From: Paenibacillus stellifer
Lineage (GTDB): Bacteria; Bacillota; Bacilli; Paenibacillales; Paenibacillaceae
DNA: 64,000 nucleotides
Assembly (NCBI RefSeq): GCF_000758685.1
Contig: NZ_CP009286.1
Span: 1,394,501-1,458,500 of the forward strand
Reading direction: 5' to 3'
A program made the position numbers and the translations under genes. This document shows positions 1 to 64,000 of this stretch, piece after piece. The notes below the pieces were generated by a model. It was not told where the DNA came from. It saw nothing but the letters and a program-made list of their open reading frames with translations, and searched no databases. The number at the start of each line of letters is the position of its first letter. The stretch's first letter is position 1.

Positions 1-861
1 TTCCGGACGGAGGGAGGCTCCAGCACTTCCACGGCGGGTCCGTAGGACAAAATATAATCATACAGCCATTGATCCTCCGGCCACCCCACTGCAACCAGGA
101 AGGAACCGTCTTCGGTCCGAACGAAGTCCTTATCCCCGAACTCGTCATAGATGCGGAAGGCGGCATGAGGCGAAAATTTGAGTCTGACCATCGCCGGGAC
201 GCCGTAGTCTTCGCGGGAAGGCTCAATCTCGGGCGGATGATAAGCGCCGGCGTCGAAGGTGTCGTCCAGCAGCGCGGGAAGGGACATGCGGCTTATCTTG
301 AAGATCCGGTAATCGCTACGGGACAGGCAGTAGGCAAGCAAATACCACGAGTGCGATTTGAATACAAGCTTCAGCGGGTACACGCGCCGTTCGCGGGCTT
401 CGCCGCTAGAATTGAAGTAGGTGAAGGCGAGTGCGCGTCTTTGGATGACGCCGTTCTTCAGCGTCTCGAACTTCTCCCGGTCTGCCTTCGAATTGCCCCA
501 GCGCGATAAATCCACCTCGATCCACTCCGTATCCCTCTTCTCAAAAAGACTGCGCAGCTTGCCGAGCGTATGCTGCGGATCGACATGCCGCGTGGCGGAC
601 AGACTCTGCAGGCCGAACAGAATGTCGTTCTGCTCCTCTTCGGAGATGACGGCTTTATTCAGAACAAACGTATCCAGAATGAAAATGCCTCCACCCTTTC
701 CCTGGGCGGTATATACAGGAATGCCCGCCGCCGCCAGCGTATCGATATCGCGCAGAATGGTGCGGACGGATACCTCGAAATGCTCGGCCAGCGCTTTGGC
801 CGTCGTATTTTTGTGCTCCAGCAGGAGATACACAATTTCAAACAATCTGCCGATTTGCATG
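1..861 (-). CDS. HTH/WYL-domain transcriptional regulator (YafY type), C-terminus cut by window edge
   Basis: The first 287 codons of a minus-strand gene are present; the rest lies beyond base 1. The N-terminal ~60 residues form a DeoR/HTH_11 winged helix (MQIGRLFEIVYLLLEHKNTT, then SVRTILRDIDTLAAAGI). Residues from about 140 on match a WYL domain, with SWYLLAYC near the middle and a WCX-like C-terminal part. WYL regulators sense small ligands or nucleic acids and usually control nearby genes. The ATG at 861 is preceded by AGGTGG, and the frame is open to the window edge. The target is unknown because the downstream neighbour is not in view. Confidence 0.85.
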
Positions 862-1107
862 CAACCACCTCATGCTCCCAGTATAGCCTATGCCGGGACA
901 ACAAGCTGTAGCGTTTGCTCCCGCGCATAGCCTAGACTCACGCCTGGGCCCGAGCGCGTTAGCGGCTGCACTGGTTTAAAGATGCAAGCCCTCAGCGCGC
1001 ATATAGTGCCGTGAGTAATCCTGGGGGTAATCCCAAAGATTAATCCCGGAGAGTCCGCAGCCAACTGCCCTAGTACACAGCGAGGGCAAGCTAATCACGA
1101 AGCATAA
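862..1107. other. intergenic region upstream of the WYL regulator, no gene seen
   Basis: About 245 GC-rich bases lie between the WYL regulator start and the terminator of the next minus-strand gene. I see no supported ORF. Short complementary blocks occur (for example TGCCCT/AGGGCA near 1067-1089), so a structured leader for the regulator is possible, but I match it to no known riboswitch. Confidence 0.4.
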
Positions 1108-1151
1108 AAATATCGCATTCCCCGCGATTCAAGAGAGGGAATGCGATATTT
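1108..1151 (-). terminator. intrinsic terminator of the 1194-1499 gene
   Basis: Perfect 15-bp inverted repeat (AAATATCGCATTCCC / GGGAATGCGATATTT) with a 14-base loop. On the minus strand it is followed by a run of T, the complement of the A-run at 1106-1110. Confidence 0.85.
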
Positions 1152-1193
1152 GGGACTCGGATTCTTTTAAATCAGACTGTGCTGAACTGTAGT

Positions 1194-1499
1194 TTATACG
1201 AGATTGATATTCAAAAAGTTAGGGATGATAATCAGCTTTCCTTTTCCTCTGTGATTATCGTCTACCGGAACGAAGATGCCTACAGTCTGGATATTGGCCA
1301 GTTCCACTGCAAAATCGGTGTGCGGCGCAACATCAAACGTAAGGGTCGGCGCGTTGTATCGGGTAATCACCAGCTGCAGCAGCGCTTTGCCTTCGTTCTT
1401 GAGCAGTACCAATGCGTTAATACCAGGAGGTATTTCCTCGATAAAGTAACCTTGTCCTACTCCAGCATCTTGCTCTACACGCAGTTCTACATGTTTCAT
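1194..1499 (-). CDS. small protein of unknown function (101 aa)
   Basis: I do not recognise this protein. It is rich in beta-branched residues, has no signal peptide or cysteine, and alternates hydrophobic strands with APHTDFAVELANIQTVGIFV near the C-terminal half. That pattern is compatible with a small beta-sandwich, loosely like spore-appendage (DUF3992) subunits, but this is only a guess. A GGGAG ribosome binding site precedes the ATG, and a strong terminator follows the stop, so it is probably a real monocistronic gene. Confidence 0.6.
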   Translation of the reverse strand: MKHVELRVEQDAGVGQGYFIEEIPPGINALVLLKNEGKALLQLVITRYNAPTLTFDVAPHTDFAVELANIQTVGIFVPVDDNHRGKGKLIIIPNFLNINLV

Positions 1500-1587
1500 C
1501 TTCTTGTCTCCCTTCCAACTTTCTGATACATCATATGCATTTCTATGAAGTTGTTTCTAGTTGTTCAACTATTATTGGTATACAGAT

Positions 1588-2925
1588 TCAAGCAAAGATT
1601 AATCGAACCCAATAGTATAAAAGAAATAAGGTTACAATGGTCGTTAGAGGAATCACGATCAGGGTGACACGCAAATAATCTTTCCATTTAATCGGAATAT
1701 GCTGTTGTCTAAGGATGTGCATCCACAGAAGAGAGGCGAGAGTTCCGATTGGAAGCAGCAGGGAGCCGATATCGCTTCCGATAATATTGGACAGATAGAT
1801 GATCTTCAGTGTGACAGGATCGAGATTCAATTCGGTCAAGGTGATCGTTCCGATCATCAGCGCGGGATGATTGTTGAACACATTGGACAGAATGGAGACG
1901 AGTCCGCCCATGATCAAGCTTGCCTGCAGCAATCCCTGTGCTACGATGGGGGCGCACGCTTTTACCAGTACAGAAGTTAGTCCGGCGTTATGCAGGCCAT
2001 AAATAATAACGTACATGGAGAAGGCGAAGATCAGAATATGCCACGGAATTTTCTTCACAATATCGGAGGGACTTGTCCCCAGACGGTACCACCTCCACAG
2101 CAGCAGAACGATCGAACCCAATACGGCAACCCATTCAACCGGAATGGCCAAGAAGGAGGCGACAAAGAGAAGACAGCGCAGTATAAAAACAAAGCCTAAA
2201 ATTTTCAGCATAAAAAAGGTTCGCTTCTTCTTGGTTTTATCCGGATGAAGGTCGGCAGTGAAAAAGGTCTCTTCCAGATCGTATTCTGCGGACGGCAGTG
2301 TTTGGGGCAGCTTGTTCTTCATAACAAGAAACATGAGGGACGACATAAACAGCAGTCCTGCGGTCGCAGGAACAAACATCATGGCTGTGTGCATATACAG
2401 GCTCATATGGACAATTTTCAGGGCGATCAAGTTAACGATATTGCTAACCCCGATAGGAGCGCTGGAAGCAGTTGCAATCAACGCACCGCTTAATAGATAG
2501 GGGATCATTTGATGCGGTTTCAAGCGTAGATTTTTCAGCAGCAGGATGAGTATCGGGGTTGTAATAAGAATACTTCCGTCATTGTTGAATAATAGGGTCA
2601 TGCAAAAACAGAGAATTTGAATATACCAATATAATCGATAGCCGGATCCCTTGGACAAAAGAGTCAGCCTTACAGCCGCCCAATTGAAAAAACCGAAGCT
2701 TTCCAGAATGACCGCCATGACGATCGTCGCCATTATGGTAATGGACGCCCCTCCGATCTTCTGGATGATGTTCGCAACGTCATGGCGGGATACGATTCCG
2801 GTTAGTAGAATAATTCCGGCCCCGACGGATGCCGGCCAGACTTCGCTGATTCCTCCGGGTCTCCAGAAAATAACCAGCATAGCCATAATAAATACAAAAC
2901 CGGTGATTACGATGTCCAATGTCAT
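1588..2925 (-). CDS. ArsB/NhaD superfamily membrane permease
   Basis: A 445-residue polytopic membrane protein with about 11-12 hydrophobic segments. It has the two-fold repeat of the ArsB/CitMHS ion transporter superfamily: a half-helix signature FNNDGSILITTPILILLL near residue 113-130 and a second FNNHPALMIGTITL near residue 355. Both NN-containing re-entrant motifs are typical of arsenite (ArsB) or Na+/H+ (NhaD) carriers. No arsR or arsC is adjacent, so substrate is uncertain. AGGAGGGGG lies just before the ATG. It is divergent from fruR across ~290 bp. Confidence 0.8.
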   Translation of the reverse strand: MTLDIVITGFVFIMAMLVIFWRPGGISEVWPASVGAGIILLTGIVSRHDVANIIQKIGGASITIMATIVMAVILESFGFFNWAAVRLTLLSKGSGYRLYWYIQILCFCMTLLFNNDGSILITTPILILLLKNLRLKPHQMIPYLLSGALIATASSAPIGVSNIVNLIALKIVHMSLYMHTAMMFVPATAGLLFMSSLMFLVMKNKLPQTLPSAEYDLEETFFTADLHPDKTKKKRTFFMLKILGFVFILRCLLFVASFLAIPVEWVAVLGSIVLLLWRWYRLGTSPSDIVKKIPWHILIFAFSMYVIIYGLHNAGLTSVLVKACAPIVAQGLLQASLIMGGLVSILSNVFNNHPALMIGTITLTELNLDPVTLKIIYLSNIIGSDIGSLLLPIGTLASLLWMHILRQQHIPIKWKDYLRVTLIVIPLTTIVTLFLLYYWVRLIFA

Positions 2926-3149
2926 AGTTCCCCCTCCTTCATGACGGGTTAAATAAGGGCAGTGCTAGATTTCCTTTCGCTATATTTATATTCATCTGAA
3001 AATACTAGGAACTGGCCCTTTGTCCATATCTTTGAATATGTACTCTCAACTCTAGCAATCCCGAATTTCGAGAGAGAGCGGCCAATGTTATCCGGTCTTT
3101 TGAAGCAGTTCACCAAATGGATACACTTTTGAAGGGTTCTGAAGATTTT

Positions 3150-3180
3150 TGATTGTTTTTGAATAATAGTGATTGTTTTT
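3150..3180 (+). promoter_or_regulatory. candidate FruR operator: two direct repeats upstream of fruR
   Basis: The 11-mer TGATTGTTTTT occurs at 3150-3160 and again at 3170-3180, exactly 20 bp apart, about two helical turns. DeoR-family sugar regulators commonly bind direct repeats before their own operon. A weak -35/-10 pair (TTGTTT at 3173, TACGAT at 3195, 16-bp spacer) overlaps the second repeat, so bound FruR would block transcription. Inferred from position and sequence only. Confidence 0.5.
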
Positions 3181-3223
3181 TACCGGATTTATGATACGAT
3201 ATGACTAGGCAGGAGGAATGAAA

Positions 3224-3970
3224 GTGCTTACGGAAGAACGTTACGCATTGATATTACAGCGCTTACAAGAAAATGGGGTCGTCAAGCTTCATGAGCTAAC
3301 CACTCTGCTGGATGCTTCGGAATCTACGGTACGACGGGATTTAATCGATTTGGAGTCACGAGATTTGCTCAAACGGGTACATGGGGGCGCCTCCATTCTA
3401 TCTCACCGGAGCCTGGAGCCCGGCATGGAGGAGAAAACCTCCAAAAACGTTCAACAAAAACAGTCGATTGCCCGTTTAGCCGCCGCTCAGCTGCAGGATG
3501 GTGAATGTATTTATTTAGATGCGGGAACAACAACGTTAGCAATGATTTCCCAAATTACTTCGAAGGACATCACGGTTGTCACTAACGGTCTGTCGCATGT
3601 GGAAGAGCTGGTCAGCAAGCGCATTCGCAGCTACCTGCTCGGCGGAATGATGAAGAGCCATACAAAAGCGGTCATTGGCAGTATTGCTCTGCAAAATATG
3701 GAGAACTTTCGCTTCGACAAATGTTTTCTGGGTACAAATGGCGTAGATGCGGAATTCGGGTTCACGACTCCCGATCCGGAGGAGGCTCTTATCAAGCGGC
3801 GGGCCCACCAGCTGTCCAGTACCACTTACGTGCTGGCGGACTCCAGCAAATTCGGCGAGGTCGCTTTCGCCAAGCTGTTTGATCTGCACGAGGCTGCGGT
3901 CATTACGGAATCCGTTCCGGAACGTCTGCGCCAGTCCTTTGCCGGAAAAACCAAAATAATTGAGGGATGA
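3224..3970 (+). CDS. fruR: DeoR-family fructose operon repressor FruR
   Basis: A 248-residue repressor of the fructose operon that in this family is relieved by fructose 1-phosphate. The N-terminal winged helix holds the DeoR signature (ASESTVRRDLIDLESRDLLK), followed by VHGGA; the C-terminal DeoRC sensor domain carries YLDAGTTT and VTNGL. I chose GTG 3224 over ATG 3218 because AGGAGG at 3211-3216 is 7 nt from the GTG but only 1 nt from the ATG, and the resulting MLTEER start fits the family. It lies 3 nt before fruK. Confidence 0.9.
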   Translation: MLTEERYALILQRLQENGVVKLHELTTLLDASESTVRRDLIDLESRDLLKRVHGGASILSHRSLEPGMEEKTSKNVQQKQSIARLAAAQLQDGECIYLDAGTTTLAMISQITSKDITVVTNGLSHVEELVSKRIRSYLLGGMMKSHTKAVIGSIALQNMENFRFDKCFLGTNGVDAEFGFTTPDPEEALIKRRAHQLSSTTYVLADSSKFGEVAFAKLFDLHEAAVITESVPERLRQSFAGKTKIIEG

Positions 3971-3973
3971 AAT

Positions 3974-4885
3974 ATGATCTATACGGTGACGCTTAACCCT
4001 TCCATCGATTACATCGTGGAGGTAGAAGATTTGAAGCTGGGCGATCTGAACCGGATGAAGCGGGATTTGAAGCTTCCGGGAGGCAAGGGGATCAATGTAT
4101 CCCGCGTGCTGAATCAGCTTGAGGTTGGCAATACGGCTCTCGGCTTTCTCGGAGGATTTACCGGAAGGTTCATCGACGACAAGCTGCGGGAGGACGGAAT
4201 CGGGCGCGATTTCGTATTCGTCAAGGATGACACCCGCATCAACATCAAGCTGAAAGCGGGAGAAGAGACGGAAATCAACGGGCTTGGCCCGGTGATCGAA
4301 AGTCAGGAAGCCGCGAAGCTTCTGGATAAATTGTCGCATCTGCAGCCTGATGACATTGTCATTCTGTCGGGCAGCGCACCGCCTTCGCTTGGCGGAGACT
4401 TCTATCAGAAGCTGGTTCAGGCGTGCCGGCAGTCCGGGGCCGAATTCGTCATAGACACGACGGGCAAGGCACTCAAGGAAGCGCTTGTTCACAAGCCGCT
4501 GCTCGTCAAGCCGAATCATCATGAGCTGGCAGAGCTTTATGGCGTTACGATTAACTCCATAGAGGAGATTGTCTTATATGGCCGCAAGCTGCTTGCGGAA
4601 GGCGCCCGGCATGTGCTGATTTCCATGGCAGGCGAAGGCGCATTGCTCATTACGGAGAATGAGGTGTACCGCGCCACCGTACCGTCCGGAACGGTGCGAA
4701 ATTCGGTAGGCGCGGGCGACTCCATGATCGCCGGATTTGTCGGGACGCTGGTTCTGACCGGCGATCTCATCGAAGCTTTCCGCACCGGGGTCGCTTCGGG
4801 CAGCGCCACCGCATTCTCCGACGATTTGGCCGTGAAGGAGGAGATAGAGCGGCTGCGCCCCCAGGTCGACATTACCCCGCTGTAA
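3974..4885 (+). CDS. fruK: 1-phosphofructokinase
   Basis: PfkB-family kinase of 303 residues that phosphorylates fructose 1-phosphate from the PTS to fructose 1,6-bisphosphate. It begins MIYTVTLNPSIDYIVEV and holds the N-terminal GGKGINVSRVL sugar-binding motif and the C-terminal NSVGAGDSMIAGF motif with the catalytic Asp. The ATG follows GAGGG of the fruR end, so the two genes are closely coupled. Confidence 0.95.
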   Translation: MIYTVTLNPSIDYIVEVEDLKLGDLNRMKRDLKLPGGKGINVSRVLNQLEVGNTALGFLGGFTGRFIDDKLREDGIGRDFVFVKDDTRINIKLKAGEETEINGLGPVIESQEAAKLLDKLSHLQPDDIVILSGSAPPSLGGDFYQKLVQACRQSGAEFVIDTTGKALKEALVHKPLLVKPNHHELAELYGVTINSIEEIVLYGRKLLAEGARHVLISMAGEGALLITENEVYRATVPSGTVRNSVGAGDSMIAGFVGTLVLTGDLIEAFRTGVASGSATAFSDDLAVKEEIERLRPQVDITPL

Positions 4886-4910
4886 TGCTATAGAGGCCGG
4901 AATCGTCATC

Positions 4911-4955
4911 ATGAAATTGAACCTCATGAAATTGAACCTCATGAAATTGAACTCG
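4911..4955. repeat. 15-bp tandem repeat, three copies, between fruK and fruA
   Basis: ATGAAATTGAACCTC is repeated head-to-tail at 4911-4925 and 4926-4940, with a third copy at 4941-4955 that diverges in its last bases. The unit is 5 codons long (MKLNL) and has no stop, so it extends an open frame upstream of fruA, but no ribosome binding site precedes it. Confidence 0.85.
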
Positions 4956-4993
4956 TGAACTTGAAATTTAGCTATTTAAAGGAGTTGACAGAT

Positions 4994-6961
4994 ATGAGAA
5001 TTACAGACTTGATGATTAAACAGACCATGATCATGGATCTCCAGGCAACGACGAAGGAAGCCGCTATCGACGAGCTTATCGCCAGCCTGGATCAGAACGG
5101 ACGCATCAATGACCGGGTGCTGTTCAAGGAAATGATTCTGAAGCGCGAGGCAGAGTCCAGCACGGGTATCGGCGGCGGAATCGCCATGCCCCATGCCAAG
5201 ACAAAGGCCGTGAACGAAGCGACGGTTGTCTTCGCCAAGAGTGCAGCTGGCGTTGATTTCGAGACGCTGGACGGCGAACCGGCTTACCTGTTCTTCATGA
5301 TTGCGGCTCCGGAAGGAGCCGGCAACACGCATCTTCGCACGCTCGCCGCATTGTCCCGCATGCTGATCGATCCCGACTTTATCGAGCAGCTGAAGAATAC
5401 CCGCACGCCCGATGAGGTGGCGGCTCTGTTCGATGCGAAGCAGGCGGCGGACGAAGCGGCCAAGGCAGCCGAAGAAGCGGCTCTGGCGGCCAAAGCCTCG
5501 AAACAAGCGGCAGCCCAGCCTGCAGACGGCGGAATGATCGTCGGGGCACCTGATAAAATGGAAGCGCTTGTAGTGGCGGTTACGGCCTGTCCGACCGGCA
5601 TTGCGCACACCTACATGGCGGAAGATGCGCTGAAGAAGAAAGCCAAGGAGCTTGGCATCAACATCCGCGTTGAGACGAATGGCTCCGAAGGCGCCAAGAA
5701 CACGCTAACCGCGGATGAAATCAGCCGTGCCAGCGGGGTTATCGTCGCCGCCGACAAGCAGGTCGAGATGGGCCGCTTCGATGGCAAGCCGGTCCTGCAG
5801 AGACCGGTCAGCGACGGCATCCGCAAGCCGGAAGAGCTGATCCGCAAGGCTGCGGCCGGCGACGCGCCGATCTACCGCAGCAAGGGCGGGGCATCCTCCG
5901 CAGGCGGATCGGCCGCGGAGGGCAAGCCGAGCATTGGCAGCAAGATTTACAAGGATCTGATGAACGGCATTTCCCACATGCTCCCGTTCGTTGTCGGCGG
6001 CGGTATTCTGATCGCCATCTCATTCCTGTTCGAGCAGGTCGGCGGCGCGGAGAATCCGATCTACAAGCTGCTTATGGCAATCGGCGGAGGTGACGGCGCG
6101 TTCCATTTCCTGATTCCGATTCTCGCCGGCTTCATCGCGATGAGCATTGGCGACCGTCCGGCGCTGATGCCCGGTATCGTCGGCGGTTATATGGCGGCAT
6201 CGTCCAACGCCGGCTTCCTGGGCGGTCTAGCCGCCGGTTTTCTCGCCGGATATATTGTCATCGGCCTGCGCAAGCTGTTCGCCGGCCTGCCTAAATCGCT
6301 GGACGGCCTGAAGCCGATCCTGCTGTACCCGGTATTTGGCCTTCTGGTTACGGGCACGATTATGTATTTCATCTTCGACCCGTTCTTCAGCTGGATTAAC
6401 ACTGGACTCACCGATGGTCTGAAGAACATTGGAACAGGCAATGCCGTACTGCTCGGCATTATTCTCGGCGGCATGATGGCGATCGACATGGGCGGTCCGT
6501 TTAACAAAGCGGCTTACACCTTTGCCATCGGCATCTTCACTTCGACAGGCGACGGCGTATGGATGGCGGCCGTTATGGCCGGGGGCATGGTTCCTCCGCT
6601 GGCGATCGCCCTGGCAACAACCTTCTTCAAGCAAAAATTCACGGAAGAAGAACGGAAGTCCGGCTTGACGAACTATGTGCTCGGGCTGAGCTTCATCACC
6701 GAAGGCGCAATTCCGTTCGCGGCAGCCGACCCGCTTCGCGTGCTGACTTCCTGCATTATCGGCTCCGCAGTGGCCGGCGGTCTGACCCAGCTATGGCATA
6801 TCAACATTCCTGCACCGCACGGCGGCATCTTCGTAGCCGCTCTCGCCAACCACGCGCTGCTGTTCATGCTGTCGGTCATCATCGGCTCCGTCATCTCGGC
6901 GCTCATCCTCGGCGTCTGGAAGAAGTCGTTGGCTGATAAGCGTGTAGCAGTGAAAGCCTAA
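4994..6961 (+). CDS. fruA: fructose-specific PTS enzyme IIABC
   Basis: A 655-residue membrane permease that imports fructose and phosphorylates it at C1. Domains in order: EIIA (1-150, phospho-His67 in GGGIAMPHAKT), an Ala/Lys-rich linker (150-180), EIIB (188-290, phospho-Cys199 in VVAVTACPTGIAHTYM), then EIIC with about 8-9 membrane helices (about 315-650). I chose ATG 4994 because AAAGGAG sits at 4978-4984; the GTG at 4955 has no ribosome binding site. Last gene of the fru operon. Confidence 0.95.
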   Translation: MRITDLMIKQTMIMDLQATTKEAAIDELIASLDQNGRINDRVLFKEMILKREAESSTGIGGGIAMPHAKTKAVNEATVVFAKSAAGVDFETLDGEPAYLFFMIAAPEGAGNTHLRTLAALSRMLIDPDFIEQLKNTRTPDEVAALFDAKQAADEAAKAAEEAALAAKASKQAAAQPADGGMIVGAPDKMEALVVAVTACPTGIAHTYMAEDALKKKAKELGINIRVETNGSEGAKNTLTADEISRASGVIVAADKQVEMGRFDGKPVLQRPVSDGIRKPEELIRKAAAGDAPIYRSKGGASSAGGSAAEGKPSIGSKIYKDLMNGISHMLPFVVGGGILIAISFLFEQVGGAENPIYKLLMAIGGGDGAFHFLIPILAGFIAMSIGDRPALMPGIVGGYMAASSNAGFLGGLAAGFLAGYIVIGLRKLFAGLPKSLDGLKPILLYPVFGLLVTGTIMYFIFDPFFSWINTGLTDGLKNIGTGNAVLLGIILGGMMAIDMGGPFNKAAYTFAIGIFTSTGDGVWMAAVMAGGMVPPLAIALATTFFKQKFTEEERKSGLTNYVLGLSFITEGAIPFAAADPLRVLTSCIIGSAVAGGLTQLWHINIPAPHGGIFVAALANHALLFMLSVIIGSVISALILGVWKKSLADKRVAVKA

Positions 6962-6984
6962 GCTGTTAAGTGAAATAAAAGGCA

Positions 6985-7013
6985 TTGACAGGATAGAGAT
7001 TGTTCTCTATAAT
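6985..7013 (+). promoter_or_regulatory. perfect consensus sigma-A promoter upstream of the nitrogenase-like operon
   Basis: TTGACA at 6985-6990 and TATAAT at 7008-7013 with exactly 17 bp between them, 24 bp after the fruA stop. Transcription would start near 7020 and run through a ~300-base leader into cysK at 7325, crossing two intrinsic terminators. Confidence 0.85.
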
Positions 7014-7073
7014 CCGTAATAACCATTAAATCCCATTGTAATAATATGAATTGGCATAAGGCTGACCGGTACT

Positions 7074-7122
7074 CCGGAAGCTGGGCCTCCGATGGTTCGG
7101 AGCGCTTGGCTTCCGGTTTTTT
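7074..7122 (+). terminator. intrinsic terminator or attenuator in the leader (first)
   Basis: Outer stem CCGGAAGC (7074-7081) / GCTTCCGG (7109-7116), inner stem CTCCGA/TCGGAG, then six T (7117-7122). It can end readthrough from fruA, but it also lies about 55 nt downstream of the consensus promoter, so it would truncate that transcript unless antiterminated. Confidence 0.85.
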
Positions 7123-7143
7123 GGATTTTGTTCCGGAAATGAT

Positions 7144-7159
7144 TGTGATATTAATCACA
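7144..7159. promoter_or_regulatory. perfect FNR/CRP-type palindrome
   Basis: TGTGATATTAATCACA fits TGTGA-N6-TCACA exactly; the symmetry extends to ATTGTGAT/ATCACAAT (7142-7161). In Bacillus this is the FNR box used for anaerobic activation. I see no clear -10 at the right distance downstream, so its promoter, or a roadblock role within the leader, is undetermined. Confidence 0.65.
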
Positions 7160-7202
7160 ATATTGACCTATGCCTGGCATTACCACGTCAACCAGTTAAC
7201 TG

Positions 7203-7245
7203 GAGGCTTGTTCCGATTTGGCAGAATCGGAGTGGGCCTCTTTTT
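7203..7245 (+). terminator. intrinsic terminator or attenuator in the leader (second)
   Basis: Stem GAGGC (7203-7207) / GCCTC (7236-7240) with inner TCCGATT (7212-7218) / AATCGGA (7225-7231), then five T. It overlaps the 3' end of a 12-bp palindrome CCAGTTAACTGG (7192-7203). It stands 80 nt before cysK with no gene between, so it looks regulatory rather than simply terminal. Confidence 0.8.
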
Positions 7246-7324
7246 AAATCATCGGAAAAGTTAAGCCTGTGCGCTTGCCTTGACTGATGCTGATGAATTT
7301 ACCTGAACCTGGAGGGAACTACTG

Positions 7325-8281
7325 ATGTCAAAAATTGCAAGCAAGCTGACCGATCTGATCGGCAACACTCCTCTTCTGGAATTGAACGGGTACAGCGAAG
7401 AGAAGGGGCTTGGCGCGTCGGTGATCGCGAAGCTCGAATACTTCAACCCGGCAGGGAGTGTCAAAGACCGCATTGGATACGCGATGATCAAGGATGCGGA
7501 GGAACAGGGCCTGATCGGACCGGATACCGTCCTGATTGAGCCGACAAGCGGCAATACGGGCATCGCCCTGGCCTTCGTCGCGGCTGCCCGCGGATACCGG
7601 CTTATCCTGACGATGCCGGATACGATGAGTGAAGAGCGCCGCAATCTGCTGAAGGCGCTGGGAGCGGAGCTTGTGCTTACCCCCGGCGCGGAAGGAATCG
7701 GGGGCTCGGTCCGCAAGGCGGAAGCGCTGGCGGCCATAACTCCAAATTCCTTCGTTCTTCAGCAGTTCAACAATCCGGCCAATCCCAAGATCCACCGCTC
7801 GACGACGGCGGAGGAAATCTGGAAAGACACGGATGGCAAGGTGGATATCTTCGTCGGCGGAGTAGGCACCGGCGGCACGATCACCGGAGTGGGCGAAGTG
7901 CTGAAGGAGCGGAACTCGGACGTCAAGATCGTAGCTGTGGAGCCATTCAATTCTCCGGTGCTCTCGGGCGGCAATCCCGGTCCGCATCAGATTCAGGGAC
8001 TGGGCGCAGGCTTCGTGCCGCAGATTCTGAACCGGGACATCATCGATGAAGTATTCAAGGTGCGGAACGAGGAGGCGCTGGAGACGGCCAGAGACCTGGC
8101 CCGGACCGAGGGGCTGCTCGTTGGCATTTCCTCAGGCGCGGCTGTCTTCGCGGCCGCCCAATTGGCCAAACGCAAGGAGAACCGGGGCAAGAATATTGTA
8201 GTGCTTCTGCCGGATACGGGCGAACGCTATTTATCGACCGTACTGTTCCGGGAGCCTGCCCAGACAGGAGGCGTGTCATGA
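7325..8281 (+). CDS. cysK: cysteine synthase (O-acetylserine sulfhydrylase), first of the nitrogenase-like operon
   Basis: PLP-dependent beta-replacement enzyme of 318 residues that makes cysteine from O-acetylserine and sulfide. It has [10 protein letters not shown] (11-20), the PLP lysine K47 in NPAGSVKDR, the substrate loop PTSGNTG and the phosphate-binding GGVGTGGT. The ATG follows GGAGGG. Its stop overlaps the next start (ATGA, 8278-8281), which couples it translationally to the NifK-like subunit, an unusual pairing suggesting it uses a product of that enzyme. Thiols can replace sulfide in this family, so S-alkylcysteine synthesis is also possible. Confidence 0.93.
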
Positions 8282-9618
8282 GCAAGGTCATCGAAAGACC
8301 GCGTTATGTATGCGCGCTGGGAGGCGCGATCGGCACGATTCAATCGCTGCCAAGAGCGATTCCGATTCTTCATTCCTCATCGGGCTGCGGCGGGAACCTG
8401 GCGGGAGCGCTGAGCGGCGCTTCGGGCTACAACGGAGGCAACTATTGCGGCGGACAGGCGCTGCCGAGCTCCAACGTATCCGAACGCGACATCGTGTTCG
8501 GCGGCGAAGGCCGGCTTGACGAGCAGATCGGCAACACACTGAAGGTGATGGACGGGGATCTGTATTTTGTTGTCACGGGCTGCATGGTTGAGATGATCGG
8601 CGATGATGTCCGGGCGGTAGTCAAGCGCTACAAGAACGGCGACCTGCCGGTGCTGGCAGCGGAGACGGTCAGCTTCAAAGGCAACTCGTATTATGGCTAT
8701 GAGCTGGTGCTGGAGACGCTGTTTCGGGATTTTGTAGAGAAGTCCCCGGTCAAGGATACGGCGACGGTTAATCTCTGGGGGGTAGTCCCCATGCAGGATG
8801 TGTTCTGGAAGGGCAATCTCGGTGTGCTGAAGGGACTGCTCAAGAAGCTCGGCTTCGAGACGAACACCTTCTTCGGTCAGGGAGAGACGCTCGACAACCT
8901 GAAGAAAGCCGGCAGAGCGGTTCTGAACATCGTCGTCTCGGACGCATATGGAATCGAAGCGGCCAAGGTATTCGAAGAAGAACATGGGGTTCCTTACATT
9001 ACCGTTCCGCTTCCGATTGGCGATCACGGAACTTCCCGGTTCCTGCGGACGGTGGGAAGCGCGCTCAGCGTCGATGAAGCCAAGATCGAAACGCTGATCC
9101 ATGAAGAGAGAAAGGCTTATTACCCTTATCTCGAACGGCTCGCGGACGTCTACAACGACCTCGACTTCCAGCGTTATGCGACCGTAGTCGGCGATCCCAA
9201 TTATACGCAGGCGCTGACCCGGTTTCTGGCCGACGATCTCGGCTGGCTCCCGGAGCTGGTCGTCATCACCGACATACTGGCGGATGAACAGAAAGAACGG
9301 GTGCTGTCGACTTTCAGCGGTTATGAATCCGGACTTCGGCCGGAAATTGTATTTGACGAAGACGCGTCCAGCGTAGTAGGCCACATCAACCGTCATTGGC
9401 CGCAGACTAACGGGCAGAAATACTACAAGGGCTTCTCCCCGGGAGTTATCGTCGGCAGCGTAATGGAGCGCGACACGGCCGAGCAATTCAAAGTGCCGCT
9501 GCTGCCGGTGACTTACCCGATCTCCAATCGGGTTGTGCTGAACCGCGCTTATGCCGGCTATTCAGGCGGCTTGACACTCGCAGAGGACGTCTTAAGCCTG
9601 TTGGTCGCTCATCGCTAA
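8278..9618 (+). CDS. nitrogenase component 1-like protein, NifK-type subunit
   Basis: A 446-residue oxidoreductase/nitrogenase component 1 family protein, shorter than true NifK (about 510-520). The three P-cluster cysteines appear to be kept: Cys12 (YVCALGG), Cys37 (SSSGCGGN) and Cys102 ([13 protein letters not shown], compare NifK TTCMAEVIGDD). A fourth Cys57 lies in [20 protein letters not shown], the region matching the NifK segment before VFGG. It probably pairs with the 9752 gene product in an alpha2beta2 enzyme fed by the NifH-like protein. The order K before D is reversed relative to nifHDK. Family assignment is firm; the reaction is unknown. Confidence 0.88.
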
Positions 9619-9751
9619 TTTTTCTCGAAATCGAAATTTTTTAAATACCGGTACTAGCACTTATTAACTTCGCACTTCAATTTAATCATCTATTTCTCGG
9701 TAAACGCCTTGGCGCTTATCGTTGATCCACTTCATAAGGAGGGTGTTATCG

Positions 9752-11290
9752 ATGGATTATATCAAACAGAAGGTGCCGCCGGTTCGCGAGGACCGTCTAA
9801 TGGCATGCCAGGCTTATGGCGGAACTTGCGGCGAGCTGTCGGAGGATTCCAAGAAGGGCTGCCTGTACGCAAGCAAACGCTCCTTCTCCCAAACCCAGGG
9901 CTGCCAGTTGAACTTAAGCCTCGGGATGATCAGCTCGCTCCGTGACGCCGTCATGGTCATTCACAGCCCGATCGGCTGCGGCGGGAATCTGATCCAGAAC
10001 GCCGGAATCAACAAAGTGTTCCAGAAGCTCCGTCAGGAATCGGCGATTGGGCTTCGCTGGATCAACACTAACCTGAGCGAAGTTGATGTCATCAGCGGCG
10101 GTGAAGCCAAGCTGAGACAGGCCGTGCTTAAGGCTGAGCGTGAATTCCGGCCGAGCGCGATTCTGGTGTTCAACAGCTGCGTGCCTGCCTTGATCGGCGA
10201 CGACATTGATGGTATTCTGGACGATCTGCAGAAGCAGGTCACAGCCAAAATCGTTCCGATTCACTGCGAAGGCTTCAAGACCAAAATCCAGGCGACCGCC
10301 TACGACTCCGTCTATCACGGCCTGATCCGGAATCTGGTCGGCGAAGACAAGAGTCTGCAGCCCGCCATCGTGCGCACGCCGGAGGAAGAAGCCGAGCATC
10401 AGGCGAAAATAAGCCGGACCGTCAATCTGCTGAACGTCGGTTCCATGAGCCGGATTGATGAGGAAGAACTGGTCCGTCTGCTGAAGGCGCTCGATCTGAA
10501 TGTAAGAATTCTGCCTTCCTATTCGCATCCGGATGATTTTGTCTATGCGCATGAAGCGGCGCTCAATGTCAGCATTTGCGCTACGCATGATGATTATTTC
10601 GTCGAGCATTTCAAGGAAATGTACGGCATCCCTTACGTGCTTCGTACCATCCCGATCGGCATCGCGAACACGAACAAGTGGCTCCGCGATATCGCTTCAT
10701 TCTTCGGCATCGAAGAACAGACCGAGAAGCTGATCGCAGCCGAAACGGCGGAGCTTGCGAAGGCGCTTGAGCCGTACCGGGAAGAGTTCAAGGGCAAGAC
10801 GGCGTTCCTCACCGGCGGCGAAGTCCGCATTCTGACCACGGCCGAGCTGCTGCATAATCTCGGATTCGAAATTCTGGGCCTGCGGGGCTACCATTTCGAC
10901 AAGTACGGCGAGGTGCTGCTGGACGAATACATGCAGGATGTCCCGGATTCGGAGAAAGCGATCTTCAATATCGGTTCCGGCCAGGTGTTCGAGCAGGCGA
11001 ATCTTCTTCGCAAAATCACTCCGGACCTCTTCGTCGGCCATATTGGCGTGAACGGCTCCGCGGCGAAGCAGGGGTATGCCATCTTCCCGCTGTTCGGCCA
11101 GAGTGATGACTATCTGGGTTACAAAGGCGTGTTCGAGGTGGCAGCCCGGGTTAGCCGGATTCTGAAGAATGCGGCGTTCAACCGGAATCTGGGCGGCAAC
11201 ACGAAGCTGCCTTACCGGGAGAGCTGGTATGAGCAGGACCCGTTCACTTACATCGACGACTCGGCGAAGCTGGCGGCCCGGATCGGTTAA
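9752..11290 (+). CDS. nitrogenase component 1-like protein, NifD-type subunit
   Basis: A 512-residue alpha-type subunit. P-cluster ligands seem intact: Cys51 (QGCQLNLSLG), Cys76 (SPIGCGG), Cys143 (NSCVPALIGDDI). HCEGFK near 171-176 matches NifD CEGFR. Cys276 in LNVSICATHDDYF aligns with the FeMo-co ligand Cys275. The FeMo-co His position appears to be Leu455 in DYLGYKGVFE (NifD has YHGYDGF). Three extra N-terminal cysteines (19, 26, 37) could bind another cluster. ATG 9752 is chosen because AAGGAGGG precedes it. The ~130-base gap before it has no gene. An iron-sulfur cofactor differing from FeMo-co is likely; substrate unknown. Confidence 0.88.
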   Translation: MDYIKQKVPPVREDRLMACQAYGGTCGELSEDSKKGCLYASKRSFSQTQGCQLNLSLGMISSLRDAVMVIHSPIGCGGNLIQNAGINKVFQKLRQESAIGLRWINTNLSEVDVISGGEAKLRQAVLKAEREFRPSAILVFNSCVPALIGDDIDGILDDLQKQVTAKIVPIHCEGFKTKIQATAYDSVYHGLIRNLVGEDKSLQPAIVRTPEEEAEHQAKISRTVNLLNVGSMSRIDEEELVRLLKALDLNVRILPSYSHPDDFVYAHEAALNVSICATHDDYFVEHFKEMYGIPYVLRTIPIGIANTNKWLRDIASFFGIEEQTEKLIAAETAELAKALEPYREEFKGKTAFLTGGEVRILTTAELLHNLGFEILGLRGYHFDKYGEVLLDEYMQDVPDSEKAIFNIGSGQVFEQANLLRKITPDLFVGHIGVNGSAAKQGYAIFPLFGQSDDYLGYKGVFEVAARVSRILKNAAFNRNLGGNTKLPYRESWYEQDPFTYIDDSAKLAARIG

Positions 11291-11321
11291 TCTTTCGGAA
11301 ACAATAGAAAGGAGAATGTAA

Positions 11322-12194
11322 ATGTCCGCGAATGAAGCGAAAATTACGGTGAGCGGGGTAACCCGCCGGTATTCGATCCGTCAGACGAAGGATGGCGGGA
11401 AGCAGCTGTTTACCGCTCTGAGTGATGTGGATTTAAAGGTAGTGCCGGGAGAGTTCCTGACGATTGTAGGACCAAGCGGCTGCGGTAAATCGACGCTGCT
11501 CGATCTCATTGCCGGACTTGCCCATCCGACCGAAGGCGAATTGTTCATCGATGGCAAAAAAATCACGGGTCCCGCGCTCGACAGAGGGATTGTGATGCAG
11601 GGCTACGCCCTTTTTCCGTGGAGAACGGTTCGCCGCAATATCGAGTTCGGGCTTGAAATCAAGAAGGTGCCCAAGAAGGACCGCAAACCGATCGTCGACC
11701 GGTTTCTGGATCTGGTGAACCTGAGCGATTACGGCGACCGCTATCCCTACGAGCTGTCGGGCGGGATGAAGCAGCGGGTCGCAATTGCCAGAGCTCTGGC
11801 TTATGATCCCGAGGTGCTGCTCATGGATGAGCCTTTTGCTGCGGTCGACGCCCAGACCCGGGAGACGCTGCAGGATGAGCTGCTGCGGATATGGGAGCAG
11901 ACCGGGAAGACGATTATCTTCGTCACTCACAGCATCGACGAGGCCGTCGCCCTTGCCGACCGCGTGGTGGTTATGTCGCCGAATCCCGGCAGGGTACGCG
12001 AGATCGTTCCGGTATCGCTGCCCCGGCCCCGCCGCGTAGGCGATGTGCAGTCAACTCCCGACTTCGGCTGGATCAGACACCGGGTCTGGGAGCTGCTGCA
12101 GAATGAGGAATCGGCAGCGAAGCCGGATGTCAAGCCCGCCAAGGCGGCGCAGTTCGAACTGGCGGAGCAGATTTCTTCGTCGGCGGCGCTGTAG
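11322..12194 (+). CDS. ABC transporter ATPase, SsuB/TauB/NrtD type
   Basis: Cytoplasmic ATPase (290 aa) of an importer for sulfonate-, nitrate- or taurine-like solutes. Walker A is GPSGCGKSTLL, the signature LSGGMKQRVAIARAL, Walker B VLLMDEPFAAVD, with the switch His in IIFVTHSIDEA. It has a ~40-residue C-terminal tail rich in Ala and Lys. It sits between the NifD- and NifH-like genes, apart from its permeases (14336, 16348) and binding protein (15271), so transporter and enzyme genes are interleaved in one transcript. Ribosome binding site AAAGGAG. Confidence 0.9.
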   Translation: MSANEAKITVSGVTRRYSIRQTKDGGKQLFTALSDVDLKVVPGEFLTIVGPSGCGKSTLLDLIAGLAHPTEGELFIDGKKITGPALDRGIVMQGYALFPWRTVRRNIEFGLEIKKVPKKDRKPIVDRFLDLVNLSDYGDRYPYELSGGMKQRVAIARALAYDPEVLLMDEPFAAVDAQTRETLQDELLRIWEQTGKTIIFVTHSIDEAVALADRVVVMSPNPGRVREIVPVSLPRPRRVGDVQSTPDFGWIRHRVWELLQNEESAAKPDVKPAKAAQFELAEQISSSAAL

Positions 12195-12409
12195 CAGATG
12201 AGCACAAAACCGGGCCGATGAATCCGGAAGCCTGGAGCGGCGCATAACCGGACCGAAATCCGGAAGATCGGGTTAGGGGCGGATGCGACTTATTATTTTT
12301 GTCTCGATGAGTCAAGACTACTGCGCATAACAGCGAGATAAATGCTGTATGTATCAGGAGAGAATAGGTTGGCGCTAACATGAATTGCAAATAAGAAGGA
12401 GTGCGGATT

Positions 12410-13285
12410 ATGTCAAAAAAACCAAAGCAAATCGCCATTTACGGAAAAGGAGGAATCGGCAAATCGACGACCACCTCGAATATCAGCGCGGCGCTGTCCG
12501 TGGCCGGTTACAAGGTGATGCAGTTCGGCTGCGACCCTAAAAGCGACTCCACCAATACCCTGCGCGGAGGCGAGTATATTCCTACCGTACTCGATACGCT
12601 ACGGGATAAGCAGATTGTTAAAGCCCATGAGGTCATATTCCAGGGATTCAACGGCATCTACTGCGTGGAAGCGGGGGGCCCCGCTCCAGGCGTCGGCTGC
12701 GCGGGCAGAGGGATTATTACCTCCGTTTCGCTTCTGAAGCAGCAGAAAGTGTTCGAAGAGCTGGATCTCGACTATGTGATCTATGATGTTCTGGGCGACG
12801 TGGTCTGCGGCGGCTTTGCCGTTCCGGTCAGAGAAGGAATCGCAGAGCATGTCTTCACGGTTACTTCGGCGGACTTCATGGCGATCTATGCGGCCAACAA
12901 TCTGTTCAAAGGCATTCACAAATACTCCACCGAAGGAGGAGCGCTGCTCGGCGGAGTTATCGCGAACTCGATCAACGCGCCATATGCCCGCGAGATCGTC
13001 GACGATTTCGTGGCCCGTACCCAGACCAAGGTTATGGAATATGTACCGCGTTCGGTGTCGGTAACCCAGGCGGAGCTTCAGGGCAAGACGACGATCGAGG
13101 CGGACCCGGATTCCGAGCAGGCCAAAATCTACAAGTCGCTTGCCCAAAAAATCGCCGACCATACGGAATCGAAGGTTCCGGCTCCTCTGGAGACAGGCGA
13201 GCTGCGAAAGTGGGCGTCCGAGTGGGGCAAGCAGCTGGTGGAATTGGAAGCGCGCCAGAACGCAACCGCAGCCGCCGGCTTGTAG
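12410..13285 (+). CDS. nitrogenase iron protein-like ATPase (NifH type)
   Basis: A 291-residue NifH-family protein, the ATP-driven one-electron donor to component 1. P-loop GKGGIGKST (12-20), the [4Fe-4S] ligands Cys97 (PGVGCAGRG) and Cys133 (DVLGDVVCGGFAVP), and the switch regions match nitrogenase Fe protein closely; Arg100, the ADP-ribosylation site in NifH, is also present. ATG 12410 has AAGGAG upstream. The ~215-base gap before it has a small CCGGA/TCCGG hairpin but no clear promoter or terminator. Being inside this operon makes it the partner of the 8278/9752 proteins rather than of a true nitrogenase. Confidence 0.93.
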   Translation: MSKKPKQIAIYGKGGIGKSTTTSNISAALSVAGYKVMQFGCDPKSDSTNTLRGGEYIPTVLDTLRDKQIVKAHEVIFQGFNGIYCVEAGGPAPGVGCAGRGIITSVSLLKQQKVFEELDLDYVIYDVLGDVVCGGFAVPVREGIAEHVFTVTSADFMAIYAANNLFKGIHKYSTEGGALLGGVIANSINAPYAREIVDDFVARTQTKVMEYVPRSVSVTQAELQGKTTIEADPDSEQAKIYKSLAQKIADHTESKVPAPLETGELRKWASEWGKQLVELEARQNATAAAGL

Positions 13286-13300
13286 GGCGGCGGAAGGCAA

Positions 13301-14254
13301 ATGCGGAGAGGAAGCGGGCTGGTTATGCCGAGGGCGGTGGCAGTCGGCAGTGTGATGGATCTGATCGGCAATACGCCGGCTGTGAAGCTTGGCCGGCTGG
13401 TTCCGGCCAATGCGGCGGACGTGTTCGTGAAGCTGGAGTCGTTCAATCCTTCGGGCAGCGTCAAGGACAGGGCGGCGCACCATATGATTTGCGAAGCGGA
13501 GCTTGCGGGCAAGCTGCGGCCCGGAGGTACCATCATCGAGCCGACCAGCGGCAACACGGGAATCGGAATCGCCATGAACGCCGCTGCGCGGGGGTACTCG
13601 GCTATCATCGTAATGACGGACAATATGAGTCTGGAACGAATCCGGCTTCTGAAAGCCTATGGCGCGGAGGTCGTGCTGACCCCGGCTGCCGATGGCATGA
13701 AGGGAGCGATCGCCAGGGCACGCAAGCTTCATGAGGAAATACCGGGGAGCTTCATGCCGCTGCAATTCGAGAACGGCGCCAACCCGGCCATCCATCGGTT
13801 GACGACGGCTGTCGAGATCGCCGGGCAGATGGAAGGGAGACTGGATGCGTTTGTCGCGGCTGCCGGTACGGGAGGGACGATAACGGGAACAGGTGAGACG
13901 CTTCGCTCCCTGATTCCGGGCGTTTCCATATATGCCGTCGAGCCAAAGGCGTCGCCTGTTCTCTCGGGCGGGAAGCCGGGGACGACGAAGCTGGTTGGGA
14001 CCGGCCCCGGGTTTATTCCCAAGGTGCTGAATACAGGCGTATACGACGATATTGTACAAGTTGAGGATGAAGACGCACTTTCGGTCATGCGGAAGCTTGC
14101 ATGCCGGGAGGGGCTGCTGGTAGGACCATCCTCCGGAGCAGCAGTGTGGGCTGCGCTCCGGATCGCCGTGCAGCTCGGACCTGGCAGAAGGGTACTCTGT
14201 ATCGCCCCCGATACCGGCGAGCGATACTTGAGCCTGGGATATTTCAATGTGTAA
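13301..14254 (+). CDS. second cysteine synthase-family enzyme of the operon
   Basis: A 317-residue PLP enzyme of the CysK/CysM fold with LIGNTPAVKL, PLP lysine K55 (NPSGSVKDR), PTSGNTG and [11 protein letters not shown]. It diverges more from the other two CysK proteins of this window and has an N-terminal extension of about 10 residues, so its substrate may differ (a thiol or another O-acylated amino acid). The start could be ATG 13301 (GGAAGG upstream) or ATG 13325; I kept 13301. It begins 16 nt after nifH-like stops. Confidence 0.88.
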   Translation: MRRGSGLVMPRAVAVGSVMDLIGNTPAVKLGRLVPANAADVFVKLESFNPSGSVKDRAAHHMICEAELAGKLRPGGTIIEPTSGNTGIGIAMNAAARGYSAIIVMTDNMSLERIRLLKAYGAEVVLTPAADGMKGAIARARKLHEEIPGSFMPLQFENGANPAIHRLTTAVEIAGQMEGRLDAFVAAAGTGGTITGTGETLRSLIPGVSIYAVEPKASPVLSGGKPGTTKLVGTGPGFIPKVLNTGVYDDIVQVEDEDALSVMRKLACREGLLVGPSSGAAVWAALRIAVQLGPGRRVLCIAPDTGERYLSLGYFNV

Positions 14255-14335
14255 ATCAGCAATCGGTGCCATGCTGCCGCGTATCGGCTGATGTATTGCG
14301 CTTGGTGATCTCATGCAGGAAAGGAAGTGAAGCAA

Positions 14336-15190
14336 ATGCCGAATGCGGGAGAACCAGCCGGGATACTGGCATCCCGGGGCGGCGCCGTTCACTGTAACGT
14401 CCCGGGAAGGGGGCGCGCTGCGATCATCCGCTTGCGGAGGGCTGCAGAGAAATCCGTGGTCATGCTGGCAGTCGTCCTGCTGTGGGAAGCATTGCCGCGT
14501 CTCGGTCTGGTCGATCCCTTTCTGCTTCCGCCATTCAGCGAAGCGGTCGCAAGCCTGTTTCATTTGTTCCTGACCGGCGAGATGTTCCGGCATATCGCCA
14601 AGAGTCTGGAACGCTCCGGTCTCGCCTTTGCCGCCGCTGCCGTCTTCTCGATTCCGGTCGGCGCGTTCATGGGCTGGAACAAGCGGATTGAGCGAATCAT
14701 CGATCCGCTTATTCAAGCCTGCCGCAATACCTCGACTCTTGCACTGTATCCGGTATTCATTCTGTTCTTCGGTCTGGGCGAAGCCTCCAAGGTTGCGATT
14801 ATTATTTGGGGAACTATATGGCCGATTCTGCTGAATACGATTTCAGGCGTCAAGGAATGTGATCCGCTGCTGATCAAGGCGGCAAGATCCATGGGAGTGC
14901 CGGGCTCCAGTCTATTCAGGCGGGTTATTATTCCGATGGCACTGCCTTCGATCCTCACGGGTCTGAGACTGGGCGCTGCCAACGCGATCCTGATGCTGGT
15001 GGCCGCCGAGATGCTCGGCGCGGACCGGGGGCTGGGCTTCATGATTTTCTATTACCAGGAAAGATACGCCATCCCCGAAATGTTCGGCGGCATTATCTTT
15101 ATTTCGGTATTGGGCGTTCTGATCAACTATGGACTGGTGAAACTGGAGAAATCACTAACCCGTTGGAAGGAGGGAGCGGTCAAAGGGTGA
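14336..15190 (+). CDS. ABC transporter permease, SsuC/TauC type (first)
   Basis: A ~284-residue inner membrane permease with six predicted helices and the EAA loop near SMGVPGSSLFRRVIIPMALP. RNTSTLALYPVFILFFGLGE is typical of sulfonate/nitrate/taurine permeases. Starts ATG 14336 (AAGGAA) or GTG 14327 are both possible. A second, similar permease at 16348 suggests a heterodimeric channel or two importers sharing one ATPase. Confidence 0.88.
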   Translation: MPNAGEPAGILASRGGAVHCNVPGRGRAAIIRLRRAAEKSVVMLAVVLLWEALPRLGLVDPFLLPPFSEAVASLFHLFLTGEMFRHIAKSLERSGLAFAAAAVFSIPVGAFMGWNKRIERIIDPLIQACRNTSTLALYPVFILFFGLGEASKVAIIIWGTIWPILLNTISGVKECDPLLIKAARSMGVPGSSLFRRVIIPMALPSILTGLRLGAANAILMLVAAEMLGADRGLGFMIFYYQERYAIPEMFGGIIFISVLGVLINYGLVKLEKSLTRWKEGAVKG

Positions 15191-15270
15191 ACCTGGCTTT
15201 TTCCGCAACGCCGCAGGTATTTATGAGTAATCCCAACCATTTTGCTGACGAAAAGAGGGATGAAACCACC

Positions 15271-16293
15271 ATGCACCGCCAAAGAAGGAACGGCATTTCT
15301 GCCATCGCATCGCTTATTATTCTTCTTCTAACAACGACAATTATTCTATCTAGTTGCGGCAAGGATTCGGAATCCGCCACAGCGGTTGGAGCGGAAGCCT
15401 CGAAGGAGCCGGATGTGATCCGGCTGCCAACACCGACCAATCTCACCGGAATATCCATCTATTATGTGGCTGAAGAGCTCGGATATGTGAAGGAGGCGGG
15501 ACTTAAGTTTGATTACGTGGGCGCCGTAGAAGCTGGCCAACTGGTGGCATCCGTCGTCGCGGGCAAAATCGATGTAGGGGGCGGTCATATCAACCGGACG
15601 ATTGCCGGAATTAGCGCCGGAGCGAAGATCAAGGCGGTTGTCGCCCAGACGGAAACGACCGAGGAAGTGCCACATATGAGCTTCGTCACGACCAAAGACA
15701 GCCCGATCAAGAGTGCGGCGGATATTGTGGGCAAGAAGGTCGGGATTCCCGCTTTCGGCGGCTGCAACGAATATACGCCTTACGCCTATCTGCTGAAGAA
15801 CGGCATTCAGGAACCCAAGGGGAAATTCGAGATCGTCACCGCGCCCGAGATCAAGCTGGAACAGGCCCTGCTGCAGGGGGATGTCGATATTATCGGACTG
15901 CATGAGAATCCGTCCACCATTATCAAGCGCGGGAATCTCCGGGTCGTCCTCACGGACTATGATATTTGGGGCGACGAGGGCGGCGCCACTCCCCTGTATT
16001 TCTCCACGAAGTTCATTAAGGAGAAGCCGGATGTGGTCCGGCGGTTCGTGGAAGTAATCAGCAAGACCAATGATTATGTCGACGCCAATCCGGACAAAGC
16101 GATCGAGATCACGGCCAAGCGCGGCGATATCGAACCGGGTAAGATCAGAGCCAATCATTTCGCTCCCCACGGAGAAATCAAGAAGGAGACGGTCCAGACC
16201 TGGATCGATCTGCTGTCCCACTTCAAGGAGATCAAGCCCGGGATTAAGCCGGAAGATATCTACACGAACGAGTTCAACGACACGCTCAAGTGA
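15271..16293 (+). CDS. substrate-binding lipoprotein, SsuA/NMT1 type
   Basis: A ~340-residue extracytoplasmic binding protein. ATG 15271 gives a basic N-terminus, a hydrophobic signal and the lipobox LSSC with Cys29 for lipid attachment; ATGs further upstream would spoil the signal. The mature part has the NMT1/THI5-like pattern (YYVAEELGYVKEAGLKFDYV, then a substrate-pocket segment FGGCNEYTPYAYLL). The family binds aliphatic sulfonates, taurine, nitrate, riboflavin or pyrimidine precursors. Its operon partners make an organosulfur ligand the best guess. It sits between the two permease genes. Confidence 0.88.
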   Translation: MHRQRRNGISAIASLIILLLTTTIILSSCGKDSESATAVGAEASKEPDVIRLPTPTNLTGISIYYVAEELGYVKEAGLKFDYVGAVEAGQLVASVVAGKIDVGGGHINRTIAGISAGAKIKAVVAQTETTEEVPHMSFVTTKDSPIKSAADIVGKKVGIPAFGGCNEYTPYAYLLKNGIQEPKGKFEIVTAPEIKLEQALLQGDVDIIGLHENPSTIIKRGNLRVVLTDYDIWGDEGGATPLYFSTKFIKEKPDVVRRFVEVISKTNDYVDANPDKAIEITAKRGDIEPGKIRANHFAPHGEIKKETVQTWIDLLSHFKEIKPGIKPEDIYTNEFNDTLK

Positions 16294-16347
16294 TGCCTTC
16301 AGCTTGCCGGCTTCCGGCTTCGCTGTTGATGGAAAGAGGTGGTCGAG

Positions 16348-17127
16348 GTGATTAAGCGAGCGGCGCGGATCGTATCCGTCTGCGAAAGATGGGTCGCGGT
16401 CGCGGCGGTATGCCTGCTCTGGGAACTGGTCTCGCGCAGCGGTCTCGTGAAGGATTTTATTCTGCCTCCGTTCAGCCGGGTGGCCTACAAGCTGTTCGAT
16501 CTGCTCATCACGGGACAGATCTGGCCGGACATCGGCGCCAGTCTCGAACGGGCCGCTCTCGGGTTCGCGGTATCTGTTCTGGTCGCCCTTCCGCTCGGCT
16601 TCCTGATCGCCTGGTCGGATGTGATTGAACGGGTGCTGGACCCCGCCATGCAGTTCATGCGGAATACGCCGACTTTGGCGCTGTATCCGGTCTTCATCCT
16701 TGTCTTCGGGCTGGGTGAGCTGTCGAAGGTGGCGATCATATTCTGGGGCGCAGTGTGGCCTGTTCTGATGAACACAGTTGAGGGGGTGAGCCGGACCGAT
16801 CCGCTCCTGGTCAAGTCCGGCAGGTCCATGGGGGCTTCACCGCTCACGCTGCTGTTTCGAATCATCCTTCCGTCGGCTCTCCCGTCGATCTTCACAGGCA
16901 TCCGGCTCAGCGCTTCCCGTTCGATCATCATTCTGGTGGCGGCTGAAATGCTTGGCGCCGATAAAGGGCTGGGCTTCCTGATCTTCACCTCCGAGCAGAA
17001 CTACAAGGTAGAGCAAATGTACGCCGGGCTGATTGTTCTGATACTGCTGGGCGTGCTGATCAACATGCTCCTTGTCCGCTGGGAGAAAAGAGCGACGCAT
17101 TGGAAGCAGGAGATTTCAGGGGAATGA
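16348..17127 (+). CDS. ABC transporter permease, SsuC/TauC type (second)
   Basis: A ~259-residue permease with six helices, a close paralogue of the 14336 gene: shared MRNTPTLALYPVFILVFGLGE and the EAA loop SMGASPLTLLFRIILPSALP. I prefer GTG 16348 (AGAGGTGG five bases upstream) over GTG 16339. Together with the binding protein and the ATPase at 11322 it completes an importer. Confidence 0.88.
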   Translation: MIKRAARIVSVCERWVAVAAVCLLWELVSRSGLVKDFILPPFSRVAYKLFDLLITGQIWPDIGASLERAALGFAVSVLVALPLGFLIAWSDVIERVLDPAMQFMRNTPTLALYPVFILVFGLGELSKVAIIFWGAVWPVLMNTVEGVSRTDPLLVKSGRSMGASPLTLLFRIILPSALPSIFTGIRLSASRSIIILVAAEMLGADKGLGFLIFTSEQNYKVEQMYAGLIVLILLGVLINMLLVRWEKRATHWKQEISGE

Positions 17128-17238
17128 GGCCTGTAAGGAGCTGATGGAAGTGCTGCGGTTGGCGGTGTCTGGTTCGGTTTGATCCGGGAAGAAGCATAAT
17201 TGGCTGCAATCAAAAACTAGGATACGAGGTGGATAACC

Positions 17239-19266
17239 ATGCGGATACAAGAGGTAGTTGACGAAAGGCTGCTGGATTCCCTGTCTGGCGGAACCGTAAT
17301 CGGCATCGATATCGGGTCGAGAACGGGCAAGGCGGTGCTGCTGAAAGGAGAGGAGATTTATACAAGCTCGGTCTATACTGGCATCAATATGCAGGACACG
17401 GCCGATGAACTGCTGGAGGATCTGCTGGACAAGTCGGGGCTGACCCGCTCGGAAATCGATTATATCGTGGGAACCGGATATGGCCGGATTGCTCTTCGGT
17501 ATCCCCATATTCCGACCCGGATCGTGACGGAAATTTCATGCCACGCCATGGGCGCGCATTATCTCAATGCGGACGTGCGGACCATTGTGGATATTGGAGG
17601 CCAGGACTCCAAGGCGATCCGGGTAGACCCGTTGACCGGGGGCGTGACCGAATTCGTCATGAACGATAAATGCGCGGCGGGGACGGGGCGGTTCCTGGAG
17701 AAGGTGGCCGAAATTCTGGAGCTGAACATCGATGAGCTGGGACAGGAAGCCGTGCTGGCGGACGAGCCGTCGGAGATTAGCAGCCAGTGTGTCGTGTTCG
17801 CCGAATCGGAGGTCATCTCGCTGCGGGCAAAAGGAGAGACGCGGCGAAATATCGCCGCAGGTATCCATTTCGCTTCGGCGAAGCGGGTCCGCAACCTGCT
17901 CAAGCGGGTTGGAATCGAGCCGGGCCTGATCTTCTCCGGCGGCGTTTCGAACAACGTCGGTATGCGCAAAGCGCTGGAGGACCTGTCCGGTCACCCGCTG
18001 ATTGAAGCGAAGATCGACACGATCTTTGCCGGAGCCTTGGGAGCGGCGATCCATGCCTTGAATGATTCGCGCGCAGCCTTAACTGACAGCGGGGCCCTAT
18101 CAGACGGATTCCGGCTCGATTTATCCGGCGTCGAGAACCGGATCGCGGAGCGTCAGGAGCAGCTTTCGGCCCAGGAGGACGATCACAAGAAGGTGGGCTA
18201 TCTGTGCTCCTATACGCCGCTTGAGATGATCAGCGCTGCCGGCGTCTCCCATATCCGGCTGTTCAAAGCGGGCGACTCCGAGACGGTAGCGAGCGGTGAA
18301 CAGATTACGCAGAGCGTATTTTGCGATTTCACGAAGAGCATCCTCGGCGCTTTCAAGGAGAAAGACCCGCTCTATACATCGCTGGATAAAGTGTACACGT
18401 TCTACACCTGCGATTGCATCAAGACGGTCGGTGAGGCGATCGGCGAGTTTTTTACGCCAACTGACATTTATACCCTTCCCCGCATCAAAGCCAAGCCCTC
18501 TTCGCGAGATTTCTATGGCTCCCAAATTCAGAGCTTCAAGGCCGATCTCGAACAGTTGTCCGGGAACGTGATTACCGAAGGGGAGCTGCGTCTGCAGATC
18601 AGGCAGTACAATGAGGTCCGCCGGCTACTGACTCAAATCTCCGAACTGCGGAAACGTCCTAACCCGCCGCTCACCGGCAAGGATTACCTGGATCTGATCA
18701 AGGCCTTCTATTATTTGCCTGCCGAAGAGCTAATCCCGCTGTACCGGGGCATATATGACAAGCTGTCGGCAGTGCCGGTCCGCGAGGAACGGACGATCCG
18801 TCTGTTCATGGCCGGAGGCATTATTGCCGACGGAGACCGGAAGCTTCTGGAGCTGATCGAGGACGAGCTGGGAGCCCGGATCGTTGCCGAGGATCACTGT
18901 ACCGGACTGAAAATCGCATCCGCCCAAATCGACGAAACGGGCGATCCGTACAAGGCTTTGGCGGAAGGCTATATCGACCAGACGCCTTGCGCCCGGATGA
19001 AGCCGCTGGAAGAGCGGGTGAATATTTCGGGAGCACTTGCGACCGAATATCAGGCGGACGGAATTCTGTACGCCTATCTCAAATTTTGCCCTTGCTACGG
19101 GCAGGTCAAGAATGAGTTCTTCCGGCATTATCAGCAGCTCGGAATTCCCGTGCTTGAATTGCCGATCGACTATTCGAAGAGCGACCAGGGGCAGCTCAAG
19201 ACACGGCTTGAGGCGTTCATCGAGGTGCTGAAGGAACGGAAAGGGCTGGCCGCAGGAGCGGTATGA
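17239..19266 (+). CDS. fusion of BadF/HgdC-type ATPase activator and HgdB-type iron-sulfur domain
   Basis: A 675-residue two-domain protein. Residues 1-275 form an ASKHA ATPase activator: GIDIGSRTGKAVLL, DIGGQDSKAI, and cluster ligands Cys145 (MNDKCAAGTGRF) and Cys184 (SSQCVVFAESEV), which in HgdC bridge a [4Fe-4S] cluster across a homodimer. Residues 315-665 resemble the 2-hydroxyacyl-CoA dehydratase HgdB/HgdC-partner fold and hold Cys323, 362, 391, 393, 554, 584, 617 and 619, more than the three needed for one [4Fe-4S]. That number recalls the six-cysteine double-cubane protein of Carboxydothermus. ATG 17239 has GAGGTGG upstream. Likely drives ATP-dependent low-potential reduction; substrate unknown. 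Confidence 0.85.
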   Translation: MRIQEVVDERLLDSLSGGTVIGIDIGSRTGKAVLLKGEEIYTSSVYTGINMQDTADELLEDLLDKSGLTRSEIDYIVGTGYGRIALRYPHIPTRIVTEISCHAMGAHYLNADVRTIVDIGGQDSKAIRVDPLTGGVTEFVMNDKCAAGTGRFLEKVAEILELNIDELGQEAVLADEPSEISSQCVVFAESEVISLRAKGETRRNIAAGIHFASAKRVRNLLKRVGIEPGLIFSGGVSNNVGMRKALEDLSGHPLIEAKIDTIFAGALGAAIHALNDSRAALTDSGALSDGFRLDLSGVENRIAERQEQLSAQEDDHKKVGYLCSYTPLEMISAAGVSHIRLFKAGDSETVASGEQITQSVFCDFTKSILGAFKEKDPLYTSLDKVYTFYTCDCIKTVGEAIGEFFTPTDIYTLPRIKAKPSSRDFYGSQIQSFKADLEQLSGNVITEGELRLQIRQYNEVRRLLTQISELRKRPNPPLTGKDYLDLIKAFYYLPAEELIPLYRGIYDKLSAVPVREERTIRLFMAGGIIADGDRKLLELIEDELGARIVAEDHCTGLKIASAQIDETGDPYKALAEGYIDQTPCARMKPLEERVNISGALATEYQADGILYAYLKFCPCYGQVKNEFFRHYQQLGIPVLELPIDYSKSDQGQLKTRLEAFIEVLKERKGLAAGAV

Positions 19267-19316
19267 CGCTTGGGCATGGGCGCAACATTTTGATTAACGC
19301 AAGGGAGATGAAGAGC

Positions 19317-20201
19317 ATGAGTGAATGGAAAGAGATCATCGACCCCGAGCTGCTGTCCTCGCTGACGGGGGATATCGCGGTCGGTCTCGATTTGGGGTCC
19401 AGAACGGGTAAGGGCGTGCTGCTGGCCGGAGGCAAGCTCTACACGGCGATTACTCCGACCGGGGTGTATATGCAGGAGACGGCCGACAAGCTGTTGGACA
19501 AGCTGCTTAGACAATCCGGGGTTCCTCGCGAGGAGATCGCCTACATCGTCGGTACAGGATACGGGCGCGTCTCCTTGAATTTCGGCGAAACCGGTCATAA
19601 AATCGTGACCGAAATTTCCTGCCATGCGATGGGTTCCCATTACTTGAACGCCAAGGTTCGGTCCATCGTGGATATCGGCGGCCAGGATTCCAAGGCGATC
19701 CGGGTTGATCCGGCAAACGGCAAGGTTATCGAGTTCATCATGAACGACAAATGCGCGGCCGGAACCGGACGGTTCCTGGAGAAGGTCGCACATCTGCTGG
19801 ATTTGACGCTGGAGGAACTGGGCGCCGAAGCGTTGAAGGCCGATGAGCCGGCGGATGTCAGCAGCCAATGCGTCGTCTTCGCCGAATCCGAAGTGATATC
19901 GCTGAAGGCCAAAGGCGTGTCCGCCGCCAACATCGCCGCCGGCATCCATCTGGCGACAGCGCGCCGGGTCCGCAATCTCGTCAACCGGATCGGGCTTGAG
20001 CCGGATCTGGTGTTCTCGGGCGGGGTCTCGAACAATCCGGGCATGACCCGGGCGCTGGAGGAGCTGCTGGGTCATCCGATCAGCCGGGTGAAGCTGGACA
20101 CGATCTTCGCAGGCGCTCTGGGGGCGGCGGTCTTCGCCCAGAAAGCGGCGTCCCGGGGTGAGAGCGATCTGTCGGACTTTGCCCTCTTGAAAGCCAAATA
20201 A
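19317..20201 (+). CDS. BadF/HgdC-type ATPase activator (archerase)
   Basis: A 294-residue ASKHA ATPase closely similar to the N-terminal half of the preceding fusion: GLDLGSRTGKGVLL, DIGGQDSKAI, Cys146 (MNDKCAAGTGRF) and Cys185 (SSQCVVFAESEV). Such activators hydrolyse ATP to inject one electron at very low potential into an HgdB-type partner. ATG 19317 is preferred because GGGAG lies 9 nt upstream; the frame extends back to an ATG overlapping the fusion stop (19263). The likely partner is the next gene. Confidence 0.88.
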   Translation: MSEWKEIIDPELLSSLTGDIAVGLDLGSRTGKGVLLAGGKLYTAITPTGVYMQETADKLLDKLLRQSGVPREEIAYIVGTGYGRVSLNFGETGHKIVTEISCHAMGSHYLNAKVRSIVDIGGQDSKAIRVDPANGKVIEFIMNDKCAAGTGRFLEKVAHLLDLTLEELGAEALKADEPADVSSQCVVFAESEVISLKAKGVSAANIAAGIHLATARRVRNLVNRIGLEPDLVFSGGVSNNPGMTRALEELLGHPISRVKLDTIFAGALGAAVFAQKAASRGESDLSDFALLKAK

Positions 20202-20231
20202 AAGAGATCATTCCAAGGAGGTCTTACGAAG

Positions 20232-21452
20232 ATGTCGACGGTATTAACGCATGAGGCTCAGGAGCAGCTGAATCATATCCGGCACAGCCGCGACGTTGTG
20301 CACGCTCATTCGCCCGCCATCCAGAAGCTGTTCAATCTGGTCATCGATTATGTGGATGACGCGGAGAGGGCAGGCAAGAACGGAACCAAGGTCATATGGG
20401 CCGGCGTGCCCTGGGCAATGCCCCTGATCTATTCTACCGGAGCCATTCCGGTCGCCTTCTCGGAAATGGGGCGGATCAGCGGCCGGGACGCGATCACGGT
20501 CTCCGAGGACCATTATCAGATGCCGGCCGAGACCTGCTCGATGGTAAAAGCGACGGCGGGGGAATGGTACTTGCGGAAGCAGGCCGGAACCTCGATCACT
20601 CGCATTTTCGGCTCATCCTCCGCCTGCGAGCCCTATAACCTGGCGTGGGAAGTGATGAGAAAGGAAGGCTTCGACGTCTACACCAGCGATATCGTCTATC
20701 GGGCGCCAGGTGTGGAGGGAGAGCGGTACGAGGAGCTGGTCCGGTATTTTATCGAAGAAATCCATGAGTTCAATGAGTGGCTGACGGGCAGCCGTGAGAT
20801 TGACCGGGACAGTCTGCACCGGGAAATTGTCCGCAAGAACCGGATGATGCGCTCCATGCGTGAAATCATGGATTTGCGGCTTCAGCATCCGTTCCATGTC
20901 AAGAGTCTGGGCATTATGTATTTGATGAATGGGCTAACCCATTATTTCGGCAAACCCGAGGAATATCAGGAGGTGCTGGACGCGCTGGTCGGCGAATTGC
21001 AGGGGCTGGATATCAACGAGGAGGAGCGCAGCCAGGCGATTCCGCTGATCTGGACCGGCGGGAACGGCCAGGAATTCGGCATCTATGACGCCATCGACAA
21101 TGCCGGGGGCTCGCTGCTCGGCTTCGTCTCATCGCCGTATGCGAAGGATTACCGCGAGGAGATCGATCCGGTGGAATCACTGGTCCGCTTCCAGCTTGAG
21201 AGCCAGATGGCGGGCGCGTCGATATACCGGCGCGATGTGATTGAACGGCAGGTCGACCGGATCGGGGCGCGGGGCTTGATCTTGTACGGATATTTGGGCT
21301 GCTCCTTCGGAAGCGTGACCCGGGAGATGTACAGAGAGTATTTCCATAACAAAGGCATTCCGAGCATCAACCTGGAGGGGACCTTCCAGGTGGGCGCCGC
21401 CAGCGGACAAATTCTGACCCGGATCAAGGCGTTTATCGAGATGCTGTCCTGA
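20232..21452 (+). CDS. 2-hydroxyacyl-CoA dehydratase-family iron-sulfur protein (HgdB type)
   Basis: A 406-residue HgdB/DUF2229-type subunit with exactly three cysteines, Cys102 (AETCSMVKA), Cys132 (SSACEPYN) and Cys357 (YLGCSFGS), the standard set for one [4Fe-4S] cluster with a free site. AAGGAGG precedes the ATG. Dehydratases of this family are usually two different subunits; here the second could be the C-terminal half of the 17239 fusion. No CoA-transferase or acyl-CoA gene is near, which argues against amino acid fermentation and for a role with the nitrogenase-like enzyme. Last gene of the cluster. Confidence 0.85.
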   Translation: MSTVLTHEAQEQLNHIRHSRDVVHAHSPAIQKLFNLVIDYVDDAERAGKNGTKVIWAGVPWAMPLIYSTGAIPVAFSEMGRISGRDAITVSEDHYQMPAETCSMVKATAGEWYLRKQAGTSITRIFGSSSACEPYNLAWEVMRKEGFDVYTSDIVYRAPGVEGERYEELVRYFIEEIHEFNEWLTGSREIDRDSLHREIVRKNRMMRSMREIMDLRLQHPFHVKSLGIMYLMNGLTHYFGKPEEYQEVLDALVGELQGLDINEEERSQAIPLIWTGGNGQEFGIYDAIDNAGGSLLGFVSSPYAKDYREEIDPVESLVRFQLESQMAGASIYRRDVIERQVDRIGARGLILYGYLGCSFGSVTREMYREYFHNKGIPSINLEGTFQVGAASGQILTRIKAFIEMLS

Positions 21453-21629
21453 CCGGCCTGGGCGCCGGGTAGACCGTACCATGCGTGACTGATCTCCTGA
21501 GCCGAACTGCAATCCCGGCTTCCTGCTCTGGCTGCAACTCCGGTATGAAGTGTCGTGCGCACATTCCTGCTATTGCCTCCAAGAGGCTCATTTGCTTCCG
21601 GTCTCGCGTCTTACGGAATGGGCTCCGGC

Positions 21630-22181
21630 TCACTGCCCCGCTTTCTTGCGGGCGCGGAACCGGCGGACCTTCATCAGGTTGCCGCAAGCCTTGTCGTCGC
21701 AATACCGCTTGGAGCGGTTGCGCGTATCGTCATAATACACCCACAGACAATCGGGGTTGTCGCAAATGCGAAACCTCGATTTGTCCTGTCCTTCCAGCGA
21801 ACTGGCGAAGGAGCCGGCGATTTCCGCCATGACCTGCTCCCAGCTTGCCGAAGCGGGAACGAGCGTGACGGTGAATCTGCCTTCGCTGTCCCGTCCGGCC
21901 CTGCGGATAACAGGCCCCGCTATCATGTAACAGTTCAGCGTTTCCGCAAGCTCCCCGGGTTCTCTTCCATCCACGATGTCCTTGACGATATCAAAAAGGA
22001 TGCTGCGCAGCACCTTCAGCTTCCCCAGCTCATCCCCATTCGGCGCGGGCAGTGCCGGCAGTCCTTCCTGGACGAGCCATTGTATGGTCCATTCCGGTTC
22101 CTCCAGCCGGTCGCGGTCCTTACTGCGGTCCCCGGTTCTCCAATCCCTCCAGTAGCTGTTAATAAAATCAGTCCACAGCAT
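21630..22181 (-). CDS. CGNR zinc finger / ABATE-domain protein
   Basis: A ~183-residue putative regulator. The N-terminal two thirds match the ABATE ligand-binding-like domain; the C-terminus is a CGNR zinc finger (CDNPDCLWVYYDDTRN, then CDDKACGNLMKVRRFRARKK), a probable DNA-binding motif. ATG 22181 is preferred because AAAGGAAGG lies 5 nt upstream. It is divergent from the DinB-like gene and converges with the nitrogenase-like operon. Confidence 0.82.
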   Translation of the reverse strand: MLWTDFINSYWRDWRTGDRSKDRDRLEEPEWTIQWLVQEGLPALPAPNGDELGKLKVLRSILFDIVKDIVDGREPGELAETLNCYMIAGPVIRRAGRDSEGRFTVTLVPASASWEQVMAEIAGSFASSLEGQDKSRFRICDNPDCLWVYYDDTRNRSKRYCDDKACGNLMKVRRFRARKKAGQ

Positions 22182-22206
22182 GACATCCTTCCTTTCCATC
22201 CCTTGA

Positions 22207-22308
22207 TTGTAACAGGTAAAACTCAGTTTTGCTAGTTACTTGAAATCATTATGTCGAGCATGATACAGTGTCCTTGTAACCTGTATTTTTGACTTTAGGT
22301 AGTTACAA
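22207..22308. promoter_or_regulatory. three TTGTAAC motifs between divergent genes
   Basis: TTGTAAC occurs at 22207-22213 and 22274-22280, and inverted as GTTACAA at 22302-22308. The last two form an inverted repeat. The position between a putative regulator (CGNR) and the DinB-like gene suggests shared operators. No protein can be assigned from sequence alone. Confidence 0.35.
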
Positions 22309-22328
22309 ACATGTGGGAGGCTTGGAAT

Positions 22329-22823
22329 ATGAGCGAAACAATGGTCAACGTGCTGCTGCAAAACTGGGATTACGCGATGGAACAGGAGGATTGGGCCCCT
22401 CCTCTGAAGGATGCGCTTGCCGGCGTGGATGACGTGCAGGCGCTATGGAAGCCTGAGGGAAAGGCGGCGAATTCTATTTGGGAGACGGTGAATCATCTTT
22501 TGTATTATAAGGAAAGGCTGCTCCGCAAGTTTAAAGGACTGCCGCAGCTTTCATCTGCTGAAAATAATGACGATACCTTCACCGTAGCCGAGAGCGGGCC
22601 GGATGCTTGGGCAAAGGCAGTGCAGCATCTTCGTGAAGTGCATGCGGAGCTGAGAGCGGAGATCGCGAAATTCGGCGGCGGTGTCTTTATCCGGGAGGGA
22701 GAACGCCATGCGCCGGGTGAGGAGATTATGAGTCTGGTCCTGCACGATGCGTATCATACGGGCCAGATTGTGCTTGTCCGCAAGCTGCAGGGCTCCTGGC
22801 CGGCTCAGCGGCATTTTGGCTAG
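22329..22823 (+). CDS. DinB-superfamily four-helix protein
   Basis: A 164-residue DinB/YfiT-like protein, a family of metal-binding four-helix bundles acting as thiol-dependent transferases or hydrolases. The metal-binding histidines are visible in WETVNHLLYYKERLL and HDAYHTGQIVLV. ATG 22329 is chosen because GGGAGG precedes it by about 8 nt. Its substrate cannot be told; a Paenibacillus-type genome often carries many such genes. Confidence 0.85.
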   Translation: MSETMVNVLLQNWDYAMEQEDWAPPLKDALAGVDDVQALWKPEGKAANSIWETVNHLLYYKERLLRKFKGLPQLSSAENNDDTFTVAESGPDAWAKAVQHLREVHAELRAEIAKFGGGVFIREGERHAPGEEIMSLVLHDAYHTGQIVLVRKLQGSWPAQRHFG

Positions 22824-22846
22824 CACCATCCATCGCCGGCACAGTA

Positions 22847-22887
22847 TAACGGACCCGTTCTTCCTTAGCGGAACAGCGGGTCCGTTA
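22847..22887 (+). terminator. hairpin after the DinB-like gene
   Basis: Perfect 11-bp stem TAACGGACCCG / CGGGTCCGTTA with a 19-base loop just after the stop. The T-run is poor (TTATTG), so termination may be weak. Confidence 0.5.
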
Positions 22888-22940
22888 TTGCTGCCGGGCG
22901 AACTTCCGATCTTTGCCGGAGGATGCTGCACGGGCGTAGG

Positions 22941-23072
22941 TCAGGCACGTCCCTGTCTCCGCTTAATCACGGAATCCCGGTAGAAGTACCAGCATTCGTT
23001 CAGCAGCTTGATTTGCCGCCGGTCTTTTTTGTAATACGCCTTCATTAGTTGATGACACAGCCATTGGGGCAT
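22941..23072 (-). CDS. cmpA: CmpA-like cortex morphogenetic small protein (43 aa)
   Basis: A very small basic protein starting MPQWLCHQLMKAYY and containing IKLLNECWYFYRDS. Start pattern, length and the IKLLNxCWxFYR core agree with my recollection of Bacillus subtilis CmpA, a 37-residue protein that helps degrade SpoIVA when spore coat and cortex assembly fail. ATG 23072 has AGGAGG 7 nt upstream; a longer 85-codon reading has no such site. If right, it shows a spore former. No other sporulation gene is adjacent. Confidence 0.7.
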   Translation of the reverse strand: MPQWLCHQLMKAYYKKDRRQIKLLNECWYFYRDSVIKRRQGRA

Positions 23073-23349
23073 AGGTATTCCTCCTCGAATGATTCGTATG
23101 ACAGCATATGTGGGCGCCGGGTTAAAGGTGCGGTCTACTGCCAGGAGGGCATATGTCCGGAATAGCGGTTCTATAAGGCCGGGCAGCGGCCGCAGCACGG
23201 ATTCTGGTAGTAATAGGAGGCAGCAGACAGATTGAGTTTTTGATCAAATGTGAGATAAGATTACACAAATAAGCTTTATTTTGAAGAGAAACTGCTTGAA
23301 TCCTGCCTATTTTACGCACAAAAACACTGTTTATTTCACCTTTCATGTT

Positions 23350-23404
23350 ATGTTTTGAAACATTATTTTATTTTTTTATTGAAAATCATGAAACATTAGT
23401 TTAT
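23350..23404 (+). promoter_or_regulatory. candidate RpiR/MurR operator region
   Basis: TGAAACATTATTTTAT (23356-23371) recurs as TGAAACATTAGTTTAT (23389-23404), 33 bp apart or about three helical turns, and the first copy overlaps a palindrome ATGTTTTGAAACAT (23350-23363). The AT-rich stretch lies about 75-130 bp before the RpiR-type regulator start. Confidence 0.45.
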
Positions 23405-23477
23405 CATACATTCAAGAGCTGCTACACCGGTGCATAGCTTGACTGTTATTACGGCGCTGAAGAAGGTGAGAACATTT

Positions 23478-24350
23478 ATGCATGGAGGTCTTATCAGCAT
23501 CAAGGAAGCCTTGCCCACACTGAAGCCGCAGGAGCGGATCGTAGCGGATTTCATTCTGGCTCATCCCGAGCAGACGGTGAAGCTGTCGGTTCAGAAGCTG
23601 GCCAAGCTGACAGGTGTCAGCGAAGCTACCATCATTCGTCTCTCCCGCTCGCTGCACTTCAAGGGCTTCCAGGAATTAAAAATGAGGCTTGTCGCCGATT
23701 TGGCCCAGCCGACCTGGGCGCTGCAGGATACGGAAGCCTATCAGGAGATTCAGGTGGAAGGGTTGACCTCGACCCTGATCGATTCCATTTCCCACAATAA
23801 TATGCAATCCATTCAGGACACGCTCGCGGTTCTGTCGGCGAAGGAAGTGGAACGGGCGATCGAAGCGATCGAAGGCGCACGGAAGATTTGCGTATTCGGC
23901 ATCGGCGCGTCGGCGATCATCGCCCAGGATTTCATGCAAAAATTCTCACGGATCGACCGCTGGTGTGAAGCCGCCTATGATTTCAATTCGCAGGCGACGC
24001 TGGCCGCCAATCTGACAGAACATGACGTTGCGTTCGGCGTATCCTATTCGGGTCAGACCGAGGATATTATCCAATCGCTGACGGTTGCCAAAGAGAGCGG
24101 AGCGACGATTATTACGCTGACGAAGTTCGGAAGCAATCCGGTATCCGGTCTGGCGGATATCAAGCTGTTCACCACCTCTCTTGAGAAGGGCATCCGCAGC
24201 AGCGCCACGGCTTCGCGGATTACCCAGCTGAACGTGATCGACATTCTGTATGTCGGGGTGATTCGCCTGAACTTCGAGAGCACGGTCGGGCTGCTGGAAA
24301 ATACACGTAAAGCGGTAAGGAGCTCCAAACGCGATGGAAATGTGGAATGA
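23478..24350 (+). CDS. RpiR/MurR-family transcriptional regulator
   Basis: A 290-residue regulator with an N-terminal HTH_6 domain (LAKLTGVSEATIIRLSRSL) and a C-terminal SIS sugar-phosphate-binding domain (FGIGASAIIAQDFMQKFSRI; SYSGQTEDII). RpiR members sense phosphosugars; in murein recycling MurR senses MurNAc 6-phosphate. ATG 23478 follows GAAGGTGAG. Its last 17 bases overlap the next gene, and the downstream kinase and etherase make MurNAc 6-phosphate the likely ligand. Confidence 0.87.
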   Translation: MHGGLISIKEALPTLKPQERIVADFILAHPEQTVKLSVQKLAKLTGVSEATIIRLSRSLHFKGFQELKMRLVADLAQPTWALQDTEAYQEIQVEGLTSTLIDSISHNNMQSIQDTLAVLSAKEVERAIEAIEGARKICVFGIGASAIIAQDFMQKFSRIDRWCEAAYDFNSQATLAANLTEHDVAFGVSYSGQTEDIIQSLTVAKESGATIITLTKFGSNPVSGLADIKLFTTSLEKGIRSSATASRITQLNVIDILYVGVIRLNFESTVGLLENTRKAVRSSKRDGNVE

Positions 24351-25386
24351 GCTGATTGAGGGATGGGTGTCTCAAGGCAAAATACCTGGCGCGGTGCTCG
24401 ATATCCGCTTCGGGGATGCCTGGCGATATTCGCGGGCATACGGTAGACTAGCTCCGAATACTTCTTCAAACAACGAATCAAGTCATGCGATTGACAGACC
24501 CGCCAAGCTGTCCACCCTGTTCGATGCGGCCTCATTAACGAAGGTTGTTGCCACGCTGCCCGCTGCGCTTCTTCTGGCGCAACAGCGGGAGCTTCGGCTG
24601 GATGATGAGGTGAGCCGCTATATTCCCGAATTCCGCCACGGCGGAGTGACGCTCAGACATTGTCTTCAGCATACAAGCGGGCTGCCTGCCGATATGCCCG
24701 GTTATCTGGATCGCTACACCGCGCTTGATCCGCTGCAGGATGCTCTGGCGCAGGACTTGATCAGCGTTCCCGGAGACCGGGCGCTCTACAGCGATGTCGG
24801 TATGATTCTCCTGGGGGTTGTTATCGCCCGCGTTGCCGCGCAGCCGCTCGATGCATTTGTTAAGCAGAATGTATTCGAACCTCTTGGAATGATGGATTCC
24901 ACTTTCAATCCCCCTGCGGAACTGAGGAACAGAATCGCGGCTACCGAATGGGACGGCCGGCGTTATCTGCAGGGCGAAGTCCATGATGAGAAGGCGTATC
25001 GTCTCGGAGGCGTGTCCGGCAGCGCGGGATTGTTCACAACCGCCGGAGATTTGTCCCGGTATGCCGACAGCTGGCTCTATCCGGAACGGTATAACCTGCT
25101 GGACCCCGAATGGATAGATGAAGCTGTAAGCCGGGCGATTCAAGGCCGGGGGCTCGGCTGGCAGGTGTGGCAGCAAGGCGGCGATGAGATGGCATGCGGG
25201 AAACTGATGCCCGAGGGAACATATGGCCATACCGGTTTTACAGGCGGCAGCCTTTGGCTTGAGCCGAAGCGCGGACTGTCGGTCGTCTTCTTGACGAATG
25301 CCGTGCATTACGGGCGGAATAATCTCATCCGGGAGCTAAGGCCGGAACTGCATAACGCGATCTTTGCACATTTCTATATGTCATAA
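24334..25386 (+). CDS. beta-lactamase-fold serine hydrolase, probable AmiE-like muropeptide amidase
   Basis: A 350-residue class C beta-lactamase/DD-peptidase fold protein with nucleophile motif SLTK (in DAASLTKVV), YSD (second motif) and HTG (GHTGFTGGS). No signal peptide is visible, so it probably acts in the cytoplasm. In Bacillus subtilis the MurNAc-recycling operon encodes a related serine hydrolase (AmiE/YbbE) that removes peptides from MurNAc; this gene holds the equivalent place between regulator and transporter. A generic esterase role cannot be excluded. Confidence 0.78.
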   Translation: MEMWNELIEGWVSQGKIPGAVLDIRFGDAWRYSRAYGRLAPNTSSNNESSHAIDRPAKLSTLFDAASLTKVVATLPAALLLAQQRELRLDDEVSRYIPEFRHGGVTLRHCLQHTSGLPADMPGYLDRYTALDPLQDALAQDLISVPGDRALYSDVGMILLGVVIARVAAQPLDAFVKQNVFEPLGMMDSTFNPPAELRNRIAATEWDGRRYLQGEVHDEKAYRLGGVSGSAGLFTTAGDLSRYADSWLYPERYNLLDPEWIDEAVSRAIQGRGLGWQVWQQGGDEMACGKLMPEGTYGHTGFTGGSLWLEPKRGLSVVFLTNAVHYGRNNLIRELRPELHNAIFAHFYMS

Positions 25387-25424
25387 AGACGAATACATTG
25401 GATAAAAGGGGAGAGATTGATCTA

Positions 25425-26729
25425 ATGAAGCGTATATTCAAGCACACTGCAACTCTGATGCTCCTGGCTTCTGTCGCGCTGGCTGGCTGCAGCAGCAATT
25501 CGGGCGGGAATGCCGCCGCAACGGAAGGCGCAGCCGCCAGTCCGGCAACCGCATCGGGCGAGAAGGTGAAGCTGACCATGGGCAGCTGGAGAACGGATGA
25601 TAAGGAAGTCTACGATAAGATCATCGCGGCGTTCAACAAGCAGTATCCGAATATCGAAATCGACTTCAGTCCGACCAAAAGCACCGAGTACAACACTGTG
25701 CTGAATACGGCGCTCCAGACGGGCGGAGGCCCGGACATTATCCATCTTCGTCCTTATGCCGCAGGTATTGCGCTCGGCGACTCCGGATATGTTGAACCGA
25801 TCAACGGCCTGAAGGGGCTGGATGCATTCTCCAAGGACGTGCTCGCCGCAGCTACAGGCAAGGACGGCAATATCTACGGTGTGCCGATGGGTCTTAATAC
25901 GGTTGCCATTATGTACAATAAAGATATTTTCGCCAAGTACAATTTGCAGATCCCGAGCACCTGGAACGAACTGGTCGATACCGCCAAGAAGCTGAAAGAG
26001 AATAAAGTCACTCCGTTTGCCATGGGCACGAAGGATGGCTGGATTCTGTCCATCACACACAGCGCACTTGGACCGTCCGCGTATGGCGGCAGCGCTTTTG
26101 CGGAACAGCTCGTTAGCGGAGAGAAGAAATTTACCGATCCGGCTTATGTGAAATCTCTCCAGTTAATGAAGGATCTCTCCCCTTATTTCGCGGATAACTT
26201 CACAGGCGTGAGCTATGAAGATATGCGGACCCTGTTCGTCACAGGACAAGCCGCCATGTATATTATGGGCGATTTTGACGCAGGCGTCATCGAATCCCAG
26301 AACCCCGATTTGCACTTCGACGTATTCCCGGTTCCTCCGCAGAGCGCAGGCGGCAGCCCGACGGTAACGACCTATGTGGACGGCTCTTTTGGAGTCAACG
26401 CCAATTCCAAGCATAAAGAAGAAGCGAAGAAATTCCTGGAGTTCGCGGCGTCCCAAGAATTCGGCAATTTGTTCTCTAATGAAATGAAGCGCGTAAGTCC
26501 CGTTCCGGGAGTATCGGTCAGCGATCCGGTTGTAGCCAAATTTGCGGAATATGCCAACACCATCTCCACACCGTATGTCCTGCTGGCCAACTTCGGCGTA
26601 GGCAACCCGACCACGAAGGTCACAATGGAAAATGACATGCAGGCGTTGTTCTTCGACAAGATGACGGCTGAGAAGGTAGCGGAAGATATGCAGGCCAGCT
26701 CGGATAAGTGGAAGGCTTCTTCCAAGTAA
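25425..26729 (+). CDS. sugar ABC transporter substrate-binding lipoprotein (family 1)
   Basis: A 434-residue extracellular solute-binding protein with a signal peptide and lipobox LAGC (Cys22), followed by a Ser/Ala/Gly-rich linker and a mature part of the maltose-binding type (KLTMGSWRTDDKEVYDKIIA; later GQAAMYIMGDFDAG). ATG 25425 gives a proper signal; the upstream ATG does not. The operon suggests MurNAc, GlcNAc or a muropeptide as ligand. Confidence 0.85.
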   Translation: MKRIFKHTATLMLLASVALAGCSSNSGGNAAATEGAAASPATASGEKVKLTMGSWRTDDKEVYDKIIAAFNKQYPNIEIDFSPTKSTEYNTVLNTALQTGGGPDIIHLRPYAAGIALGDSGYVEPINGLKGLDAFSKDVLAAATGKDGNIYGVPMGLNTVAIMYNKDIFAKYNLQIPSTWNELVDTAKKLKENKVTPFAMGTKDGWILSITHSALGPSAYGGSAFAEQLVSGEKKFTDPAYVKSLQLMKDLSPYFADNFTGVSYEDMRTLFVTGQAAMYIMGDFDAGVIESQNPDLHFDVFPVPPQSAGGSPTVTTYVDGSFGVNANSKHKEEAKKFLEFAASQEFGNLFSNEMKRVSPVPGVSVSDPVVAKFAEYANTISTPYVLLANFGVGNPTTKVTMENDMQALFFDKMTAEKVAEDMQASSDKWKASSK

Positions 26730-26782
26730 GTTCGTTCGAATAAAGTACACTTCAATTCATGTAACAACGTAAATTCACTGAT

Positions 26783-26827
26783 ATACCCGGTGTCGGTTTC
26801 CGTTGAAACGCCGGGTATCCCTTTTTT
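26783..26827 (+). terminator. hairpin with T-run between binding protein and permeases
   Basis: ATACCCGG (26783-26790) / CCGGGTAT (26811-26818) with an internal GTTTC/GAAAC stem, then T6 at 26822-26827. Placed after a binding-protein gene, it probably lowers expression of the permeases relative to the binding protein. Confidence 0.8.
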
Positions 26828-26856
26828 AAGAAAGCCAAACGAGGTGAATGCACACT

Positions 26857-27777
26857 ATGAACCAGCTCCCGTATACCCGCAGGAAGAGATGGACAATCCA
26901 TTTGTTTCCGCTGCCGGCGCTTGCCATCTACCTGACTTTTATTATCTACCCGATCATCGCGGCCTTCTCCTACAGTCTGTACGATTGGTCAGGTATCCGG
27001 AAGCTTGATTTCATCGGGCTCTCCAATTTCGTCGACCTGTTCACAATGGAGCCGTTCAATACGATGTTCACCAACGCGCTGAAGCATAATCTGCTCTATT
27101 TTGCCTTGGAGATGATTGTCCAGAACGGAATCGCCTTTCTGCTGGCCTATCTAATATATCAGAAGGTCAAAGGCTCGGGGCTGTTGAAGATCGCTTATTT
27201 CCTGCCCCGTCTGTTGTCTGTCATTGTGGTCGGCTTCTTGTGGAAGCTGATTCTGAATCCGACCTACGGCACCTTGAACGTGATGCTGCAAAAAGTCGGA
27301 CTGGAATCGCTCGCCATGACATGGCTGGGAGATCCCAAGACGGCGCTGGTTTCCATTATTTTCGTCAACTGCTGGTTCGGCGTCGGATTGTCGCTGCTTA
27401 TTTTTCTGGCCGGCCTCCAATCCATTCCGACCGAGATTATAGAGGCTTCCCGTCTTGACGGTGTCAAAGGGATGCGAATGATTACTTCGATTGTTCTGCC
27501 GCTGATCGCACAGCAGCTCATTATGGTCACGGTACTGACCTTTATCCAGTCATTCGAAGCATTCGAACTGGTGTATGCCATGCAGGGCTCCATGGGCGAA
27601 CCGTATTACTCGACGGACACGCTTGCAGTCTTCTTCTACCGGACGGCGTTCGGCGGTTCGGCGGACAGCTCCGCCGCTGTGGGACTCGGCTCGGCGCTCG
27701 CCGTGGTCATGTTCGCGATTATTGCCGCGATCTCCGCGCTGTTCCTCATGCTGACCAGGAAGGTGAGCCGCACATGA
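26857..27777 (+). CDS. sugar ABC transporter permease (MalF type)
   Basis: A 306-residue permease with six helices and an EAA loop (EASRLDGVKGMRMITSIVLP). First of two permeases of a carbohydrate uptake 1 importer. ATG 26857 is better spaced from GAGGTG than ATG 26848. No ATPase gene is in the operon, so a shared MsmX-type ATPase encoded elsewhere is expected. Confidence 0.9.
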   Translation: MNQLPYTRRKRWTIHLFPLPALAIYLTFIIYPIIAAFSYSLYDWSGIRKLDFIGLSNFVDLFTMEPFNTMFTNALKHNLLYFALEMIVQNGIAFLLAYLIYQKVKGSGLLKIAYFLPRLLSVIVVGFLWKLILNPTYGTLNVMLQKVGLESLAMTWLGDPKTALVSIIFVNCWFGVGLSLLIFLAGLQSIPTEIIEASRLDGVKGMRMITSIVLPLIAQQLIMVTVLTFIQSFEAFELVYAMQGSMGEPYYSTDTLAVFFYRTAFGGSADSSAAVGLGSALAVVMFAIIAAISALFLMLTRKVSRT

Positions 27778-28598
27778 AACCACATCTTGCATACCGAATC
27801 GGCCAGCATGTCATTGGCTATGTGTTCGCTCTGCTGAGCCTGTATCCCGTCTTCCTGATGGTGACGGCTTCCTTCAAGACGACAATCGAAATCTTCACGA
27901 AGCCGCTGTCCCTGCCGACCAAATTCTCGCTTGCCGCGTACGACAAGCTGCTCGGCCAGATGCCGTTTGGCACCTATTTTGTCAACAGTGTGATTGTATC
28001 GGTTGTCAGTGTCTTCCTGATTCTGCTGACGGCGACGCTGGCTTCCTATTATATTTCCCGTACCCGGTATAAATGGAATGAGGCGCTGCTGTTCATCTTC
28101 CTGCTCGGGATGATGATTCCGATCAAGCTCGGCATTGTGCCGCTCTTCCTGCTGATGAAGGGACTGCATCTGACGAATACGGCCTGGTCCCTGATTCTCA
28201 TCTATACGGCAATCGGCATCCCGATGGGCGTGATGATTCTGTCCGGCTTCTTCCGGACACTCCCGACGGAGCTGGAGGAAGCGGGCCGGATCGACGGCTG
28301 CACAGACATGCAGATTCTTGGCAAAATCGTGGTGCCCCTCATGCGCCCGGCGCTCGGAACGGTCATGATCATCAATTTCGTCACAGCCTGGAACGACTTT
28401 TTCTTCCCGCTCATTTTCATACAGAGCGAACTTAAGAAGACGATTCCGGTCGGCCTGATGTCGCTGTTCGGGGAATATGCTTCCGACTGGAGCACGCTGT
28501 TCTCCGGACTGACCTTGGCCTCGCTGCCGATGATCCTTTTATTCATGTTCGCTTCCCGCCAGTTCATGGACGGCATGACGGCTGGGGCGGTCAAATGA
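27774..28598 (+). CDS. sugar ABC transporter permease (MalG type)
   Basis: A 274-residue permease with six helices and an EAA loop (EEAGRIDGCTDMQILGKIVV), overlapping the previous gene by ATGA and therefore co-translated. It is the MalG-type partner of the 26857 gene. Confidence 0.9.
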   Translation: MKPHLAYRIGQHVIGYVFALLSLYPVFLMVTASFKTTIEIFTKPLSLPTKFSLAAYDKLLGQMPFGTYFVNSVIVSVVSVFLILLTATLASYYISRTRYKWNEALLFIFLLGMMIPIKLGIVPLFLLMKGLHLTNTAWSLILIYTAIGIPMGVMILSGFFRTLPTELEEAGRIDGCTDMQILGKIVVPLMRPALGTVMIINFVTAWNDFFFPLIFIQSELKKTIPVGLMSLFGEYASDWSTLFSGLTLASLPMILLFMFASRQFMDGMTAGAVK

Positions 28599-28628
28599 CG
28601 ATCCAGCGGAAACAGGAGGTATCAATCA

Positions 28629-29564
28629 TTGAGCAGCGAGAGCTACGTTATCGGAATAGATGGAGGAGGCACCAAAAGCCGGCTGTATGTAGCCGATCTC
28701 TCCGGCGCTAAGCTGGGGGAGGCGACGGGCGGTCCGACCAATCTTCATGCCATAGGCGAAGCGGCCGTGACGGAATCGCTTCGGTCGCTGATAGGGTCCG
28801 CGACCGAAGAAGCCGGACGGCGGATTGAGGATTGCGCGGCATTATGCCTCGCAAGCGCCGGAGCAGACCGTCCGGATGACAGAGCGGCGCTTGAGCAGAT
28901 AGTGGCGGCCTGCGGCATCCGCGGAGTGATCACGGTGACGAATGACGCCGAACCGGTACTGGCCGCAGGCAGTGGCGGGCGCGAGGGCGTAGCCGTCATC
29001 TCCGGTACGGGCTCGCTGGCCTACGGCCGCCGGGCGTCCGGCCTGATGGCCCGTGCTGGAGGCTGGGGACATCTGATCGGCGATGAGGGCAGCGGCTATG
29101 CGATAGGAGCCAAAGGCATTGCCGCCGCCGTCCGCGCCTATGACGGACGGGAAGCCCCGACTTTACTTATGCCCCGGTTGATGGAGCATTTGGGACTTAG
29201 CCGTATGGAACGCATCGTGCCCTATGTCTATCAATCGGCGGGCAAGAAGGAGATCGCCGCTCTTGCGGCGGTGGTCCATCAGGCTTATCTCGAAGGGGAT
29301 GAAGCGTCCGCCCGCATTCTCAAGGAGGCGGCCGAGGAGCTTGCTCTGATGGCAGGTGCCGTAATCGAGGCGCTGTCTTTTGGGGAGGAACCGCTGACGG
29401 TTGTGTGCAGCGGCAGCGTATTTGCCAACATGAACTATATTTACGCCACATTTACGGAACTGCTGCAGCGGAGCTATCCGTTAGCCAAGGCAGTGCTTCC
29501 TGATACAGATGCGGCCTATGGAGCGGCTCTGCTTGCGCTGCTCTCCCTTCAGGATAACCCTTGA
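28629..29564 (+). CDS. BadF/BadG-family N-acetylglucosamine/N-acetylmuramic acid kinase
   Basis: A 311-residue ASKHA sugar kinase: phosphate-1 motif GIDGGGTKSRLYV, a second motif SGTGSLAYGRR, and GDEGSGYAIG. Without the CAAGTGRF cluster motif it is a sugar kinase, not an archerase. MurK of clostridia phosphorylates both GlcNAc and MurNAc at O6; the gene directly before MurQ fits that role. The start is TTG 28629 with AGGAGG upstream. Confidence 0.82.
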   Translation: MSSESYVIGIDGGGTKSRLYVADLSGAKLGEATGGPTNLHAIGEAAVTESLRSLIGSATEEAGRRIEDCAALCLASAGADRPDDRAALEQIVAACGIRGVITVTNDAEPVLAAGSGGREGVAVISGTGSLAYGRRASGLMARAGGWGHLIGDEGSGYAIGAKGIAAAVRAYDGREAPTLLMPRLMEHLGLSRMERIVPYVYQSAGKKEIAALAAVVHQAYLEGDEASARILKEAAEELALMAGAVIEALSFGEEPLTVVCSGSVFANMNYIYATFTELLQRSYPLAKAVLPDTDAAYGAALLALLSLQDNP

Positions 29565-29637
29565 GTCCTGTATGCATAGCCGGGCAGCGGCGGGCATCGC
29601 GAGTATGGCCGGCAATTGAGGCAGAGAGGAGACACCG

Positions 29638-30561
29638 ATGTTGGAGAACTTGGGAGAATTGTTGACAGAAGGCAGGAATGAACATCCGGAGTCTTTGGAC
29701 ACCTGGTCGAGTCTGGAAATTGTGAAGCGAATGAACCGCGAAGACGCCCTGGTGGCGGATGCGGTGAGCAATAGATTGGAAGAGATTTCGCAAGCTGTTG
29801 ATTTGATCACGAATGCGCTGGATAACGGCGGAAGGCTCCTGTATTTTGGCGCAGGAACAAGCGGAAGGCTGGGCGTGCTGGATGCCTCGGAATGTCCGCC
29901 GACGTTCGGAACCGATCCGGAGCTGGTCCAGGGAGTAATTGCCGGAGGCACGGAAGCGTTGTTCACCGCCATTGAAGGTGCGGAGGACTCGGAGGAAGGC
30001 GGCGAGCGGGATGTCTGCGAGCGGGATGTGGGCGCAGGCGATGTTGTTGTCGGCATCGCAGCCAGCGGCAGAACGCCTTATGTCATCGGCGCGCTTAGAG
30101 CGGCCAGGGCCGCAGGCGCCTCCACGGTTGCCGTCGCCTGCAATACGCCTTCGGAAATCGGGAGGCATGCCGACATTGCCATTGAGGTGCCGGTCGGTCC
30201 TGAGGTGGTCACCGGTTCCACCCGGCTCAAAGCAGGCACTGCGCAGAAACTGGTGCTGAACATGCTGACGACAGGAGCCATGATCCGGCTCGGCAAAGTC
30301 TATGACGACCTTATGGTCAATCTGCAGGCGACCAACAAGAAGCTGCAGGAAAGGGCTAAACGGATTGTGGCGGCGGCCACGGGACTTACTGCGGAGGAAG
30401 CGGAGCATGTGCTGGCTGCAGCCGAGGGAGACTGCAAGACCGCCATTGTAATGCAGAAATGTTCCATTGACGCTGAATCGGCGCGTGAATTGCTGGTCCG
30501 GTCGCGCGGCCGGGTCCGCGCAGCGGTGGAAGCCGGTCTGGAAGGGGGCGGAGCTGAATGA
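29638..30561 (+). CDS. murQ: N-acetylmuramic acid 6-phosphate etherase
   Basis: A 307-residue SIS-domain lyase that removes D-lactate from MurNAc 6-phosphate to give GlcNAc 6-phosphate in the cytoplasm. YFGAGTSGRLGVLDASECPP and the following EGAEDSEEGG region are hallmark MurQ sequence; the C-terminal third is helical. AGGAG precedes the ATG. It consumes the kinase product encoded upstream. Confidence 0.95.
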   Translation: MLENLGELLTEGRNEHPESLDTWSSLEIVKRMNREDALVADAVSNRLEEISQAVDLITNALDNGGRLLYFGAGTSGRLGVLDASECPPTFGTDPELVQGVIAGGTEALFTAIEGAEDSEEGGERDVCERDVGAGDVVVGIAASGRTPYVIGALRAARAAGASTVAVACNTPSEIGRHADIAIEVPVGPEVVTGSTRLKAGTAQKLVLNMLTTGAMIRLGKVYDDLMVNLQATNKKLQERAKRIVAAATGLTAEEAEHVLAAAEGDCKTAIVMQKCSIDAESARELLVRSRGRVRAAVEAGLEGGGAE

Positions 30562-31691
30562 CGGGAGATTCCGCCGCCGCTGAAGGAGACCGGCATACGA
30601 GAATACGGGACATATCCCTGCGGCATATTTCCGTCCCGTTGATCAAGCCGTTCAAGACGGCGCTGCGCACGGTCGAAACGGCGGAGACGATAGCCGTCGT
30701 CATCACCGACGGCGAGGGACGGCGCGGCTATGGCGAAGCGCCGCCGACGCTGGCCATCACAGGCGAGCAGCTTGAGGGAATCGCGGCGTTCATCCGCCGC
30801 GCATCGGCATTGCTGCTCGGGCAGGAGCCGCTCAGGCTGGAGGCGGCTCTCGCGCTTCTCCAGCGCGGCGCCGTAGGCAACTCCAGCGCGCGGGCTGCGC
30901 TGGATATGGCGCTGCACGATCTAGCCGCGCAGCAGGCGGGCCTGCCGCTGTACCGATTCCTGGGCGGCTATCGCGATACCTGCCGTACGGATTTCACGGT
31001 CAGCGTGGATGCGCCGGCGCGCATGGCGCAGGATGCCGCAGACATCGCGGCTTCCGGCTTTCGGACTTTGAAGATCAAAGTCGGACTTGGCGATGTCTCG
31101 CTTGACATCGAACGTGTCGCCGGAATCCGCGCAGCGGTCGGTCCCGGCGTCAAGCTGCGGCTTGATGCGAACCAGGGCTGGAGCGCGAAGGAAGCCATTC
31201 GGGCGATCACGGCGATGGAGGATGCCGGACTGGATTTGGAGCTTGTGGAGCAGCCGGTTCCGGCCCGCGACCTGAAAGGACTTGCGCAGGTGACCCGCTC
31301 GGTCGGGACTCTCATTATGGCCGACGAGAGCGTCTTCGGTCCGCAGGATGCCATGGCGTTGCTTGCCGAGCGCGCCGCCGATTTGCTCAATATCAAGCTG
31401 ATGAAGGCGGGCGGTATCCGTCACGCCGTCACGATCTGCCGGATGGCGGAGGCCTGCGGCATCGAATGCATGGTCGGCAGCATGATCGAGACGCGGATCG
31501 GCATCACGGCGGCCGCCCATTTCGCGGCCTCGCAGCCCAATGTCACACGCTTTGATTTTGACGCCCCCCTGCTGCTGTCGGCCGATCCCGTAGCGGGTGG
31601 CGTGCGGTACGAAGGAGCGGATATGTTCCTCTCCCCGTTGCCGGGCCTAGGCATTACGGATTTGAAGGCGGAATATATGACCGAACTCTAA
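30558..31691 (+). CDS. dipeptide epimerase (L-Ala-D/L-Glu epimerase type)
   Basis: A 377-residue enolase-superfamily enzyme of the muconate-lactonizing subgroup. Catalytic lysines are in TLKIKVG and LNIKLMKAGG; metal ligands in LRLDANQGW, ELVEQPV and IMADESV. In murein recycling it converts L-Ala-D-Glu to L-Ala-L-Glu so it can be hydrolysed. The ATGA overlap with murQ supports a joint function. Confidence 0.88.
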   Translation: MTGDSAAAEGDRHTRIRDISLRHISVPLIKPFKTALRTVETAETIAVVITDGEGRRGYGEAPPTLAITGEQLEGIAAFIRRASALLLGQEPLRLEAALALLQRGAVGNSSARAALDMALHDLAAQQAGLPLYRFLGGYRDTCRTDFTVSVDAPARMAQDAADIAASGFRTLKIKVGLGDVSLDIERVAGIRAAVGPGVKLRLDANQGWSAKEAIRAITAMEDAGLDLELVEQPVPARDLKGLAQVTRSVGTLIMADESVFGPQDAMALLAERAADLLNIKLMKAGGIRHAVTICRMAEACGIECMVGSMIETRIGITAAAHFAASQPNVTRFDFDAPLLLSADPVAGGVRYEGADMFLSPLPGLGITDLKAEYMTEL

Positions 31692-31752
31692 GCTCAAAAT
31701 CCTAAACTTTAAGCTCAAAATCCTAAACTCTAGGCTCAAAGTCCTAAACTCT
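31690..31752. repeat. 21-bp tandem repeat, three copies
   Basis: Units at 31690-31710, 31711-31731 and 31732-31752 of the form AAGCTCAAAATCCTAAACTYT, the third with two changes. It begins at the epimerase stop codon and ends just before a terminator. Confidence 0.85.
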
Positions 31753-31760
31753 AAAAAAAC

Positions 31761-31796
31761 AAAACCCGAACATGCAGGCCGCATGCTTCGGGTTTT
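31761..31796. terminator. bidirectional terminator between convergent genes
   Basis: AAAACCCGAA (31761-31770) / TTCGGGTTTT (31787-31796) with inner CATGC/GCATG, flanked by an A-run on the left and GCTTTTTT on the right, so it can stop transcription from both sides. Confidence 0.85.
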
Positions 31797-31830
31797 GCTT
31801 TTTTCCTATAGGGGCTTGAATACCGGTAGT

Positions 31831-32190
31831 TTACTGTGCCCGCTCCGCTTCCTCTTCGTACCACTGCTCCAGCTGAGCCTGGAGGGCGCGAATCTCGGTC
31901 AGCAGTGAGATTAGCGGGTAGTTCTGTTCGTCAATCGAGGCAAAAGCCTTCTCCAGACGGTTGATGTAATCCAGTCCGGATTCGAGGGAGTATCCTTCGC
32001 GGAGAAGCTCCAGCGAATCGCACTCCGCAACCGCCAGCGGCAGATCCGGCACATTGTCTGCGGTTAACTTGTCGATTTCCTTGTTAAGCCGCAGATTGAG
32101 CGCGCTGAGCTGATAGGCGTAATCTTCGGGCATTTCCACAAATTGAAGCTCCTGGTGCTGCTGCAGAATGACGTAACGCATATTTGACAT
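31831..32190 (-). CDS. conserved-looking hypothetical protein (119 aa)
   Basis: I do not recognise a family. The protein is acidic, largely helical, with a predicted coiled coil at the C-terminus (RALQAQLEQWYEEEAERAQ) and no membrane segment. GGAGGGGAG before ATG 32190 is a strong ribosome binding site. It converges with the murein operon and is divergent from sprT. Confidence 0.72.
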   Translation of the reverse strand: MSNMRYVILQQHQELQFVEMPEDYAYQLSALNLRLNKEIDKLTADNVPDLPLAVAECDSLELLREGYSLESGLDYINRLEKAFASIDEQNYPLISLLTEIRALQAQLEQWYEEEAERAQ

Positions 32191-32337
32191 CGATATTCTC
32201 CCCTCCGTGCTTTCCTGGGTGCGGCCGTGCCCGCAACATGGCGCAGGCTTCCGCTTTCTCTTGAAGTGTAGCGTATGCGCAAGTTACAATTCAAGTAGAT
32301 CCATAGAAGATTACCGAAAGGACTGGAAGAGAATCTC

Positions 32338-32814
32338 ATGAGCATGACGGACGAAGAGCTTCAGCACTGGATTGAACGGGTGTCTCGGGAGAGCTTCGGT
32401 TTGCCTTTTCGGCATAAAGCATCGTTCAACAGCAGGCTGTCCACTACAGGCGGACGATATTTTATGAAGAGTCATAACATCGAGATCAATCCCCATCAAC
32501 TGGCCGCATATGGACATGAGGAGACAGAGAAGATCATCAAGCACGAGCTGTGCCACTACCATCTTCATCTGGCTCAAAAAGGGTACCGCCACCGGGATGC
32601 CGATTTCAAGACGCTGCTTGAGCAGGTCGGCGGAAGCCGCTTCTGCCAGCATCTTCCCGGAGCCAAGGCGCGCAAGCCGCTGCCGTACCGGTACAAGCTG
32701 GTATGCAGACGCTGTGCAACCGAGTATCTGCGCAAGCGGAAGGTAGATCCACGGCGATACCGATGCGGGAAATGTACCGGTCCGCTGAAGCTGACGCCCA
32801 TCGGCGAAGCCTGA
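32338..32814 (+). CDS. sprT: SprT-family metalloprotease-like protein
   Basis: A 158-residue SprT-like protein with the zinc motif HELCHYH (HExxH) near residue 64 and a C-terminal zinc ribbon (CRRC ... CGKC). Bacterial SprT proteins resemble the DNA-protein crosslink protease Spartan, but their substrate in Bacillus-type cells is unknown. GGAAGAG lies before ATG 32338; a second ATG two codons on is possible. Confidence 0.88.
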   Translation: MSMTDEELQHWIERVSRESFGLPFRHKASFNSRLSTTGGRYFMKSHNIEINPHQLAAYGHEETEKIIKHELCHYHLHLAQKGYRHRDADFKTLLEQVGGSRFCQHLPGAKARKPLPYRYKLVCRRCATEYLRKRKVDPRRYRCGKCTGPLKLTPIGEA

Positions 32815-32845
32815 TGAGATGGCGTTACTGTCAGCGGTCGCTTTT

Positions 32846-33274
32846 TTATTTTACCCGTCCAATGGACAGGCTTATCTTATAATTCCCGTACTTCAGCAGG
32901 CGGTCGAGCAATGCGTTCAGCTTGTCGGGACGATCCGTACGAACCCTCATCCAGTAACAGCCTTCGCCGCCTACCCGGTAAGCCTCCTCGATTTCCGTCT
33001 CCTCCTGGAGAAATTCGAGAAAGGGCTTGTGCTGAGTGCTTGAATTCAGGAACACCGTTACCAGAGCGTGAACGTGAAGACCCAGCTTCTCGGGGTCCCA
33101 ATTCACCGAATACCCCGTAATGACGCCGAGATCCTGAAGCCTGCGAATGCGGGCGCCAACGGCTTGCCCCGTCAAGTGAACCACCTGTCCGATTTCCTTG
33201 TGTGTTAGCGCCGAGTTGCCGATCAACTGCCGCAGAATGAGCAGATCGGTGTTGTCGATTGCCGCTTGTTCCAT
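32846..33274 (-). CDS. Lrp/AsnC-family transcriptional regulator
   Basis: A 142-residue regulator with an N-terminal AsnC-type HTH (LTHKEIGQVVHLTGQAVGAR) and a C-terminal RAM ligand-binding domain (ALVTVFL, EEAYRVGGEGCYWMRVR). It is divergent from the metallo-hydrolase gene at 33402, a possible target. Confidence 0.9.
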   Translation of the reverse strand: MEQAAIDNTDLLILRQLIGNSALTHKEIGQVVHLTGQAVGARIRRLQDLGVITGYSVNWDPEKLGLHVHALVTVFLNSSTQHKPFLEFLQEETEIEEAYRVGGEGCYWMRVRTDRPDKLNALLDRLLKYGNYKISLSIGRVK

Positions 33275-33401
33275 TTACCTAAATTCCTTTCCTAATGAAA
33301 ATAGAAGGGCCGCATTCCTTTCATCGCCTTCTGTACGCCCGGCCGGACTGGCAAATATACTTAATTGTACCAGATGTCATCTCAAAGAAGGAGTGCGAAC
33401 C

Positions 33402-34160
33402 ATGAAGCTTCAATTGATACGAAACGCGGCGCTTTGGCTGGAATACGGAGGTACATCCTTCCTGATCGATCCCATGCTGGGGGAAAAGGGGGCTTACCCG
33501 CCGATCATCAACACGGAGAATGACCTCAGAAATCCGCTCGTCGGCCTGCCCGGTGAAGTAGGGCAGTGGCTGAAGCCCGATGCCGTCATCGTGACCCATC
33601 TACACAACGACCATTGGGATGAGGCAGCCGTCTCGCTTTTGGACAAGGAGATCCCGGTCATTTGCCAGCCGGAGGATGAGGGGCGGATTGCGGCCCAGGG
33701 ATTTCTCAAGATGATTCCGGCTGGGGTGGAAGAGAACTTCGGACATACGCTTCTGTTCCGTACCGGAGGACGGCATGGAACGGGAGAGATCGGCAGCATG
33801 ATGGGACCGGTATCCGGATTCGTGCTGAAGGCGCCCGGCGAGCCCGTGCTGTATATTGCAGGCGATACGATATGGTGCGAGGAAGTACGCGAAGCGCTGG
33901 AACAGCACAATCCGGAGGTAGTAGTCGTCAATGCGGGCGGAGCCCGTTTTGTATCGGGCGACCCGATCATCATGACCGGGCGTGATGTTGCGGAAGTATG
34001 CCGGCATGCCCCGGAAGCCAAGGTGATAGCCGTTCATATGGAAGCAATCAATCACTGCCTGCTGACCCGGGAAGAGCTGGACAAGGAAAGGAAGGCGAAC
34101 GGCTTCGGCGATCGCGTGCTCATTCCGGCGGATGGGGAAGCGATTTCATTATCACAATGA
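33402..34160 (+). CDS. metallo-beta-lactamase-fold hydrolase (UlaG/YtkL-like)
   Basis: A 252-residue MBL-fold enzyme with the metal motif VTHLHNDHWD, a second metal segment LYIAGDTIW and a C-terminal AVHMEAINHCLLTREEL. These match the UPF0173/UlaG-like L-ascorbate lactonase branch, but the true substrate is not evident. AGGAG precedes ATG 33402; the longer upstream frame has no ribosome binding site. Confidence 0.82.
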   Translation: MKLQLIRNAALWLEYGGTSFLIDPMLGEKGAYPPIINTENDLRNPLVGLPGEVGQWLKPDAVIVTHLHNDHWDEAAVSLLDKEIPVICQPEDEGRIAAQGFLKMIPAGVEENFGHTLLFRTGGRHGTGEIGSMMGPVSGFVLKAPGEPVLYIAGDTIWCEEVREALEQHNPEVVVVNAGGARFVSGDPIIMTGRDVAEVCRHAPEAKVIAVHMEAINHCLLTREELDKERKANGFGDRVLIPADGEAISLSQ

Positions 34161-34165
34161 CAGCC

Positions 34166-34194
34166 TTGACTCCAGGTTGAAATCATGATAAATT
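34166..34194 (+). promoter_or_regulatory. promoter for the tRNA-Asn/Ser pair
   Basis: TTGACT (34166-34171), 17-bp spacer, TAAATT (34189-34194), ending 24 bases before tRNA-Asn. Confidence 0.6.
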
Positions 34195-34217
34195 AAGTTT
34201 TGTTCACATTAAAATGT

Positions 34218-34293
34218 TCCCTGATAGCTCAGTTGGTAGAGCACTCGACTGTTAATCGAGTTGTCACAGGTTCGAGTCCTGTTCGGGGAGCCA
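34218..34293 (+). tRNA. tRNA-Asn (GTT)
   Basis: Cloverleaf with acceptor TCCCTGA/TCGGGGA, anticodon loop CTGTTAA, T-loop GGTTCGAGTCC and an encoded CCA. Confidence 0.97.
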
Positions 34294-34300
34294 TTTTCTT

Positions 34301-34392
34301 GGAGAGATACCCAAGTGGCTATAAGGGGACCCTCTGCTAAGGGGTTAGACTGCGTAAGCGGTGCGAGGGTTCGAATCCCTCTCTCTCCGCCA
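34301..34392 (+). tRNA. tRNA-Ser (GCT)
   Basis: Class II tRNA with a long variable arm, acceptor GGAGAGA/TCTCTCC, anticodon loop CTGCTAA, T-loop GGTTCGAATCC and an encoded CCA. Seven bases after tRNA-Asn. Confidence 0.97.
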
Positions 34393-34409
34393 TAATTTCG
34401 AATTTGAAG

Positions 34410-34436
34410 ACCGGCTGATGATCAGCCGGTTTTTTT
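34410..34436 (+). terminator. intrinsic terminator of the tRNA pair
   Basis: ACCGGCTGA / TCAGCCGGT, 9-bp perfect stem with 3-base loop, then T7. Confidence 0.93.
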
Positions 34437-35020
34437 GATGTTGGTAGACAGGGGAGAATAGAAAGGGGAGAATCATCACGACCAGTCGGATCGCCAGTCG
34501 GATCGTATGTGATTTGATCCCGAGTGCTATCCGAATCCGAATACTACCGAATACTATGCAATACTATATAGAAGGAAAAGTTCTGAGCGGCCTTTTTTCA
34601 TTTGCAGGAACGCAGGGAGGCGTGCGGGAGCATGCCGAGTATCATACCTCTTCCAAATTGACCCTCTGTCAATTTGCTGTAACGGCGCTTTAAAGAGATA
34701 AATGTTATATTATTTGCGATAAAATATAGCTTAGCATTTAAGAAAAGAGAAATTACCCCGAATTTGAAATTCCGTCTCTCTTCATCTGTCTCCCTATATC
34801 TTCTCCAATCGCCATATATGTCAGTATACATATCATATAAATAACATAATGAGTAATTAAAATTAACACCAATTTTCGAATTTTCTTGGAATCCACCAAA
34901 ATCTTAGTGACGGAAAAAAGGACATATGTTAATATAGGTAACATCATTACAGAAAAAGAAAGAAACGAATGAAAGAGAGCTGAGGGTTTTTAAAAATGAA
35001 CAACAGAAAAGGGGATGACA
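34437..35020. other. AT-rich intergenic region upstream of liv
   Basis: About 580 bases, clearly more AT-rich than the surroundings. Short minus-strand frames (for example 34753-34947, a hydrophobic 64-codon frame) lack a ribosome binding site and look like chance. The liv promoter must lie here, but I cannot pick it out with confidence. Confidence 0.5.
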
Positions 35021-35926
35021 ATGGAGTACTTCATTCAGCAGTTAATTAACGGGATCTCCGTCGGCAGCATTTATGCGCTGATTGCCCTGGGTTACACCAT
35101 GGTATACGGGATCATTAAGCTGATCAACTTCGCACATGGGGATGTGTTCATGGTTGGTTCGTTTATTGGACTCTTCAGCGCCAATTTTTTGAGCGACGCG
35201 GGACTTCCTCCAGTGCTGGTGCTGATTGTATCGCTTGTGTTCTCGATGACGGTCAGCGCACTCCTCGGTATTACCATTGAGCGTTTCGCTTACAAGCCTC
35301 TCCGCAAGTCCACTCGGATCGCAGCCCTGATCACCGCTATTGGGGTGTCCTTCCTGCTTGAATATACCGGCGTACTGGTGCTTGGACCACAGGCACAGGG
35401 CTTCCCGGATATTCTGGTGAAGAAACAGTTCAACTTGTTCGGCACTGACATTCAGGTGGAGTCGAACCAGGTTATGATTCTCCTTGTAACGATTATTCTT
35501 ATGATTCTTCTGCAGTACATCGTGCGCTACACCAAGACCGGCAAAGCGATGCGCGCGGTATCCTTCGATATGGAAGCGGCCCGTCTGATGGGGATTAACG
35601 TTGACCGCACCATCTCGGCAACATTCGCGATTGGCTCCGCACTGGCGGCGGCGGCCGGCGTTATTTTCGGAATGACGTATAACTCCGTTGACCCGTTGAT
35701 GGGCGTAATGCCCGGACTTAAAGCATTCGTAGCAGCAGTTCTTGGAGGCATCGGCAGCATTCCGGGCGCACTTGTAGGCGGCCTGCTATTGGGAACGGTC
35801 GAAACCGAAATCTCCTCGCTTGGCTATTCATCCTGGCGCGATGGCGTGGCGTTCGCCGTCCTGATCCTGATCCTTATCTTCAAACCATCCGGGCTGTTCG
35901 GCAAGAATGTCCGGGAGAAAGTGTAG
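35021..35926 (+). CDS. livH: branched-chain amino acid ABC transporter permease LivH
   Basis: A 301-residue membrane permease with 8 or more helices, with the LivH signature INGISVGSIYALIALGYTMV, and VLGGIGSIPGALVGGLLLG near the end. ATG 35021 has AAAAGGGG six bases upstream; ATG 35015 touches that site. First gene of livHMGF-J. Confidence 0.93.
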   Translation: MEYFIQQLINGISVGSIYALIALGYTMVYGIIKLINFAHGDVFMVGSFIGLFSANFLSDAGLPPVLVLIVSLVFSMTVSALLGITIERFAYKPLRKSTRIAALITAIGVSFLLEYTGVLVLGPQAQGFPDILVKKQFNLFGTDIQVESNQVMILLVTIILMILLQYIVRYTKTGKAMRAVSFDMEAARLMGINVDRTISATFAIGSALAAAAGVIFGMTYNSVDPLMGVMPGLKAFVAAVLGGIGSIPGALVGGLLLGTVETEISSLGYSSWRDGVAFAVLILILIFKPSGLFGKNVREKV

Positions 35927-35938
35927 GAGGGAAGCGGC

Positions 35939-36904
35939 GTGAAGAATATAAACAAAAAGTTCTGGTTGGGTGTTATCGTCTCGCTGATTTTTTACGGGGT
36001 CGTCCAGGTTCTGATAACAACGGGAATATTTAATGATGTTACCCGATCCATGTTCCTCCTTATCGGCGTCAATGTCATGCTGGCCGTGTCTCTGAACCTG
36101 ATTAACGGGATTACGGGGCAATTCTCTATAGGCCATGCCGGATTTATGTCGGTCGGAGCCTATACATCCGCCATTCTGACGCTGGATTACAATGTGCCTT
36201 TTGTATTGGCGATTGTTGCCGGGGGGGTTCTTGCGGCCGTGTTCGGGGTGTTGATCGGCATGCCGACGCTGCGTCTGAACGGCGACTATTTGGCGATCGC
36301 GACGCTTGGCTTCGGTGAAATTATCCGGATCATCATGCTGAATACGGAATATGTAGGCGGCGCTTCGGGCCTTAGCGGCATTCCGGCGAAGACGACCTGG
36401 ACCGTAATCTTCTTCTTCACTCTAATTACGATTGTTCTGATTAATAATTTTATCCGGTCTACCCACGGCCGTGCCTGTATCGCTATCCGCGAGAACGAAA
36501 TCGCTGCGGAAGCAATGGGCATCAACACAACACTTTACAAGGTTATCGCCTTTACGATCGGCGCTCTGTTCGCCGGCATGGCGGGCGGTCTGTCCGCGCA
36601 TACGTTCTATGTCATTACACCGGGCAGCTTCAACTTCCTTAAATCCTTTGAAATTCTCGTTATGGTCGTTCTCGGCGGACTCGGCAGCACAGCCGGCGCA
36701 ATCGTGGGCGCGGTCTTCGTAACGCTGCTGTACACGTATCTGCGCGATTTCCCTGAATGGCGCATGATTATCTATTCAATCGTGCTGATTCTGATGATGA
36801 TTTTCCGTCCTGGCGGTCTCTTGGGCAGCACCGGATTCTCGCTCAAAAAGTTCGGCAAAAAGGGGGCGAAGGTAAGTGGCGACGTCAACAGCAGTGCTTC
36901 TTGA
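35939..36904 (+). CDS. livM: branched-chain amino acid ABC transporter permease LivM
   Basis: A 321-residue permease with LivM motifs GQFSIGHAGFMSVGAYTSAI and VLGGLGSTAGAIVGAVFV. GTG 35939 follows AGGAGGG. Its 3' end overlaps livG by 29 bases. Confidence 0.93.
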   Translation: MKNINKKFWLGVIVSLIFYGVVQVLITTGIFNDVTRSMFLLIGVNVMLAVSLNLINGITGQFSIGHAGFMSVGAYTSAILTLDYNVPFVLAIVAGGVLAAVFGVLIGMPTLRLNGDYLAIATLGFGEIIRIIMLNTEYVGGASGLSGIPAKTTWTVIFFFTLITIVLINNFIRSTHGRACIAIRENEIAAEAMGINTTLYKVIAFTIGALFAGMAGGLSAHTFYVITPGSFNFLKSFEILVMVVLGGLGSTAGAIVGAVFVTLLYTYLRDFPEWRMIIYSIVLILMMIFRPGGLLGSTGFSLKKFGKKGAKVSGDVNSSAS

Positions 36905-37655
36905 TGTTCAGAGTGCGAGCCGTTCCTTCGGTGGTCTGAAGGCGCTCAGCGAAGTTTCTCTTCATATTAATAAAGGCGAACTGATCGGACTGATCGGCCC
37001 GAACGGCGCCGGCAAAACGACGCTGTTCAACCTTCTGACAGGCGTGTACCCGCCTTCGACGGGCAAGATCATTCTGGCAGGCGAATCTGTCGGCGGGATG
37101 AAGCCATACAAGATCAACCACAAAGGGGCAGCGCGCACGTTTCAGAATATTCGCCTGTTCACGGCGATGACGGTATTGGACAATGTCAAAATCGCGTTCC
37201 ATCAGCATGCCAGGCATTCCATGTTCACCTCCATGCTGCGCCTTCCGAAGCACTTCAAAGGTGAGGGAGATATTACGCAGAAGGCGCTCGACATTCTGAA
37301 GATATTTAATCTTGTCGATCATGCGTACGAACTGGCGGGCAATATGAGCTATGGCAATCAGCGCCGTCTGGAGATCGCGCGCGCCTTGGCTGCCGGTCCG
37401 AAGCTCCTTCTTCTCGACGAGCCGGCGGCAGGCATGAATCCGAACGAGACCCGGGATCTGATGAATCTGATCGCCTGGATTCGCAAGGAATTTGATTTGA
37501 CCATTCTGCTGATCGAGCATGATATGTCGCTGGTCATGGGGGTGTGCGACCGTATTTACGTGCTGGACCGCGGGATGCTGATCGCCGACGGGACGCCTGC
37601 CGAAATCCGGAGCAATTCCAAAGTTATCGAAGCGTATTTGGGACAGGAGGCGTAA
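36876..37655 (+). CDS. livG: branched-chain amino acid ABC transporter ATPase LivG
   Basis: A 259-residue ATPase with Walker [15 protein letters not shown], signature [15 protein letters not shown] (LivG-type variant) and Walker [17 protein letters not shown] start inside the livM end. Confidence 0.93.
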
Positions 37656-37659
37656 AGGC

Positions 37660-38361
37660 ATGCTGACAGTTAAAGGAATCGACGTATACTACGGAGCCAT
37701 TCACGCCTTGAAAGATTTGAGCATTACCGTTAACCAGGGAGAGATAGTAACGCTGATCGGAGCGAACGGCGCAGGCAAGTCGACACTGCTCAAGACGCTG
37801 TCCGGTCTGCTTAAACCTAAAACAGGAAGCATCGAGTTTCTGGGCAAATCCATCACGAACCAGAGTGTTCAGTCGATCGTCAAGCAGGGGCTGATCCATT
37901 GCCCTGAAGGGCGGCGGGTATTCGCCAATATGTCGGTGGAGGAGAATCTTGAACTTGGCGCCTATCTGCAGAATTCCAGCAGCCTGGCTGCGGATTTCGA
38001 GAAGGTCTACAGCACGTTTCCTCGTCTTCATGAGCGTAAGAAGCAGCAAGCCGGAACGCTCTCCGGGGGCGAGCAGCAGATGCTGGCGATGGGCCGCGCC
38101 ATTATGGGGCATCCGAAGCTTCTCTTGCTGGATGAACCGTCTATGGGTCTTGCTCCGCTGCTGGTTCAGGATATTTTTAAAATTATCCAGGAAGTGAATG
38201 CGGCGGGCACAACCGTACTGCTGGTCGAACAGAATGCCCACCAGGCGCTCAAAATCGCTCACCGGGCCTATGTTCTGGAGACCGGAAGAGTCGTGCTGGA
38301 AGGCGACGCCAAGGAACTGGCGGATTCCGAAGAGATCAAGATGGCTTACCTCGGGCACTAA
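37660..38361 (+). CDS. livF: branched-chain amino acid ABC transporter ATPase LivF
   Basis: A 233-residue ATPase with Walker A GANGAGKSTLLKTL, signature LSGGEQQMLAMGRA and Walker B LLLLDEPSMGLAP, plus the LivF-type CPEGRRVFANMSVEENL. GGAGG precedes the ATG; four bases after livG. Confidence 0.93.
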   Translation: MLTVKGIDVYYGAIHALKDLSITVNQGEIVTLIGANGAGKSTLLKTLSGLLKPKTGSIEFLGKSITNQSVQSIVKQGLIHCPEGRRVFANMSVEENLELGAYLQNSSSLAADFEKVYSTFPRLHERKKQQAGTLSGGEQQMLAMGRAIMGHPKLLLLDEPSMGLAPLLVQDIFKIIQEVNAAGTTVLLVEQNAHQALKIAHRAYVLETGRVVLEGDAKELADSEEIKMAYLGH

Positions 38362-38436
38362 CGAGGGGCCGCAAGTCTAGGGGCATCACAGAAATAACAT
38401 ATAAAAAATCAAAAATTCTGGGAGGCTTGGAGAACA

Positions 38437-39639
38437 ATGAAAAAATTTGGGGCCATTATTTTGTCGACCGTATTGACCGCGGTACTCGCGGCGGGCTGCG
38501 GCAGCAACAACAACACGGAGAGCAGCGGGAATTCTGGTGGAAGCAGCAACTCAAGCGGCGACACGATCAAAATCGGAGCCGACCTCGAGCTCACCGGAGG
38601 CCAAGCTTCCTTCGGCGACTCCGCATCGAAAGGCGCTAAGCTGGCCGTACAGCAGATCAACGATGCCGGCGGTATCAACGGCAAGAAGCTGGAGCTGGTA
38701 GTAGCGGACAACGCCTCGAAATCCGAGGAAGCTACACAGGCAGCCCAGAAGCTGATCTCCAATGACAAGGTTGTGGCGATCATTGGCGCATCGACTTCGA
38801 CGAATACGCTCGGTATTGTTCCGGTCGCAACCGAGAAGCAGATTCCTCTGGTAGCTGTTGGCGCGACCAACCCGAAAGTAACCGTTGACGAGCGCACCAA
38901 GAAGACCAATGATTGGGTGTTCCGTACTGCTTTCATCGATCCGTTCCAAGGCCAGGTTATGGCGAACTTCGCAACCAACAACCTGAAAGCCAAGACGGCT
39001 GTTATCTACACTGACACATCCAGTGACTATTCCAAAGGTCTGCAGCAGTTCTTCGAAGAAACCTTCACCAAGAACGGCGGCCAGATTCTGAGCAAAGAAT
39101 CTTACCAGCAGAAAGACTCCGACTTCAAAGCAGTATTGACTCGTATCAAGCAATCCAATCCGGACGTTATTTATCTGCCGGGTTACTATGAAGAAGTAGG
39201 CAAAATCATCAAACAGGCTCGTGAAATGGGCATTACGGCTCCGTTCCTGGGCGGCGACGGCTGGGATTCCCCGCAGCTGGCTGAAATCGCAGGCGCAGCG
39301 GCTCTCGACAACACTTACATGTCCAACCACTACTCGCCTGAAGATACTTCCGAAGAAGTTAAAAACTTCGTTGATGCTTACAAAGCAGCTAACGGCGGCG
39401 CAGTACCGGATGGTATGGCGGCTCTCGGCTATGACGCTCTGAAGCTTGTTGCTGACGCTATTTCCCGCGCTGGCGAAGCTGATCCGGCCAAGATCAAGGA
39501 CGCCCTGGCAGCAACCAAGGATCTGCAGCTGGCAACCGGTAAGGTTACGCTGAATGAATCGCATGACCCGGTTAAAGCAGCTGTCGTTCTGAAATTCGTT
39601 GACGGCAAGCAAACGTTCGAAACTAAGGTTAATCCGTAA
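38437..39639 (+). CDS. livJ: branched-chain amino acid ABC transporter binding lipoprotein
   Basis: A 400-residue periplasmic-binding-protein type I lipoprotein with lipobox LAAGC (Cys21) and a low-complexity Asn/Ser/Gly linker. The mature part starts IKIGADLELTGGQASFGDSA. It lies last in the operon (usually livJ is first), 75 bp after livF with its own GGGAGG. Ligand could be Leu/Ile/Val or another amino acid or amide. Confidence 0.9.
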   Translation: MKKFGAIILSTVLTAVLAAGCGSNNNTESSGNSGGSSNSSGDTIKIGADLELTGGQASFGDSASKGAKLAVQQINDAGGINGKKLELVVADNASKSEEATQAAQKLISNDKVVAIIGASTSTNTLGIVPVATEKQIPLVAVGATNPKVTVDERTKKTNDWVFRTAFIDPFQGQVMANFATNNLKAKTAVIYTDTSSDYSKGLQQFFEETFTKNGGQILSKESYQQKDSDFKAVLTRIKQSNPDVIYLPGYYEEVGKIIKQAREMGITAPFLGGDGWDSPQLAEIAGAAALDNTYMSNHYSPEDTSEEVKNFVDAYKAANGGAVPDGMAALGYDALKLVADAISRAGEADPAKIKDALAATKDLQLATGKVTLNESHDPVKAAVVLKFVDGKQTFETKVNP

Positions 39640-39680
39640 GCCAACTCGCTTTCACCAAGCATGATCAGTCTGACCGGGAT

Positions 39681-39705
39681 GCCGCTCCATCATTGATGGG
39701 GCGGC
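39681..39705 (+). terminator. hairpin after livJ
   Basis: GCCGCTCCATCA / TGATGGGGCGGC-type stem shortly after the stop; the following sequence has no proper T-run, so terminator function is doubtful. Confidence 0.4.
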
Positions 39706-39751
39706 TATTCCCATCTATCTTGCCATTATCCAACTAAGGAGGAGAAGCCTG

Positions 39752-40873
39752 ATGATTATCGGAGTGCCAAAGGAAATCAAGAACAACGAGAATCGGGTCG
39801 GAATTACACCTGCTGGAGTGGAAGCGCTGGTCAAGTCGGGGCATACTGTGCTGATTGAGAGAGCGGCGGGAGCCGGCAGCGGTTTTTCCGATGACGAGTA
39901 CAAGGATAAGGGAGCCGAACTGCTCCCGGAAGCTTCTGAGGTCTGGTCAAAAGCAGACATGGTCATCAAGGTGAAGGAGCCTTTGCCGGATGAATACGGT
40001 TATTTCAGGCATGGGCTGATCCTGTTCACGTATTTGCATCTTGCTCCTGAGGCGGGTCTTACCAAGGCTCTGGTGGACAGCGGGATTGTGGCGGTTGGTT
40101 ATGAAACGATACAGGTGGAGGATGGCTCGCTGCCGCTGCTTACGCCAATGAGTGAGGTGGCGGGGCGAATGGCAGTGCAGATCGGGGCGCAGTTTCTGGA
40201 GAAGCCGCGTGGCGGCAAGGGTATCCTGATGGGAGGCGTTCCGGGAGTGAGCCCGGCCGAGGTCGTCATTATTGGCGGCGGAATCGTCGGTACAAATGCG
40301 GCCAAAGTGGCGATCGGAATGGGAGCGAAGGTGACCGTACTGGATTTGAACGCGAACCGCCTGCGGGTTCTGGACGACATGTTCAGCGGCCGGCTGATCA
40401 CCGTCATGTCCGACTCTTATCATGTCGAGCAGGCGGTACGCAAGGCCGATCTGCTGATCGGAGCCGTACTGATTCCAGGCGCCAGAGCGCCAAAAATTGT
40501 GAAGGAATACATGGTGCAGCAAATGGCCGAAGGATCGGTTATCGTCGATGTTGCCATTGATCAGGGAGGCTCAATCGAGACGGTTGACCGGATCACCACC
40601 CATGAGAACCCGACTTATGTCCGTCATGGGGTCGTCCATTATGCAGTGGCCAACATGCCGGGAGCGGTTGCGCGTACCTCAACCCTGGCGCTGACGAATG
40701 TGACGATTCCGTATGCGCTGCAGATTGCGAATCTGGGCATTGCCGAGGCCGCCTCACGGAACGCAGCGCTTGCTCTCGGAATCAATGTGGCAGCCGGACA
40801 GGTCACGAACCGGGCTGTGGCAGAGAGCCTGGGGTACGTGTATAAGGACGGACTGGATACGCTGAAAGGTTAA
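39752..40873 (+). CDS. ald: alanine dehydrogenase
   Basis: A 373-residue NAD-dependent enzyme that interconverts L-alanine with pyruvate and ammonia, used for growth on alanine and during sporulation in bacilli. It starts [20 protein letters not shown], has the catalytic region [10 protein letters not shown] and [12 protein letters not shown], and the Rossmann motif [27 protein letters not shown] precedes the ATG. Confidence 0.96.
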
Positions 40874-40998
40874 GGAACTTAATAGACGGAGCCAAGCGTC
40901 GAACCGCTGGAGTAGCCCTCTTTTGCCGGAAGCTCAGGGGGAATCTGCTGCCTGACGGCTTCATATGGCACCTGGACCTGTTTTGAAAAAAATATAGG

Positions 40999-41027
40999 TT
41001 GTCAGATTAAATGATATTTGATATACT
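40999..41027 (+). promoter_or_regulatory. promoter for tRNA-Glu
   Basis: TTGTCA (40999-41004), 17-bp spacer, TATACT (41022-41027), 13 bases before the tRNA. Confidence 0.75.
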
Positions 41028-41039
41028 CTTTTTTGTTGT

Positions 41040-41111
41040 GGCCCGTTGGTCAAGGGGTTAAGACACCTCCCTTTCACGGAGGTAACAGGGGTTCGAATCC
41101 CCTACGGGTCA
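41040..41111 (+). tRNA. tRNA-Glu (TTC)
   Basis: Acceptor GGCCCGT/ACGGGTC, anticodon loop CTTTCAC, T-loop GGTTCGAATCC; CCA is not encoded. Confidence 0.96.
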
Positions 41112-41225
41112 TATCTGCTTCTTCGAATGGGGATGAGAACCCCTAAAGGTTCGTCGGAGCATCGGCATCGTTAGGCATACATCGCAGTCGGTTCGCTTGC
41201 GAAGCGTATCCCCTACGGGTCATAT
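41097..41225. repeat. 18-bp direct repeat of the tRNA-Glu 3' end
   Basis: ATCCCCTACGGGTCATAT at 41097-41114 (T-arm/acceptor end of tRNA-Glu) is repeated exactly at 41208-41225, 111 bp downstream, with no tRNA body before the second copy. This is the footprint expected of integration or recombination at a tRNA 3' end, or of a decayed tRNA copy. Confidence 0.85.
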
Positions 41226-41228
41226 TGT

Positions 41229-41311
41229 GCGGTAGTGGTGGAATGGCAGACACGCTATCTTGAGGGGGTAGTGGGCGTACGCTCGTGGAGGTTCGAGTCC
41301 TCTCTACCGCA
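41229..41311 (+). tRNA. tRNA-Leu (GAG), copy 1
   Basis: Class II tRNA, acceptor GCGGTAG/CTACCGC, anticodon loop TTGAGGG, long variable arm GGGCGTACGCTC (one G-U pair). No encoded CCA. Starts four bases after the tRNA-Glu 3' repeat. Confidence 0.95.
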
Positions 41312-41345
41312 TTCTAGCAACACGCATTATAGCAACAATAGAGAA

Positions 41346-41375
41346 AAGTCCTTGATTCCGGTCAAGGGCTTTTTT
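41346..41375 (+). terminator. intrinsic terminator after tRNA-Leu copy 1
   Basis: AAGTCCTTGA / TCAAGGGCTT stem with a short loop, followed by T6. Confidence 0.88.
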
Positions 41376-41472
41376 CTGTGTATCTTGAATTTGTAAGTGA
41401 AAAAGAGCTCAAAGGGAACTTTTAACGAACTCCGGACCAATAACGTACAGATTGAAAGGAGGGATAAGCTCT

Positions 41473-41553
41473 ATGAATGAGGAGGAATTGTCCGGATGGC
41501 TCCGCAAGCTGAGAGAAGGGGATAGCCAAGCTTTTATTCAAGTTCATGCATGA
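41473..41553 (+). pseudogene. 5' fragment of the ECF sigma factor gene, out of frame
   Basis: ATG 41473 follows AAAGGAGGGATAAGCTCT and opens 26 codons, MNEEELSGWLRKLREGDSQA and on to a TGA at 41551. This is the normal sigma-70 region 2.1 N-terminus (LREGDSQAF). The rest of the protein continues in the +1 frame from 41546; dropping one base near C41545 would join them. Confidence 0.75.
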
Positions 41554-42070
41554 ATACATCAAAAGGCCGGTATACGGTACGGTCTGTCTGCTGGTCAAAA
41601 CGCGAAACGATGCAGCTGATGTGACGAATGAGATCTATCTGGAACTGTTTCGCTCACTGCCCAAGTATGACGAGAGCAAGCCGTTCAAGGCCTGGCTAAA
41701 CGGGATTATTGTCAGACAGTGCAGCAGCTATAACCGCAAGCAGTGGAGAAAGAGCCGGGTGGAGAGCCGAGTAAGGGATTATACCGAAGGGACGGTATCA
41801 CCGGGCGCAGACCAGTTGGCAGTAAGCCGGGAGCGACGGGAAGAGCTGCTTCATTTGATTACGCAGCTTCCCTATAAATTCCGGAGCGTTATTGTGCTGC
41901 GATACTTTCAGGAGTGTTCGTTTGAGGAGATCGGCGCAGCCTTGGATATTCCGGTCGGCACGGCGAAATCCAGGCATTTCAAGGCGCTGGGTAAGCTGAG
42001 AAAGCTGGCGGATGCGGATGGGTTCTCAACCATGAAGGAGGAATGGCAATGGGTATCGAAGATGAATTGA
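41546..42070 (+). CDS. ECF-type RNA polymerase sigma factor, frameshifted at its 5' end
   Basis: A 174-residue frame carrying most of an ECF sigma factor: rest of region 2 (DAADVTNEIYLELFRSLPKY, KPFKAWLNGIIVRQ) and region 4 (LPYKFRSVIVLRYFQECSFEE, then GTAKSRHFKALGKLRK). As read here it starts MHEYIKRPVY and lacks about 25 residues of region 2.1, encoded one frame off at 41473-41553. The gene with the good ribosome binding site is therefore broken, or needs frameshifting, or the sequence has an error. It overlaps the anti-sigma gene. Confidence 0.8.
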   Translation: MHEYIKRPVYGTVCLLVKTRNDAADVTNEIYLELFRSLPKYDESKPFKAWLNGIIVRQCSSYNRKQWRKSRVESRVRDYTEGTVSPGADQLAVSRERREELLHLITQLPYKFRSVIVLRYFQECSFEEIGAALDIPVGTAKSRHFKALGKLRKLADADGFSTMKEEWQWVSKMN

Positions 42071-43059
42071 GTGTGGGGTTTAAAAAATATACTGGAAATG
42101 TTGTTATGCCAGACAGCTTGGAACAAAGGCTGGAGCAAAGCTTTAACAGTTTCTATCACCGGAATTCGGAGAAAGCTGCAAATTCTACCCATCATCATGT
42201 CTCTTTCCGGGCGGGCCGTTTTGCCGCTGTCATGCTGTTTGGTCTCTTGCTGCTTGGCGGTACGGTATATGGTGCGCAGCGTCTGTGGTCGCTCACCTAT
42301 TCGACCGGGCAGCTGAATGTCGCCAAGGTGAGCGCAGGTTCTGACAATGCAGGAACTATCGGATCGGCGGAATTAAATGATATTTTTCAACATGTACAGG
42401 ATCAATTGAATCTTGGGGAGTCGGCTTATGTCTATGTGCCCGGAACTGTGGACGGCGATCGGGTGTTTAAGGTGAACAAGGTCATTTCTTATCGTAATTA
42501 TAGGAGCTGGGAGTTTGTCACAACAAAAATCATTGGAGACATCGCCGTTCCGGGCGAGATGCCGGCAGGATTTCATTTTGTAAGTGGAACATCGGATAGT
42601 TTGCTTGGAATTCTGGATACCGCATCAGAGGCCAGATTTCGCTCTTTACTTCAAACAAGAGTGAATCAGGAACAACGTTACGCCTGGATCAAAAGCGATG
42701 AGGAACAGAACGAAGCGAGTAAGACGATTAGTCCGACAGTGGTTTATGAAGGTTCGTCCGGGGAAAAAATTGGAATTTCCTATTCGCCACTGCCACAGAC
42801 CGCTTTGGGTGGGAAGTCGGTTCTAACCTGGAACGTTCCGGATACGGCAACTGTTGAGCAATGCCAGGTACGTGGAGTTATTGCCGCATACGTTCAAGTT
42901 CAGGATAAGGATATAACAAGTCCGGACCGGTATCACGCTTCCTTGCAATGGATAGAGAAACGGAGCGAGGGAGAGATGAGCATCTTCTATTCAGTAAGCA
43001 CTACCTCTCCCAAGGTGGGAAAAGAGGAGCTTCTCCAGGTTGCCAAAGGATTGAAGTAA
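42049..43059 (+). CDS. probable membrane anti-sigma factor
   Basis: A 336-residue protein with a ~55-residue cytoplasmic N-terminus, one membrane segment at about 57-80 (RFAAVMLFGLLLLGGTVYGA) and a large extracytoplasmic domain ending KVGKEELLQVAKGLK, as in DUF4367-type proteins. ATG 42049 is chosen because AAGGAGG at 42035-42041 sits 7 nt before it. The overlap with the sigma gene and the topology support an anti-sigma role; the sensed signal is unknown. Confidence 0.72.
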   Translation: MGIEDELSVGFKKYTGNVVMPDSLEQRLEQSFNSFYHRNSEKAANSTHHHVSFRAGRFAAVMLFGLLLLGGTVYGAQRLWSLTYSTGQLNVAKVSAGSDNAGTIGSAELNDIFQHVQDQLNLGESAYVYVPGTVDGDRVFKVNKVISYRNYRSWEFVTTKIIGDIAVPGEMPAGFHFVSGTSDSLLGILDTASEARFRSLLQTRVNQEQRYAWIKSDEEQNEASKTISPTVVYEGSSGEKIGISYSPLPQTALGGKSVLTWNVPDTATVEQCQVRGVIAAYVQVQDKDITSPDRYHASLQWIEKRSEGEMSIFYSVSTTSPKVGKEELLQVAKGLK

Positions 43060-43136
43060 CGTGACATCGCTTTTAATATTAGCAGTAACCTAACGTAGTA
43101 TCTGCCGGAACGCTGATGACATCAGCCTCCCAAAGA

Positions 43137-43751
43137 TTATTCCGCGCATACTCTCAGCGCCCCGGCATACTGCGGATACAGCGTATGGATGCAGTCCGGG
43201 CATATATCATGCGTCAGTTCGGTGTGCAGCTGCGCTTGAAGGTATTGTTCGACAGGGACCCAGGTCTGGCCCACCCGAATAGACTTGCAGGAAGCGCATA
43301 TCGGCAAATAGCGTGCGGGATAGCCAAACGGGCGTTGGCTAGGCAGAACGCCGGGACGAAGACGAGCCGAAGGCATGTAACGATGAAACAGCAGAAGACT
43401 GGAGATCTCATGGCGGCTGTCGGTAAATTGGGGGACCGCTTCGATCAGGAATGTCTTGGAGCCCTTTAAGGAGGGCGGTTTCGTGAATCGGGAACTATAG
43501 GTTAGTCTCGCACCGTTAAATATTGAGTTCAGACCGGATTGAAGCATCGATAGCTGGGCGGGGGGCAGCACCAGTTCCTGCATCAAATCGAAATAATCGA
43601 CGCCCTGCCAGTTGAAGCTCTTGGACAGGCCGGACAGGATGCCATAGGCTCTCCATTTGGCGTTAACTGCCGATATCACTCCATTTCGATTAAGAATCAG
43701 TGCTGCGTAACCTGGCGGGCTGGGAATTGGGGGAAGGCTTGATGTAGACAA
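43137..43751 (-). CDS. PAS-like protein with C-terminal CxxC/CxxC motif
   Basis: About 204 residues. The N-terminal part reads like a PAS fold (YAALILNRNGVISAVNAKWR). The C-terminus YLPICASCKSIRVGQTW ... ICPDC matches the motif often found at the end of PAS/GAF or response-regulator proteins (IPICxxCKxIRD, then SHGICPxC), probably a metal or redox site. I chose TTG 43751 because TTAGGAG lies 8 nt upstream; the frame extends to an ATG at 43853, which would overlap the next gene. Confidence 0.7.
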   Translation of the reverse strand: MSTSSLPPIPSPPGYAALILNRNGVISAVNAKWRAYGILSGLSKSFNWQGVDYFDLMQELVLPPAQLSMLQSGLNSIFNGARLTYSSRFTKPPSLKGSKTFLIEAVPQFTDSRHEISSLLLFHRYMPSARLRPGVLPSQRPFGYPARYLPICASCKSIRVGQTWVPVEQYLQAQLHTELTHDICPDCIHTLYPQYAGALRVCAE

Positions 43752-43809
43752 CGGGATCGCTCCTAACAACAGATAATCCTTATGATCGGTGAACGGTATG
43801 TACGGCAGC

Positions 43810-44019
43810 TCATGGGCGATGGTTGTCCGGAGGAAGCTCCAGCAGTCTTTCAACCTGGATGCGATACCGCCGCGTCAGACGCGTACCGTGAATCATATTG
43901 GACAGGCGGTAGGGCGGAATGTCGTGCAACTCGCAAAATTCCTGCTGGGTCAGCTTCTTCTCCGCCAGCCTCTGCTTAATAGCCCATCCAAAAGGGGTAA
44001 TGGGACGTCTTCTGGACAT
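43810..44019 (-). CDS. small XRE-type DNA-binding protein
   Basis: A 69-residue helix-turn-helix protein (AIKQRLAEKKLTQQEFCELH, then RLSNMIHGTRLTRR). ATG 44019 has GAGGTGAG upstream. It precedes the PAS-like gene and is divergent from another XRE protein at 44176. Confidence 0.78.
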   Translation of the reverse strand: MSRRRPITPFGWAIKQRLAEKKLTQQEFCELHDIPPYRLSNMIHGTRLTRRYRIQVERLLELPPDNHRP

Positions 44020-44088
44020 TTCGCTCACCTCGGCTCTTATGATACCGTCAACCCTGTGATATAATGGGGAAAGACTCTCGATTTGTCT

Positions 44089-44117
44089 ATTATACACGTT
44101 TTTACGTCATTTTCCAA
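44089..44117 (-). promoter_or_regulatory. sigma-A promoter for the minus-strand XRE gene
   Basis: Read on the minus strand: TTGGAA (44117-44112), 17-bp spacer, TATAAT (44094-44089), about 70 bp before the ATG. Confidence 0.7.
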
Positions 44118-44131
44118 TATAAAAATACCTT

Positions 44132-44143
44132 AATTACGTAATT
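44132..44143. promoter_or_regulatory. palindrome between divergent XRE genes
   Basis: AATTACGTAATT, perfect 12-bp palindrome 33 bp before the plus-strand XRE start and 15 bp behind the minus-strand -35 box; ACGT cores recur nearby (around 44104). Candidate operator for one of the XRE proteins. Confidence 0.45.
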
Positions 44144-44175
44144 TTTTCCTTATTTGTGGGGAAGGCGGTTTGTGC

Positions 44176-44550
44176 ATGCAGTCGATTTATGAACGGATTG
44201 AATACTTGATTGATCAGAAAGGCATGACCAAAAAAGCATTCTGTGAGCAGCTCGGCATCAGCACGGGTAATCTGGGAGACTGGAAAAGGGGCAAGTCGAC
44301 GCCGGGAACCCATAAATTGATAGAGATTGGCTCCTTCTTCGGTGTAAGCCTGGACTGGCTCATTCTGGGGCGTCCCCCTGTGGACCCGGTGATCCGGGAA
44401 GGCGGGGAGGATTATTTTTTTGAGCTTAAGCGGCAATTCGATTGCCGGTTAGACGAGCTTTTGCCGGAAGAGAAGACCTTTATCGAGGAATATATCGCCT
44501 TCGCCGAGTACCGCAGAAGCAAACGGAATAAGGGCAAAGAACAATCTTGA
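44176..44550 (+). CDS. XRE-family helix-turn-helix regulator
   Basis: A 124-residue protein with an N-terminal HTH_3 domain (IDQKGMTKKAFCEQLGISTG, KRGKSTPGTHKLIEI) and an acidic C-terminal tail of about 50 residues (RQFDCRLDELLPEEKTFIEE). ATG 44176 follows GGGGAAGG. Resembles small phage-type or host regulators. Confidence 0.83.
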   Translation: MQSIYERIEYLIDQKGMTKKAFCEQLGISTGNLGDWKRGKSTPGTHKLIEIGSFFGVSLDWLILGRPPVDPVIREGGEDYFFELKRQFDCRLDELLPEEKTFIEEYIAFAEYRRSKRNKGKEQS

Positions 44551-44559
44551 TATTTCTGC

Positions 44560-44588
44560 TTTACTTTTGTTTTACATAAGAGTATAAT
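44560..44588 (+). promoter_or_regulatory. promoter for tRNA-Leu copy 2
   Basis: TTTACT (44560-44565), 17-bp spacer, TATAAT (44583-44588), 36 bases before the tRNA. Confidence 0.7.
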
Positions 44589-44623
44589 CATTTGTGTTGG
44601 TCTTCAAAAAAGACTTTCACCGC

Positions 44624-44706
44624 GCGGTAGTGGTGGAATGGCAGACACGCTATCTTGAGGGGGTAGTGGGCGTACGCCCGTGGAGGTTCGAGTCCTCTCT
44701 ACCGCA
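44624..44706 (+). tRNA. tRNA-Leu (GAG), copy 2
   Basis: Identical to copy 1 at 41229 over 83 bases except one position in the variable arm (GGGCGTACGCCC, fully paired here). Its own promoter and terminator flank it. Confidence 0.95.
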
Positions 44707-44715
44707 TATATAAGA

Positions 44716-44751
44716 AACAGCTTCGCTGGATGACAGCGGGGCTGTTTTTTT
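44716..44751 (+). terminator. intrinsic terminator after tRNA-Leu copy 2
   Basis: AACAGC/GCTGTT outer and CGCTG/CAGCG inner stems followed by T7. Confidence 0.9.
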
Positions 44752-44886
44752 GTGATATCCCCCGTCTCATGCTGGAAACTTGTATTGGGGTCTGCAAAGC
44801 GTTATGCTATTAATACTGAGTTGTTTCATGGGAATAGACTACATATTGGATTGATTTTTGATTTGTAAAATTAGGAGGCGCGACAA

Positions 44887-45819
44887 ATGGGAAGAATCGC
44901 GAAAAATCTGACGGACCTGATTGGCAATACGCCGCTGCTGGAACTGACGAGCTTTGAGAAGGAAGGAGCAAAGGCCAGGGTCCTCGCCAAGCTGGAATAT
45001 TTCAATCCGGCCGGAAGCGTGAAGGACCGCATCGGCTATGCCATGCTGAAGGATGCCGAGGACAAAGGAATCATTAACAAAGATACGGTGATCATCGAGC
45101 CTACCAGCGGCAATACCGGGATCGGGCTGGCTTTCGCGGCGGCGGCGCTTGGATACCGCCTCATTATTATTTTGCCGGAATCCTTCAGTTTAGAGCGCCG
45201 GAAGCTGCTGAAGCAGCTCGGAGCGGAGCTGGTGCTGACCCAGGCCTCCGAAGGCATGTCGGGTGCGATCCGCAAGGCCCAGGAGCTGTCTGCCGAAATA
45301 CCGAATTCCTTCATTCCCCAGCAATTCGAGAATCCGGCGAATCCCGATGTTCACCGCCGGACAACCGCCGAGGAAATCTGGAACGATGCCGATGGTACGG
45401 TAGACGTATTTGTAGCCGGTGTCGGTACTGGAGGTACGGTTTCCGGAGTGGGGGAAGGGCTGAAGCAGCATAATCCGAACGTTCGCATCGTGGCGGTGGA
45501 ACCGTCGGGTTCGCCCGTGCTGTCCGGCGGACAGCGGGGACCACATGCTATTCAGGGAATCGGGGCCGGGTTCGTCCCGGGGAACTTCAACCGCAGCGTA
45601 GTCGATGAAATCGTCACAGTCGGCAATGAAGATGCGATCCGTACAGCTCAGACACTGGCCAAAACAGAGGGACTTCTGGTCGGAATATCGTCAGGGGCGG
45701 CAGCGTTCGCAGCGCTTCAGCTTGCCAAGCGGGAAGAATACGCAGGGAAGACGATTGTCACTCTTCTTCCGGATACCGGCGAGCGGTATTTGTCCACCGA
45801 TTTGTTCCCCGAGGAATAA
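44887..45819 (+). CDS. cysK: cysteine synthase (stand-alone copy)
   Basis: A 310-residue O-acetylserine sulfhydrylase with [13 protein letters not shown] lysine K46 (NPAGSVKDR), PTSGNTG and [10 protein letters not shown]. It is more similar to the CysK at 7325 than to the 13301 enzyme. AGGAGG precedes the ATG; it is monocistronic with a terminator behind it. As the free-standing copy it is the better candidate for the housekeeping enzyme. Confidence 0.94.
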
Positions 45820-45855
45820 AATTATTTGGAGCACATTATTCATAGCGAGAACAGC

Positions 45856-45887
45856 AAAGGCGGCCTCCCTTAAGGAGACCGCCTTTT
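45856..45887. terminator. bidirectional terminator between cysK and gpx
   Basis: AAAGGCGG / CCGCCTTT stem with T4 on the right and A-run on the left, located between convergent genes. Confidence 0.85.
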
Positions 45888-45889
45888 CG

Positions 45890-46372
45890 TCATTTGTCCA
45901 GCAAAGCTTGAATCTCGTCCTGCAAGCTCTCCGGGGTTGTGGTCGGGGCGAATCGCTTCAGCACGCGGCCCTCGCGGTCCACCAGAAATTTGGTGAAGTT
46001 CCATTTGACCCGCTTGGAGCCGAGAGCTCCGGGCGCTTCCTTCGTCAGATGCTTGAACAGGGGATGGGCGTTATCGCCGTTGACGTCGATTTTTTCATAC
46101 ATGGGAAAGGTAACACCGTAGTTCAACTGGCAGAATTCCTCGATCTCATCGCTGTTTCCGGGTTCCTGGGATGCGAATTGGTTGCTCGGAAAGCCGAGAA
46201 CTTCGAATCCGCGGTCCTTGAATTTGTCGTACACTTCCTGCAGACCTTTGTATTGGGGAGTGAAGCCGCATTTACTGGCCGTGTTCACAATCAGCAGCAC
46301 TTTGCCTTCGTACTTGGACAAGGATTCTTCATTACCCCGAAGGGTGTTGGCTTGATAATCGTAAATGCTCAA
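45890..46372 (-). CDS. glutathione peroxidase-family thiol peroxidase
   Basis: A 160-residue GPx-fold peroxidase with Cys35 (NTASKCGFTPQY) instead of selenocysteine, plus GFPSNQF and WNFTKFLVD. In bacilli, which lack glutathione, such enzymes probably use thioredoxin or bacillithiol. The start is TTG 46372 with AAGGAGG 8 nt upstream. Confidence 0.92.
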   Translation of the reverse strand: MSIYDYQANTLRGNEESLSKYEGKVLLIVNTASKCGFTPQYKGLQEVYDKFKDRGFEVLGFPSNQFASQEPGNSDEIEEFCQLNYGVTFPMYEKIDVNGDNAHPLFKHLTKEAPGALGSKRVKWNFTKFLVDREGRVLKRFAPTTTPESLQDEIQALLDK

Positions 46373-46492
46373 CGGAAGGGCCTCCTTAATTATGATTTTA
46401 TACTATTTAATTGTACACTATTTATTTAAGGGGTCAATATCTTTTATTTTTTCCGTTTCAAAGTCTTGACGAAGTTTAAATACATAGGGAGA

Positions 46493-46530
46493 CGAACTTG
46501 AGTAAAAAGGGTCTTGGATGCTCAAGTTCG
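46493..46530 (+). promoter_or_regulatory. inverted repeat in the ohr leader
   Basis: CGAACTTGAG (46493-46502) and CTCAAGTTCG (46521-46530), perfect 10-bp arms around an 18-base loop, 44 bp before the ohr start. It could be an mRNA hairpin or a binding site for an OhrR-like repressor. Confidence 0.5.
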
Positions 46531-46573
46531 GTTTGTTCATTCCAAATTTGTTCAGGCAAAGGAGACGATTGCA

Positions 46574-47008
46574 ATGAAAGCACTGTATACGGCCTCAGCG
46601 ACGGTTCGCGGCGGGCGTGAAGGATCTTTCGAATCCTCCGACGGGGCCTTGAAGCATAACCTTAGCATGCCCAAAGAGCTGGGAGGTCCGGGCGGTTCCG
46701 GCACCAATCCCGAGCAGCTGTTCGCGGCAGGCTATGGCGCCTGTTACGAGAGCGCTCTGGCCAACGTGGCCCGCAAGGAGGGCGTGAAGCTGCAGGACGT
46801 GGAAGTTGTGTCCAACGTATCGATCGGCAAGGACGAGAGCGACGGCGGATTCAAGCTGGCGGTTACTCTGGATGTGAAAATGACCGGTGTCGACCATGCC
46901 AAGGCGGAGGAGCTTGCGAAGAAGGCGCATGATTTCTGTCCGTACTCCAAAGCGACGAGAGGCAATATCGACGTCAACCTGAATGTCGTGGAGATGAGCC
47001 GGCAGTAA
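46574..47008 (+). CDS. organic hydroperoxide resistance protein (Ohr/OsmC family)
   Basis: A 144-residue peroxidase that reduces organic hydroperoxides with two redox cysteines, Cys57 (AAGYGACYESAL) and Cys122 (DFCPYSKATRGN). ATG 46574 is preceded by AAAGGAG; the longer upstream frame has none. Subclass Ohr rather than OsmC by its length and GGPGGSGTNPEQLF motif. No ohrR regulator is adjacent. Confidence 0.92.
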   Translation: MKALYTASATVRGGREGSFESSDGALKHNLSMPKELGGPGGSGTNPEQLFAAGYGACYESALANVARKEGVKLQDVEVVSNVSIGKDESDGGFKLAVTLDVKMTGVDHAKAEELAKKAHDFCPYSKATRGNIDVNLNVVEMSRQ

Positions 47009-47048
47009 GCTGTCGTCATTAATGTTAAAATGAATACCTGGAATCGGT

Positions 47049-47086
47049 ATCCCCGTTCTTTCTTCCGGGAAAGGGCGGGGATTTTT
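47049..47086 (+). terminator. intrinsic terminator after ohr
   Basis: ATCCCCG / CGGGGAT with inner CTTTC/GAAAG stem, followed by T5. Confidence 0.85.
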
Positions 47087-47208
47087 GCGCGCATATAGAG
47101 GGGGCCTTCGGTTGACATCACCTGCAAAATTCTTTAAGATGTCTAAGTATCTGAAGCAACGGAAATACGCTTGGAATGAGCCAAAATTTAAGATAATAGG
47201 TGATGAAC

Positions 47209-47487
47209 ATGTCTTATAAACCCGTAATCACGAACGTGACCAAAGCCAGCAGCAACGAAAAGGAAGGGCTGTACGAATTCATTCTCAAGCTCGCCGACGG
47301 AACGGAGTGCCGGGCTTTCTACCACCGCAATCCGGAATGGAGAATGACGAACATCAGCCGTCTGCTGAAGACGCCTTGTCCGGTATGCCGCAAAGACTTC
47401 ATCTGTAAATGTATGGAAGCCTTCACGGGCGAGTTGGAAGATCAGATGATTGGCGACAACTGGATCGAGAAGACAGTAGGCGAATAA
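47209..47487 (+). CDS. small cysteine-motif protein of unknown function (92 aa)
   Basis: I do not recognise the family. The protein has a cluster of cysteines, CPVCRKDFICKC near residue 57-68, that could bind zinc, and otherwise a soluble mixed fold. ATG 47209 is preferred over ATG 47203 for spacing from AGGTG. A terminator follows. Confidence 0.75.
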   Translation: MSYKPVITNVTKASSNEKEGLYEFILKLADGTECRAFYHRNPEWRMTNISRLLKTPCPVCRKDFICKCMEAFTGELEDQMIGDNWIEKTVGE

Positions 47488-47508
47488 GGCCACAGCAAGA
47501 GCGTGAGG

Positions 47509-47533
47509 CGCGGGAGCATTCCCGCGTTTTTTT
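47509..47533 (+). terminator. intrinsic terminator
   Basis: CGCGGGA / TCCCGCG stem with 4-base loop, then T7. Confidence 0.9.
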
Positions 47534-47623
47534 ATTTTTTGATGAATGTATAAGCTTCGCTGGAGTTATCCTAGTTTGCCCGAAAATGGGGAATGATACG
47601 GGTACAGGAAGGGGGGACAGAAC

Positions 47624-48121
47624 TTGAAGGAGCGAGAGTCCGCGCAGGACATGAAGACCGGGAACTCCGGGATAACAGCAGGCGGCGATGCGCCGCCGGC
47701 AGAGATTGCAAGGCTGGAGGATGCCGGGAAGGAGTCCATTGTGCTGATTGACGGCGTCTGCCATTTATGCCAGTGGATCGTCGCTTTTATCATCCCCCGA
47801 GACCCGGAGGGGCGGTTCCGCTTCGCGCCGCTGCAGAGCGATATCGGGCGGTATTTATTGAAGCGGGGCGGGCTTAATGCGGAACAGCTGGATACCGTCG
47901 TGCTGATCGAGCAGGGCCGTTATTATTCGCATTCCGCGGCGGCACTGCGCATTCTGCGGCGCCTTCCGTTTCCGTGGCCGGCCGCCTATGCGCTGATCGC
48001 CGTTCCGCGACCGCTTCGGGACCATCTGTACTCCTTCGTGGCCCGGAACCGCTACCGCTGGTTCGGCCGGGATGACCGCTGTCTGATGCCCACTCCCGAC
48101 ATTAAGCGGCGATTCCTCTAA
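47624..48121 (+). CDS. DCC-family thiol-disulfide oxidoreductase-like protein (DUF393, YuxK type)
   Basis: A 165-residue protein with the DUF393 motif LIDGVCHLCQWIVAF (DGxCxLC) near residue 46-60 and the conserved FAPLQS and HSAAALRIL segments. The DxxCxxC-type motif suggests thiol redox activity; no substrate is known. The N-terminal 35 residues are a low-complexity extension. TTG 47624 has GGAAGGGGGG upstream. Confidence 0.85.
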   Translation: MKERESAQDMKTGNSGITAGGDAPPAEIARLEDAGKESIVLIDGVCHLCQWIVAFIIPRDPEGRFRFAPLQSDIGRYLLKRGGLNAEQLDTVVLIEQGRYYSHSAAALRILRRLPFPWPAAYALIAVPRPLRDHLYSFVARNRYRWFGRDDRCLMPTPDIKRRFL

Positions 48122-48159
48122 ATGCATTCCCTGGAAGGAAACATTCCGATTTTTAAATA

Positions 48160-48189
48160 TTGCCGAGTTCCTCTTAGGTATGCTAGTAT
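48160..48189 (+). promoter_or_regulatory. possible promoter of the Tad operon
   Basis: TTGCCG (48160-48165), 18-bp spacer, TAGTAT (48184-48189). Weak match; it is offered only because it precedes the terminator-like leader hairpin at 48219. Confidence 0.3.
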
Positions 48190-48218
48190 AACTGTAAATT
48201 AAAGGAATCAGCAACGGA

Positions 48219-48265
48219 AGCACCGTTCATTGACCGTTTGACGCGGTTATTGACGGTGCTTTTTT
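48219..48265 (+). terminator. intrinsic terminator upstream of tadZ
   Basis: AGCACCGT / ACGGTGCT with a further inner stem, then T6, 31 nt before tadZ. It may end the 47624 transcript or act as a leader attenuator of the Tad operon. Confidence 0.75.
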
Positions 48266-48295
48266 GTGCTGTTTTGGACAAAAGGGGGAGTAAAT

Positions 48296-49471
48296 ATGGC
48301 CGCTGGCATTGTGTTTGCGGTGCGTGAGACCGAGTATATCGAACCGCTGCTGCACTACATCCAGCACAGTGAGTATGGCGAAATGCTGAAGGTGAAGGCG
48401 TTCAGCCGAATGGAGGCTTTCAGGGATTATATGAAGCGCGGAGAGACGCCGGATGCTGTGGTAGGCGATCCCGAATTCATTGAAGCCTGGCTGGTGGAAG
48501 GACGCTCGGAGGTGCCTTGGGCAGTTCTGGACGAGAACGGGAGCATGGCTGCTTGGAGCAACGGCAGTGCGGCTCATGGAAGAAGAATTGCCAAATACCA
48601 GGCGCTGCCTTCCCTGCTGTCCGCCGTGATTCAGTTGGGCAAGCTGAGACGGACCCGCAAGGAGGGGCGGTCTGATGGCGGTCCGCTTGTCATCGGGGTC
48701 GTCTCGCCCAGCGGCAGCAGCGGCAAGACGACGGTGGCGATGAATATGGCGAAGCTGTTCGGAAGCCAGGGGCTGTCCGTGTTCTATCTCAACCTGGAGG
48801 CGGTGAACAGCAGCGGACTGTATCTGCGTCCTCCCGGAGGAAGCGGGCCGGGACTTGAACGGCTGCTCTACGAGATCCAGGCCTCGCGCGAGCGGGAGAA
48901 GCCGGAGGAAATTGCGATCGCTCCCTATGCGGTCAGATTGGATGCGCTGCGCTGCGATACGTTCCGGCCTGTTGCTAACGTGAAGGAAATGCTGCAGATG
49001 AGCGAAAGGGACGCCAGAGAGCTGATCGCTCGGCTCGCGGCGGATGGAGGTTATGATCTTATCCTTATCGATACCGGCGACATTGATGAAGACCGGACAA
49101 GGGGGGCGATGGCGTGCAGCGACCGGCTCGTCTGGGTGATCCGGGACGATGAGGCCAGCGCCTATAAGCTGGGAAGATGGGCGTCTCATCTCGAGGAGAT
49201 GCAGGATTCCCATCCGGAGGCGATAGCCGATCTGCGGGAGCGCAGTCTGCTCGCGGTGAACTTCGTCAAGGATGGAGTAAGGCAGATCCAACTTCCCGAA
49301 CACTTGGAGCCGGATGCGGTTCTGCCCTATATTTCCTCCTGGAGTCTGCCTGGAATTGGGGAGCTTCTGCTTAATTCCCCTCCATTTCAGCATGGCATTG
49401 CCAGCTTGTGCCAGGCGATTACTGGGGCTCCGCAGGCGGAGGCGGTTCTTTCATCCGGTGTGAGGACATGA
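48296..49471 (+). CDS. TadZ/CpaE-like MinD-family ATPase
   Basis: A 391-residue protein with an N-terminal receiver-like domain (1-120) and a MinD/ParA-type ATPase domain. The P-loop SPSGSSGKTTVAMNMA keeps the second lysine but lacks the first KGG signature lysine; LILIDTGDIDEDRTRG follows as switch II. TadZ positions the pilus assembly machine at the cell pole. ATG 48296 follows AAAGGGGGAG. It overlaps tadA by ATGA. Confidence 0.85.
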   Translation: MAAGIVFAVRETEYIEPLLHYIQHSEYGEMLKVKAFSRMEAFRDYMKRGETPDAVVGDPEFIEAWLVEGRSEVPWAVLDENGSMAAWSNGSAAHGRRIAKYQALPSLLSAVIQLGKLRRTRKEGRSDGGPLVIGVVSPSGSSGKTTVAMNMAKLFGSQGLSVFYLNLEAVNSSGLYLRPPGGSGPGLERLLYEIQASREREKPEEIAIAPYAVRLDALRCDTFRPVANVKEMLQMSERDARELIARLAADGGYDLILIDTGDIDEDRTRGAMACSDRLVWVIRDDEASAYKLGRWASHLEEMQDSHPEAIADLRERSLLAVNFVKDGVRQIQLPEHLEPDAVLPYISSWSLPGIGELLLNSPPFQHGIASLCQAITGAPQAEAVLSSGVRT

Positions 49472-50727
49472 GCGACGAACTGTTCCGAACCCTCCGCAGC
49501 GATATCCGCGCAGGCCTTGATGTAAGATCATCCGTTGGCGATGAAGAGCTGATTACGCATATCGAGCGGACGATCTTTGATCGGGAGGAGCTGAAGTCGC
49601 TGACGGCGCATGAGAAGCATGCCCTTGTCCGCCGGCTGTTCGATTCCTTCCGGGGGCTTGATGTGCTGCAGCCGCTGGTGGATAACCCGGCTATCAGCGA
49701 GATTATGGTGAACAGCTACCGGGAAATTTTTGTCGAGGAGGAGGGTGAAATCCGCCGTCTGCCGGAAGGGTTTGAATCGGCCGCGCGGCTGGAGGATATT
49801 ATCCAGGTTATCGTCTCCGACGTCAACCGGGTCGTCAACGAGTCGTCTCCGATTGTGGATGCCCGTCTCCGAAACGGCTCGCGGGTCAATGTTGTGCTTC
49901 CGCCTGTGGCGCTGAAGGGACCGGCGATGACGATCCGCAAGTTCCCGGATTCTCCGATGACGATGGAGGATCTGGTACGGAGGGAGACACTCGGCGAAGA
50001 AGCGGCAGAGCTGCTGCGGCTCCTGGTTGCGGCGAAGTACAACCTCTTCATCAGCGGCGGCACGGGATCAGGCAAGACGACCTTTCTCAATGCCTTGTCC
50101 CAGTTCATTCCGCCGGAGGAACGCGTAGTTACCATCGAGGATTCGGCGGAGCTGCAAATCGTAACCGTCCCGAATCTGGTGTCGCTGGAGACCCGAAACG
50201 CGAATACGGAAGGCAAAGGCGAAATTACGATCCGCGATTTGATCCGCTCCTCGCTTCGCATGCGCCCCAATCGGATCGTTGTCGGCGAGGTGCGGGGTGC
50301 AGAGGCGCTTGATATGCTGCAGGCGATGAACACCGGACATGAAGGCAGCTTGTCTTCCGGTCACTCGAATAGCGCCCGTGACATGCTCAGCCGGCTGGAG
50401 ACGATGGTGCTAAGCGGCGCGGAGCTTCCGGTTCAGGTCGTCAGACAGCAGATCGGGTCGGCGATTGATATCATCATTCACCTGGCCCGCCTCCGGGACC
50501 GGACGAGAAGAGTTGTTGAGATTTGCGAAGTCACCGGAATGGCTGAGGGTGAAGTGCAGTTGAACCCCCTGTTCGAGTTCCGTGAAGACGGGGAGAACAA
50601 GGGCCGGATCAAGGGCGTGCTAGCGCCCTGCGGAAATCCTCTGAAGAACACCGCGAAGCTTGAGATGGCGGGAGTCCGGAAGAACCCGCTGAAGCGTTTC
50701 GAAGTAACCGGGGCGGGGAGAGGATGA
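49468..50727 (+). CDS. tadA: TadA/CpaF secretion ATPase
   Basis: A 419-residue type II/IV secretion ATPase powering pilus assembly. It has Walker A SGGTGSGKTTFLNAL, the Asp box VTIEDSAELQ, Walker B RPNRIVVGEVRGAEALDML and the His box NTGHEGSLSSGHSNS. ATG 49468 overlaps the tadZ stop. Confidence 0.95.
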   Translation: MSDELFRTLRSDIRAGLDVRSSVGDEELITHIERTIFDREELKSLTAHEKHALVRRLFDSFRGLDVLQPLVDNPAISEIMVNSYREIFVEEEGEIRRLPEGFESAARLEDIIQVIVSDVNRVVNESSPIVDARLRNGSRVNVVLPPVALKGPAMTIRKFPDSPMTMEDLVRRETLGEEAAELLRLLVAAKYNLFISGGTGSGKTTFLNALSQFIPPEERVVTIEDSAELQIVTVPNLVSLETRNANTEGKGEITIRDLIRSSLRMRPNRIVVGEVRGAEALDMLQAMNTGHEGSLSSGHSNSARDMLSRLETMVLSGAELPVQVVRQQIGSAIDIIIHLARLRDRTRRVVEICEVTGMAEGEVQLNPLFEFREDGENKGRIKGVLAPCGNPLKNTAKLEMAGVRKNPLKRFEVTGAGRG

Positions 50728-51563
50728 GCGGATTGTTGAAGAATAGAGCCTCACGGGTAGTTGTCTCATCTGCGCCCCGCTCAAGAGAAGGGGCCGCCAG
50801 CAGCGCACCGTCTTCCCAAAGGCTGACCGACTATACCATGTATATTCCCGGCCGGAGAGAGAAAGTGCTCGCGGTTCTCACAGGCAGTCTGTTCCTGTTC
50901 GGGATCGGTTATTTATTCTATCACCACCTTGCTCTCGCGCTGCTGGTTTCGGCCGGAGGGCTGCGGGCTCCGCGGATCTGGCAGGATTACCGGCTCAAGC
51001 GAAGGCGTTCCGCGCTGAATCTCCAGTTCAAGCAGATGCTGTTCTCGCTCTCGTCCTCGCTGTCGGCGGGGAGGTCGGTGGAGAATGCTTTCCGGGAGGC
51101 TATACAGGATTTGCGTATGCTTGATCCGGAAGGGGGAAGCGACATGATTGCCGAGCTTGAGATCATATGCGCAAGGCTTGAGTACGGGCAGCCCATCGAA
51201 GAGGCGCTTCAGGATTTCAGCGGCCGGGCGGACATGGAGGATATAAGGCGCTTCGCCGACGTCTTCTCCGTGTCCAAGCGGACGGGCGGGGATCTGGTGG
51301 AGATCGTGCGGCGCACCTCGGCCATTATCGGCGAGAAGCTGGATATCCAGCAGGAGATCGCCGTCAGCATATCCCAGAAACGGTTTGAAGCCAAAGCGCT
51401 GCTGGCGTCTCCGCTCATTATGCTGCTCTTCATGAACATGAGCGCTGCGGATTATATGCAGCCTATGTACACCGGTGCAGGCATGATCATCTCGACTCTG
51501 GCGTTGGCCGGACTCGGCCTGATCTTTCTCTGGATCGGCAAGATCATGAATATTCCGCTGTAA
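50724..51563 (+). CDS. tadB: TadB-like pilus assembly membrane protein
   Basis: A 279-residue GspF/T2SSF-domain protein with two N-terminal helices (about 48-80), the cytoplasmic T2SSF helix bundle, and two C-terminal helices (about 225-275). Start overlaps tadA (ATGA). Forms the inner-membrane platform with TadC. Confidence 0.9.
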   Translation: MSGLLKNRASRVVVSSAPRSREGAASSAPSSQRLTDYTMYIPGRREKVLAVLTGSLFLFGIGYLFYHHLALALLVSAGGLRAPRIWQDYRLKRRRSALNLQFKQMLFSLSSSLSAGRSVENAFREAIQDLRMLDPEGGSDMIAELEIICARLEYGQPIEEALQDFSGRADMEDIRRFADVFSVSKRTGGDLVEIVRRTSAIIGEKLDIQQEIAVSISQKRFEAKALLASPLIMLLFMNMSAADYMQPMYTGAGMIISTLALAGLGLIFLWIGKIMNIPL

Positions 51564-51567
51564 AGGA

Positions 51568-52446
51568 GTGATCATTCTGAGATGGATCTGCGGAGTTGCG
51601 GCGGCCACCTGGCTGGCTGCCTGGCTGATGCTCCGATTGGCAAGCGGCAGCCGCTATGCAGCGCTTCGAAGGCTGCCGGCCGAAGGCATGAAGCTAAGGC
51701 AGATTTCGGAGCCGTTCCTCCTGTTGCTGGAACGGGTGAACGCCGCCGCGAGGTTTCCGGCTTTTGTCTTTCGGCTGCAGCGGTCGATTCAGCGCATTTA
51801 CGGACAGCGGCACAGCACGGAGCTAACGCTCCTGTTCATGGCGGAAATGCTGGCCTATCACTGGCTTCTCTCTCTCAGCGGCTGGGTTCTGGCGGCGCTT
51901 AGCGGGGAAGCGGGACTCCTTGTGCTGGGGCTGGCGCTTGCGGCTGCGCTGCCCGCGGCTCTTGCAGCCGATCTTCACAAGAAGGTCAAGCTGCGCGAGC
52001 AGCTGATGATGATGGAGCTGCCGGAGCTGCTGAACGGCATTGTGCTGCTGGTCGGTGCGGGCGAGACGGTGCAGCGGGCGATCCTTCGCTGCCTGGAGAC
52101 CCGGAAGAGCGACGCGAATCCGCTGTACCGGGAGCTTGCGGTGATGTCGGCGGAGTGGAACGGAGGCTACTCGTTCCAGCAGGCATTCGAGAACTTCAGC
52201 AAGCGCTGCGCGGTGCCAGAGGTCTCGCTCTTTGCGACGACCGTGCTGCTGAATATGCGCAGGGGCGGCGGCGAGTTCGTGCTCGCGCTGAGGGATTTGT
52301 CCCGGCTGCTGTGGGAGAAGCGCAAGGCGGTCAGCCGGACGAGGGGCGAGCAGGCGTCCTCAAAGCTTGTGTTTCCGATGGTTGTTATTTTTCTGATTGT
52401 TATTGTTCTGGTGGGAACGCCGGCTTTTATGATGATGAATATGTAG
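51568..52446 (+). CDS. tadC: TadC-like pilus assembly membrane protein
   Basis: A ~292-residue second platform protein with T2SSF domain and flanking helices. The start is odd: GTG 51568 overlaps the AAAGGAG ribosome binding site (51562-51568), and the properly spaced codons downstream are ATT 51574 and CTG 51577, so a non-standard start is possible. The next ATG (51628-51634 region) would cost part of the first helix. Confidence 0.87.
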   Translation: MIILRWICGVAAATWLAAWLMLRLASGSRYAALRRLPAEGMKLRQISEPFLLLLERVNAAARFPAFVFRLQRSIQRIYGQRHSTELTLLFMAEMLAYHWLLSLSGWVLAALSGEAGLLVLGLALAAALPAALAADLHKKVKLREQLMMMELPELLNGIVLLVGAGETVQRAILRCLETRKSDANPLYRELAVMSAEWNGGYSFQQAFENFSKRCAVPEVSLFATTVLLNMRRGGGEFVLALRDLSRLLWEKRKAVSRTRGEQASSKLVFPMVVIFLIVIVLVGTPAFMMMNM

Positions 52447-52458
52447 GAGGGTGAATAT

Positions 52459-52644
52459 ATGCTGACGTTAGTGGAGAAGGGCAAGAGCTTCTGGCGGGAT
52501 GAAGAAGGGTTGGGAACGCTTGAAATGATTATGATCATCGCCGTGCTGATCGCCGTCGTGCTGCTGTTCAAAGATAAAATTCAGGAAGTTGTGGAGAACC
52601 TGATCGACATCGCCGGCGAGAAGAGCCGGAAGGTTTTCGATTAA
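52459..52644 (+). CDS. Flp-type pilin
   Basis: A 61-residue class IVb pilin: short charged leader ending DEEGLG, then TLEMIMIIAVLIAVVLLF, with the conserved Glu at position 5 after cleavage by the TadV-type peptidase encoded at 56766. AGGAGGG precedes the ATG. Major fibre subunit of the Tad pilus. Confidence 0.93.
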   Translation: MLTLVEKGKSFWRDEEGLGTLEMIMIIAVLIAVVLLFKDKIQEVVENLIDIAGEKSRKVFD

Positions 52645-52652
52645 CCGCCGCC

Positions 52653-53324
52653 ATGCGTAGCAGACTGCGAAGCGACGAAGGGAGCTTCACGCTTGAGGCG
52701 TCCATGGTGCTGCCGATTATCATGTGCATCACGATGCTGCTGCTGTTCTTTTGCCTGTATGCCTATCAGAAATCCATGCTGCTTCAAGTGGCGGCCTCCG
52801 CTTCGGAGCAGGCGGCTTTTAATTGGGATAACAGCCATAAGGCCAAGGACGGATCTTTTACCGCTGGGGAATATGATTCACTCTATTGGCGGATTGGCGA
52901 TGACCGCCTGCTCAGCGGCTTGTTCGGACTCGGGTCAGATCAGAATGCGGCTGGGATTACCCTTCCTTCGGAAGAAGGAGACGGGGGGCTTCCCGAAATC
53001 AAGCTGGGCAATGCCGCGGTCCGGATTCCCGGTGAAATGACCGGTGAGATGAACTACAGCTACAGCCTTTCCGGAAGAGCGGTGAGCACACGGGTGTCGA
53101 AAATGCTGCATCTTCCCGTAATCGACGAACTGCTATCCGACGGAGCGCAGCCGGAAGCCGATTCAAGATCGCTTATAGTGGAGCCTGTCGAGTTTATTCG
53201 TACTGTGGACTTAATGCGCTATTATGGAGCCAAATTTCGCGGGACCTCCGGTGGAAGCGGGCAGGAGACCGGCATGAAGAAGGACGATGCATCGGAGATG
53301 GTGAAGAAACTGGGCAAGAAATAA
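52653..53324 (+). CDS. TadE-like pseudopilin
   Basis: A 223-residue protein with the TadE N-terminal signature EGSFTLEASMVLPIIMCITM (membrane helix) and a soluble extracellular part. The ATG lies 9 bases after the flp stop with no clear ribosome binding site, so it probably relies on coupling. A basic tail (MVKKLGKK) ends the protein. Confidence 0.85.
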   Translation: MRSRLRSDEGSFTLEASMVLPIIMCITMLLLFFCLYAYQKSMLLQVAASASEQAAFNWDNSHKAKDGSFTAGEYDSLYWRIGDDRLLSGLFGLGSDQNAAGITLPSEEGDGGLPEIKLGNAAVRIPGEMTGEMNYSYSLSGRAVSTRVSKMLHLPVIDELLSDGAQPEADSRSLIVEPVEFIRTVDLMRYYGAKFRGTSGGSGQETGMKKDDASEMVKKLGKK

Positions 53325-53447
53325 GGCCGATATTCGGGTGAATAGGCCAGAGCCGGATAAGAAATGAAGACCGACAAAGGCTTGGGATCGGGCTGAAGGG
53401 CCAAGGTGCAGATTGAGGCAGGGAGTCCGGTCGGGAAAGGAACTGTA

Positions 53448-55697
53448 ATGATGAGAAGAACAGCTTGCCGCTTACGCCGTCTTTTCAGGTTGGGTGTTCC
53501 TCCGGGACACGGAAGCGAAGGCTCGGTTTCGGTATTTTTAATTATGGTATTGGCTTTTGTATTTCTGTTCTCCGCCGTTCTGATCGATTATTCGCGGATG
53601 ACGGCTGCCAGCGTTCAAAGTGAGCGGCTGGTTAGGGCCGGAGTCAGGTCATTGATGTCGGCCTACGATACGGAGCTGCTCAGCCGCTATGGACTGTTCG
53701 CCTTTGGATCAAGTAATGGAGATGAGCTGTTCTCCCGGACCCTTGCCGGTTCGGTCCAGAAGAGCGGCCGCAGCGACGGCTTCAACCTCGTGGCTTTGGG
53801 CTATGACTCTTCATCGCTGGAATGGGGAAGTACACTGGGGAGTTACGAGGTATTCCGTCATCAGATCAATGAAGAGATGAAGATCAAAGCGCCTGTCGAT
53901 TTTGCGCTGGAGCTTGCCGGGAAATTCAAGGGCTTGTCGGGGGCCATGGATGAAGCTTCTAAGACCATGAACCTGTATGCCGGACTTGAGCCTCTATACG
54001 ACCGGCGCGAGGCCGCGCTCGACAAGATGCTGGATCTGCGGCGCCAAGCGGCCGAGAACGCCCGGTCTGTGCTTGAGCTTACGGTGTCTCCGGTTTCGGG
54101 AGCTATATCCGATGCTTCGATCGGGCATATCTCCAGCGCGGGCGACATCGTCGCCCAATACGGCGACTATGTCCGAAAGAGCCGGGAGGACAGCGACCGG
54201 GAACCGGGTGAGCTTCCCAGTCACACCTATGAGATTGCCTCTTATCTTACGCAGTCCGCCAATATGCTGTCCCGGCTGGACTCTGCGCTGGCGGCATGGC
54301 GGAGCAATCAGGATGAACTCGCCCGGAAGGCGGAGGATGCCCTTGCAGAAGCGAAATCACTTAATGAGGAGATGCGGGAGAAGATCCGGCAGTCCGTAGA
54401 ATCCCCAGGCTCAAGCGGCTATTCCTCCGCTGATTCCTGGGATATTCCGGACTCGGGGAACGAAGCCGCGACTCCCCGTATCCGGGAACAAGCGGAGCAG
54501 CTGCTGATGGATCAGGCTGAATTTGACGGCATGGAGAACCGCCTCCAGGAGCAGCAGCGAAGAGCTCGTGAAGCCTATTCACAGGCTTCGGGTCTATCGG
54601 GAGGCATCAATCCTGGGCAGTTGGGATTGTCGGACAGCTCCTATGCTCAAAAAAACATGGTAACCGGGGCAGCCGGCATTTTGAACCGTTATGTTAGGGA
54701 TTATGGAAACGGCGGAACCGTTCTTGATGGAGAGATGGCGCAAATTGAGCAGCATCGTGGCTCTGATGCAGAACGAAAAGCTGCAGAAAGGGAGGCGCGT
54801 GGCAAGCTCGCCGATGTCAGAGAGATTATCGAGGGTCTCCGTTCATTAAACTCCGCAGCGGGGGAGGCAGCCGAACAGTTCAATGAACTGAACCGGTATT
54901 ACGAGGAAAGTCTGGCCTATAATCAGGCATTGGATCAAAATACTTCGGGCCGGGATCAAGAAGATGAACCGTTTCAGGAGGGAGAGGCAGCGATGAACAT
55001 GATGGATCATCTATTCGAATCGCTGGGCGATGTCCTCCTTGCTTCGAGGGATAGACTGTTTCAGACGGAATATAGTGCTCAGTACTTTCCCGCATTTGAT
55101 ATCACGCAATTAAAGGGTTTGACCTCAGGGTCCGCAGATGAAATCGGACAAAGGGTAGTGGAACAACTGAGTCCGCACAACCAGGAGCTGGAGTACATTT
55201 TGTACGGCCTGGATAAGCCGGGACTGAATGTCGCGGCTGCATACAGTGAAATTTTTACGGTGAGATTGGCTGTGCGGACCATGGAGGGATTCGTAGAGAA
55301 GGCGGGCCTTGGAAATCCGCTGCTTGTTGTCGCGGCCGCCCTGCTGTATGGCTTGACAGAGGCTATTAAGGACATGGTACTGCTGTGCACCAATGGGGAA
55401 GTTCCATTATCGGCCTACATACAGGCTAATCTGACCTATCGCGATTACTTAAGGCTGTTCATGGTGCTGCATGGATCGGGAGACGCAGAACTGTCCCGTA
55501 TGCTGGCGCTGATCCGGCTTAATACCGGGATCAATCCTGCCGAGAGGAGTACAGCGGTGTCGGCCGAGGTCCGGCTGGGCATGCGTCTCTGGTTCCTCCC
55601 CGGCATTATGGAGCTGTTATCGTCTTCGGGTGCGGTTCCCGGAGAAATGGAAGACGGACTGTACTATAAAACAGTGAAAGCTCATTTTGCTTACTGA
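53448..55697 (+). CDS. large TadG/DUF5702-like pilus-associated protein
   Basis: A 749-residue protein with one N-terminal membrane helix (EGSVSVFLIMVLAFVFLFSA) like TadG pseudopilins, a long helical and coiled-coil extracytoplasmic body rich in Glu, Ala and Arg (residues about 150-520), and a more hydrophobic C-terminal part. ATG 53448 follows AAAGGAA. Not a classical TadG: no vWA metal motif (DxSxS) is seen. Likely a surface component of the pilus machine. Confidence 0.75.
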   Translation: MMRRTACRLRRLFRLGVPPGHGSEGSVSVFLIMVLAFVFLFSAVLIDYSRMTAASVQSERLVRAGVRSLMSAYDTELLSRYGLFAFGSSNGDELFSRTLAGSVQKSGRSDGFNLVALGYDSSSLEWGSTLGSYEVFRHQINEEMKIKAPVDFALELAGKFKGLSGAMDEASKTMNLYAGLEPLYDRREAALDKMLDLRRQAAENARSVLELTVSPVSGAISDASIGHISSAGDIVAQYGDYVRKSREDSDREPGELPSHTYEIASYLTQSANMLSRLDSALAAWRSNQDELARKAEDALAEAKSLNEEMREKIRQSVESPGSSGYSSADSWDIPDSGNEAATPRIREQAEQLLMDQAEFDGMENRLQEQQRRAREAYSQASGLSGGINPGQLGLSDSSYAQKNMVTGAAGILNRYVRDYGNGGTVLDGEMAQIEQHRGSDAERKAAEREARGKLADVREIIEGLRSLNSAAGEAAEQFNELNRYYEESLAYNQALDQNTSGRDQEDEPFQEGEAAMNMMDHLFESLGDVLLASRDRLFQTEYSAQYFPAFDITQLKGLTSGSADEIGQRVVEQLSPHNQELEYILYGLDKPGLNVAAAYSEIFTVRLAVRTMEGFVEKAGLGNPLLVVAAALLYGLTEAIKDMVLLCTNGEVPLSAYIQANLTYRDYLRLFMVLHGSGDAELSRMLALIRLNTGINPAERSTAVSAEVRLGMRLWFLPGIMELLSSSGAVPGEMEDGLYYKTVKAHFAY

Positions 55698-55713
55698 CAG
55701 GGGGGTGCAGACG

Positions 55714-56739
55714 GTGACCGACAGATGCAGAGGGAGAGGCTTGAAAGAAAATGAAGGAAGCATGGTTGTCGAGGCGGCCATGGTCATGCCCTTTTTTCTC
55801 CTGTTCGTGATCTTCCTGATCTTTATTGTGCAGATGACGCTGTTCTCGACTGCTCTTCAGGGAACGGTATCCGACACGGTAAAGGAGGTGGCCTCGCATA
55901 TGTATCCCGCTGCGCTGGCGGTTCAGCAGCTGGAGGAAACAAGTGATTCGGGCGCTGCTTCCGGGTCCGGGAACACCGAATCAGGAGCCGGCAGTGCTTC
56001 TGGCGCTCCGGATACCGGCGAATCATCCTCGAAGGGTTGGACCATTCCGAGGCTTTCGGTGGAAGAATGGGCGGACCGATACGCCTCGGAGCTGCCCTCC
56101 CCGCTGGACAATTGGGTGAAGTCGGCGGCGCATAGCGGGGAAGGACCGCTGCAGGAGCTTCAGGCCGAGGCATCCGAGGCTGTGCTGGATTCGGCCGTCA
56201 AACCGCTGCTAAAACCCTATCTGTCCTCCGGAATACTGGACTATAACCGGATTCATGTATCCAATGTAACAATCCCCAAGCTGGACGGGAAGTCGGAGCC
56301 ATACTTCGGGATAGAGGTCAGCTATGAGCTGCCGATGAAAGTCCCTTTTATCGGACGCAGCATCGTCCTTGAAGCTTCGGCTATGGAGAGGGCATGGATC
56401 GGGGAGACAGAAAATGGCCAAGAAGGCGGAGACGGTGAAGGGGAAGAGGCCGGCAGCATTTCCATTCTGGAGAAGCCGAACCCCGCGATTCCCTGGCATA
56501 AAGGGACAATCCGCATACGGGTTAAGCCAAATGAATCGGTCAATTTGACGATTTATTATCAGAGCGGCAGAAGCACCGCGAAATTCCTGGGCTGGAAGCA
56601 GGCTGATGAAGATGGCTATATTACCTGGGAGTGGACGGTCGGAGGGCGGACGACGCCGGGTTCAACTCCAACCTTTGTCATAGAGACGGAAGATGGACGA
56701 AGAGCGGAGGGACAATTTAATGTTGCGGCTAACAACTGA
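55714..56739 (+). CDS. second TadE-like protein
   Basis: A ~341-residue protein with a TadE-type N-terminal helix (EGSMVVEAAMVMPFFLLFVI), then a Ser/Gly-rich linker and a soluble domain. GTG 55714 follows a GGGGGG ribosome binding site. With the 52653 and 53448 proteins it gives three membrane-anchored minor pseudopilins in one operon. Confidence 0.82.
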   Translation: MTDRCRGRGLKENEGSMVVEAAMVMPFFLLFVIFLIFIVQMTLFSTALQGTVSDTVKEVASHMYPAALAVQQLEETSDSGAASGSGNTESGAGSASGAPDTGESSSKGWTIPRLSVEEWADRYASELPSPLDNWVKSAAHSGEGPLQELQAEASEAVLDSAVKPLLKPYLSSGILDYNRIHVSNVTIPKLDGKSEPYFGIEVSYELPMKVPFIGRSIVLEASAMERAWIGETENGQEGGDGEGEEAGSISILEKPNPAIPWHKGTIRIRVKPNESVNLTIYYQSGRSTAKFLGWKQADEDGYITWEWTVGGRTTPGSTPTFVIETEDGRRAEGQFNVAANN

Positions 56740-56765
56740 AAAACTGCAAAAAGAAGGAGCAGCAA

Positions 56766-57275
56766 ATGAACGACTGGGCTTTTTGGGGCTGTTTGCCCTT
56801 TTTGGCGGCGGCTTTCTTGACCGATGTGCTGACCATGAAAATACCGAACTGGATTTCGGGACCCGCCGTACTCGCCGGTTTCGTGATCCAGGGAGCGGGC
56901 GGTGGCTGGAAGGGGGTGATGTTCTCGGCCGCCGGTGCGGCGGCGGGCTTTCTCCCACTGCTGCTGATGCATATGGCCGGAGCTGTGGGGGCCGGCGATG
57001 TCAAGCTGTTTGCGGGAATCGGAGCGTGGACCGGGGCGGCGTTTACCGTACAGGTAATCCTCTTCTCGCTTTTGTTCGCGGCGGTGATCGGCTGGTTCCT
57101 TGTACTGAAGAGACGGGAGAGCTTCCAAAGGCTGCGCGGAATATGGCGTCTGCTCCAAGGATTCTTCTACGTGCCGAGGTGGGTGAGCCTGAAGGTTATG
57201 GACAGTGAACCGCTTCGCTTTCCTTTTATGCTGGCTGTCATCCCCGCGTTTGTCGCCGTGTTCTTGACCTTCTGA
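56766..57275 (+). CDS. tadV: TadV/CpaA-type prepilin peptidase
   Basis: A 169-residue polytopic aspartic protease that cleaves the Flp pilin and TadE-like leaders. Catalytic aspartates are in LTDVLTMKIPN and GAGDVKLF (GxGD), with about five helices. AAGGAG precedes the ATG. Confidence 0.93.
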   Translation: MNDWAFWGCLPFLAAAFLTDVLTMKIPNWISGPAVLAGFVIQGAGGGWKGVMFSAAGAAAGFLPLLLMHMAGAVGAGDVKLFAGIGAWTGAAFTVQVILFSLLFAAVIGWFLVLKRRESFQRLRGIWRLLQGFFYVPRWVSLKVMDSEPLRFPFMLAVIPAFVAVFLTF

Positions 57276-57314
57276 CGGGAACAATGAACCGATTATGAAA
57301 AGGAGGGGGCGCCC

Positions 57315-59015
57315 ATGTTTGGATTAACGCGGGATTTCACCCGGCATGAAGGGATGAGAATGGTGCTGGGAGTTCAGGAGGAGATTCCTGCATCCCGGAT
57401 TCATTCCATCCAGAGCCGGATGCTCACTACGCTTGATATTCCGCATCATCTGCGTCTGTTTATCAAAGAGATCGATATGAACGTAACCCTGGAATATCAT
57501 GTATCCGGAAAAAAGCTGCTGTCCCATCTTCTGAAGGGAACGAGGCTGACATTGTCCGGGCTGTATGGACTGCTGCTCCAGATCGTTCAGGGAATCGAAG
57601 AGGGACGTCTGCATATGCTGTCTCCGGAGCAGTATGCGCTGCATGAGGATTACATTTTTGTAGAGGGACCGCTGCAGAGAGGGAAGGTATTCCTGACCTA
57701 TGTCCCGCTTCAGATGGAGGAGCCGGTTCGTCCTTTGGGAGACAGCCTTAAGGGATTGATTCTGGTGATGATGCCTCAGATCACAGAGCTCAGGGGTGAC
57801 GGTCTGCAGCGGCTGCTTCACTACTGCGGTGAGGAGGATTTCTCGGTAAACGGCTGCAAGGAGCTGCTGTCCGCATTGTTCATGGAGAGTGAAGAGGAAG
57901 GTCAGAGCGGCCAACATGCGGACTATGCTCCTGCACTTCATACGAAAGCGGGGGATGTTCCGGTTGAACGTCTTTTTTGGGAAAAAGAACTCGAGAACAG
58001 CATCCGATTTTCCGCCCGTGATCAAGATAATGCACAAGGCGCGGCCGATTTGGGCACTGCTGTGGCGGACAAGTCTGTGTCAGGCCGAAGCTTGCCGTCA
58101 GTAGAGGATTGGCTCAAATCTTGGGGAACCGCAGGACCCGGTGTCAGGGCTGGACGCAACGCGAACGAGGCGAAAGAGGAGATGAAAGCGGAAGCGGAAG
58201 ATGACAAGCCGGTTGGCGGTACCGATAAAGGGGCTCCAGTCAAAACCTATGTGCTGCTGGGAAGCGTTCTGCTGGATGCCCTGCTGTGGAAATATTTATA
58301 CCTCGACCATCCCGGACGAACGGGACTCTTGGTCTGCGGAGCCGTGAGCGTTCTGCTGATCGCGGTCTGCGGATTAACCTGGCTTGGAAAATGGGAAGCG
58401 GTTTGGCCCGGAAGCAAGATGCGAACCCGGAACCGTTCAGAGGCGGAAGAAGAGGAATTATCCGTTTCGCGGGAAAGTGCGGACATGCCATTTTTCAGAG
58501 ACGCGGATTTCGGAGAGTTCTTTAAGGGTGGGGAACGGCCGCAATTGGCTTCCCAGAAGGAGTTCCTACAGGTTAACCCGATCTGGCAGGGCAAACCTGC
58601 GGCAGCAGCGGCCAAGCCGCAGCTTGGCGAATCGGGTCCAGCCACTGTACTCTTGGTCCATGATAAGAATGAGGCCAAGCAGAGGGAACAGCCCAGAGCA
58701 GTGCAGCCCTATCTTGAGCGGAAAGAGGCAGGTACTGAAAGCAGTGAGGGGATCGAGAGAATCGAGCTGAACCGTACAAGCTTTATCATCGGGCGATCTC
58801 AGGAGGTTGCCCAGTATGTGGAGCTATCGGAAGGAGCCTCGAGAGTCCATGCCGAGGTATCTCGCAGCGGAGGCGGCTATGTGCTGAAGGATTTGGATTC
58901 ACGCAACGGCACCCGGTTTCGGGGAGAGACAATGGTTCCCTATAAGGAATATCCCCTAACCGATGGCGATACGTTCACCATTATTAAAGGAAGCTATACG
59001 TTCAGACAGCAGTAG
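57315..59015 (+). CDS. FHA-domain membrane protein of the Tad operon (DUF6382 type)
   Basis: A 566-residue protein: N-terminal ~180-residue domain resembling DUF6382 (starts MFGLTRDFTRHEGMRMVLG), a variable linker, two membrane helices (about 312-330 and 336-355), and a C-terminal FHA domain (FIIGRSQEV, SRVHAEVS, NGTRF) that reads phosphothreonine. It may couple a Ser/Thr kinase signal to pilus function. AGGAGGGGG precedes the ATG. Last gene of the operon. Confidence 0.85.
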   Translation: MFGLTRDFTRHEGMRMVLGVQEEIPASRIHSIQSRMLTTLDIPHHLRLFIKEIDMNVTLEYHVSGKKLLSHLLKGTRLTLSGLYGLLLQIVQGIEEGRLHMLSPEQYALHEDYIFVEGPLQRGKVFLTYVPLQMEEPVRPLGDSLKGLILVMMPQITELRGDGLQRLLHYCGEEDFSVNGCKELLSALFMESEEEGQSGQHADYAPALHTKAGDVPVERLFWEKELENSIRFSARDQDNAQGAADLGTAVADKSVSGRSLPSVEDWLKSWGTAGPGVRAGRNANEAKEEMKAEAEDDKPVGGTDKGAPVKTYVLLGSVLLDALLWKYLYLDHPGRTGLLVCGAVSVLLIAVCGLTWLGKWEAVWPGSKMRTRNRSEAEEEELSVSRESADMPFFRDADFGEFFKGGERPQLASQKEFLQVNPIWQGKPAAAAAKPQLGESGPATVLLVHDKNEAKQREQPRAVQPYLERKEAGTESSEGIERIELNRTSFIIGRSQEVAQYVELSEGASRVHAEVSRSGGGYVLKDLDSRNGTRFRGETMVPYKEYPLTDGDTFTIIKGSYTFRQQ

Positions 59016-59032
59016 GCAGCCGGACCTTCGAA

Positions 59033-59932
59033 TCAGTTCTTTAATTGTTCCAGGGCGCGGTGAAGCTCGGGGAACCCGAAGACAAAGCCGTGCTCCAGCA
59101 GTTTGGCGGGGAGTGCGCGCTGACCTAGCAGCAGAATCTCCGACAGCTCGCCAAGCGCGGCCTTAAGCACCCAAGAGGGCAGGGGGAACCAGTGGGGCCG
59201 ATGGTATACGGAGCCGATTGCTGCGCCGAACTGATCGTTCGTTACCGGCTGCGGAGCTACGGCATTGACCGGGCCGGCCAAATTTGGACTCGCGGCGCAG
59301 AAATCGATCAGGGCTACCATATCGGAGAGGTGAATCCAGGACATCCACTGCCGCCCGCTGCCGATTCGGCCTCCGAAGCCGAACATGTACGGAAGCTTCA
59401 TTTTGGGAAAGGCGCCGCCTTTACTGCCTAGCACCAATCCGGTCCGAAGCTTGACGAGCCGAATATCGGGGTAAGCACGATCCGCCGCTTCCTCCCAGGC
59501 CTGCACGACACTGGACGGGAAATCCATGACGCGCGGAGGCGAGGACTCATCAAAGGTATCTGTCAAGGAAGTGCCGTAGATCGCGACCGCAGAAGCTTGA
59601 ATGACGGCTTTAGGTTTGACGTTCAGTCGGCCGATCAGCTGCGAAGCAGCGGATACAGTCTCGATTCTGGAATTCATAATCCGTTCCTTGCCGCTGCTGC
59701 TCCAGCGCTGGCTGAGAGATGATCCGGCGAGATTGACCAGGATATCGGACCCCTCTGCGGGTCCGGGATCTATACTGAGTTCCTCCCAGGTACGGTACTG
59801 AAGCCGGGGGTGAGATGCTGCATTGGCAGGAACCCGGCGGCCGACAACGACTATATCATGTCCGGCTTGCAGCCAATAAGCGGTCAGGGCGGTGCCGATA
59901 AAGCCAGTGCCGCCGCATATCATTGCTTTCAT
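59033..59932 (-). CDS. TIGR01777-family SDR epimerase (SDR39U1/YfhF-like)
   Basis: A 299-residue extended short-chain dehydrogenase-like protein with the nucleotide-binding motif CGGTGFIGTAL at the N-terminus, VNLAGSSLSQRW, SAVAIYG and the DUF1731 C-terminal domain (LPSWVLKAALGELSEILLLG). The physiological substrate of the family is unknown. Converges with the Tad operon. Confidence 0.9.
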   Translation of the reverse strand: MKAMICGGTGFIGTALTAYWLQAGHDIVVVGRRVPANAASHPRLQYRTWEELSIDPGPAEGSDILVNLAGSSLSQRWSSSGKERIMNSRIETVSAASQLIGRLNVKPKAVIQASAVAIYGTSLTDTFDESSPPRVMDFPSSVVQAWEEAADRAYPDIRLVKLRTGLVLGSKGGAFPKMKLPYMFGFGGRIGSGRQWMSWIHLSDMVALIDFCAASPNLAGPVNAVAPQPVTNDQFGAAIGSVYHRPHWFPLPSWVLKAALGELSEILLLGQRALPAKLLEHGFVFGFPELHRALEQLKN

Positions 59933-60098
59933 TGCTTCAAGCCTCCTTGCCTGAGTGCGGGTATTATCTGCTATTTAAAGTATAGCGTATCATTCTGCTG
60001 TTTGCGAAGATAAGGACCGCCCAACAGCATTGCCTGGATTTATTGTCCCAATCACGATAAAATAAATCTTAATTTCGAAGAAACGAGGGGAAACAGGC

Positions 60099-61226
60099 AT
60101 GCTTAAAATCGGTTCCCATGTGTCTTGTGCAGACAAAGGGCTGCTCACTGCGGCCAATGAAGCCAATGAATACGGATCGAGCTCCTTCATGATATATACC
60201 GGCGCTCCGCAAAATACGCGCCGCAAGCCGATCGAAGATCTCTACATCGAGGAAGGCCGCGCAGCGATGAAGGCGAACGGCGTAGAAGAAATCGTTGTCC
60301 ATGCTCCCTACATCATTAATCTGGCTTCCTATAAGAATCATACGTACCAGCTTGCCGTTGATTTTCTCCAGCAGGAGATTCACCGGACGCATGCTCTCGG
60401 CGTCAAGCATATTGTGCTTCATCCGGGCGCTTACACCGACATGGACCCGGAATACGGGATTGAGCGGATTGCCGACGGTCTGAACGAGGTGCTGAACGGG
60501 ACGAATGAGACCGAGGTGCATATCGCGCTTGAGACGATGGCAGGCAAGGGTACGGAGATGGGGCGCAGCTTTGAAGAGATCGCCGCAATTATAGATAAGG
60601 TCACGCATAACGAGCGTCTCTCCGTCTGTCTGGACACCTGCCACATTCATGATGCAGGCTATGATATCGTGAACGATCTGGACGGTGTGCTGGAGCAGTT
60701 CGATCAGCTCGTCGGACTTAAGCGGATCGGCGTCGTGCATATCAATGACAGCAAGAATCCGCGCGGCAGCCACAAGGACCGCCATACCCCGATCGGTTCG
60801 GGGTGGATCGGATTCGATACCATCAACCGGGTTGTGCATCACGAGAGATTGGCAGGTCTTCCCTTCATTCTGGAGACACCGTGGATCGGCAAAGACGCCA
60901 AGACCCAGCGGCCGATGTACGAAGCTGAAATTGCGCTGCTTAGAGGGGATGTACAGGAACGCTTCGGCGGCGAGTTTTTGAATCAGGTTGAAGAGCTGCA
61001 TGCCTTTTTTGCGAAGCAGGACGTGGATTCCCGCTCGTTCGTGCTGAATGTCTGGGAGCTGCTCAAGAGCGATGCCAAAGCCCGCAAGGCGGATCCGCGA
61101 GAACCGCTTGAACGTTTATATGATCAGATCATTGCGGCGGGATTGTTCCCCGGATTAAGCGAGGAAGCGGTGAACCAGCGGCTGATCGCCTGGCTTGCGG
61201 GCAAGCAGGTGCTGGTGGGCGCTTAA
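60099..61226 (+). CDS. nfo: deoxyribonuclease IV (AP endonuclease) with C-terminal extension
   Basis: A 375-residue endonuclease IV, which cuts DNA 5' of abasic sites in base excision repair. Metal-binding motifs: [53 protein letters not shown] and LETPW. The family is normally about 280-300 residues; here ~85 further residues follow (from about 290) with a helical sequence of unknown role. GAGGGG precedes the ATG. Confidence 0.95.
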
Positions 61227-61267
61227 ACATACGACCGGACAGACAACGAGAGGATGGAACAAGATTC

Positions 61268-62167
61268 ATGGAACTGCATGTGAAAAGAGAACAACCCGCT
61301 TCTGAGGAACTGTATCCCGACCGCGCGCGGATGCTGATCTCCTGTCCGGACGGACCGGGCATCGTAGCGGCGGTATCGCGTTTTCTGCATGAACACGGGG
61401 CGAATATCGTGCAATCGGACCAGTATACGATGGATCCTTCCGGCGGAATGTTCTTTATGCGGATCGAGTTTGATTTGCCTGAGCTGGAGTCCCGGATGGA
61501 GGCCCTTAAGGCGGAGTTCGGCGAAATTGCGGAGAGCTTCCGAATGGACTGGCAGATCTTTCATGTAAGCCACAAGAAAAAACTGGCGATCTTCGTATCC
61601 AAAGAGGACCATTGTCTTGTGGAATTGCTCTGGCAGTGGCAAGCGGGCGATCTGGACGCTGACATTGCGCTTGTGGTGAGCAATCACCCTGATATGCGGG
61701 AGTATGTCGAGTCGTTCGGCATTCCTTATCATCATATCCCCGTTACGGCGGATACGAAGGCGGAAGCAGAGCGCCGGCAGCTTGAAGTCGTTGGCGATGA
61801 TATCGATGTCATCATACTGGCGCGGTATATGCAGATTATTTCGCCGTCGTTCATCACGCATTATCGGAACCGGATCATCAATATCCACCATTCCTTCCTC
61901 CCGGCTTTTATTGGCGGCAATCCGTATGCGCAGGCATACAAGCGCGGTGTTAAAATCATCGGAGCGACGGCCCACTATGTGACGGAAGAGCTGGACGGCG
62001 GACCGATCATTGAGCAGGATGTGCAGCGGGTCAGCCATCGGCATGATGTCGGCGAGCTGAAGCGGATCGGGCGGACCATTGAACGCGTCGTGCTGGCGCG
62101 CGCAGTGAAATGGCATATCGAGGACCGCATCCTCGTCCATGAGAATAAGACGGTTGTATTTAACTAA
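61268..62167 (+). CDS. purU: formyltetrahydrofolate deformylase
   Basis: A 299-residue hydrolase releasing formate from 10-formyltetrahydrofolate. N-terminal ACT domain (MLISCPDGPGIVAAVSRFLH) and a formyltransferase-like catalytic domain with NIHHSFLPAF and HYVTEELDGGPII, which contain the catalytic Asn, His and Asp. A terminator follows. Confidence 0.95.
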   Translation: MELHVKREQPASEELYPDRARMLISCPDGPGIVAAVSRFLHEHGANIVQSDQYTMDPSGGMFFMRIEFDLPELESRMEALKAEFGEIAESFRMDWQIFHVSHKKKLAIFVSKEDHCLVELLWQWQAGDLDADIALVVSNHPDMREYVESFGIPYHHIPVTADTKAEAERRQLEVVGDDIDVIILARYMQIISPSFITHYRNRIINIHHSFLPAFIGGNPYAQAYKRGVKIIGATAHYVTEELDGGPIIEQDVQRVSHRHDVGELKRIGRTIERVVLARAVKWHIEDRILVHENKTVVFN

Positions 62168-62206
62168 CATTTGCATATCGGCTTTTCGGTAAAAAAGCAT
62201 TTTACC

Positions 62207-62240
62207 CACACTTTGGCGCTCACTGCCAAAGTGTGTTTTT
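62207..62240 (+). terminator. intrinsic terminator after purU
   Basis: CACACTTTGGC / GCCAAAGTGTG, perfect 11-bp stem, then T5. Confidence 0.92.
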
Positions 62241-62279
62241 GTATGTCCATAAAACAGGATTCTAAAGGAGGCGAACTGC

Positions 62280-63005
62280 TTGTCGGCCCCGCGCAGTCAT
62301 TTGTTAAGGCGAAATTATGTATTGGCTTCACTCATTCTGGTCATCGGGTTCGGTGGATTGCTGGGCTATGATCTTTATTTCAAGCCCTATATTCTGTCGG
62401 AGTCTGTAGTGAAGGTCAGGGTGAGCGGAGGAGGCGTGCTGCCCAAAAATCACGAGCTTAAACCCGCTGAGCTTTATCTCGATTCGGTTCAAACGAAGGA
62501 TGTTCCCGCAGGGGCTGTAACCAGTCTTGAACAGGCAGCGCGAAAAATAACCAACGTCAGCCTGACGGATGGAAGCATTTTGACGGGAGAACTGGTCGAT
62601 TTGAATGATCTGGAGCCGCGAAGCGACGAAGGCATTTTCCCGGTTCCGAAGGATGCGATCTATGCCGTCAACGGTTCCTTGCGGAGCCGGGACAAGGTGG
62701 ACGTGTATGTCGTGCAGGGAAGCGACAGCCGGAGGGACAGTGGGCTTCTCCGGACAGGCGATCAGGAGATCTCCGAAGCGGCGCTGCCGCCTGGGGAAGC
62801 GGTGCTGACCGGGATTACCGTCAATTATGTCCGTACGGAGGACAACAACGATGTCCGCGACACCGAGCTGGGCAATGACAACGACCGGGTGACCTCAACC
62901 GGCAAGGTGGCAGCTCCTGAGCTTAAGCTGAAGAAGGACGAGGGCGAAATGCTAAAGGGATATCTGGAGCGCGGCTTCAAGCTCTGGATTGTCCGGGTGG
63001 AATAG
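62280..63005 (+). CDS. SAF-domain protein, CpaB/RcpC-like
   Basis: A 241-residue protein with one N-terminal membrane helix (NYVLASLILVIGFGGLLGYD) and a SAF domain (LKPAELYLDSVQTKDVPAGA, then LTDGSILTGELV), as in CpaB/RcpC of Tad systems. TTG 62280 has AAAGGAGG upstream. It begins what looks like a second Tad-like locus; the first one at 48-59 kb has no CpaB. Confidence 0.82.
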   Translation: MSAPRSHLLRRNYVLASLILVIGFGGLLGYDLYFKPYILSESVVKVRVSGGGVLPKNHELKPAELYLDSVQTKDVPAGAVTSLEQAARKITNVSLTDGSILTGELVDLNDLEPRSDEGIFPVPKDAIYAVNGSLRSRDKVDVYVVQGSDSRRDSGLLRTGDQEISEAALPPGEAVLTGITVNYVRTEDNNDVRDTELGNDNDRVTSTGKVAAPELKLKKDEGEMLKGYLERGFKLWIVRVE

Positions 63006-63028
63006 AAGGAATCGGAGGTGCAAGGACG

Positions 63029-64000
63029 ATGAAAATATTCAGTGTAGGTTTGGACCAGCTTACTGTGAACGAAATCCGCCAGTCGGGCTACCAAGTGGTC
63101 ATGCAGAGTGCTTTTCCCGATTCGGCTCAAGGTACAGACGATATGCTGATTGTTACAAGCGGCGAGGCGGGAGTATTGCAGCTGCGGGAGCTTCGGGAAC
63201 GGTATCCCGGGTGGATGATCTTGTATGTCTATAACGAGCGGGGGGCTCGAGGCGGCAAAAGTGTGCATATGACCTGTGAGGAGCTCGGTATTCATTTCCT
63301 TCCTCCCCGTTCGACCGGCTCGGCTATCGTCGAAAAAATCCGCCTCATTCTGATGGAGGATCAGGATGAGCGGAGCAATGTGATTGCTGTGCTCGGTTCC
63401 GGTCCGGGCGTCGGCTGTACCAGTGTGGCGGGGATGCTCGCCGGCCGGATGGCTGCGGCGGGCCGGCGGGTCCTGCTGCTGGGCATGAATGTATATGATC
63501 CGGGCTATGACAGAAAACCGGCTATCAGCCTGGATCGCATCCGTTCCAAGCTGAGCGGCAGCCGGCTGAGCGATGAAGACTTCGGGCAGTGGATTCTTCA
63601 GGATGGCTACTACTATTTGCCGGGAAATTGCGATTACCTTGGTGCTCAGGATTACCGGGAGAGTGAGATGGAGTATCTTCTGGACCGAGCGTCGGAGCAT
63701 GCCGAGATTGTTATCGCGGATTTGGGGGCGATTCCGGAGAGCGCCGCCTGGTATTCCGGGATGCGCAAGTCGGCGCTGCATCTCCTCGTTACCCATCCCC
63801 GGCATGAATCCCGGGTGGAGGCACTGCTTGAGCTGGCAGGGCATATGGACCTCGAACCGTCCGAATTCAAGCTTGTGGTGAACCGGCTCGGCCAGAGTGA
63901 AGCACTCTCTCCCAAGAGTCTGGCGCTCCGGTTCGGAGCTGAGCTGCTGCTGGAGCTTCCGCAATACGCTCAGGTATCCGGCCGACTGCCTCTTGGCAAG
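63029..64000 (+). CDS. second TadZ/CpaE-like ATPase, C-terminus cut by window edge
   Basis: The frame runs from ATG 63029 (GGAGG upstream) to the window edge, 324 codons. It begins MKIFSVGLDQLTVNEIRQSG (receiver-like part, about 1-110) and continues into a MinD-type ATPase domain with GSGPGVGCTSVAGMLAGRM as P-loop and EIVIADLGAIPES as switch II. The Walker lysine appears to be Cys (GVGCTS instead of GVGKTT), so ATP hydrolysis is doubtful. Follows the CpaB-like gene by 23 bases. Confidence 0.8.
   Translation, partial: MKIFSVGLDQLTVNEIRQSGYQVVMQSAFPDSAQGTDDMLIVTSGEAGVLQLRELRERYPGWMILYVYNERGARGGKSVHMTCEELGIHFLPPRSTGSAIVEKIRLILMEDQDERSNVIAVLGSGPGVGCTSVAGMLAGRMAAAGRRVLLLGMNVYDPGYDRKPAISLDRIRSKLSGSRLSDEDFGQWILQDGYYYLPGNCDYLGAQDYRESEMEYLLDRASEHAEIVIADLGAIPESAAWYSGMRKSALHLLVTHPRHESRVEALLELAGHMDLEPSEFKLVVNRLGQSEALSPKSLALRFGAELLLELPQYAQVSGRLPLGK

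Follow-up and report, generated by a model that had tools for sequence, protein, structure and literature searches.

What could an operon that joins a nitrogenase-like enzyme to two cysteine synthases do in the genome of a soil bacterium that already has Nif and a second nitrogenase set, which we read from its layout as Anf/Vnf-type? Such an operon lies at 7325-21452 of the window, the stretch of 64,000 nucleotides that was analysed, and the explanation that we find rather probable, taken as a whole, is an anaerobic sulfur-scavenging system, built around a C-S reductase and placed behind an RNA switch. A sulfur role is not a new idea: a 2012 paper (PMC3464626, in excerpt) noted that nitrogenase-like genes with Cys275 can have a cysteine synthase or O-acetylhomoserine sulfhydrylase gene next to them, and that other nitrogenase-like genes neighbour ABC transporters. 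C-S and sulfonate chemistry is also described for other nitrogenase-like (NFL) enzymes (excerpts of PMC12552129 and PMC11423573).

The original prediction of twelve same-strand genes agrees with the ORF check of the window, where every ORF is present, intact and on the forward strand, and the gene families that it named are recovered by NCBIfam and Pfam profiles. The first gene, cysK1 (7325-8281; TIGR01139, 471 bits against a cut-off of 351), is followed by those of the K subunit (8278-9618; best solved structure MarK, 9d9u/9fmg, 292 bits, the next 89) and of the D subunit (9752-11290, with a listed TTG start at 9722; MarD, 212 bits, the next 121, and residue signatures), both of which match PF00148 at about 240 bits. 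After an ABC importer ATPase of the Nrt/Ssu/Tau type (11322-12194; NCBIfam matches below cut-offs) comes the reductase subunit H (about 12410-13285), one of two NFL-type H genes in the genome, which passes the nifH profile (422 bits, cut-off 394) and has MarH as its nearest solved structure (9fmg_D, 508 bits, the next 281). A second cysteine synthase, cysK2 (13301-14254; TIGR01139, 415 bits), scores, like the first, above the NCBIfam cysK cut-off. The importer genes are two permeases (14327-15190 and 16339-17127; PF00528) and, between them, an NMT1/SsuA-like binding lipoprotein (ORF 15163-16293, with the true start probably downstream of 15163; PF09084, 95 bits). The operon ends with a BadF-HgdB fusion of an activase and a double-cubane-like subunit (17239-19266; PF01869 and PF06050), a BadF activase (19263-20201; PF01869, 192 bits) and an HgdB subunit (20232-21452; PF06050, 128 bits). 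The Fe-S cysteine motifs, which had been called intact, are kept both at the P-cluster positions of D and K and in the BadF/HgdB proteins. Of the 12 D-bearing genomes found among 100 searched in the genus, 11 show the same cysK-K-D-ATPase order, so the gene set is not a chance assembly.

In a tree that took in Nif, Anf, Mar and Isr, the DK pair has a branch of its own next to Mar, apart from the other three families. The DK clade and the Mar-like proteins fall on separate sides of the tree (support 99/99 and 100/99), and a grouping of true Mar with the DK clade, apart from the other Mar-like proteins, is not rejected by the AU test (p 0.056). D and K retain the P-cluster cysteines, and from its residue signatures the cofactor ligands of D are Cys274 and His428 (510-residue numbering of sequence A1). 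Both Mar cofactor ligands are kept throughout the clade, with a different pocket around them: Gln or Met replaces Trp195, Tyr replaces Phe199 and Arg428 is missing, a Gly preceding the His. The D protein of the operon has Gln at Mar position 195, keeps the His and lacks the Arg. Tree and residues together support the prediction of a distinct nitrogenase-like enzyme, one that belongs to neither Nif, Anf nor Isr and branches apart from Mar.

Membership of the described families was considered one by one. For Nif/Vnf/Anf, the nifD profile gives D 139.5 bits against a cut-off of 653.5, and His442 and His195 differ. For plain Mar, the Arg428-His429 loop and the Trp195 pocket, its hallmark according to excerpts of PMC12552129, do not occur in D, and the branch is separate. 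IsrD has one P-cluster cysteine, lacking the other two, and neither cofactor ligand, while D has all of them; the R. capsulatus system (IsrBHDK with SsuCAB) resembles the operon in coupling a nitrogenase-like enzyme to a sulfonate-type importer for sulfur assimilation. Among DPOR, COR and CfbD, the best match is DPOR_BchB with K, at 114 bits against an NCBIfam cut-off of 490. The clade is probably the Group IV-A/Nfa set (NfaHDK of E. proavitum and P. riograndensis, NflDK1 of Heliophilum), as judged from the descriptions and methyltransferase-cluster neighbours in the available parts of PMC10418091 and PMC9147875. No Endomicrobium protein was named among the matches listed in the protein searches, including the best 120 of the search with a Treponema query.

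The neighbours of the clade point to sulfur. At loci with full flanks, cysK lies within 10 kb of D in 33 of 38 cases, in a sample that favours close kin. In a phylum-wide sample at 250 bits, it was found near D in 12 of 20 DK-clade regions (9 of 14 genomes) and was absent from the other eight (five genomes), whereas none of 11 Mar-type and none of 14 Nif/Anf regions had it (Fisher test by genome, p 0.006 and 0.0006, respectively). The contrast weakens at a 200-bit mark, where a cysK-like gene turns up in two of the 11 Mar-type regions (p 0.057). By contrast, metY lies near 6 of 11 Mar-type and only 3 of 20 DK-clade regions. The predicted linkage of cysK to the nitrogenase-like genes is supported, and at the same score it was not found around Nif or Mar-type D genes. 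Around other loci, the neighbours include cysK, metY, metA and a sulfite reductase-like gene, and an NMT1 binding protein and a short NifB-like gene occur in 41 and 42 of 81 sources, respectively. The cysK linkage and the frequent NMT1/Ssu-type importers near the clade make a sulfur role likely; the CysK proteins could instead serve Fe-S assembly. The original interpretation is supported in part, in its sulfur role and not in its importer name or its BadF/HgdB linkage. The name "Ssu/Tau-type" rests on matches below cut-off (SsuA_fam, 92 bits against 163.5; TauC, 156 against 342), and a PDB search with the binding protein returned only THI5/ThiY-like and loosely named binding proteins. Additionally, among the 10 Paenibacillus genomes whose sequence extends far enough, five have neither the permeases nor the binding protein. 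Paenibacillus sabinae T27 carries the operon without these genes, and P. rhizophilus (L024) has them.

The occurrence of cysK in DK-clade regions and of metY in Mar-type ones favours sulfide, or a thiol that CysK takes, over methanethiol as the product. That the operon encodes another methylthio-alkane reductase, releasing methanethiol, is improbable in our view. MarHDK are by a wide margin the nearest solved relatives, and the R. rubrum system (MarBHDK) shares the P-cluster cysteines and the Cys/His ligand pair (Cys270 and His429), but the DK clade forms a separate branch (99/99) with a different pocket, K precedes D in the operon, no B gene is present, and cysK and an importer take the place of metY. 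Moreover, the same genome has, at locus L021, a D protein with the full MarD signature.

A regulatory leader upstream of 7325, at 7060-7248, was not part of the original prediction. It follows a sigma-A-type promoter, TTGACA-17-TATAAT, at 6985-7013, assigned from its match to all 12 consensus positions. A first attenuator copy (7060-7128; 22.3 bits with model R2 and 24.1 with R1) has the hairpin GGCUGA-CCGG..CCGG-AAGCU running into a terminator, and a second (7186-7248; R1 54.9 and R2 28.6 bits, fold z -3.55, with covariation support) has a hairpin core at 7186-7212 that overlaps the terminator at 7202-7241. Between them, at 7144-7159, lies an exact TGTGA-N6-TCACA palindrome of the Fnr/CRP type, whose half-sites are invariant in all nine aligned Paenibacillus leaders; these elements are all on the forward strand. 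In the attenuator, a 25-nucleotide hairpin (motif AGCUGA-stem-AGGC), the 3′ strand also serves as the 5′ arm of the terminator. No Rfam family reached its gathering score in the window or in 49 loci, six of them this genome's own clusters, no SAM riboswitch or T-box was seen in those loci, and a permissive search of 7100-7345 gave chance matches only. Folding the leaders of relatives with badly placed ends gave no strong structure.

It could be argued that the leader is an ordinary terminator pair plus a DNA palindrome, as terminators are common between operons and a hairpin with a T-run is present. Additionally, model R1 was made from 12 leaders, this operon's among them, with P1 and part of the terminator built in, so its matches favour these elements. 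We nevertheless think this explanation unlikely. The P0 pairs, absent from R1, covary in 59 copies, the inner three forming in 56, 59 and 59 of the 59 rows and showing 3, 7 and 0 double changes; 57 doubly changed cells were counted over these copies, against 18.8 in shuffled ones, and the shared strand covaries with both of its pairing partners. Furthermore, R2, which contains the hairpin core only, scores at least 24 bits in 15 of 19 DK-clade regions and in one of 14 Nif/Anf regions. In Bacillota, Myxococcota and Thermodesulfobacteriota, attenuator copies are found upstream of cysK, NFL, nifB-like, metY and ABC genes, and a single locus (L078) has eight matches. In the genome that carries the operon described here, copies stand before an extra nifB (at about 3.535 Mb), before both Mar-like clusters and before the Isr-like cluster, a separate locus (L022) that fits Isr and has a radical SAM gene, and no match was found at the true Mar locus, L021.

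The leader of P. sabinae also has an Fnr-type box. This fits poorly with the absence of an oxygen response published for that species (PMC4246453, in excerpt).

A role in nitrogen fixation, with DK as a minor Group IV-A nitrogenase and cysK supplying cysteine for Fe-S clusters, seems to us quite unlikely. In its favour, and against the sulfur role proposed here for DK, incorporation of 15N2 is reported for Endomicrobium proavitum, whose only nif-like genes are said to be those of a IV-A enzyme, and a similar proposal exists for Heliophilum (both in excerpts of PMC9147875); the cofactor cysteine and P-cluster cysteines are kept as well. Against this, the five nifD-like and two nifH-like genes of P. 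sabinae T27 neither complement Klebsiella nif mutants nor show nitrogen regulation, in the available text of PMC4246453, although the Klebsiella test is a weak one for an enzyme with another cofactor. The Nif positions Gln191, His195 and His442 are altered in the DK clade to Met/Gln/Val, Tyr and another loop, respectively, D of this operon carrying Gln at the first and differing at the other two. Nif and the set read as Anf/Vnf-type are already present in the genome, and none of the 14 Nif/Anf regions has a cysK at 250 bits. Finally, 7 of 29 carrier genomes have no nifD match above 170 bits, yet each of the seven has a NifB-like match that, at 253-310 bits, stays under the cut-off; two of them (G009 and G019) have a NifH match of 416-428 bits, so missing sequence is possible there.

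A selenium, arsenic or metal substrate, with CysK or the DCCP-like unit handling selenide or the like, is very unlikely: a provisional tie to selenium exists for double-cubane ("dicubane") proteins, and IV-A genes have been linked with methyltransferase clusters, but those clusters are of the non-selenium type (PMC10418091, in excerpt), no selenium-specific gene was recognised among the twelve, and the neighbours elsewhere include the sulfur genes named above.

The BadF/HgdB genes had been described as a 2-hydroxyacyl-CoA dehydratase-type electron system, with conserved linkage to DK as a point to check. The fusion combines BcrAD_BadFG and HGD-D domains, as found in DCCP and in benzoyl-CoA reductase/2-hydroxyacyl-CoA dehydratase systems. 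Six DCCP cysteines align in it, and its eight HGD-D cysteines are spaced alike in seven fusions, but its score with NF040772 (double_cubane) is 230 bits, under the cut-off of 350. In contrast to DCCP-type systems, the activase is fused to the subunit, and the partner HgdB has three cysteines only (C102, C132 and C357). The linkage is not consistent: badF/hgdB accompany the operon in 7 of the 10 Paenibacillus genomes whose sequence extends far enough, and the fusion occurs in 6 of 80 loci at 400 bits. The fusion family has eight sources, counting this window and a weak member of 30% identity (L034). As its own query, the fusion was found in 2 of 398 genomes, in one of which (G274) the contig also carries a DK-clade D, about 15 kb from the fusion, while the other (G436) has no D match at the cut-off used and a weak K-like stretch (77 bits) about 20 kb off. 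These counts rule out a conserved partner of DK. As the module can sit apart from a D of this type (G436) and keeps catalytic-type cysteines of its own, the name "electron system" is unproved. The module is probably an optional second ATP-driven reductase, recurrent rather than conserved.

In the sulfur-scavenging model, the NMT1/Ssu-type importer would bring an organosulfur compound into the cell, and H would hand electrons to DK, an ATP-driven reductase that belongs to the nitrogenase superfamily, acts on C-S bonds and has a P-cluster and, presumably, a NifB-made [Fe8S9C] cofactor on Cys274 and His428. The product would be either sulfide or a thiol open to capture by O-acetylserine, and CysK would turn it into cysteine. 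NifB function, missing from the operon, would be supplied by nifB genes elsewhere, of which the likeliest, at about 3.535 Mb, shares this leader. The BadF-HgdB, HgdB and BadF proteins, as a double-cubane/dehydratase-type reductase, may serve the same nutrient need, and the hairpin that shares its 3′ strand with the terminator would gate transcription.

DK-clade genes occur in many anaerobes, including termite-gut spirochaetes. We tentatively propose, at somewhat less than even confidence, the joint reading that Group IV-A enzymes are not nitrogenases but C-S reductases whose sulfide goes to CysK, and that the widespread attenuator, possibly a riboswitch for a sulfur metabolite, controls an anaerobic organosulfur regulon of NFL enzymes, their NifB, cysK, metY and importers in the three phyla above. 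Paenibacillus has additional nifB genes that do not work in N2 fixation and have been suspected of being pseudogenes (PMC8287671, in excerpt); if this reading is true, they would be sulfur genes. Some carriers of the clade are regarded as nitrogen fixers. A sulfur role would call for a revision of nif surveys and would alter the picture of the origins of the nitrogenase cofactor, while the attenuator would be a marker for finding further organosulfur reductases and a handle on what these cells sense.

The window occupies positions 1394501-1458500 of a single 5.66-Mb contig, and the twelve genes of the original prediction are all present as given, their family assignments being backed by profile matches. 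When H, D and K were compared by sequence search with solved structures, methylthio-alkane reductase (Mar) was the best match of each (508, 212 and 292 bits, respectively), with the next relatives at 281, 121 and 89 bits. Elsewhere in the window, a third cysK above cut-off lies downstream (44911-45807; genome 1439411-1440307), and ARAGORN called two tRNA-Leu(gag) genes (41228-41312 and 44624-44706), neither of them listed by Rfam at its gathering score.

A profile search found 18 PF00148 matches in the genome. Besides the Nif set and another nitrogenase set, whose layout suggests the Anf/Vnf type, there are five nitrogenase-like DK pairs, that of the operon included, and their D proteins fall cleanly apart by signature residues in the alignment. 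The D protein of L021, the true Mar locus, has the complete MarD signature (Trp195, Phe199, His375, Arg428-His429 and Cys270), and those of L019 and L020 have the Trp, Phe and Arg-His in common with MarD; these last two loci are Mar-like sets with importers or metY/POR. The D protein of L022, next to a radical SAM gene, is devoid of the P-cluster and cofactor cysteines, as is the isethionate reductase subunit IsrD (PMC11423573). In the window D protein the P-cluster cysteines are intact, as are the cofactor cysteine and the histidine of Mar, but it differs from Mar in having Gln at 195 and Tyr at 199 and in missing Arg428 (an alignment gap, with Gly before the His). Tyr199, Cys270, His375 and His429 without Arg428 is the pattern of the full-length window-clade rows, in which position 195 is occupied by Met, Gln or Val and rarely by Ser, Pro or Trp (three loci, L052, L086 and L096, break off or cannot be read at the end). 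The cofactor Cys275 is present in the alignment in all but one of this genome's five D types, in contrast to the statement in PMC4246453 that it is not conserved in NifD-like proteins. Many nitrogenase-like DK pairs also occur within tens of kb in single genomes (L181, L184 and L187 in G494; L178 and L182 in G007).

The set had been expected to form its own clade, and this stood in part. In a 44-row tree, with groups named from a first quick tree and with L022 and 17 further loci omitted, the 27 rows of the window clade and the 14 of the Mar group lie on separate sides of branches supported at 99/99 and 100/99. A topology joining true Mar and the window clade was not rejected (p 0.056), and CfbD and Bch sequences, the profiles of which scored far under cut-off, lie outside the tree. 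PMC9147875 places Endomicrobium proavitum NfaDK in subgroup IV-A, taken as a nitrogenase, and describes P. riograndensis NfaDK as being of unknown role; PMC10418091 describes IV-A genes within or close to corrinoid methyltransferase clusters. Around our collected loci, 10 of the 81 sources have URO-D-type methyltransferases and 9 have corrinoid proteins. Given these descriptions and neighbours, the window clade is probably Group IV-A.

Of 521 pattern-matched stretches in genome_contigs, 511 code for relatives, and the best 80 of the 511 were kept, which favours close kin. In these 80 plus the window (81 sources), ORF families include at least 57 sources with cysK, 53 with the ABC ATPase, 45 with a permease, 42 with a short NifB-like radical SAM protein, 41 with an NMT1 binding protein, 39 with H, 24 with NifX-like and 15 with Cys/Met-PLP (metY/cystathionine-type) proteins, 8 with BadF-HgdB, 6 with HgdB and 5 with BadF; these are lower bounds, as the ORF caller missed genes (the window's own H included) and many contigs are short. 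Among the best 80 of 511, 38 loci have at least 9.5 kb on both flanks, and 33 of these have a cysK at 250 bits no more than 10 kb away. Against the bias towards close kin, 398 genomes were drawn from the phylum of G007, with up to three candidates scored per genome, and 14 of them have a window-clade D at 498 bits or more. Regions of about 9 kb per side, where the contig permits, were taken around 20 of the 24 D matches listed at that score. The proposed cysK linkage held in 12 of these 20 regions (9 of 14 genomes), eight being without cysK at 250 bits, versus none of 11 Mar-type regions (our own three and eight others, from 8 genomes) and none of 14 Nif/Anf regions (our own two and twelve others). 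Counted by genome, the contrast gives p 0.006 and p 0.0006, respectively; if weaker cysK-like matches (217 and 228 bits) in two Mar-type regions are counted, the contrast with Mar by region falls to p 0.057. Genes of the metY type are present in 6 of 11 Mar-type versus 3 of 20 window-clade regions. Such neighbours were already remarked on in 2012 (PMC3464626), and PMC13067680 describes a cysteine synthase beside a spirochaete nifKD. As Mar yields methanethiol and the window clade pairs with cysK, we infer that its product is sulfide or a thiol usable by CysK.

Upstream of cysK1, consensus and pattern matches delineate a perfect sigma-A-like promoter, an Fnr/CRP-type palindrome and two hairpin-terminator units (attenuator copies at 7060-7128 and 7186-7248). 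A pattern for the second hairpin, with up to three mismatches, matched twice in the genome, in the leader and about 100 nt upstream of nifB at 3.535 Mb, a count that proves nothing alone because the reversed pattern likewise gave two. At E up to 1, a covariance model (R1) built on 12 leaders, with the P1 stem and terminator pairs included, gave 88 matches across 87 sources and 81 across a further 52. These include the leaders of nifB and the binding protein in L019, of the nifX-metY operon in L020 (metY score, 487 of 495 bits) and, at L022, a site before a metK-like gene, named by eye, with Isr-like genes next. R1 matches were absent from L021, twelve Nif regions (L203-L214) and Treponema loci; a weak one in L017 lies on the nifB strand about 1.6 kb upstream of nifB, with an opposite gene between. 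A core-only model (R2), the training set of which overlaps some of the scored regions, reached 24 bits in 15 of 19 window-clade versus 1 of 14 Nif/Anf regions (L017), and 24 of these 31 R2 matches have a terminator by a strict rule. An independent text descriptor exceeded its shuffle mean in Bacillota nitrogenase-like loci (38 vs 9.5), the phylum sample (29 vs 6.7) and three delta/Myxo loci (5 vs 0.8), with 4 vs 4.5 in Nif regions and 1 vs 4.7 in Treponema; its 10 matches in 14 Paenibacillus sources were not above the highest of six shuffles, and the second core in the window does not pass the descriptor's strict P0 rule. At gathering score, Rfam matched no leader family in the window and 49 loci, its matches away from the leader being tRNAs, a PYLIS element, a c-di-AMP riboswitch and group II introns; a permissive search of 7100-7345 produced nothing beyond chance hits. 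The most attenuator matches of any locus in one R1 search (eight in 21.5 kb, E up to 1) are in L078 of Geomesophilobacter sediminis, preceding cysK, ABC and unknown genes, and in L195 one (5193-5252) is followed by an apparent SAM-I riboswitch, judged by eye, upstream of a metY-like gene.

From R1 matches, 59 cores from 37 sources were hand-picked, near copies being removed. Their consensus is AGYYGA-[4 bp, loop 4 or 5]-AGRCU; 93.6% of cells pair, versus at most 52% in slid versions, and both sides change in 57 cells versus 18.8 when shuffled (0 of 500 shuffles as high), with P1 and terminator pairs favoured by the selection of matches, as both were part of R1. P0 pairs lay outside R1: of the inner three, one is formed in 56 of 59 rows (3 double changes) and the other two in all 59 (7 and 0 double changes), and the outermost is broken in 26. 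The terminator starts at the P0 3′ strand in 52 of 59 cores, versus 577 of 18,905 AGRY sites in those loci. Because hairpin and terminator have one strand in common, they would be mutually exclusive, and the element might turn transcription on or off. Going by its targets, it likely senses a sulfur signal.

According to PMC8287671, Paenibacillus nifB3 and nifB4 are of no use in N2 fixation and are suggested to be pseudogenes. A NifB-like match at E 0.001 was found in all 29 genomes searched, over cut-off in 19, and nifD above cut-off in 14. Seven carriers without a nifD match above 170 bits (G002, G003, G009, G010, G014, G018 and G019) have NifB-like matches of 253-310 bits, under cut-off, of a kind that turns up in 5 of 14 control genomes too; two of them, G009 and G019, have NifH of 416-428 bits, so sequence may be missing there. 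From these carriers, a window-type system seems to need a NifB-like protein and no canonical nitrogenase. Since the genome holds just two nitrogenase-like H genes (window and L022) for its five DK pairs, window H may serve several of them.

Window-type D is present in 12 of 100 Paenibacillus genomes, one further genome having only a Mar-like match. In all 12 the gene after D is that of the ATPase, and in 11 cysK comes before K. One genome, G078, has two nif-like H genes besides three nifH, in agreement with the report on P. sabinae T27 (PMC4246453), which describes nifH-like and nifD-like genes that fail to complement Klebsiella mutants and do not respond to ammonium or oxygen.

The predicted consistent linkage to badF/hgdB was not borne out. 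Among the ten Paenibacillus with long enough sequence, window included, seven have the BadF/HgdB module and five the permeases and binding protein, and the fusion, used as query, was found in 2 of the 398 phylum-sample genomes (G274 and G436). In G274, one same-strand run (L141) holds the fusion, an importer, cysK, metA, a metK-like gene, recognized by eye, and a small sulfite reductase-like protein scoring under its cut-off, and could be a complete desulfonation pathway; nitrogenase-like H, X and B are present, with D about 15 kb from the fusion. No D match was found in G436 at the cut-off used. Six cysteines of double-cubane cluster proteins align with the fusion, and the spacing of its eight HGD-D cysteines is the same across seven fusions, which come from Bacillota and from one locus of Myxococcota, those of L033 and L052 having one additional cysteine each; the window's partner HgdB has three. 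The genome has no HGD-D genes other than the fusion and this partner, and the BadF/HgdB module would constitute a second, independent ATP-driven reductase for sulfur supply.
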